This document shows, in pieces, positions 1 through 26,554 of a stretch of 26,554 nt of DNA; position 1 is the stretch's first letter; the number at the start of each line of letters is the position of its first letter. Source of the DNA: Treponema sp. (lineage in GTDB: Bacteria > Spirochaetota > Spirochaetia > Treponematales > Breznakiellaceae). The notes below the pieces were generated by a model. It saw nothing but the letters and a program-made list of their open reading frames with translations. It made no database searches and was not told where the DNA came from. The position numbers were made by a program, and so were the translations under genes. The stretch is taken from the NCBI GenBank assembly GCA_031264475.1, contig JAISEA010000033.1, positions 1-26,554 of the forward strand, written 5' to 3'.

Positions 1-59
1 CTTACTTCCAGCCCTTCCAACAACGCCTTGTACTTCGCCTCGTCGAAAGGGCTATCTAA
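1..59 (-). CDS. Type I restriction specificity subunit (HsdS-like), N-terminal fragment in a frame shifted from hsdM
   Basis: Reading leftward, the frame offset from hsdM encodes DSPFDEAKYKALLEGLEV and then leaves the window. This resembles, from memory, the N-terminal lead-in of some type I specificity (S) subunits, the DNA-recognition partner of HsdM. No ATG, GTG or TTG lies in this frame between its upstream stop codon and this peptide; the first possible starts are the two TTG codons inside the peptide. The frame overlaps the end of hsdM at a run of eight A (58-65; T on the coding strand). One extra T would join M and S into one protein. It could be a frameshift-expressed fusion, a phase-off state or a sequencing error. 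The assignment rests on only about 18 residues. Confidence 0.55.
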
Positions 60-2014
60 AAAAAACTTAATCCTTCCTTCTTTGCAAACTCAATAAAGGC
101 TTCAGCTATACCATCTTTAGTTAAGCCTTCGTGGTTAAATAGGTCGTGTTGAACAATCAAATGTCCGTGGTCATCCAACCGCGACTCGTATATCTTATCG
201 CCACTGTTGTCCTTGCCTGACTTTTGCATTGTTGCAAAGAATATCGGATAATCGTCAACTTTTGGACAGAGTTTATCGTCCCATTTTTGCACGAATAAGA
301 CGCTCGTTTTCGTACCGGTATGTGGCTTAAACGTGTTGCCGTGCAAGCCAACAACCGCCAAAATACGACAACGTTCCGCAATGAATTCACGAATAGACTT
401 GTCGCTTGAATTGTTAAAGCGCCCCTGCGGCAATACAATCGCCATGCGCCCGCCATCTTTTAGGAAGTCAAGATTGCGCTCAATAAAAAGAATATCCCGC
501 CCTACGGCTGTTTGATACGCGCCACTTGCTTTCCTTCCTAAATCATACTTCGCCAATATACGACTTTCTTTTATATCTCCCGCAAACGGCGGATTAGCCA
601 TAAGAACATCGAATTCAAATTCACGATCCCTGTCTTTATTTTTACGTATTCTCTTAAGTTTTTTCCAGCCTTCATTATAAGTATCTACCCAATTGGTGTC
701 CTTCATCTTTTCGTCCCAACGTTCCCAATCAAGTGTATTCAAGTGTAGTACATTGGTCTGTCCGTCTCCCGCTATCAAATTAAGCGTCCGTCCAACACGT
801 ACTGCTTTTTCATCAAAATCAATAGCGAAAACTTTATCCTTCGCATAATCAACGCAACGTACAGGCTTCTGTTCAAGAGTAAACAAATGGCTTCTATCCG
901 AGCCTTCATCTTGCATGATTTGTTCCCAGACATGAAAGATAGTATGAACAGGAAAACCGCAACTACCAGCCGCCGGGTCAATCATAGTCTCTGTTTCTTT
1001 TGGATTAAGCATCTTGACGCACATATCAATCACATAGCGTGGCGTGAAATACTGTCCCTTTTCGCCCTTACTACTCTTGTTGATAAGGTACTCAAAGGCG
1101 TCGTCGATAACGTCAAGATTGCTATTAAACAATTTAACATCTTGGAGTGAAGAGACACAAACCGACAAGTGTGAAGGAGTCAATTCAATCTTTGCGTCTT
1201 GGTGAAATACACCCTCCCATTTGGCTTTAGCCTTATCTAAAAGGTTTTGGATTTTCTTTTCTAGTTCGGTTTCCGTTTCTCCGTAATTACGGAATTCTAA
1301 ACTCCGCCGCTTATCGCGTCCACTCTCCATCTCGTCGTACAGTTTGGTAAATACAAGCTTGAATACTTCTTCAAATACATCAACTCCAGCATTAGCCAAT
1401 ACCTCGTCTTCCATTTCAAGAATAAGGTCTTTAAGCGATTTATATTCACTTTGCAATTTATCTTTCTTGATTAAGTCTTCTATGGTCCATCGTTTTGTAA
1501 GAATATCAGTTAAGCGCTTCTCCGCGGGTGGAATAGCTGGAATATCCTCAAAGTAATTGGGGTCTCTGCGATGGTAAAACGAAATAGACTCGCCGTTAGT
1601 CCACACACCCATAGGCGCGCCAGTAGCGTTGCAATACGATTTGAGTTGTTCCTTGCCATCCTTTAATTTAGGCTTTTTGAGTTCCACGATAATATACGGC
1701 GTGGTAGTTTTATCTTTATCAAAGACGATAATATCCGCTCGTTTCTTCTCACGACCAAACGTTACCTCCGACTCTACCGCTATACGTTCACGCGGATACT
1801 GGTAGGTATGTATCAACGTATCAAGATACAACTGCCTGACGACTTCTTCAGGCGTTAATTTGATTTCCTTCTTACGAACCGCGCACGTAATATAATAATT
1901 CCCATGTATACTACGAGTAATAACGGCATTTTCGACTCTCTGCACCTGCTCGTTATCGAATTGTGTCAAACGATAGACGGAATCTTTAAGAATGGTTTCT
2001 AACAACATACTCAT
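56..2014 (-). CDS. hsdM: N6-adenine DNA methyltransferase of a type I-like restriction-modification system, with N-terminal nuclease-like domain
   Basis: This 652-residue protein should methylate adenine in DNA as part of a restriction-modification system. Residues about 45-145 resemble the N-terminal domain of type I R subunits, with a PD-(D/E)xK-like pattern: D94 in RADIIVFD and E111-x-K113 in VELKKP. The methylase core follows: QYFTPRYVIDMCVKML (321-336), motif I DPAAGSCGF (346-354, with Cys where many homologues have Gly) and the catalytic NPPF (474-477). Nuclease and methylase domains in one chain are more like type IIG or single-chain enzymes than a classical HsdM. The ATG at 2014 is the first in frame; no strong Shine-Dalgarno sequence is visible, and a TATACT lies on the minus strand at 2031-2026. 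The stop falls in a T8 run, with an S-like frame continuing beyond it. Confidence 0.88.
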   Translation of the reverse strand: MSMLLETILKDSVYRLTQFDNEQVQRVENAVITRSIHGNYYITCAVRKKEIKLTPEEVVRQLYLDTLIHTYQYPRERIAVESEVTFGREKKRADIIVFDKDKTTTPYIIVELKKPKLKDGKEQLKSYCNATGAPMGVWTNGESISFYHRRDPNYFEDIPAIPPAEKRLTDILTKRWTIEDLIKKDKLQSEYKSLKDLILEMEDEVLANAGVDVFEEVFKLVFTKLYDEMESGRDKRRSLEFRNYGETETELEKKIQNLLDKAKAKWEGVFHQDAKIELTPSHLSVCVSSLQDVKLFNSNLDVIDDAFEYLINKSSKGEKGQYFTPRYVIDMCVKMLNPKETETMIDPAAGSCGFPVHTIFHVWEQIMQDEGSDRSHLFTLEQKPVRCVDYAKDKVFAIDFDEKAVRVGRTLNLIAGDGQTNVLHLNTLDWERWDEKMKDTNWVDTYNEGWKKLKRIRKNKDRDREFEFDVLMANPPFAGDIKESRILAKYDLGRKASGAYQTAVGRDILFIERNLDFLKDGGRMAIVLPQGRFNNSSDKSIREFIAERCRILAVVGLHGNTFKPHTGTKTSVLFVQKWDDKLCPKVDDYPIFFATMQKSGKDNSGDKIYESRLDDHGHLIVQHDLFNHEGLTKDGIAEAFIEFAKKEGLSFF

Positions 2015-2030
2015 AGTATCGGATAAGTAT

Positions 2031-2052
2031 AAACCTGCCTTTATTCAGGTTT
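2031..2052. promoter_or_regulatory. Perfect inverted repeat between divergent hsdM and rsmA promoters (possible operator)
   Basis: Arms AAACCTG (2031-2037) and CAGGTTT (2046-2052) are perfect inverted repeats with an 8-base spacer. The left arm abuts the minus-strand TATACT (2031-2026), the candidate -10 of hsdM. The position would suit an operator controlling the restriction-modification genes, but no regulator gene is seen nearby. Function is inferred. Confidence 0.4.
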
Positions 2053-2064
2053 TGACGTGTCTGC

Positions 2065-2093
2065 TTGCAAAACATACAGCAAAACCCTATACT
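2065..2093 (+). promoter_or_regulatory. Sigma-70-type promoter for leaderless rsmA
   Basis: TTGCAA (2065-2070) and TATACT (2088-2093) are separated by 17 bp. The -10 box ends 7 bases before the ATG at 2101, so transcription should begin at or next to that A. No Shine-Dalgarno sequence precedes the ATG. The in-frame TTG at 2065 is part of the -35 box and is unlikely to be a start codon. Confidence 0.65.
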
Positions 2094-2100
2094 AATGTAC

Positions 2101-2958
2101 ATGGAGAGACCAGATTACAATTCACCGCGAAGCCTGCGGGCGTTTCTCGACGCTCATGGACTCGGAATGAGAAAGAAATTTGGGCAAAACTTCCTCATCA
2201 ACCCAAAAGCACGCGCTAATCTTATAGATGCGTTGGAGTTGACAGGAAGCCCCGAAGTCTGGGAAGTGGGTCCGGGCATTGGCGCAATGACCGCCCTACT
2301 TCTTGAAAAAGGCGCGACCGTCCACGCCTTTGAGATAGACCCCGGCTTCAGCGCAATCTTACAAGGCGAAATCTTCAAAGACAACCCACGCTTCATCCTT
2401 ATAGAGGGAGATGTGTTGAAAACGTGTCTGCAAAACCCACCCGGACAGTATTTCTTTGGCAACTTGCCTTATACGGTCGCCGCACGGCTTATAGGAAGCC
2501 TCATAGAGAGAAGGCGGATGTTTCAACGTATGGTCTTTATGGTGCAAAAGGAAGTTGCAGAACGCGCGGTCGCACAACCCGGGTCAAAGGCGTACTCGTC
2601 ATTCTCCGTGCTTTGCTCGTCCGTTTATACCGTTACGCCGTTGCAAGTCCTAAAAGGCGCGTCTTTCTATCCCGCGCCGCACGTTGACTCGCAAGGTATA
2701 CGCTTAGATGCGCGGGCTGACGTGGGTGATTATCCCGACTTGTTTTACCCGCTGGTGCATAGCCTCTTTTCCTCGCGCCGAAAAACCATTAGAAACAACC
2801 TGTCCGTGTTCCTATCCAATCGGAACATTCCTATAGCAACCGAAGACATACTCCAAGCGTGTGGTATACCCCTAAACGCCCGTGCTGAAACCCTCATTGT
2901 CGCCGAATTCAGAGAAATCACGCGGTTGCTTTCCAGCTTCCCGCCGTGTAAGAATTAG
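2101..2958 (+). CDS. rsmA: 16S rRNA (adenine1518-N6/adenine1519-N6)-dimethyltransferase RsmA/KsgA
   Basis: This SAM-dependent enzyme dimethylates two adjacent adenines in the 3'-terminal helix of 16S rRNA late in small-subunit assembly; its loss typically gives kasugamycin resistance. The 285-residue protein has the family's usual length. Visible motifs are KKFGQNFL (25-32), SAM motif I EVGPGIG (55-61), acidic E78/D80 in FEID, and the catalytic NLPY (121-124). The C-terminal part has the family pattern FSSRRKTIRNNL. The start at 2101 is chosen because the protein then begins close to the family N terminus and the promoter sits 7 bases upstream; ATG 2095 and TTG 2065 are in-frame alternatives. 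The gene diverges from hsdM and converges on the next gene with a 9-base gap. Confidence 0.96.
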   Translation: MERPDYNSPRSLRAFLDAHGLGMRKKFGQNFLINPKARANLIDALELTGSPEVWEVGPGIGAMTALLLEKGATVHAFEIDPGFSAILQGEIFKDNPRFILIEGDVLKTCLQNPPGQYFFGNLPYTVAARLIGSLIERRRMFQRMVFMVQKEVAERAVAQPGSKAYSSFSVLCSSVYTVTPLQVLKGASFYPAPHVDSQGIRLDARADVGDYPDLFYPLVHSLFSSRRKTIRNNLSVFLSNRNIPIATEDILQACGIPLNARAETLIVAEFREITRLLSSFPPCKN

Positions 2959-2967
2959 ATTTGTGTT

Positions 2968-3597
2968 CTAAAAGAATTTACTTGAGAATAGTTTCCCGTA
3001 GCGTTGCCACCGCCCGTTGCTTTTCTTATTGCCGTCGTCAATGACTTTGAATATGAATGCGGCAAAGCCCGTGTCATCACCATTATCCGGTGGTACAAAG
3101 CCTACTGTTTGAAATGGTTCCGAACTAGCCGCGCTCAACAACCCATTGGCAAAAGTCTGAAACGCATTAAACGCAATAGGAGCGAGCAGGTCTTCAGGAG
3201 GCTTTGAAAGCGCCATAGCTAGAGTACCCGTCTTCCTTGTCCTAAAAGACGTTGTTAATTCCTTCACCAATAAAAGCCATCCCTTTATTTGGTCATTTAC
3301 GAGGCTTTCAATTCCTTTGCTATCGAGGCGTTCATTGCAGAGACGGGGCGGCGCGCAGACGAGAATGGCTTCATTGACTTGTCCTAAACGATTCTCCGCG
3401 CCAAGAAGCAGTGTACGCGCCGCAATAGGGCTACCCGGATTCCAGTTCAACATCTCCGCACTCGAAACAGTAAGCGTCTTGTCAGATTGGTCAGGGATGA
3501 AAGCCGCTACAAAGTGTTCAACCCGCCGCGCCGCTTCTTCCGCAAGAGCCGTCAATAAGGGGGAATTATTCCCCACAATTAGTATACCGCGTGTCAT
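2968..3597 (-). CDS. Rossmann-like (short-chain dehydrogenase-like) protein of unknown function
   Basis: This 209-residue protein starts MTRGILIVGNNSPLLTAL, a beta-strand plus turn that resembles a nucleotide-binding Rossmann start, but the glycine motif is weak. A second hydrophobic strand (AILVCAPP) and later AFNAFQTFANGLL look like remnants of a short-chain dehydrogenase fold. A canonical YxxxK active site is not evident, so enzymatic activity is doubtful and it may be a divergent, noncatalytic member. There is no signal peptide or membrane segment. It stands alone on the minus strand, converging on rsmA, and has its own promoter directly before the ATG with no Shine-Dalgarno sequence. The gene is probably real; its function is unknown. 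Confidence 0.75.
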   Translation of the reverse strand: MTRGILIVGNNSPLLTALAEEAARRVEHFVAAFIPDQSDKTLTVSSAEMLNWNPGSPIAARTLLLGAENRLGQVNEAILVCAPPRLCNERLDSKGIESLVNDQIKGWLLLVKELTTSFRTRKTGTLAMALSKPPEDLLAPIAFNAFQTFANGLLSAASSEPFQTVGFVPPDNGDDTGFAAFIFKVIDDGNKKSNGRWQRYGKLFSSKFF

Positions 3598-3603
3598 AGC
3601 TAT

Positions 3604-3632
3604 ATTTTATACATCTTTGTAGACTTTTGCAA
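3604..3632 (-). promoter_or_regulatory. Promoter for the leaderless Rossmann-like gene
   Basis: On the minus strand TTGCAA (3632-3627) and TAAAAT (3609-3604) are 17 bp apart, and the -10 ends 6 bases before the ATG at 3597. It has the same -35 hexamer and spacing as the rsmA promoter. An overlapping TATAAA (3611-3606) with a 15-bp spacer is a weaker alternative. No Shine-Dalgarno sequence is present. Confidence 0.6.
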
Positions 3633-3817
3633 GTAGTCGTCATACCTTTAACCTATCCAGAAATTAGGAAGAAAGTAAGGGGACAGTTTCTTAGCAACAT
3701 TGGGGGAAGAGGCATCTGATAGAGAAGGAATACGGTAGGGGTAGAACAAGTACAGGATGAGGTATAGGATACGGCGGGGGAGGGGGTATTTTGGAGGACC
3801 TGGTATTGATTCTTGTT

Positions 3818-4081
3818 TTATTCTTCTTCAAATTTTGAATCGAAGAGCTTGGTCAGCGCGTCTAAAGCCTGTTCAGCATCTTCACCTTCGGCGATTACCC
3901 GCAGACTACTCTTATAGCCTGCGCCGAGCGTTAAAAGTCCCATGATTGACTTTGCATTCACGGTTTCGCCTCCTGTTTCAATGAAGACGTTTGCTTTGAA
4001 GTCTTTGAGCAACTGTACGACCATTGCTGACGGGCGGGCATGAAGTCCGCTTCTGTTAGAAATGATGATGGTTCTTTCCAT
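3818..4081 (-). CDS. ptsH: HPr family phosphocarrier protein
   Basis: HPr is the small cytoplasmic phosphocarrier of the phosphotransferase system. It takes phosphate from enzyme I on a histidine and in HprK-containing bacteria is also phosphorylated on a serine as a regulatory signal. This 87-residue protein has the active-site motif NRSGLHARPSA with His14, and the regulatory-serine region NAKSIMGLL with Ser45. The ATG has a good Shine-Dalgarno sequence (AAAGGAAA). The gene lies 18 bases downstream of hprK on the same strand, so kinase and substrate are co-transcribed. No enzyme I or sugar permease gene is in the window, and many spirochaetes use such an incomplete PTS for regulation; that role is inferred here. 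Confidence 0.96.
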   Translation of the reverse strand: MERTIIISNRSGLHARPSAMVVQLLKDFKANVFIETGGETVNAKSIMGLLTLGAGYKSSLRVIAEGEDAEQALDALTKLFDSKFEEE

Positions 4082-4099
4082 ATTTTCCTTTCAATTGAT

Positions 4100-5086
4100 C
4101 TATATAATATCCTCACCAAAATATACCAATTTGGCAGTTCCACTTTCCTGCCATTTCATGATGTTTTGGTTGAATTCCTTTGCCGCGTCATAACCCATTC
4201 TTCTGAGCCGTTCATTCATAGCCGCGGTTTCCACGATAACCGGGACGTTACGTCCGATTTTCACCGGAATTGCTATCTTGGGCACGCTTACTCCGAGAAT
4301 CTCGATTGTTTCTTTATCAAGACCGAGTCTGTCATAGTTTTTGTTCGGATCCCACGTTTCGAGTTCTATCACCAGCTGTACCTGTTTTTGATCACGTACC
4401 GCCCCTATGCCGAAGAGATGCGTGATGTTGATGACCCCGAGCCCGCGTATTTCCATGTGATGTCCAATGATTTTATTACCCCCCATGCCCATAAGGATGT
4501 TGCCATTTATGCAGTGAATGTCGACGATGTCGTCCGCAACAAGCCTATGTCCCTTCTTTATAAGTTCCAAGGCGGTTTCACTCTTTCCCACACCAGAATC
4601 ACCTGTGAGTAATACACCGAGTCCGAACACCTCCATCAAAACCCCGTGAATGCTCTTACGCGGCGAAAAGATATTCGACAGTATGCGAATCAGACGCGAC
4701 TCGAACTCAGATGTGCCAAGCGCAGTCTGAAGTACCGGACAGCCTTTTTTTTCCGCTTCGTTAAAGAAAAAAGTGTTGGGCTGTTGCCCATAGGTAAAAA
4801 TACAACATGGAATAGAATAGGTGAACATCTCCCGAATACTCTCGAATTTCTCTTCTTGCATGAGTTTTTCCAGATAGGCGGTTTCTCCACGCCCAAATAC
4901 CTGAATACGCTGATATGCAAATGACTCGAAAAATCCAGACAGCGCGAGTCCGGGTCTGTTCAATTCCGGAGTGGGTATACGCCGATTCAGACCTTTCCGT
5001 CCACCAAGGCAAACGATGTCAAGAGAGTTATGCTCCTTGAGGTCTATGTCAATGAGATCAAGCACAGTAAGATTAAAAGTTACCAT
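4100..5086 (-). CDS. hprK: HPr kinase/phosphorylase
   Basis: HprK phosphorylates HPr on its regulatory serine with ATP or pyrophosphate and reverses the reaction by phosphorolysis, linking metabolic state to gene control. The protein has 328 residues, near the family norm. The N-terminal regulatory domain (about 1-130) is followed by the kinase domain with SIHG (His147), Walker A GDSGVGKS (162-169), the acidic VADD segment and the HprK signature EIRGLGVINI (212-221). The start codon ATG has no Shine-Dalgarno sequence but sits 7 bases after a -10-like hexamer, suggesting a leaderless transcript. It is the first gene of a two-gene unit with ptsH. Confidence 0.97.
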   Translation of the reverse strand: MVTFNLTVLDLIDIDLKEHNSLDIVCLGGRKGLNRRIPTPELNRPGLALSGFFESFAYQRIQVFGRGETAYLEKLMQEEKFESIREMFTYSIPCCIFTYGQQPNTFFFNEAEKKGCPVLQTALGTSEFESRLIRILSNIFSPRKSIHGVLMEVFGLGVLLTGDSGVGKSETALELIKKGHRLVADDIVDIHCINGNILMGMGGNKIIGHHMEIRGLGVINITHLFGIGAVRDQKQVQLVIELETWDPNKNYDRLGLDKETIEILGVSVPKIAIPVKIGRNVPVIVETAAMNERLRRMGYDAAKEFNQNIMKWQESGTAKLVYFGEDII

Positions 5087-5093
5087 AAGTTAG

Positions 5094-5122
5094 ATAATAA
5101 ATCAAAATGCGAATTATAACAA
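5094..5122 (-). promoter_or_regulatory. Promoter(s) for hprK-ptsH
   Basis: On the minus strand TTGTTA (5122-5117), a 17-bp spacer and TATTAT (5099-5094) place the start site at or next to the ATG at 5086, which has no Shine-Dalgarno sequence. An overlapping perfect TATAAT (5118-5113) preceded by TGT is an extended -10 that would give a short leader of about 20 bases. Either or both may be used. Confidence 0.55.
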
Positions 5123-5227
5123 GCTCTCATCATAATCAGAAGATGTAATCAAAACCGCAATGATATTTATTATTAATACTTTAATGCTGCAATAGGGCTA
5201 TCGTATCATTACGACAAATCTCGTCAA

Positions 5228-6316
5228 TTAAAACAGCGCTGGTATCGCTGACAAGCCTGCGTCTTCCGCGAAACCGCATACGATGTTCATATTTTGAATA
5301 GCCTGTCCCGCCGCACCCTTTACCATGTTGTCGATAGCACTTATGACGATGAGTGTGGAACCAGTTTGGTCAATGTGAATGGAAATATCGCAAAAATTGG
5401 ACTGCCTCACGCGGTTAGTTACCGCAACACTTCCCAATGGTAAAACTCGCGTAAAAGGCTCGTTCTTGTAGAATTCAGTGTAAAGCGCGTGAATTTCCAC
5501 TGTTTTTGCTATGGTTTCTTTTGAAGGAGGTCGAGACAGGTCAAAAACAGGCTGTACGTCGGCGAGTGGAATGTAAATAGTTGCCAGAATGCCGCGATTC
5601 ATGGGCGCAAGGTGTGGAGTGAAGATGAGTGGCACAGCTCTTCCAGCCGCAACAGCAAAATTATGTACGATTTCTGGCGTGTGTCGATGACAACCCACCT
5701 TGTAAGGCGACATCGCGTCTGCACATTCCGGAAAATGATAGGCACGAATAGGCTCACGCCCTCCCCCTGTAATGCCGGATGCCGCGTCCACGATGATAGT
5801 CCCTGTTCCAGCCAGCCCTTTTGCCAGAGCAGGCATAGCGCCCAAGGTCGCGGCTGTTGGATAACAACCCGGATTGCCCACAATCACTCTCCCGTTCTTT
5901 GCCTTCAGCAACTGTCTGTTCAATTCGGGAAGTCCATAGACGGACAATCCGTGCAATTCAGGGTATTGGTAGCTCTTGCCATACCATGCGGAAAAAGTCG
6001 CCTCGTCATTCCCAAAACGGAAATCCGCGGATAAATCGATAAAAGGCTTGCCCCATTCAACACAGGCTTTAGCAAAAACTTCTCCTACACCATGAGGCAA
6101 GCTTGAGAATACTACATCGGCGGCTTCAATAACCGCCTCTGCTTTTTTTAACTCTCCCGACACTTTTTTGAAGAAGTTTAGATATATATCTTCAATATGA
6201 TCGCCTTCATAGCTCACCGACGAAAGTTCCAAACCGTCAACCTTCGGATGTCCCGCCAAAAGCCTGACCAACTCCGCCCCCGCATAGCCTGTCGCTCCAA
6301 TAATGCCCGCTTTCAT
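5228..6316 (-). CDS. argC: N-acetyl-gamma-glutamyl-phosphate reductase
   Basis: ArgC reduces N-acetyl-glutamyl-5-phosphate to the semialdehyde with NADPH, the third step of arginine biosynthesis. The 362-residue protein begins with the dinucleotide-binding motif GIIGATGYAGAEL, has the catalytic cysteine in GNPGCYPTAA (Cys151) and the family stretches SSLPHGVG, GITGGGREP and GCHRHTPEI with the active-site His. The length fits the family. The ATG at 6316 is preceded by AGGGA at suitable spacing. It follows the zinc-ribbon gene by 6 bases and is probably the last gene of the dnaG-rpoD unit. The other arg genes are not in the window. Confidence 0.97.
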   Translation of the reverse strand: MKAGIIGATGYAGAELVRLLAGHPKVDGLELSSVSYEGDHIEDIYLNFFKKVSGELKKAEAVIEAADVVFSSLPHGVGEVFAKACVEWGKPFIDLSADFRFGNDEATFSAWYGKSYQYPELHGLSVYGLPELNRQLLKAKNGRVIVGNPGCYPTAATLGAMPALAKGLAGTGTIIVDAASGITGGGREPIRAYHFPECADAMSPYKVGCHRHTPEIVHNFAVAAGRAVPLIFTPHLAPMNRGILATIYIPLADVQPVFDLSRPPSKETIAKTVEIHALYTEFYKNEPFTRVLPLGSVAVTNRVRQSNFCDISIHIDQTGSTLIVISAIDNMVKGAAGQAIQNMNIVCGFAEDAGLSAIPALF

Positions 6317-6322
6317 TGTTCC

Positions 6323-7159
6323 CTATTCTTCGTAGTCAATATTGACAATCTCATCTTCCTCGTCATCGTCCAAATCATCAAGATCAGCGAGACTACCCGC
6401 GTCTTCGGTATCAAAGTAGTCCACTTCCGTGAGGTTTTGATCAGATTCTTCATAGTAGAGGATACGTGAACAGTAGGGACAGAATACAATTTCCTCGCCT
6501 TTGCGGACTTGGTTGGCGAACTGCGCGGGTAGGATCATATGACAGCCGGTACAGACCCCGCCCTTTATGGATACAATGCCTTTGCCCATCTTGTGTCTGA
6601 TGATACGGTCGAACTTGAAAAGCAAGTCATTATCAAGTCCGGTAGAAATTTCCTGTTCTCGTTCCTCAAGCTGTACAAGCTGTTCCTGCTTTGTAGAGAC
6701 TGCTTCGTCAATGGATTGCCTGCGGACAGAAATATCCTGTTTCTGTTGTTCGACGAGATCGGTAGAATGTTTGATTTCCTCGATCAAGTCTAATAAACGC
6801 CGCTCTTCTTTTTGCAGTTCTTTGCGGAAACGTAGTTCCTTATCCGCCGATTCACGACGTTCTCTGTCCAAAATTTCATATTCACGCATATTGAAACTTT
6901 CACTTGATCCGAGGCTCCTTTCCGCTTTTTCGCGCGAGCTTTCAGCCTCGAAAAGTTGGTTGCGGAGGTCGCCTACGGAAGCCCTCACTTTTTCACATTC
7001 CTGATTCTTTTCGATAAAACCCTTTTTGAGACGCGCTAGTACGTCCTCCAAATTGTCAAGAACCCTAGGAATATCCTCAATTTCTTTTTCAACCTTGATT
7101 CTTTCCGATAATATATCTTGTAATCCACGTAGTTTATCGAAAATTTCACTCATTGCCAC
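6323..7159 (-). CDS. Coiled-coil protein with C4 zinc ribbon
   Basis: This 278-residue protein consists of a long, highly charged coiled coil (about 5-180) and a zinc ribbon with four cysteines, CTGC (Cys203/Cys206) and CPYC (Cys227/Cys230), followed by a very acidic tail. The architecture matches the bacterial zinc-ribbon family (often labelled C4-type zinc ribbon or DUF164-like) of unclear cellular role; nucleic-acid or RNA polymerase binding is only a guess. The start is taken as GTG 7159 because AAAGGAG lies 7 bases upstream; an ATG two codons later is spaced too far. A run of eleven G (coding strand) lies about 90 bases upstream, between this gene and rpoD. argC follows after 6 bases. 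Confidence 0.9.
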   Translation of the reverse strand: MAMSEIFDKLRGLQDILSERIKVEKEIEDIPRVLDNLEDVLARLKKGFIEKNQECEKVRASVGDLRNQLFEAESSREKAERSLGSSESFNMREYEILDRERRESADKELRFRKELQKEERRLLDLIEEIKHSTDLVEQQKQDISVRRQSIDEAVSTKQEQLVQLEEREQEISTGLDNDLLFKFDRIIRHKMGKGIVSIKGGVCTGCHMILPAQFANQVRKGEEIVFCPYCSRILYYEESDQNLTEVDYFDTEDAGSLADLDDLDDDEEDEIVNIDYEE

Positions 7160-7247
7160 GATAACACTCCTTTTCTAGAGCAGGGGGAAAGAATAGGGAG
7201 TGGATTTCTTGTTAGCAAACTCTGCTGTAACAATAAACCAACTCTTA

Positions 7248-7258
7248 CCCCCCCCCCC
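7248..7258. repeat. Homopolymer tract C11 (G11 on the coding strand)
   Basis: Eleven consecutive C lie six bases from the rpoD stop codon and about 90 bases upstream of the zinc-ribbon gene start. Long G:C homopolymers are unstable by slippage, and poly-G tracts are known phase-variation sites in Treponema pallidum. No promoter that the tract would obviously retune was identified. Confidence 0.9.
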
Positions 7259-7264
7259 AACTCT

Positions 7265-9028
7265 CTAAACATGATCTAAATAGTCTTTAATCTTATTACT
7301 CAAACGAGGGTTGCGAAGACGACGGAGGGCCTTGGCTTCAATCTGCCGGATACGCTCGCGGGTAACGTTGAAACACAGTCCTACTTCTTCAAGGGTAAGC
7401 GAATACCCGTCCCCAAAGCCAAATCGCATCTCCAAAACTTCCCGCTCGCGCCGAGGCAATGTCGATAGAACCTCAGCAAGATGTTCCTGTAAAAGCACAA
7501 ATGCCGTAAGGTTCGCAGGATTCTCCACCTCTTTATCCTCGATAAAGTCTCCGAGGAAGGAATCGTCTTCCTCGCCGATGGGTGTTTCAAGGGAAATCGG
7601 CTCACGAGCTACATTTTTGACGCTCTTCACTTTCTGGCTTGTCCAGCCTAATCGATAAGCAATCTCTTCGTCGGTTGGATCTCTGCCCAAAACCTGCATA
7701 AGCTGGCGAGACTCTCGTACTACTTTGTTGATTTGTTCAATCATATGGACGGGCACGCGGATGGTACGTGCTTGGTCGGAAATAGAGCGGGTAATGGCCT
7801 GCCGAATCCACCATGTTGCATAAGTGGAAAATTTGAAACCCTTTTGGTATTCAAATTTCTCTACCGCCTTGATGAGACCAATATTGCCTTCTTGTACCAA
7901 GTCGAAGAACAGCAAGCCGCGGTTGGTATACTTCTTAGCAATGGAAACTACCAGTCGCAGATTCGCCTTGATGAGCTTGTCCTTAGCGTTTTTCAGCATC
8001 AGTCTACCACGGCTAATTTTTCTTGCCATCTCGTTGATTTCGTCTATGGATGCCTCGAATTCAGCCTCCATACTCTCGAATTTCTTCTCAGTACGCTGTA
8101 TCAAACTGATATTTTCTTTTATTTCGTCGGATGAAAGCCCTAATTCAGCCTCAAGCTTTTCTCGCTGACCATTGACCGCGAGAGCGCGTCCCAGTGAACG
8201 TAGTTCGCGCAGAGATTGGATGTGTAGATATTTTTTAAGGCACTCTTGTTCCTTCTTGTAGTATTTTATTTTAGTCGCGGCCGCGATGAATTTATCAGAG
8301 AAAGCAAAAATTTCTTCAGGTTGAATATCTGAATCGTTTATGGCATTCATGATGCGGGTGCGAAGGTTGGAAATATCGCTATCATCAGATATAGTAATAC
8401 CTTTAGCACCTCGGTTCAACAACTTGCGCTTCATGTCGATATAAACCTTGATGTCTGGGAACACATTTTTGAGCAGTTCTTTGTAACACTGATTGAGCCG
8501 CCGGTGTTCACTTTGGTGTTCAGTCATCTCTTTTTTGGATAGACTCAATTCTTTGAAGTCTTTTTTTGAAAAGGCTTTTTTACCAATTTGGTAGAATTCG
8601 TTTATGATGAGACCAGACTTTTTGACGATGTCTTTTATGATGTTACCGCCGTTCTCCATCTGCTTGGAGAAGATGATTTCTTGCTCTGCGGTGAGGAGGT
8701 TTTCTCTGCCGATGTCGCGGAGATAGAGCTTGACAGGGTCGTCGACGAAAGAATCTTTGCCTGTAGCAAGCATACGCTTCTTTTCAGGGATAGATCCTTC
8801 CCTTTCGGTTTCATCTTCGCCCGAAGCCTCTTCCACGGTGAGCTGAACATTATTTTTGATAAGCAGAGACCATACCTCTTCAATCTTGTCGGTATTGGTA
8901 ATGTAGTCGGGGAGGCGCTCATTCACATCATCTTGAGAGATGATTTTCTTCTCTCTTGCGTATTCAAACAATTTCACGACAGCGGGGTCAAGGGCGATAT
9001 TTTCTTTTAGAGGATTTTTCTTTTCCAT
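7265..9028 (-). CDS. rpoD: RNA polymerase primary sigma factor (sigma-70)
   Basis: This is the housekeeping sigma factor that directs RNA polymerase to -35/-10 promoters. The 587-residue protein has region 1.1-like N-terminal sequence, region 1.2 [12 protein letters not shown] (96-107), a nonconserved insert (about 130-330), region 2 from [13 protein letters not shown] (355-367) through the -10-reading [13 protein letters not shown] (400-412), region 3 (about 427-505) and region 4.2 with the helix-turn-helix [20 protein letters not shown] (544-563). A group 1 identity is favoured by full length and position after dnaG. The ATG is preceded by AAGGA at good spacing. It starts 18 bases after the dnaG stop codon. 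Many promoters in the window match the consensus such a sigma would read. Confidence 0.97.
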
Positions 9029-9046
9029 TTTTCAAATTCCTTATGA

Positions 9047-10867
9047 TTAAGCTTTGAAACTCTGTAGTTCAGTGTCAAGATGCTCCTTTTCGAGGAGCAA
9101 TTCTTCGATTCGAGAAGCGTCTTTTTCTGACGCCGCGACGCTTAGTTCTATTACAATCTTCGCTCTTCTACGTTCAATACGCTTCGCTCTGATTCTTTTT
9201 ATACCGTCTGAAATCAGTTTTTCACTATTTGAAAGAAATTCATTTGAAATGCCGTGTTCATTCATAAATTTCCGCACATTCTCTGAACTTATATGTGGCA
9301 AAAGGACAGCCAATTTAATTTTATTGTCAGGTCCGACTTCATTATGTGAAAAACAATCTTCCAGCGCAATAAAAAGTTCTTTCGCGGCAGGATCTTCTAT
9401 TTCTTTAATAGAAATCCATGGCCTAAGTTGGGGGTAATTTTCATTTACCGCTATAGCGGTAAGCAAAGAAAGTTCGTAATTCAGGCGAACAGGGATGTTT
9501 TTAGATATAGGTTTTTGAGGCATTCCATGTTGAACTACGGCATTTTGCGCTATCCAGTCCCTTCGGTTGAAATCATTCCTCACGGACTCTCTATCAACAT
9601 GAAAAGCATCTGCTATTCGCCCAAATGCGGTATCCCTTGCAATTTCCGAATCTAGGGTATCCAAATACGGAAACATAAAGGCTATGGCTTTCTCTCCTTC
9701 AGAATTAGCATTATTAAAAGATTTACTTTGAAATAAAAGATAATCAAAATCTATTATAACATGCTTTGTATGATTTGTCAAGCTTCCTTCCCCAAATTCT
9801 TTTAAGATGTCGGCGGGATCCTTCATTTGCGAAGCTTTTCCCTCACTGTTTTTTTCAGGAGCCGCGATATACGCGACGAGTCCGTTACGTCGGCATACAA
9901 GTATTTCCTTGACGACCGCAGACCGCCCCGCGCTATCATTGTCCGGCAATATGTCTATTCTTTCCGCAAACCGACGCAGGAGCCGCGCTTGCTCATCTGT
10001 GAACGCGGTACCGAGGGACGCGACTGCGTTAGTCGCGCCGGCTTGATGTAGGGCTATTACGTCCATGTAGCCTTCCGCTATATATGCTTGCTTAGTTTTA
10101 CGAATTTCCGGCAAAGCCAAGTCCATGGCGAAGAGAGTCTGTCCTTTCTTATAAATGGGCGATTCTGCCGAGTTGATATATTTGGGACCATCTCCACGCA
10201 ATAATCGCGCCCCGAAAGCAACGGTCTTGCCCTGCCAATTATTGATAGGGAACATTAGCCTATCCCTGAAGAAACTTGCCTGGGGATATTTTTTCAAGAA
10301 AAGCCCGGATGTAAGTAAAAACTCCTCCGAATACCCTTTTTTCGTCAAGAAATCAAATAACCACCGTCCATCTGACGGCGAATATCCAAGGCGGAACTTT
10401 TCAATCATTTCCATGCTTATGCCGCGGTTCAGCACATAGTCCAAGGCGAACTTGCCCGCGTCTGTTTGTGTCAGGCAATAATGGAAACTACCGGCGACCC
10501 GCGTATAAAGCTCTTGGAGGGTGTCTGTCGTGGATTGTTTGTCGTCTTTGTCTTTGCCGCGGCCGGTATTTTCGTAAACGAGTTTTACGCCAAATCGTTT
10601 TGCCATGGTCTCGACGGCTTCTGGAAAGCTGATTTTATCCATTTCCATGACGAAACTCAGTACCGTACCGCCCTTGCCGCAACCGAAGCAGTAGTAGAGT
10701 TTCTGGTCAGGGTTCACGGTGAACGATGGGGTTTTCTCGTGATGGAAGGGGCACAGTCCCACATAGCGACCGCTCCGTTTTTCGAGTCTTATGTAGTCGC
10801 CCACGACCGCGACCGCATCCATTTTGTCTATAACTTCTTGTATACTGTTTTGTGCGATGAATGACAC
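9047..10867 (-). CDS. dnaG: DNA primase
   Basis: DnaG makes the RNA primers for the replication fork together with DnaB helicase. The 606-residue protein has the N-terminal CHC2 zinc site LCPFHHEKTPSF (Cys39, His42 or His43) with YYCFGCG (Cys60/Cys63), the RNA polymerase core with AFGARLL, and the Toprim fold with EGYMDV (265-270) and the acidic pair D309/D311. The Toprim motif reads PDNDSAG; many homologues have a glycine between the two aspartates, here Asn. The C-terminal helicase-binding part is divergent. The start is GTG 10867 without a clear Shine-Dalgarno sequence; a TATTAT ends 6 bases upstream, so it too may be leaderless. The rpsU gene often found upstream in other bacteria is absent; repeats lie there instead. 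Confidence 0.97.
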   Translation of the reverse strand: MSFIAQNSIQEVIDKMDAVAVVGDYIRLEKRSGRYVGLCPFHHEKTPSFTVNPDQKLYYCFGCGKGGTVLSFVMEMDKISFPEAVETMAKRFGVKLVYENTGRGKDKDDKQSTTDTLQELYTRVAGSFHYCLTQTDAGKFALDYVLNRGISMEMIEKFRLGYSPSDGRWLFDFLTKKGYSEEFLLTSGLFLKKYPQASFFRDRLMFPINNWQGKTVAFGARLLRGDGPKYINSAESPIYKKGQTLFAMDLALPEIRKTKQAYIAEGYMDVIALHQAGATNAVASLGTAFTDEQARLLRRFAERIDILPDNDSAGRSAVVKEILVCRRNGLVAYIAAPEKNSEGKASQMKDPADILKEFGEGSLTNHTKHVIIDFDYLLFQSKSFNNANSEGEKAIAFMFPYLDTLDSEIARDTAFGRIADAFHVDRESVRNDFNRRDWIAQNAVVQHGMPQKPISKNIPVRLNYELSLLTAIAVNENYPQLRPWISIKEIEDPAAKELFIALEDCFSHNEVGPDNKIKLAVLLPHISSENVRKFMNEHGISNEFLSNSEKLISDGIKRIRAKRIERRRAKIVIELSVAASEKDASRIEELLLEKEHLDTELQSFKA

Positions 10868-10913
10868 ATAGAAATAATAATATATTTTCCAAAAATAGGA
10901 AACAGAAATAAAG

Positions 10914-10969
10914 AGCAGATAGCAGATAGTAAAGAGTAGTTAGCAGTTAGCAAAGAGGAATGAGTAGAG
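10914..10969. repeat. Degenerate heptanucleotide repeats (AGCAGAT-like), left flank of repeat island
   Basis: Eight consecutive 7-base units can be read: AGCAGAT twice, then AGTAAAG, AGTAGTT, AGCAGTT, AGCAAAG, AGGAATG and AGTAGAG. Each begins with AG. The purine-rich strand is the plus strand here, opposite to the similar units at 11655-11724, so the two clusters are inverted about the GACACC island between them. Confidence 0.8.
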
Positions 10970-11039
10970 GAAGACCAGCGGCAGACTTCGCACGTGAGGC
11001 GTGGTGTAAGCCGCCGCCCCGCCCCGTGAGCCGCCTTCC

Positions 11040-11640
11040 CAACACCTCTGACACCACGCCGCCGCTGTCGCAATATGTCTGACACCGCCCCGATGCCTGA
11101 CCCTCGCGCCCTGACACCGCCCCGATGCCTGCCCAACGCCTCAGACACCACGCCGCGCTACCGCCGTCCCGCCGTGTGCCTGACCCCGCCGCCTCAGACA
11201 CCATGCCGCCGCGCCTTCGTGTCTGACACCGCCCCGATGCCTGACCCCGCGCCTCAGACACCACGCCGCCCCGCCTTCGTGTCTGACACCACGCCTCAGA
11301 CACCACGCCCCGCTACCGCCGCCCCGCAACCTCTGACACCACGCCCCGCCGCCGCGCCTTCGTGTCTGACACCGCTCCGACGCCTGACACCACGCCGCAC
11401 TACCGCCATCCCGCCGTGTGCCTGACCCCGCCCCGTGAGCCGCCTTCCCGCCGCCTCAGACACCACGCCGCGCCGCCGTCCGCCGCGCGTCTGACACTGC
11501 CCCGATGCCTGACCCTCGCGCCCAGCCCTCGCCCGCCCATCTTCCCTTTGCTCTCTGCTCATTACTCTCTGCTCTTTCCTCTTGACCCCAGCCTGACACC
11601 GCCCCGCCGCCTCTGACACCGGACCGTGCGCCACCATCCC
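11040..11640. repeat. C-rich, G-poor island with about 15 copies of CTGACACC/CAGACACC
   Basis: The plus strand is dominated by C and contains about 15 copies of C(T/A)GACACC, many embedded in longer shared phrases such as GTCTGACACCGCCCCGATG and CTCAGACACCACGCC. Spacing is irregular (roughly 15-70 bases), so this is not a simple tandem array or a CRISPR. Open frames exist on both strands but encode only Pro/Thr/Arg- or Gly/Arg-rich low-complexity sequence that changes with frame, so no gene is called. A pyrimidine heptamer patch (CTTTGCT, CTCTGCT, CATTACT, CTCTGCT, CTTTCCT) is embedded at 11546-11580. The same motif recurs near 14075-14120 and 23475-23830. Confidence 0.8.
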
Positions 11641-11654
11641 AACGCCCGTCTTTC

Positions 11655-11724
11655 CTTTGCTCTCTGCTACCTGCTCACTACTACCTACTACCTGCTACCT
11701 GCTAATTGCTAATTGCTACCTGCT
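11655..11724. repeat. Degenerate heptanucleotide repeats (ACCTGCT-like), right flank of repeat island
   Basis: Ten 7-base units in a row: CTTTGCT, CTCTGCT, ACCTGCT, CACTACT, ACCTACT, ACCTGCT twice, AATTGCT twice, ACCTGCT. The complement of this cluster resembles the purine cluster at 10914-10969, so the island is bracketed by inverted heptamer blocks. Confidence 0.85.
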
Positions 11725-11740
11725 CTTTAAAAATAACTAC

Positions 11741-11769
11741 TTGACAATTCTCATTTTTTGAGTAATTAT
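11741..11769 (+). promoter_or_regulatory. Candidate promoter upstream of the poly-C tract and 21-bp array
   Basis: A perfect TTGACA (11741-11746) is followed after 17 bp by AATTAT (11764-11769), a four-of-six -10 match. A transcript from here would run through the C11 tract and the 21-bp array into the gene at 12181, with a leader of about 400 bases. The -10 is weak, so this is tentative. Confidence 0.4.
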
Positions 11770-11850
11770 ATTCTCATGCAGGAAAGACATAGTATCAGAA
11801 CAAAAATCCCGCAAACTGCGGCAAGCCGCCCGCCAGACGAGCGGCTGGGT

Positions 11851-11861
11851 CCCCCCCCCCC
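11851..11861. repeat. Homopolymer tract C11
   Basis: Eleven consecutive C between a candidate promoter (11741) and the 21-bp array at 11955. It has exactly the same length as the tract at 7248. Slippage here could alter a leader RNA or spacing, but no reading frame that would clearly be switched was found. Confidence 0.9.
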
Positions 11862-11954
11862 GTAATATCAGATCAGTACTATAACCATACAGACAAACCC
11901 GCAGACGCGCGGGCGTTCTCATTCCAGAAAATTGACGCTATGCGGAGAATCCGG

Positions 11955-12164
11955 CTTAAATTCATGGAGTCAGGTTTTAAATTCATAGAGTCAAAGTTTA
12001 AATTCATTGAGTCAGCTTTTAAATTCATAGAGTCAGGTTTTGAATTCATAGAGTCAAACTTTGAATTCATAGAGTCACGTTTTAAATTCATAGAGTCAGA
12101 CTTTGAATTCATAGAGTCACGTTTTGAATTCATAGAGTCAGACTTTGAATTCATAGAGTATTTT
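11955..12164. repeat. 21-bp tandem array, 10 units (array 1)
   Basis: Ten head-to-tail units of exactly 21 bp, built on the core AATTCATAGAGTCA, end directly before the ribosome-binding site of the 12181 gene. Differences cluster in one hypervariable triplet (GGT, AAG, GCT, AAC, CGT, GAC) and in one A/G switch. In the frame beginning at ATG 11940 each unit reads as F-(K/E)-F-I-E-S-x and stops at TAG 12165, giving a 75-residue heptad peptide; no Shine-Dalgarno sequence precedes that ATG, and the opposite strand is also open. I treat it as a noncoding array that might be translated. Many units contain the palindrome TGAATTCA. Confidence 0.93.
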
Positions 12165-12180
12165 TAGAGGAGGGATGAAC

Positions 12181-12819
12181 ATGAGTTTCATGCCATTTGG
12201 AGAAAAGGGATTTTCGGATTTCGCCGAAGTTTTTGCGGAAACGACGGAGGATATCGCCACGGTGCTGGGCATACCGGCGGACGCGGCGACGAATGTAAAA
12301 GCGCTGTGCACCGCGTATCAGGCGGCGTACACGGCGTGCGAGGCGCCCAACGCGGGACCGATTGACCGCGAAGACCGCAAGGAGAAGCGGTCCGCATTGG
12401 AAGCCGCGATACGCAGGATCAAGAACGCGTACATAGACGGAGACCCCAAGGGGGTTGTAACCAACGAGGTGCGGATGAAGTTCGGACTGCCGCCCAAGGA
12501 CGTGATCCACACGCCTGTGGAGCCGCCGAGTGAGATCCCCGCGTTCTCGCTGGAATCGGGCGGCTACTTACAAGTAACCGTGACGCATCCTGCGAAGCCC
12601 ACTAATTACAACGGGGCGGTGTTGTTCTACCGGGTAAGCGAAGAGCCTGTTACGAGCCACGAGGAGCTAACGTCGTCGAAGTTGCTCACGCGCGTGAAGG
12701 AGACGTTGGTTTTCAAGGACGTGGAGCGGCTGAAGACGCTGTCTGCGGCGCTGTGCTGGGAGAACGAGAAGGGGCAACTCGGTCCCGTGTCGCCGATACA
12801 GGTGTTGACCATCGTCTAG
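12181..12819 (+). CDS. Protein of unknown function: helical N-terminal half, fibronectin III-like C-terminal half
   Basis: This 212-residue protein has no signal peptide. The N-terminal half is helical and alanine-rich (about 10-100, with LCTAYQAAYTACEAP and ALEAAIRRIKNAYI). After a PPKDVIHTPVEPP linker comes a beta-rich domain (about 120-210) whose ending, LCWENEKGQLGPVSPIQVLT, resembles the last strands of a fibronectin type III fold. From memory, similar helix-plus-beta proteins occur in gut bacteria and other environmental groups without known function. ATG 12181 is preferred over ATG 12175 because AGAGGAGG then has proper spacing (about 7 bases). Third-position GC is visibly higher than in neighbours, hinting at transfer. 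The 21-bp array lies directly upstream, separated by 16 bases. Confidence 0.82.
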   Translation: MSFMPFGEKGFSDFAEVFAETTEDIATVLGIPADAATNVKALCTAYQAAYTACEAPNAGPIDREDRKEKRSALEAAIRRIKNAYIDGDPKGVVTNEVRMKFGLPPKDVIHTPVEPPSEIPAFSLESGGYLQVTVTHPAKPTNYNGAVLFYRVSEEPVTSHEELTSSKLLTRVKETLVFKDVERLKTLSAALCWENEKGQLGPVSPIQVLTIV

Positions 12820-12833
12820 GAGGAGAAATATCC

Positions 12834-12965
12834 CGGCGGTGCGCCGCCGTGGATAGCGGCTGTGGTACGCGCAGTATTGCGTACAAAGCGGAAGGTGTTC
12901 CGTGAAAGCAACCGTTGGTTGTGGGAACCGCCGCTGAATAGGACGGTATACGAAAGGTTCGTATA
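12834..12965 (+). other. Run of five hairpins downstream of the 12181 gene (possible structured RNA)
   Basis: Five separate perfect stems follow one another: CGGCGG/CCGCCG (12834-12849), GTACGC/GCGTAC (12865-12884), CGGAA/TTCCG (12889-12902), CAACC/GGTTG (12909-12921) and TATACGAA/TTCGTATA (12947-12965). There is no T-run, so it is not a normal terminator, and no coding frame is convincing. It could be a structured 3' UTR or a small RNA. GAACC at 12925 could also pair with GGTTC of the last hairpin. Confidence 0.45.
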
Positions 12966-13055
12966 TCAAAACTGTTATGCGAAATGGCGTTTTGGTGAAA
13001 TAGTTTGAATACCTACGTCATAGCATGACACTAAAAATATTAGATTGAGGTTGTT

Positions 13056-13379
13056 ATGAAAAAATTGATTTTGACCGTTTTTGGATTTTTGTTTTTGGCT
13101 GGGTTTTTGCCTGCGCAAGACCGCCAAATCGCGCGTACGGATTTAAATGCTATTCCCACCCCCGGCGAATCTGAAATAGTGTTTAAATCATTAGATCAAG
13201 ATTGGTGGTATGTGGTTTCTATGGACGGGAAGCCTCTCGCGCAAGTTGAACCGGGAAGCCCTGAAAAAATAATCGTCAAGAACGGTTATAATAAACTAGC
13301 GATACAAGTTGGTCTTGTCGACAAAAGGGGGAGACTTCCAGACGGTGGCGTAGAAATTTTTATGGAGGAGCGACGATGA
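13056..13379 (+). CDS. Small exported protein of unknown function
   Basis: This 107-residue protein has a clear signal peptide: MKK, a hydrophobic stretch to about residue 18 and a likely cleavage after LPAQ (residue 21). The mature part is probably beta-rich and contains DQDWWYVVSMDGKPLAQVEPG, suggesting a small globular periplasmic or surface domain. I do not recognise the family. GAGG lies 5 bases before the ATG. Its stop overlaps the start of the next gene (ATGA), so it is translationally coupled to the LpoB/CsgG-like protein and the two probably act together in the envelope. Confidence 0.8.
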   Translation: MKKLILTVFGFLFLAGFLPAQDRQIARTDLNAIPTPGESEIVFKSLDQDWWYVVSMDGKPLAQVEPGSPEKIIVKNGYNKLAIQVGLVDKRGRLPDGGVEIFMEERR

Positions 13380-13909
13380 AGAAAGTTTTGATTCCGGTGA
13401 GCGTTATCATGCTTGCCGCGGTTTTGGTTCTGCCCGTTTACGCGACGGGGGGCGTGGAAGCGGATCCCGCCGCGCAGACACCCCCGTCCCCGACATCAAC
13501 AACCCCGGCGAATTCAAGCCCTGCGTCAAATATAGAAGGCGCTTTGGCAAAAGGCGCGGAACAAACATTGCGGAATGTTCCTCAACGCTCAAAGATTGCG
13601 ATTGTCTATATAACCGCCCAAGACCGCAGTACAACGGATTATATTGCGGGCGAGCTTGAATTCATTTGGGTAAACGAGGGTTTTACGCTCATAGACAGAA
13701 GCCAGTTGGACAGGTTGCGTCGTGAACAAGACTTTCAAATGAGCGGCGAAATTGATGACGAGACGGCGGTCTCCATCGGAAAGTTCGCGGGAGCGGATAT
13801 TATCGTAACCGGGAAAATAGACGGTGAAGGCAGTCTCCGCAGACTGCGGTTGCGGGCATTGGACACGCAAACGGCGCAGGTTGTAGGAGCGGCGTCAGAA
13901 GCATTTTAA
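13376..13909 (+). CDS. Exported LpoB/CsgG-like protein
   Basis: The 177-residue protein has a signal peptide (MKKVLIPVSVIMLAAVLVLPVYA, cut as hydrophobic residues 4-20) followed by a Pro/Thr/Ser-rich linker (about 30-52) and a compact domain. That domain has the pattern of the CsgG/LpoB fold: KIAIVYITAQDRSTTDYIAG, ELEFIWVNEGFTLIDRSQLD, LRREQDFQMSGEIDDETAVS and AGADIIVTGKID. Such proteins in spirochaetes are usually annotated as penicillin-binding-protein activators or curli-assembly-like; the true role here is unknown. There is no lipobox cysteine at the cleavage site. It overlaps the preceding gene by 4 bases. A short broken frame and a strong terminator follow. Confidence 0.85.
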   Translation: MKKVLIPVSVIMLAAVLVLPVYATGGVEADPAAQTPPSPTSTTPANSSPASNIEGALAKGAEQTLRNVPQRSKIAIVYITAQDRSTTDYIAGELEFIWVNEGFTLIDRSQLDRLRREQDFQMSGEIDDETAVSIGKFAGADIIVTGKIDGEGSLRRLRLRALDTQTAQVVGAASEAF

Positions 13910-13923
13910 CAAGGAGAGATAAT

Positions 13924-14080
13924 ATGAGTTGCATCTGAAGACAATGCTAGTTACATTATAGAAGAATTGGAATACAGGCTAGAAGATTTGAGTATTGAAA
14001 CGGCATTGAACAGTATCGGACACCAAGGCGGGGTCTTGCGTAAGCGCAGAACCCCGCTATTTTTTTGTAACGATGTCTGA
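13924..14080 (+). pseudogene. Remnant of a short gene, frameshifted just after its start
   Basis: AAGGAGA stands at normal distance before ATG 13924, yet that frame stops after four codons (MSCI). One base downstream (frame from 13928) an open stretch reads VASEDNASYIIEELEYRLED, then LSIETALNSIG, with protein-like acidic helical composition and no start codon of its own. A single-base change after the ATG would restore a reading frame. The frame runs into the terminator stem, so only the first 30 or so codons look like former coding sequence. It may be a decayed third gene of the 13056-13909 operon. Confidence 0.35.
14028..14066 (+). terminator. Rho-independent terminator of the 13056-13909 operon
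   Basis: A long stem begins GCGGGGT (14028-14034) and closes with ACCCCGC (14051-14057): about 13 pairs including one mismatch and one G-T pair, with loop TAAG. It is followed by TA and seven T (14060-14066). This is the clearest intrinsic terminator in the window. Confidence 0.9.
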
Positions 14081-14231
14081 CACCACGCCACGCCGTCCGC
14101 CTGTGCAACGCGCCTCTGACACCGCTCCCGTCTTTCCTCCTTGCTCTTTGCTTGACCCCATCGCCCATCTTTCTTCTTTTCTCATTACTCTCTGCTCTTT
14201 GCTACCTGCTACCTGCTACCTGCTCATTATT
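14075..14231. repeat. Small repeat patch: CTGACACC motifs and heptamers
   Basis: Two CTGACACC copies (GTCTGACACCACGCC near 14075 and CTCTGACACCGCTCC near 14113) are followed by seven 7-base units at 14183-14231: CATTACT, CTCTGCT, CTTTGCT, ACCTGCT three times, CATTATT. It is the same combination as in the island at 11040-11724, at smaller scale. No gene is evident between the terminator and the promoter at 14242. Confidence 0.75.
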
Positions 14232-14241
14232 CTTTGGTATA

Positions 14242-14270
14242 TTTACATTTTTTAAGTTTTGCAATATCAT
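14242..14270 (+). promoter_or_regulatory. Promoter for leaderless foldase-ispH-pth operon
   Basis: TTTACA (14242-14247) and TATCAT (14265-14270), each five of six to consensus, are 17 bp apart. The -10 ends 8 bases before the ATG at 14279, and there is no Shine-Dalgarno sequence. This is the best-scoring of the leaderless promoters seen here. Confidence 0.7.
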
Positions 14271-14278
14271 ACAACATT

Positions 14279-15292
14279 ATGATTAAACAGACATTTAGCG
14301 GACTTTTATTGGCGCTCATGGCGGAAACGGCTTTTGGGGCGGCTGTGGATTCCTTGGGAAATGGGATTTTCGCGGTCATTAACACGACAAAAGGCGACAT
14401 CGTGATACGCCTCGAATACCAGAAAGCGCCTCTTACAGTATGTAACTTCATCGCCCTCGCGGAAGGAACGATGAAGAACACGGGAAACAAGCCTTTCTAT
14501 AACGGCTTAACCTTTCATCGCGTCATAGCGGATTTCATGATTCAAGGCGGTGATCCACTTGGAAATGGAACAGGCGGTCCAGGCTACCAATTCCCAGATG
14601 AGGACACTGGTTTCACCTTTGACGGACCCGGCGTAATGGCTATGGCAAACGCGGGAGCTAATACAAACGGCAGTCAATTTTTCATCACCCACGTGAAAAC
14701 ATCATGGCTCAACGGTAAACACACCATATTCGGTCATGTCATGCAAGGGCAAAACGTAGTGAACGCCATCGCGCAAGGCGATAAAATAACCCGCATCTAC
14801 ATTGTAAGAAACGGGACGGAAGCCGCCGCTTTCAAGGCAGACCAGACGGCTTTCGACAGACTCCTACAGAATTGGAAGAACAACCAATCCGCGAAGATTC
14901 GGGCGAAACGCGATTCCGACCTTGCGGCAATTAAGAGGAAATACCCGACGGCGCAGGAGACGGCTTCCAATATAAAATACATCATTCAAAAAGAAGGAAA
15001 AGGCGCAAAACCAGCGAAAGGACAGACCGTTTCCGTCAAATACAAAGGAATGTTTCTTTCTGGTGAAGTCTTCGATGCTTCAGACATTCACGGCGGTCCC
15101 CTAGAGTTCAAAATCGGTATGGGCATGGTCATCGCGGGATGGGAAGAGATGCTACTTGATATGCAGATAGGTGAGAAACGCCTCATTGTCCTGCCGCCAG
15201 AACTCGCCTACGGCGAACTCGGCGCAGGCGAAGGCGCCATCCCGCCGAACAGCTTCCTCGTTTTTGAACAAGAACTAATCGCTATAAAATAA
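14279..15292 (+). CDS. Dual-family peptidyl-prolyl isomerase: cyclophilin-FKBP fusion, exported
   Basis: The protein speeds cis-trans isomerisation of X-Pro bonds and probably assists folding of exported proteins. It has 337 residues. An N-terminal hydrophobic stretch (about 5-20, ending in FGAA) looks like a signal peptide. A cyclophilin domain follows (about 28-185) with TFHRVIADFMIQGGDP (78-93, catalytic Arg81) and NGSQFFITH (130-138). A charged linker leads to an FKBP domain (247-337) with VKYKGMFLSGEVFD, VIAGWEEML and LPPELAYGE. This order (cyclophilin then FKBP) is known from Treponema denticola and a few other organisms. The start is ATG 14279, 8 bases after the -10 box; an in-frame TTG at 14234 lies upstream of the -35 and is rejected. 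ispH follows after 3 bases. Confidence 0.95.
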   Translation: MIKQTFSGLLLALMAETAFGAAVDSLGNGIFAVINTTKGDIVIRLEYQKAPLTVCNFIALAEGTMKNTGNKPFYNGLTFHRVIADFMIQGGDPLGNGTGGPGYQFPDEDTGFTFDGPGVMAMANAGANTNGSQFFITHVKTSWLNGKHTIFGHVMQGQNVVNAIAQGDKITRIYIVRNGTEAAAFKADQTAFDRLLQNWKNNQSAKIRAKRDSDLAAIKRKYPTAQETASNIKYIIQKEGKGAKPAKGQTVSVKYKGMFLSGEVFDASDIHGGPLEFKIGMGMVIAGWEEMLLDMQIGEKRLIVLPPELAYGELGAGEGAIPPNSFLVFEQELIAIK

Positions 15293-15295
15293 ACC

Positions 15296-16156
15296 ATGAA
15301 AGTCATACGCGCGTCTGCGATGGGTTATTGCGCGGGCGTGAGACGGGCTATGGAAATCGCCTTAAAAGAGACCGCATACGGACTACCCGTATTTACCCAA
15401 GGACGCTTGATCCACAACCTTACTGCGTTAGAAAGTCTAAAAGAGCGCGGAGTGAGAGAACTCGACGATAACCCACACGGCATAATAGATGGAACAACCG
15501 TCGTACTTCGCGCTCACGGTGTTCCCCCAGCGCGCGAGGCGGAACTATCCGCTCGCGGCGCAAGAATCGCCGACGCCACCTGCCCAAAAGTCAAGAAAAA
15601 CCAGCTGAAAATCCAGTCGCTTGCAAAGGACGGGTTCCGTGTATTTCTCGTTGGCGAAAAAACCCACGCGGAAATCGTTGGACTCATGGGTTACGCGGAC
15701 TGCATCGTGGTTGAAAACGCGGAGGAGGCGAGACGTTCCGCTGAAAGACTATTCAACGAGAACCCCCACTCAAAAACCGCGGTCATGGGGCAGACGACTC
15801 TTTCAACCGATGTTTACCTATCCGCGACAGAGGCGATTAAGGATATTTTCTCAGACGTATGCGTCATTGATACGATATGCCCCGCGACCAAAGACAGACA
15901 AGATGCGGTCAAGAAACTCTGCGCCTCTGTAGACGCGGTTGTGATAGTAGGCGGTAAAAAGTCCGCAAATACGCGGCGGTTGTTCCACATAGCGAAGGCG
16001 TCTGGAAAAGCCGTCTATTTCATAGAAACCGCAAAAGAATTACCGCCGTCGGTTTTCACCTATGATATAGTCGGCATTTCCGCAGGCGCGTCGACGCCTG
16101 ATGAGATCATCGACGAAGTAGAGAACCGTCTTTTAAGGAAAGAAGAATGTCAATAG
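15296..16156 (+). CDS. ispH: 4-hydroxy-3-methylbut-2-enyl diphosphate reductase
   Basis: IspH is the iron-sulfur enzyme that catalyses the last step of the MEP pathway, making IPP and DMAPP for isoprenoids. The 286-residue protein has the three cluster-binding cysteines in GYCAGV (Cys12), DATCPKV (Cys96) and DTICPAT (Cys195), the substrate histidines in LIHN (His40), RAHG (His74) and KTHAE (His124), and the QTTLS motif. Length is slightly shorter than the E. coli enzyme but complete. The gene begins 3 bases after the foldase stop and ends overlapping pth by 10 bases, so the three are translationally linked. Confidence 0.97.
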   Translation: MKVIRASAMGYCAGVRRAMEIALKETAYGLPVFTQGRLIHNLTALESLKERGVRELDDNPHGIIDGTTVVLRAHGVPPAREAELSARGARIADATCPKVKKNQLKIQSLAKDGFRVFLVGEKTHAEIVGLMGYADCIVVENAEEARRSAERLFNENPHSKTAVMGQTTLSTDVYLSATEAIKDIFSDVCVIDTICPATKDRQDAVKKLCASVDAVVIVGGKKSANTRRLFHIAKASGKAVYFIETAKELPPSVFTYDIVGISAGASTPDEIIDEVENRLLRKEECQ

Positions 16157-16707
16157 AACTCGTAGCGTTTCTGGGGAACCCAGGACCCGTATATGCGCGT
16201 AACAGACACAACGTTGGATGGCTTCTGTCTGAAAATACGCCCCTCCTTGCTTCCGCTCAATGGCAAAAAAAACACAAAAGCTTGTTTACGAAAATAGGGA
16301 ACGTTTATTTCCTCAAGCCTGAAACATATATGAATATGTCTGGGATAGCCGTTCAAAGCGCGGCTGTATTCCTAAAAATACCGCCTGAAAGAGTCTTGAT
16401 CGTCCATGATGAACTTGATTTGGACTTGGGGCAAGCGAGCTTCAAGTTTGCTGGAGGACTCAACGGGCATAACGGACTAAGGTCTATCAAAGCCTGTCTT
16501 GGTTCCGCTGATTTCTGGCGTTTGCGTATAGGCATAGGCAGACCCGAAAAGGGCGAAGTTATTGATTGGGTACTTTCCGACTTTACGTCAGACGAGTCTC
16601 CTCTATTAGAAAGCGTTCTTTCCGCAAGCGCTCTCGCCATTGCCTCCGCGCTTGCGGACGGACCGGAAAGTCTCTTGCCTGAATGGGCGAAAAAACGGAT
16701 ATATTAA
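16147..16707 (+). CDS. pth: Peptidyl-tRNA hydrolase
   Basis: Pth releases tRNA from peptidyl-tRNA that drops off ribosomes, an essential recycling step. The 186-residue protein has LGNPGPVYARNRHNVGW (Asn11, catalytic His21), the MNMSG motif (Asn63), HDELDL (Asp88) and GHNGLRS (Asn109), all expected for the family. The ATG lies within the end of ispH, with AAGGAAAG upstream. It is the last gene of the operon; no clear terminator follows and repeats begin about 190 bases downstream. Confidence 0.96.
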   Translation: MSIELVAFLGNPGPVYARNRHNVGWLLSENTPLLASAQWQKKHKSLFTKIGNVYFLKPETYMNMSGIAVQSAAVFLKIPPERVLIVHDELDLDLGQASFKFAGGLNGHNGLRSIKACLGSADFWRLRIGIGRPEKGEVIDWVLSDFTSDESPLLESVLSASALAIASALADGPESLLPEWAKKRIY

Positions 16708-17423
16708 CACCCATTCGCGGACTCTGCATAAGGCGAGTTAAACAAGTTTAATTTTAAAATAGGATTATCCCCCCTCGTATACCTGACTAAAATATCAAAC
16801 GGGATCGAAGTAAATGTAGATGTACCCATTGTATATTGTCTATCAGAAATGTTTTTCCATCCGCGAAGAATCGCTTCTTGATCTCGTAAGATCAGAACTT
16901 GGTACAGGTATCCGAAAAGTTCGGAGAGGTATCCGAAAAGTTCGGAGAGGTATCCGAAAAGTTCGGAGAGGTATCCGAAAACTTCGGAGAGGTATCCGAA
17001 AACTTCGTACAGGTGTCCGAAAACTTCGGAGAGGTGTCCGAAAACTTCGTACAGGTGTCCGAAAAGTTCGTACGGGTGTACTATCATGGAACCTCGAAGT
17101 TCCGTCATGGAAACTGTAGGTTCTGTCATGGAAACTGTAGGTTCTGTCTTGGAACCTCGAAGTTCTGTCATGGAAACTGTAGGTTCTGTCATGGAAACTG
17201 TAGGTTCTGTCATGGAAACTGTAGGTTCTGTCATGGAACCTCGAAGTTCTGTCTTGGAAACTGTAGGTTCTGTCTTGGAACCTTGAAGTTCTGTCATGGA
17301 AACTGTAGGTTCTGTCTTGGAACTTAGAAGTTCCGCCTTGGAAACTGTAGGTTCTGTCTTGGAAACTGTAGGTTCTGTCTTGGAACCTCGAAGTTCTGTC
17401 ATGGAAACTGTAGGTTCTGTCAT
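16704..17423 (-). CDS. Possible heptad-repeat protein encoded by arrays 2 and 3 (doubtful)
   Basis: A 239-residue minus-strand frame crosses both arrays. It begins with MTEPTVS/MTELRGS heptads, continues through (Y/H)LSEVFG heptads and ends in about 60 nonrepetitive residues (from ILRDQEAILRGWKNISD). The nonrepetitive tail looks protein-like, and both arrays keep one frame even though their sequences are unrelated. Against a real gene: there is no Shine-Dalgarno sequence or promoter at the ATG (17423), the start lies inside the array, the stop overlaps the pth stop, and 21-bp periodicity keeps frames open by itself. Confidence 0.2.
   Translation of the reverse strand: MTEPTVSMTELRGSKTEPTVSKTEPTVSKAELLSSKTEPTVSMTELQGSKTEPTVSKTELRGSMTEPTVSMTEPTVSMTEPTVSMTELRGSKTEPTVSMTEPTVSMTELRGSMIVHPYELFGHLYEVFGHLSEVFGHLYEVFGYLSEVFGYLSELFGYLSELFGYLSELFGYLYQVLILRDQEAILRGWKNISDRQYTMGTSTFTSIPFDILVRYTRGDNPILKLNLFNSPYAESANGC
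16902..17080. repeat. 21-bp tandem array, 8 units (array 2)
   Basis: Eight units of exactly 21 bp (16908-17075), preceded by a partial unit, carry the core GTATCCGAAAAGTTCGGAG. Variable positions are A/G in GTA/GTG, G/C in AAG/AAC, and GGAGAG versus GTACAG. Across unit borders TTCGGA and TCCGAA form inverted arms around six bases in most early units. One plus frame reads VSEKFGE-like heptads and the minus strand reads (Y/H)LSEVFG-like heptads; all frames are repetitive. Confidence 0.93.
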
Positions 17424-17438
17424 GGAACCTCGAAGTTC
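17086..17438. repeat. 21-bp tandem array, about 17 units of two types (array 3)
   Basis: About 17 units of exactly 21 bp follow array 2 after 10 bases. There are two unit types sharing ATGGAA at the start and GTTCTGTC near the end: type P has CCTCGAA in the middle and type T has ACTGTAG. The order is P T T P T T T P T P T P(variant) T T P T P. Some units start TTG instead of ATG. The plus frame is broken by TGA at 17284, while a minus-strand frame runs through arrays 2 and 3 without a stop. Confidence 0.93.
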
Positions 17439-17466
17439 AGATAGCAGTTAGCAATGAGTAAAGAGG
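17439..17466. repeat. Heptamer patch at the end of array 3
   Basis: Four 7-base units (AGATAGC, AGTTAGC, AATGAGT, AAAGAGG) begin where array 3 ends. They match the purine heptamers at 10914 in style and orientation. Confidence 0.6.
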
Positions 17467-17477
17467 AAATATTTCGT

Positions 17478-17533
17478 GGCGAAAAGCCGTCCGCGACATT
17501 CTTCTTTAAAGAAGACGCTACGGCTGTTTCGCC
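17478..17533. other. Long inverted repeat with nested palindrome
   Basis: GGCGAAAAGCCGT (17478-17490) pairs with ACGGCTGTTTCGCC (17520-17533) with one bulged base. Inside lies the perfect 14-base palindrome CTTCTTTAAAGAAG (17501-17514). No T-run follows. It may be a structured RNA, a bidirectional roadblock or a repeat end. Confidence 0.55.
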
Positions 17534-17604
17534 TAAAGCTGTCTGACTGTTCTTCGCTTCTTCTGGGAGTCATAACCTGTCTCTAAAAAGGTGGAGCAGA
17601 ACAA

Positions 17605-17692
17605 GACGCTTTTAAACACACGTGAACACACCACGTGTGAACACCCTAAGGGTGTGGGTATATGTACAGGTATAATTGCGTTTAAAACGGTC
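17605..17692. other. Predicted three-way-junction structure (candidate noncoding RNA)
   Basis: An outer helix pairs 17605-17617 (GACGCTTTTAAAC) with 17680-17692 (GTTTAAAACGGTC), 11 of 13 pairs. It encloses two perfect hairpins, CACACGTG/CACGTGTG (17617-17639) and ACACCC/GGGTGT (17641-17655). The arrangement is compatible with a small structured RNA or a cis element. The sequence matches no RNA family I recognise. Confidence 0.4.
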
Positions 17693-18103
17693 CTCTGTTC
17701 CTAATCGTTACAACTGAAAAAATAAGATATTTTGAATTTATTCGCTAGACAATTGTCTGATTCTTTAGTAATATATAAATATCCTTATAGAAGGCGTAAA
17801 AAGATATTAGATGATGCCGACATGAACGATTATATTTTTATAGTCATGCGCTCGATACGAATGTAAAGTTCGCTGATAAGTGTATTACTCGTTATAGTCA
17901 TGTTTCCTTCGTTCTTATTACAACGCTTTTTTATAGACGATTATCTTCGATAATGCAACGGCGTTCTTTCGATATAAGGTTTTGATAAATAACAAACTGT
18001 AAATCAGCGGAATTCATAAAGGAGTCCGTATTGTCTCTTATTGTGAAGGAAGCTTTTAAGTTCAAGGCTTTTCCCGGTTGCATAGCATACGGTTAAGCAG
18101 GAG
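17693..18103. other. AT-rich gene-free stretch
   Basis: About 400 bases without a convincing gene. TATAGTCATG occurs twice (near 17850 and 17897). AAAGGAG (about 18018-18024) precedes a TTG-started frame of about 21 codons ending at TAA near 18096, which could be a leader peptide but has no other support. No consensus promoter with good spacing was found. Confidence 0.4.
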
Positions 18104-18160
18104 TGGGAGATTCCCATTCTTAATAAATTTAAGAAGCCACGAGACGATGCCTCGCGGCTT
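18104..18160 (+). promoter_or_regulatory. Three hairpins in the leader of the 18178 gene
   Basis: Three stems stand in a row: TGGGA/TCCCA (18104-18116), TTCTTAA/TTAAGAA (18117-18135), and AAGCC-CGAG/CTCG-GGCTT with one mismatch (18134-18160). The last two share two bases and so compete slightly. The third ends about 7 bases before the Shine-Dalgarno region, so the leader may modulate translation or transcript stability. No known riboswitch is recognised. Confidence 0.45.
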
Positions 18161-18177
18161 TGTTATGGAGGAAGCTT

Positions 18178-18642
18178 ATGAAAAAGCTTGGTTTGACAGC
18201 ATTAGTGTTGTTAGTAGGAACGGGGTTGTTCGCGCAGACGGTGTTTACCGCTAAGGCGAGTGACGCGAAGGCAAAGGTAACCGTAGATGCCAAGAAAGGT
18301 ACTTATGCGGTTGATGGCGTATTAGCGAAAGACGGTGTATTCACCGTTGACTTTACCCCGGATGCGGCGACATTGGCGGCTTTGAAGAAAGGTAAAACCC
18401 TTACAATTTCCGGTAAAGACTTGGGATCAGGCGCTCCCGATTATATCGTCAATGTATTCACAGACGCTAAAGACCCTATCGCAACCCCAGCGAAGTTCAG
18501 CAAAGCCGGCGCGGTAGTTACCATTGACTTTGGCAAAACGAAGATAGCCCCTGACAAGATTACTAAGCTACAAGTCGCCGCGGGTTTCGGTAAAACTGGC
18601 GGAGCGGTCAAATTTGAACTCTCCGCTATTGCAATAAAGTAG
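18178..18642 (+). CDS. Exported beta-rich protein of unknown function
   Basis: This 154-residue protein has a signal peptide (MKKLGLTALVLLVGTGLFAQ) with likely cleavage after FAQ. The mature part is rich in Lys, Ala, Thr and Val and in short beta-type stretches (KVTVDAKKGTYAVDGV, DGVFTVDFTP, VVTIDFGKTK), without cysteine, suggesting a small immunoglobulin-like or surface domain. I do not recognise the family. The ATG at 18178 follows GGAGG by 6 bases; an upstream in-frame ATG at 18160 lies in the leader hairpin and is rejected. A terminator-like hairpin follows, so it is probably monocistronic. It may be abundant, given the strong ribosome-binding site. Confidence 0.85.
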   Translation: MKKLGLTALVLLVGTGLFAQTVFTAKASDAKAKVTVDAKKGTYAVDGVLAKDGVFTVDFTPDAATLAALKKGKTLTISGKDLGSGAPDYIVNVFTDAKDPIATPAKFSKAGAVVTIDFGKTKIAPDKITKLQVAAGFGKTGGAVKFELSAIAIK

Positions 18643-18658
18643 TTCTGGACAGACCATC

Positions 18659-18692
18659 GAATCCATCCCACTAATGGGGTGGATTCATTATT
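18659..18692 (+). terminator. Terminator-like hairpin after the 18178 gene
   Basis: GAATCCATCCC (18659-18669) pairs with GGGGTGGATTC (18676-18686), 11 pairs with one G-T, loop of six. It is followed by ATTATT rather than a pure T-run, so termination may be partial. Confidence 0.7.
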
Positions 18693-18774
18693 GACGAATT
18701 CTTCTTACCTAATAAGGGAGAGAATTCTTTCCTATTTTAAAGCGATAACAAAATATCTTATAAAGGAGGAGATT

Positions 18775-20949
18775 ATGAAGCTTAAGTTACGGATGACGCT
18801 TATTACAGGCGGTATGATACTGATAGTCATTGTAATCATATCCAGCGTGTTGCTTATGCGGGCAAGGAAACTACAGCAAGAATCAGCTTTTGATGTGATG
18901 CAAAACCTATCAGGAATGTATGCACAGGAATTCAGGAATAAATACGAGAACTATCTGGTAGTGGCGAAAACAATTGCGGGATTTATGGTAAACTACCAAA
19001 TGATAGATGAGACGATGAGGCGCTCACAGTTTGACGAAATCTTGTATAGCGCGATCGATTCTAACAACGACTTTTTGGGAATATTTACACTTTGGCTTCC
19101 GGGTAGAATAGACGACAGGGACGAAGAATTAGCCAATACACCCGGTACAGACGCGTCGGGCAATTATATGACGTGGTTCTCTAAGCATGGCGGCGCCATC
19201 GACAAATACGCTTTGTCGGAATATGGATCTTATCAAGAAATCTTTGCCATTCTTAATAATAGAAACCCGGTGATAGCTGATCCACATTTTGACATGATAA
19301 GAGCGGAACGAAAATTAGTCGGTCGAGTGAGTTATCCCATCGTCGTCAATGATGAAATAGTGGGACGAGTCGGCGTCAACTTCGATCTCATAGGTAGTCA
19401 GCTTATTATCGACGGTATTAAGCCTTACGGGGTTGGAAAGGCTGCGATTATTTCTCATGACGGCAGTATAGTCGCCATAAGTGACCTATCGGGAACAGGA
19501 CAGAATTTTTCAAACGTGATGCTCAATACGCTTGGAAAAGAGGGGATTGGCGAGGTGAACAATGCCCTGCAAAGCGGTAATCCCGTTCCGATAGACACCA
19601 AGAACGTCATATTGCAAGTTTCGCCTTTCGTCATTGAAGGAACAGGCACTCCGTGGGCGTTTATCGCCAACGTTCCCAAAACCACAGTCATGGAAAACGT
19701 AAACGCCCTAACCAACTTCACCATTATAGTCGCCATTATCTCAATCATCGTTACGAGTGTGATAGTCTTCTTCATGGCAGGCAGTATAGCCACCCCCATC
19801 ATCAATGTTACGAATACGTTGAAGGATATATCCGAAGGCGAGGGCGATCTAACCAGGACCATTAACGCCAACGCAAAGGATGAAGTGGGAGACATGGCGC
19901 ATTACTTCAATGCAACCATTGAAAAAATCAGGAAGCTCGTCGCAAGCGTGAAGGATCAATCTGTTTCCCTTTCTGGTATAGGAAACGAGCTTGCATCTAA
20001 TATGACGGAAACCGCGGCCGCGGTCAACGAAATCACCGCCAATATCCAGAGTGTCAAGGGACGGGTTGTCAACCAGTCCCTTTCGGTTACTAAATCTAAC
20101 ACCGTAATGGAACAGATAACCGTTAGCATCGACAAGCTCAACGGTCATATTGATAAGCAGACAGAAAGCGTAACCCGCTGTTCCAGCGCCATTGAAGAAA
20201 TGGTTGCCAATATACAGTCTGTTACCCAGACCCTCGTCAAAAACGTGGAGAATGTATCGAAACTTTCGGGAGCTTCCGAAATAGGCAGAATAGGCTTGCA
20301 AGAGGTATCAGGGGATATTCAGGAAATCGCGCACGAGTCCGAAGGCTTGCTTGAGATCAATGCTGTAATGGAAAACATAGCGAGCCAAACGAACCTTCTT
20401 TCCATGAACGCGGCAATAGAAGCGGCGCACGCGGGCGAGGCGGGCAAAGGTTTCGCGGTTGTTGCTGACGAAATCCGTAAACTCGCCGAGTCGTCAGGAA
20501 AGCAATCCAAGACCATTTCTACCGTCTTGAAGAAGATAAAAAACTCCATTGATAAAATCATTAAATCCACAAGCGCGGTTCTGAACAAATTTGAAGACAT
20601 CGACAAGAATGTTAAGGTTGTATCCGAACAGGAAGAGAATATCCGTAGCTCGATGGAAGAGCAGGGACAGGGTAGTCAACAGATACTCGAAGCTATGAAC
20701 CAGCTCAACAACATAACACAGTTAGTCAAATCAGGCTCCAACGAAATGCTCGAAGGAAGCCGTCATGTTATAAATGAAAGTAAGAACCTCGAAATCGTCA
20801 CCCAAGAAATCACTCAAGGTATGAACGAAATGGCTTCGGGTACAGACCAAATCAACACAGCTGTGAGTCAGGTGAATAACCTCAGTAACGACAATAGAAA
20901 CCACATTGATGTGCTTGTCAAAGAAGTTTCCAAGTTCAAAATCGAATAG
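18775..20949 (+). CDS. Methyl-accepting chemotaxis protein
   Basis: This is a transmembrane chemoreceptor that signals through CheW and CheA to the flagellar motors. It has 724 residues: a first membrane helix (about 8-28), a large extracytoplasmic sensor (about 35-310) with the Cache-type features [13 protein letters not shown] and [20 protein letters not shown], a second helix (315-335), a HAMP domain (336-390) with ISEGEGDLT, and a long cytoplasmic signalling coiled coil. The hairpin tip is the conserved [20 protein letters not shown] (537-556), which binds CheW/CheA. The ligand is not predictable. The start ATG 18775 has AAAGGAGG 5 bases upstream; upstream in-frame codons lack this. It ends without the C-terminal CheR-binding pentapeptide of some receptors. 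Confidence 0.97.
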
Positions 20950-20952
20950 TAA

Positions 20953-21020
20953 GCGGTAAGGGCAGGATGCCTTTACCGCAATCCATGTTACGCAGAGGAT
21001 AATTCTTCTTGCGTAACATG
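20953..21020 (+). terminator. Tandem inverted repeats after the chemoreceptor gene
   Basis: The first hairpin, GCGGTAAGGGCA/TGCCTTTACCGC (20953-20979), has 12 pairs with one G-T and a GGA loop. The second, CATGTTACGCA/TGCGTAACATG (20984-21020), has 11 perfect pairs around 15 bases. No strong T-run follows either, so termination is likely but not certain. Confidence 0.65.
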
Positions 21021-21061
21021 AGTTATATTTTCCCCTTGTAAATAAGTTTCTTTGATGGTAT

Positions 21062-21067
21062 TATAAT
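21062..21067 (+). promoter_or_regulatory. Perfect -10 box of a leaderless gene
   Basis: TATAAT ends 7 bases before the ATG at 21075, and no Shine-Dalgarno sequence is present. A TTGTAA at 21036-21041 is the nearest -35-like hexamer, but its 20-bp spacing is long, so the -35 is uncertain. Confidence 0.5.
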
Positions 21068-21074
21068 AATCAAT

Positions 21075-21632
21075 ATGAAATTTTCTCGTCCCTTCATCGC
21101 TCATTGTATATTTATAGTAGGTCTGTTTTTCACACTAATAGGTATTGTGTTTCTGTTGGGAAATCTTGCTAATATTTCGCAGAAACGTCTCTTTTTATCG
21201 TTTCTTTTCGGCGTAATCGGGGCAGGATCCGCTTTTTTCGCTTTATCGCTCAATAAGCGCGCGGTCTATCTTTTCTTTGGGTCATTCTTCATAATGGTAG
21301 GGCTGTTTCTATTCTTATCCGCTTTGCATATCTTCCCATTTTCTATTAGAGAAACGTGGCCCCTTGCCGTGGTTTTTTCGGGATTGGCGCTTGCGCCTGT
21401 GGGGTGGCGTAAATATGGACGGTTTCACCCTGTATTCATGGTTCCAGCCATAACTTTCGTCATTCTGGGCGGTGTTCTATTGATGTTCTCTTTTAGAATT
21501 GTTTCGTTTAATTTCAGGCAGTTTGTTCTTAATTGGTGGCCGGTGTTTCTTATTTTAGCAGGGATTATGCTTCTTCTGATCGCTTTAAGCAATAAGGGAA
21601 TAGAAAGAAAAGGCGGAGAAGGAAAAACGTGA
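21075..21632 (+). CDS. Six-helix membrane protein, LiaI/LiaF-like
   Basis: This 185-residue protein is nearly all membrane-embedded, with about six hydrophobic helices (near 9-30, 38-58, 62-86, 92-108, 117-138 and 148-168) and a short basic C-terminal tail. The last helix starts NWWPVFLILAGIMLLL, a pattern shared with LiaI/LiaF-type and DUF5668-like envelope proteins, which often sit with cell-envelope stress regulators; that similarity is from memory and its meaning here is unclear. No partner regulator is present. The stop overlaps the start of the TPR lipoprotein gene by 4 bases, so the two are co-translated. Confidence 0.8.
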   Translation: MKFSRPFIAHCIFIVGLFFTLIGIVFLLGNLANISQKRLFLSFLFGVIGAGSAFFALSLNKRAVYLFFGSFFIMVGLFLFLSALHIFPFSIRETWPLAVVFSGLALAPVGWRKYGRFHPVFMVPAITFVILGGVLLMFSFRIVSFNFRQFVLNWWPVFLILAGIMLLLIALSNKGIERKGGEGKT

Positions 21633-23368
21633 GAGCCATAAAATGGTTTCTTGTTTTAGCGACATTTACCTCATGTGTGGGGGAGCCTGCGGTTCAATCT
21701 CCTTCTCAATTCGTTCCGATTGTGGAAGCGGAAGATACTGATACGACGGCGCGGGACGCGGCTGGTTCCGAAGAGACAAGACCTATTACGGGCAGATCGC
21801 CCAACATAGCCGAAGAAATTCGTGATCTGGTATGGAAGGCAACCCCTTCCTCCCTCCTCAGGGCGCTTGATCTAATCCGTAACCATGAACTGTCAAACGG
21901 CGAATTCGGCAGAGCTATGAGCGCGGTGAGTGTCTACCTGCTCAAAACCATCTATCCTGACGTGAAAGGAACCTTTCCGCAGACTGACCCTCCTAAAATA
22001 GGCGTCTACTCCATTTATACGAAGATACTCAGCGATGTGGGGCGTGGTATTTACACGCCGCCCTCCTCTTCAAGCGCGAATTTTCTGGTATATATTCTTC
22101 CTTTCTTGGCTTTGTTGAACGACTCTAATGGCGACAGAATGTCTGTAGCCGTGCCTGACTTACAGAAAGCTGTCTCTCTGAATCCGTCCAGTCCTATGGC
22201 TCCGTATTTATTGGGTTTTTCCTATGAGAAGAGCGGTGATCTTTCAGCGGCTCTTGATGAATACGTGAAAGCTCTAGCGGTTTCCCCGGAATGTTACCCG
22301 GCGGCTCAAGGCTCGGCGCGTATCATGATGGAGCGTGGGCTTTATGAGGACGCGGTCAAGGCGCTTTCCACTCTGCTTGTGTCTTATCCTGAAAGCATGA
22401 GTATAAAAAAACAGCTTGCCCGTGTCTATTTTGCGATGAAGGATTGGTCGCGGGCGGAAAACGCCATTGCCGAGATTCTACAGCGGAATGGCAGGGACGG
22501 CGAATTTCTCCTCATGCGCGCGTACGTGTTGGTGGAAAGAGGGCTTTTCTCGCAAGCCCAAGCGCCTCTTGACCTCTATACGTCTATAAATCCAAATAAT
22601 CCAGAATATCTGTTTCTGCGCGCCCGTATTCAGGCGGAAGGGTACCGGAATAGGGACGCGGCGTTAAACTACTTGCGCGCGCTTTCGGCTTCCTTTTCGG
22701 TTGATGAATCAATTGTCGTGTATATGGCGAAGCTCCTCATAGAGTCGCCGCGAAACGCGGAACAGTTGGAAGGATATACCATCCTTGACCAGCTTTTGAA
22801 GGGCGAATCTCCGTCCATAGCGGTCATGGAATTGGCAATCGCGGACGCCATTAAGCGGTCCGCGTGGGATGATGCCCGTCTCTATGCGGGCAAACTGCTG
22901 GAAGAGAGGCGTTCTCCGGAGGACTTGTTGAACGCATACACGGTTGAACACGGCATTGGTAACAACGCGGCGGCGCTTTCCTATGCGCAGGAACTCTATG
23001 AGGCGGACCCCGCAAACGAAGAGGCTTGTGTCGCGTATATTTCCGCGCTAATGGATACTGGTCGCGCCGATGAAGCATCGCGTCTCATCAACGCCAAACT
23101 ATCGTCAGCGCCAAACGGCTTTGCTAAAGCGCATTACTATTATTTAAGAAGCAAAACAAGAGCCAGCGATGAAACGAAGCTGGGCGATCTCCGCTCCTGT
23201 CTCTTTGAAGACCCTCGCAACTTAAACGCGCTTATTGCTATGCTTGAGTTTTACCGCGGGCAAAGAGACGACCGCCGCGCCATCTACTATCTGAAACAGG
23301 CGCTCACCATCTCTCCTGACGACCCCACCCTCAAACAATACGAAAAAGACTACGCGGAACAGCCCTAA
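21629..23368 (+). CDS. TPR-repeat lipoprotein
   Basis: This 579-residue protein starts at GTG, overlapping the preceding stop (GTGA). Its N terminus MRAIKWFLVLATFTSC ends in a spirochaete-type lipobox, with Cys16 the likely lipidated residue. A low-complexity acidic linker follows. From about residue 170 to the end the chain is tetratricopeptide helices, for example APYLLGFSYEKSGDLSAALD and, near the C terminus, AIYYLKQALTISPDDPTL. Such proteins scaffold protein complexes; here it would lie on the periplasmic face of a membrane, next to the polytopic protein encoded before it. No enzyme domain is visible. Its TAA stop is directly followed by the inverted-repeat element at 23369. Confidence 0.88.
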   Translation: MRAIKWFLVLATFTSCVGEPAVQSPSQFVPIVEAEDTDTTARDAAGSEETRPITGRSPNIAEEIRDLVWKATPSSLLRALDLIRNHELSNGEFGRAMSAVSVYLLKTIYPDVKGTFPQTDPPKIGVYSIYTKILSDVGRGIYTPPSSSSANFLVYILPFLALLNDSNGDRMSVAVPDLQKAVSLNPSSPMAPYLLGFSYEKSGDLSAALDEYVKALAVSPECYPAAQGSARIMMERGLYEDAVKALSTLLVSYPESMSIKKQLARVYFAMKDWSRAENAIAEILQRNGRDGEFLLMRAYVLVERGLFSQAQAPLDLYTSINPNNPEYLFLRARIQAEGYRNRDAALNYLRALSASFSVDESIVVYMAKLLIESPRNAEQLEGYTILDQLLKGESPSIAVMELAIADAIKRSAWDDARLYAGKLLEERRSPEDLLNAYTVEHGIGNNAAALSYAQELYEADPANEEACVAYISALMDTGRADEASRLINAKLSSAPNGFAKAHYYYLRSKTRASDETKLGDLRSCLFEDPRNLNALIAMLEFYRGQRDDRRAIYYLKQALTISPDDPTLKQYEKDYAEQP

Positions 23369-23468
23369 CAGGCGAAGCCTGTTTAAATACTTCGCACGGG
23401 GCGTTGTCCGAAAGGGGGCGCCGCTTCCACTGACTTGACGGTTACGCTTGTAAACAAGCGGAACCTAC
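23369..23468 (+). repeat. Left 100-bp terminal inverted repeat of a 740-bp element
   Basis: This stretch matches the reverse complement of 24009-24108 over exactly 100 bases without gaps, with about 10 mismatches (90%). It begins with the self-complementary CAGGCGAAGCCTG and ends near the inverted pair CGCTTGTAAACAAGCG. It starts on the base after the TPR gene stop codon. Confidence 0.93.
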
Positions 23469-23497
23469 GCGATGTCGGTGTCAGACACCCTTCGGGT

Positions 23498-23588
23498 GTT
23501 TCAATACTTCACGAGGGGTGTTGTTTGAAAGGGAGCGCCATTGACCCCGACTTGACGGCTACGCTTGCTTTGCAAGCGTAACCTACGC
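23498..23588 (+). repeat. Diverged second copy of the terminal-repeat unit
   Basis: This segment aligns with 23381-23470 (for example TACTTCAC...GGGGTGTTGTTTGAAAGGGAGCGCC and ACTTGACGGCTACGCTTG) at a period of about 117 bases. The right half of the element contains a weaker inverted counterpart around 23958-24007 (shared TGACCCCGAC), so the element is a layered palindrome. Confidence 0.7.
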
Positions 23589-23603
23589 GGTGTCTGACAC
23601 CAC

Positions 23604-23833
23604 ACGTCTGACACCGCCGATAAGCGCTTATCAGACTTCCATAAGCGCTTGTCACACTTCCATAAGCGCTTATCAGACTTCCATAAGCGCTTGTCACACT
23701 TCTATAAGCGCTTGTCACACTTCCATAAGCGCTTGTCACACTTCCATAAGCGCTTGTCACACTTCCATAGGCGCTTATCACACTTCTATAAGCGCCTATA
23801 GAAAGGCGGCGAGCAGGCGGCGGTGTCAGACGT
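23604..23833. repeat. Perfect 16-bp inverted repeat enclosing the 21-bp array
   Basis: ACGTCTGACACCGCCG (23604-23619) and CGGCGGTGTCAGACGT (23818-23833) are exact inverted copies and bracket array 4. They contain the same CTGACACC motif as the islands at 11040 and 14075. A related 13-base palindrome, GGTGTCAGACACC, lies near 23477. Confidence 0.9.
23620..23800. repeat. 21-bp tandem array, 8 units plus a partial (array 4)
   Basis: Eight units of exactly 21 bp start at 23620 with a ninth partial from 23788. Each carries ATAAGCGCTT and CACTTC (or AGACTTC). Units with CTTAT form the 12-base palindrome ATAAGCGCTTAT; the others have CTTGT, and two late units carry GGCGC or GCGCC changes. Both strands are open and read as SAYQTSI-like or SVTSAYG-like heptads with no start signals. 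Confidence 0.93.
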
Positions 23834-24008
23834 GCGGGTTTTGGGGGGTGGCGGAAGACCGCGCAAGCGGGCTGGAGACAGGGGGGCGCACCACATGGGC
23901 GCCTGTTTGCCCCCCTCCGTTTAGGGAAAGACGCGCCCCCCTCCTGCTTATGCCTGTACGACTTCGCTTCGCTTGTCGGGGTCAGCGGCGCATCCTTCCT
24001 TATAACGA
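23834..24008. other. Inner right part of the inverted-repeat element, G/C-rich, no gene
   Basis: Contains several further hairpins: CCGC/GCGG around GCAA (near 23859), and a GGGGGGC run (near 23881) that can pair with GCCCCCC (near 23909). Nothing here looks like coding sequence. Confidence 0.5.
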
Positions 24009-24108
24009 GTAGGTTCCGCTTGTTTACAAGCGTAACCGTCATCTCAGTGGAAGCGGAACCCCCTTTTGTACAACGCCCATTGTGATGTATTTAAACAGGC
24101 TTCGCCTG
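24009..24108 (-). repeat. Right 100-bp terminal inverted repeat of the 740-bp element
   Basis: Reverse complement of 23369-23468 at about 90% identity without gaps. It ends with CAGGCTTCGCCTG, the complement of the left-end hairpin. No convincing target-site duplication flanks the two ends. The purL promoter lies just outside. Confidence 0.93.
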
Positions 24109-24131
24109 TAGAATAATTCTGCTGGTTTCAC

Positions 24132-24137
24132 TATACT
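24132..24137 (+). promoter_or_regulatory. -10 box for leaderless purL
   Basis: TATACT ends 6 bases before the purL ATG and no Shine-Dalgarno sequence is present. The region 17 bp upstream (TAGAAT) matches the -35 consensus only weakly and abuts the end of the inverted-repeat element. Confidence 0.5.
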
Positions 24138-24143
24138 GTCCCT

Positions 24144-26554
24144 ATGCATCGCGTTTATATAGAAAAGAAGCCGGGGTTTGCCATAGACGCAGAACGCTTG
24201 AAGCACGATCTGCAGGCGTTCCTAGTCGTTCAATGCCCAGAACTGAAAGATTTATCAGCAGTACGCGTCCTACGCCGCTACGACGTTGACGGTTTGACCG
24301 ATGAACAATTCAACGCCGCAGTCGAAAACGTATTCTCCGAACCCCAGTGCGATATAGCTTACCTTCAGACAGCCATCCCTCTCGATACAGAGCCTTTTCC
24401 CCACCAATGTTTCGGCGTGTCCTACTTGAACGGGCAATTCGACCAGCGAGCGGACTCCGCGGAACAGTGCATAGAATTGGTCTGCGGCACGCGCCCAGTC
24501 GTCAAATGCGCCACAATCTATACCCTGCTAAAGAACACCGACAGTTTCTCAGACGAGACAATGTCCGCAGTCAAGAAGTACGTCATCAACCCAGTAGATT
24601 CTTGCGAAATATCCCACGCCCTCCCCCAAACGCTTGACGACAAGCCCTCTCAAGTCAAGCCCACCCCTATTCTCACGGACTTTCGCACGACAAAAGACCT
24701 CGACGCAAGCCAATACGAATTAGCAATGTCGGACGCTGATTTACGCTGTTGTCAGGCGTATTTCGACTCGGTTCACCGCGATCCTACGCTTGCGGAACTC
24801 CGCGTTCTTGACGCTTATTGGTCAGACCATTGCCGACACACCACGTTCACAACCGAGTTGGAATTTGGTGGCAGAGGAAAAGTCTGTAAAGCCCTTGAAT
24901 TATACGAGGCGGCGCGGCGCGAAGTTTATGGGGAAAAAGCACGCCCTCGTACGCTCATGGACATCGCAACCATCGGGGCAAAAGTCTTAAAGAAGCACGG
25001 CTTATTAGACGATCTGGACGAATCGCCGGAAATCAACGCTTGTACCGTGAAGGTTACCGCGGAATTCGCGGACGGCTCGACCGAACCGTGGCTCTTGCTC
25101 TTTAAGAACGAAACCCACAACCACCCGACTGAAATCGAACCCTTCGGCGGCGCGGCGACCTGTTTAGGCGGCGCAATACGAGACCCGCTTTCAGGACGCG
25201 CCTTCGTGCACCAAGCTATGCGGATAACCGGGTGCGGAGACCCACGCCAACCCTTATCAGACACCCTGAACGGCAAGTTGCCGCAGGTGAAGATCGCCCG
25301 CGAAAGCGCGGCAGGCTATTCGTCTTACGGCAATCAGATCGGACTTGCCACAGGACAAGTCGCCGAATTTTACCATGAAGGCTATATCGCCAAACACCTC
25401 GAACTCGGCGCGGTCGTTGGAGCCGCGCCCGCCGCGTGGGTGCGCCGCGAAGAGCCCCAGACAGGCGACGTGGTTCTCCTCGTGGGAGGCAAAACAGGCA
25501 GAGACGGCATCGGCGGCGCCTCTGGTTCGTCAAAGGCGCACACCGACGAATCTATCATCAAATCCGGCGCGGAAGTACAAAAAGGCAACCCGGTTGAAGA
25601 GCGCAAGATTCAGCGGCTATTCCGCAACCCGTCTGTAACGCGCCTTGTCAAACGGTGCAACGACTTCGGCGCCGGCGGGATAGCGATTGCAGTAGGCGAG
25701 CTTGCGGACGGACTAGACATAAACCTCGACGCGGTACCTAAAAAATACACAGGACTAGACGGCGTTGAGACCGCGCTCTCCGAGTCCCAAGAACGCATGG
25801 CAGTCGTGATCGCCCCGGCGGACATAGACGCCTTTATCCAAGCCGCGGACGCGGAGAACCTCGATGCGGTAGCGGTCGCCCGTGTTACGGACGAAAAACG
25901 TGTTCGCATGATGTGGCAAAACCAGACGATAGTTGACCTTTCCCGCGAGTTTCTGAACTCAAACGGCGCGGCGCGGCGCGCGACCGTGGTTCTGGAATAC
26001 GAAAACCAAACAACAGCCCACACAAACACAGGCGCGTTTCTTGCCGATCTCGAAAAGGAACTTGCGTCCCTGCGAACCTGTAGCAGGCGGGGACTGCAAG
26101 AACGATTCGACGGCTCCATCGGCGCAGGCTCGGTCTTATTCCCCTTTGGCGGTGCGACACAGGGAACGCCTGAGTGTGGCATGGTCGCATTACTGCCGTC
26201 TCTGGACAAAGACTCGCGAACCGCGAGTCTGGTCGCGTCTGGCTTTGATCCAGACGCGATGACCGCGAACCCCTACGAAGGCGCGAAGGGGTCCGCACGG
26301 GAGGCGTTAGCAAAAATAGCCTGCATGGGTGGTGAGTGGCGGCGCGCGCGTCTCTCCTTACAAGAGTATTTTGAACGTCCAGACAGCCCGCAATCCTGGG
26401 GACAACCCGCGTCCGCATTGCTCGGCGCCTTGGAAGCGCAACTCGCGCTTGGGACTCCAGCCATCGGCGGAAAAGACTCAATGTCAGGAACGTTTTTCGC
26501 AAACGGAAAGAAACTCGCGGTTCCTCCCACCCTCGTTGTTTTCGCCTTCGGGGT
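24144..26554 (+). CDS. purL: Phosphoribosylformylglycinamidine synthase, partial (C terminus beyond window)
   Basis: PurL converts FGAR and glutamine to FGAM with ATP, the fourth step of purine synthesis. The frame is open from ATG 24144 to the window end, 803 codons. Visible are the N-terminal PurS-like part (about 1-85), the linker, the AYWSDHCRHTTF motif (about 223-234), the ATP-binding NETHNHPTEIEPFGGAAT (about 321-338), GGKTGRDGIGGASGSS, NDFGAGGIA, and the second-half GGKDSMSG motif (about 774-781). The length reached suggests the long, single-chain form of about 1,250 residues with a C-terminal glutaminase domain, as in clostridia, but that domain lies outside. The start is supported by the promoter 6 bases upstream and family-like MHRVYIEKKPGF. 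Confidence 0.95.
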   Translation, partial: MHRVYIEKKPGFAIDAERLKHDLQAFLVVQCPELKDLSAVRVLRRYDVDGLTDEQFNAAVENVFSEPQCDIAYLQTAIPLDTEPFPHQCFGVSYLNGQFDQRADSAEQCIELVCGTRPVVKCATIYTLLKNTDSFSDETMSAVKKYVINPVDSCEISHALPQTLDDKPSQVKPTPILTDFRTTKDLDASQYELAMSDADLRCCQAYFDSVHRDPTLAELRVLDAYWSDHCRHTTFTTELEFGGRGKVCKALELYEAARREVYGEKARPRTLMDIATIGAKVLKKHGLLDDLDESPEINACTVKVTAEFADGSTEPWLLLFKNETHNHPTEIEPFGGAATCLGGAIRDPLSGRAFVHQAMRITGCGDPRQPLSDTLNGKLPQVKIARESAAGYSSYGNQIGLATGQVAEFYHEGYIAKHLELGAVVGAAPAAWVRREEPQTGDVVLLVGGKTGRDGIGGASGSSKAHTDESIIKSGAEVQKGNPVEERKIQRLFRNPSVTRLVKRCNDFGAGGIAIAVGELADGLDINLDAVPKKYTGLDGVETALSESQERMAVVIAPADIDAFIQAADAENLDAVAVARVTDEKRVRMMWQNQTIVDLSREFLNSNGAARRATVVLEYENQTTAHTNTGAFLADLEKELASLRTCSRRGLQERFDGSIGAGSVLFPFGGATQGTPECGMVALLPSLDKDSRTASLVASGFDPDAMTANPYEGAKGSAREALAKIACMGGEWRRARLSLQEYFERPDSPQSWGQPASALLGALEAQLALGTPAIGGKDSMSGTFFANGKKLAVPPTLVVFAFG

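Follow-up and report, generated by a model that had tools for sequence, protein, structure and literature searches.

Tandem arrays of 21 bp upstream of a gene family of Treponema-like spirochaetes, and of 23 bp downstream of HU-DNA_bdg/DUF4469 genes, suggest a protein-plus-array system

The stretch of DNA analysed here (the window; 26,554 nucleotides of Treponema sp., contig JAISEA010000033.1) carries four tandem arrays of a 21-bp unit, one of which lies directly 5' of a gene that we call X. Neighbouring genes in the window have Pfam matches to DnaG, RpoD, CsgG-like, PPIase, LytB and Pth. Positions are collected in Table 1, where L numbers denote loci of a sister genome, G026 (RpoD 99%), of which half (962 kb) was examined.

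Table 1. Arrays, repeats and gene X in the window
Feature	Position	Strand	Basis and remarks
Promoter-like site 5' of array 1	11741..11769	+	TTGACA, 17-bp spacer, AATTAT; consensus scan score 11.5
Array 1	11956..12159	+	TRF: 21 bp x 9.7, 84% match, 0% indels; directly 5' of X
Gene X	12175..12819	+	214 aa, no Pfam model; helical N-terminal part, Fn3-fold C-terminal domain
Short open frame after X	12820..13005	+	tblastn: 8 HSPs at 7 loci; after few other X genes and one HU-DUF4469 gene
Left flank of array 2	16761..16905	.	blastn and alignment: common to L045 (89%), L079 (85%) and L047
Array 2	16906..17070	.	TRF: 21 bp x 7.9, 93% match, 0% indels; solo
Array 3	17084..17427	.	TRF: 21 bp x 16.4, 83% match, 2% indels; solo
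Right flank of array 3	17440..17680	.	alignment: common to L045, L046 and L047
Dispersed repeat left of array 4	23380..23601	.	TRF: 117-bp units x 1.8; copies in L114, L127 and L101
Array 4	23620..23795	.	TRF: 21 bp x 8.4, 92% match, 0% indels; solo
Dispersed repeat right of array 4	23817..24123	.	a dozen copies listed in G026 stretches, 73-87% identity

All four arrays keep their register when cut every 21 nucleotides. An autocorrelation scan of the window (lags 5-129, 100-nt windows) returned stretches of at least 75% identity solely at lags 21, 42, 63, 84, 105 and 126, and the period-21 rows of TRF scored 253-446, compared with one row, of score 51, in twenty first-order Markov replicas of the window. 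Consensus units of different arrays bear no relation to one another, with best circular matches of 9-10 of 21 positions in all six pairs (p 0.56-0.98). These data confirm the preliminary description of the window as to four arrays of period 21 with unrelated units. Its statement that the arrays are intergenic also holds, yet array 1 occupies no random spot; it ends 16 bp 5' of X, a pairing which that description overlooked and which recurs over many genomes. No X gene adjoins arrays 2-4, and the surroundings of arrays 2 and 3 (16100-18200) contained no remnant of X or of an HU-DNA_bdg/DUF4469 gene (HU-DUF4469), the second family considered below.

The C-terminal domain of X (residues 114-214 compared) has a Fibronectin type III fold, the structural match extending over most of a domain, while the N-terminal part gave no usable fold match and a single-sequence model (pLDDT 54.5) too poor to use. 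Six X proteins searched against Pfam yielded no recognised DNA-binding domain, no ribbon-helix-helix, HTH or winged-helix match, no transposase or polymerase domain and, at E<=1, no Y1 (IS200-like) transposase; the sole rows were two chance ones, E 0.13 and 0.19. Of 296 genomes sampled from the phylum of genome G001, 4 have X, as does 1 of 288 from the phylum of G197. No match to X was found in phages or plasmids, and a DNA search of phages with one locus (L172) returned four records, each matching merely a 188-bp end piece. The short frame 3' of X was considered as a downstream partner gene and rejected, since it recurs at few loci.

An upstream array was found at 88 of 92 distinct evaluable X genes from about 40 genomes, 81 of 21 bp and seven of 42 or 63 bp. 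Arrays were called where lag-21 similarity upstream of X was at least 0.62, and the seven others by lag 42 or 63; counted by rows, lag 21 gave 82 of 93, which becomes 81 of 92 distinct genes because G027:C7 appears twice. The best above-threshold lag, again by rows, was 21 in 35 cases, 42 in 27, 63 in 26 and 14 in one. The lag-21 control downstream of X was positive in 1 of 90, and the gap between array and X had a median of 50 bp (range 0-146). In G026 together with the window, an array was present at 22 of 23 called X genes and at 30 of the 650 remaining called genes (Fisher p 6e-26). Relatives of array 1 in G026 sit upstream of X at L052, L078 and L080; L088 and L132 match the window to 12218, at which point their contigs break off within the position of X; L081 is itself at the end of a contig, and L075 is not accompanied by X.

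A further set of loci, collected later with X as the sole query, had an array at 11 of 16 distinct loci, four of these already in the 92-gene set, and at 7 of the 12 loci new to the sample. In genome G025, of six X loci or fragments that were new, four had no clear array, and none was present at an X homologue in a Verrucomicrobiae genome. Twelve stretches (161 kb) of four genomes lacking X, G014-G017, contained neither 21-bp nor 23-bp arrays of about four copies or more. One 21-bp array does occur in 200 kb of G005, a Treponema MAG that also lacks X, and this counts against the link. In G001, a single 21-bp array with about four copies or more turned up in 134 kb of sampled stretches, yet such an array accompanies the majority of its X loci.

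A second class of arrays, of period 23, accompanies genes that combine HU-DNA_bdg (PF14848) and DUF4469 (PF14734). Pfam describes PF14848 as a DNA-binding domain, the solved relative of the family is 4FMR, and an excerpt of PMC12724145 names TDE_2259 of Treponema denticola as a protein of this type. Downstream of these genes, lag 23 reached at least 0.62 in 22 of 31 distinct loci, and the best lag at that level was never 21; the other nine lacked a clear downstream 23-bp array, and one of them has an array upstream. A separate criterion delimited 24 such arrays, and 17 of them begin within -20 to +8 nt of where the stop codon ends. With shorter 50-nt windows, 23-bp arrays were seen at five of six HU-DUF4469 genes of Parabacteroides distasonis, and one Verrucomicrobiota gene gave a weak signal (0.64). 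A scan of viral contigs with the Parabacteroides protein found no relative. X and HU-DUF4469 proteins are similar in layout, their N-terminal part being helical or DNA-binding and their C-terminal domain Ig- or Fn3-like, but the six X proteins do not match PF14848 or PF14734, and the array of X lies upstream with period 21.

The preliminary description would have been refuted by the lack of a genome-wide 21-bp peak, or by arrays placed mainly in expressed genes, and neither outcome appeared in the half of G026 examined. The peak there is large: 133 arrays have period 21, 25 have period 23, one has 22 and none has 20. The arrays lie chiefly outside genes, as their mean overlap with called genes is 18% compared to 71% for random placement; in G026 and the window together, 21 of 109 have more than half of their length inside a called open frame. 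Many arrays of G026 are solo, and 86 of the 109 are not beside a detected X, some of these at contig ends where X was possibly cut off. Period follows gene family, whereas the sequences of the units change faster than the gene does. In X pairs at identity 0.7-0.8, units are alike in 16% in the same orientation and 11% in reverse orientation, and X proteins 75-80% identical carry differing units, an argument against recognition of specific letters. The idea that paralogues within a genome are selected to have different units (incompatibility) found no support: at equal X identity, same- and cross-genome pairs are alike, each class above 40% identity containing 3 to 12 same-genome pairs.

Small dyads had been reported in most of the window arrays. 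They are weaker than stated there: within the window array 2 alone is significant (p 0.026; array 4, 0.18; array 3, 0.42; array 1, 0.99), but an excess does appear over many arrays, with z 9.6 for 82 X-linked arrays (7.4 for 58 non-redundant units), 4.7 for 41 solo units and 5.8 for 24 arrays of 23 bp; nine of the 82 X-linked arrays reach p<=0.05 singly. The dyad arms are conserved, and the centre and linker are variable. Paired columns contain G.T and A.C in near-equal numbers (201 and 202 in X-linked arrays, 73 and 66 in 23-bp arrays) and folding energies are equal on both strands, indicating a DNA-level rather than an RNA-level feature. Covariation within units, examined as a possible mark of hairpins (57 pairs), gave z 2.4 overall, but 13 arrays had an excess and 24 a deficit.

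We propose that these loci are gene-plus-array modules in which the protein of the neighbouring gene putatively binds its array by shape and spacing, a proposal to which we give an even chance of being correct. The HU-type domain, or the helical part of X, would coat the gene's own array as a row of dimers that read DNA shape and spacing rather than letters, and the period would be the footprint of the bound protein. The resulting ordered nucleoprotein assembly may regulate its own gene or organise the locus, and arrays 2-4 of the window could be solo copies that spread without the gene, as extra binding places or remnants. Phased protein binding at the 21-bp arrays, which the earlier reading drew from a period of two helical turns, is still plausible; two helical turns are not the whole story, because the period-23 class, which does not amount to whole turns, goes with a different gene family. 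The spacing of 23 bp, not being a whole number of helical turns, also counts against the shape-and-spacing proposal. So do the absence of a recognised DNA-binding domain from X, the scarcity of dyads that are significant singly, the many arrays without a detected X, and the X and HU-DUF4469 loci that lack a clear array.

The arrays may instead belong to a mobile or amplifying element, in which a copying mechanism with a built-in ruler keeps the period at 21 or 23 and the gene is a passenger or mobilising factor. Copying could proceed by slippage or template switching at small hairpins, which the dyads would favour on either strand, or through an enzyme encoded elsewhere. Such an element fits the dispersed flanks common to several array loci of G026, the many solo arrays, and the likeness of units within arrays together with their difference between arrays. 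The unit of array 3 is related to those at three further G026 loci, forming one unit cluster (L045, L046, L047 and the window), and that of array 4 to units in L047 and L114. In addition, alignment did not find array 4 in sister contig L120 between the syntenic gene and the contig end, a distance of about 600 bp. However, a pure copying mechanism leaves unexplained why 21 goes with X upstream and 23 with HU-DUF4469 downstream, and Pfam detected no transposase or polymerase domain in the six X proteins. We consider this explanation rather unlikely.

It is improbable, in our view, that the arrays act as RNA, as repeated stem-loops within the X 5' leader and at the 3' end of HU-DUF4469 mRNA that control stability or translation. 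Of 66 X-linked arrays having 250 bp upstream, 37 have a promoter-like site with a consensus score of at least 8 upstream of the array, compared to 18 expected from shuffles, placing many arrays between such a site and the start codon; 23-bp arrays mostly begin at the HU-DUF4469 stop codon, and folding is better in the arrays than in column-permuted versions (mean z -1.8 for X-linked 21-bp arrays and -2.4 for 23-bp arrays). Against this, the paired columns and strand energies show no preference for the sense strand, and an exact period is unneeded for a series of stem-loops. Moreover, in a count limited to X loci whose gap is at least 60 bp, 15 of 31 have a promoter-like site within the gap or over the final 20 bp of the array, where 4.6 would be expected, and such a site would put the array outside the leader.

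The arrays could also be selfish or neutral minisatellites of the lineage, found beside X since both prefer the same variable islands, and they are indeed dispersed and placed where synteny with the sister genome breaks, with several MAG contigs ending in them. This we hold to be very improbable, as the position relative to X is one-sided and close, the link holds in array-poor G001, and the contrast between X and other genes in array frequency speaks against it. Least credible of all is that the arrays encode heptapeptide-repeat proteins, 21 bp being seven codons. In its favour, each of the four arrays in the window is open in one frame or more, and open sense frames are modestly in excess in X-linked arrays (108 compared to 87, z 3.6; antisense z 1.6). 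Over the 79 arrays of G026 and the window, however, there is no such excess (202 compared to 206.6), and variation has no 3-bp periodicity. Relative to X, the open frames favour none of the three frames (33/40/35 of 79), array-covering frames start with ATG, GTG or TTG without a consistent ribosome site, and the sister class has a period of 23, which no reading frame keeps. The earlier seven-codon reading finds no general support.

REP/BIME sequences with RAYT are palindromic intergenic repeats in many dispersed copies, with one gene family linked to some of them, and X arrays resemble them in these three respects. They differ in that the six X proteins lack a transposase domain, the arrays are long, head-to-tail and of exact period, and units are mostly unrelated between loci. 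In some arrays one half of the unit is constant and the other more variable, which together with the regular period recalls CRISPR and tandem interspaced guide arrays; however, there are no unique spacers, the units being near-copies over 21 bp, and no Cas-like gene occurs among the annotated neighbours. As described in an excerpt of PMC5016525, partition centromere repeats lie beside or upstream of the genes of their binders, which repress their promoter and can form a helical nucleoprotein. Systems such as parC/ParR, tubC/TubR, parS of pSM19035 with omega, and replication iterons work in the way proposed here for X arrays, and they share with X modules tandem repeats adjoining the gene of a putative cognate binder. 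In contrast, around the X of the window, for which this was tested, the annotated genes include none for a motor or for replication; Pfam matched no ribbon-helix-helix or winged-helix domain in six X proteins, X modules are many per genome with unrelated repeat sequences, and the window arrays lie among housekeeping genes.

Taken together, the 21-bp arrays upstream of X and the 23-bp arrays downstream of HU-DUF4469 suggest an undescribed kind of protein-plus-array system; no description of such arrays, including any for the HU-DUF4469 family, was found in the open-licence PMC literature, in which X has no name to search for. To our knowledge, sequence is what is conserved and recognised in the array systems compared above, whereas here the letters drift, the repeat length is fixed, and that length changes with the neighbouring gene family. 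We tentatively suggest, with more doubt than confidence, that the two are the first members of a chromosomal class in which a small putative DNA-binding protein is paired with a neighbouring tandem array. The protein family would fix the period, dyad form and side and leave the array sequence free; shape-reading proteins would build period-locked nucleoprotein rods for self-regulation or chromosome organisation, and arrays could spread without the gene. If the protein does bind its array, this would be a new mode of self-linked DNA recognition, and two protein families of unknown function would gain a role.

A search for one motif common to the units returned a weak purine-run/pyrimidine-run pattern, which is present in 58 X-linked units (z 6.1 in the sense orientation, 7.1 in both orientations) and was not detected in 46 solo units (z 0.7). 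At a 7-bp sub-period the 21-bp units have no entropy excess, and some excess in the purine/pyrimidine pattern.

All four 21-bp arrays of the preliminary description were recovered by TRF and kept their register when sliced by 21; from 20 first-order Markov replicas of the window came a single TRF row (score 51). As also described, their units were unrelated, the consensus units showing no more similarity than shuffled units (p 0.56-0.98). Of the small dyads ascribed to most of them, only that of array 2 was significant by itself (p 0.026). Among eight LytB loci of the species genomes, the closest to the LytB of the window (69% identity) belongs to Treponema sp. isolate Cd354_bin125; MAGs of this kind probably stem from termite guts. 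The sister genome G026 (RpoD 99% identical to that of the window; DNA 96.5% identical over window 2112-10994 and 94.4% over 17448-23425) was sampled in 69 stretches totalling 961,972 bases, and TRF arrays were counted at a score of at least 70, one row per overlapping cluster. The expected 21-bp peak was present in these stretches, with 133 arrays of period 21 and 25 of period 23, compared with 17 at 7 bp, 10 at 14 bp, a single one at 22 bp and none at 20 or 24 bp; when at least four copies were required, 105 arrays of period 21 and 23 of period 23 were counted. Among 118 21-bp arrays of G026 and the window there were 75 unit clusters. The intergenic position claimed for the arrays held on average, with a mean overlap with called genes (simple codon model) of 18% vs 71% at random, but for 21 of 109 the greater part of the array fell within a called open frame.

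The gene directly 3' of array 1 (12175-12819, + strand) belongs to a multigene family, X, found by tblastn at 20 places in G026 and the window, by iterated profile as 38 open frames or pieces, and in 117 of 195 family genomes. Of the X genes called in G026 and the window, 23 had sufficient sequence upstream, and in 22 of these a 21-bp array stood there, compared to 30 of 650 other genes. Our association set comprised 93 evaluable X genes (92 distinct, G027:C7 having been fetched twice). Upstream similarity at lag 21 (identity of the sequence to itself shifted by 21 nt) was at least 0.62 in 82 of the 93, whereas the downstream control reached this in 1 of 90. Seven of the 11 genes below threshold had an upstream period of 42 or 63 bp, and four lacked any upstream array, one of them a fragment (L087). 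In 88 of 89 above-threshold rows the best lag was 21 or a multiple of it, and array and start codon were a median of 50 bp apart (0-146). A later search found the array at 11 of 16 distinct X loci, or 7 of 12 counting new loci alone (L268, L270, L272 and L274 were already in the main set under other names). Five loci failed, one in genome G001 (0.60, best lag 21) and four in G025; of the latter, one narrowly missed the threshold (0.59, best lag 21) and the other three were short pieces or matched weakly. A short conserved open frame (12820-13005) follows the window X gene and occurs also at L078, L080, L052 and L165, with a counterpart 3' of one 23-bp array (L114). One 21-bp array (L071:9051-9197) lies in G005, a Treponema MAG where X was not found.

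A second family, HU-DUF4469, carries HU-DNA_bdg (PF14848) and DUF4469 (PF14734) domains; DUF4469 genes occur in 72 of 195 family genomes. Downstream sequence was available for 31 distinct loci (counting L036 and L212 as one), and in 22 of them its similarity at lag 23 was at least 0.62. The best lag was 23 in 17 rows and 46 in five; the three remaining above-threshold rows gave 30, 14 and 43, and none gave 21. At L240 there was no downstream array and a 23-bp array lay upstream instead. Twenty-four downstream 23-bp arrays were delimited by a slightly different criterion; relative to the end of the stop codon, 17 began between -20 and +8 nt and the other seven between +22 and +161 nt. In records of Parabacteroides distasonis TSDC17.2-1.1 listed as plasmids, 23-bp arrays followed five of six such genes (lag-23 similarity 0.78-0.88 in 50-nt windows), the sixth giving 0.66 at lag 24. 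A weak 23-bp array (0.64) was present at one gene of the phylum to which G197 (by title a Verrucomicrobiae MAG) belongs, and an unannotated faecal phage record with such a gene had no 23-bp array. The 23-bp arrays of this family span Spirochaetota and Bacteroidota, with one weak case in a genome of a third phylum. From the counts for 21 bp with X and 23 bp with HU-DUF4469, the period therefore goes with the gene family, and does so in two phyla or more. These data show that two gene families are linked, on one side, closely and with a specific period, to tandem dyad arrays that are free in sequence. Among the other G026 genes, 16 of 638 were followed by a 23-bp array within 250 bp and 4 of 650 were preceded by one, a bias to the 3' end.

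Tandem arrays of the window and 23-bp arrays beside HU-DNA_bdg/DUF4469 genes
Feature	Location	Period (bp)	Method or host
Array 1	11956-12159	21	TRF
Array 2	16906-17070	21	TRF
Array 3	17084-17427	21	TRF
Array 4	23620-23795	21	TRF
Dyad arrays 3' of HU-DNA_bdg/DUF4469 genes	L036, L049, L114, L213-L239	23	HU-DUF4469 genes
Dyad arrays 3' of HU-DNA_bdg/DUF4469 genes	L254-L256, L259, L260	23	Parabacteroides distasonis
Weak array 3' of HU-DNA_bdg/DUF4469 gene	L261	23	

Dyads exceeded the permutation null in X-linked arrays (z 9.6 in 82 arrays, 7.4 in 58 non-redundant units), in solo arrays with neither gene beside them (z 4.7, 41 units) and in 23-bp arrays (z 5.8, 24 arrays), with just 9 of the 82 X-linked arrays at p<=0.05 for the dyad alone. 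The dyad arms were conserved, and variation fell in the centre and linker. Strand-specific RNA structure was not seen, as paired columns held G.T mismatches about as often as A.C mismatches (201 vs 202 in 30 arrays, 73 vs 66 in 24 arrays) and both strands folded equally well. The 58 X-linked units also shared a weak purine-run/pyrimidine-run pattern (z 6.1 beyond the null) that was absent in 46 solo units (z 0.7).

The units themselves change over while the period persists. Counting a unit as shared when at least 15 of 21 positions were alike in the same orientation, 78% of X pairs above 0.9 identity shared units, as did 54% at 0.8-0.9, 16% at 0.7-0.8 (11% in reverse orientation) and less than 1% below 0.5. 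Within-genome X pairs were not more divergent in units than cross-genome pairs of equal identity, among few pairs. HU proteins generally bind DNA structure, not sequence. The protein of each neighbouring gene may recognise its own array by shape and spacing, and the main rival to such recognition is a ruler-like copying mechanism that would generate the arrays. The nearest working analogy to recognition by the neighbouring protein is plasmid parC/ParR and iterons (PMC5016525), although we do not claim membership. The arrays were described in no paper found among the open-licence literature searched.

Reading 21 bp as seven codons failed as a general account, with 202 open frames vs 206.6 expected in 79 arrays under column permutation, which preserves the make-up of every column; the same arrays showed no 3-bp periodicity of unit variation by column permutation and a 10.5-bp component (z 5.2). 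The X-linked subset had a modest excess of open sense frames (108 vs 87 expected, z 3.6; antisense z 1.6), which speaks against a non-coding reading of that subset. These frames favoured no frame relative to X and had no consistent start, and coding cannot explain the period-23 arrays.

No piece of X or HU-DUF4469 was present near arrays 2, 3 and 4, and across G026 and the window an X piece lay within 800 bp of 23 of 109 arrays. Some arrays without X sit at the end of a contig, which may have cut X off, as at L088 and L132. Arrays 2-4 are flanked by dispersed repeats; the sequences to the left of array 2 and to the right of array 3 turn up again beside arrays elsewhere (L045, L046, L047 and L079), and array 4 was not found in the ~600 bp of L120 past the syntenic gene. 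Arrays 2-4 appear to be copies that have spread on their own, independently of the gene. The sister-genome matches end in or beside array-containing regions (window 10994, 17448 and 23425 vs L097 and L120), and several MAG contigs start or finish within arrays. Degenerate 7-bp repeats of types TGCTACC and TAGCAGT, distinct from the 21-bp units, occupy 11546-11724, 14200-14224 and 10909-10957, and GC-rich dispersed repeats around TGACACC, with periods of 25, 28, 52, 60 and others, occur at 10990-11500 and at several G026 loci.
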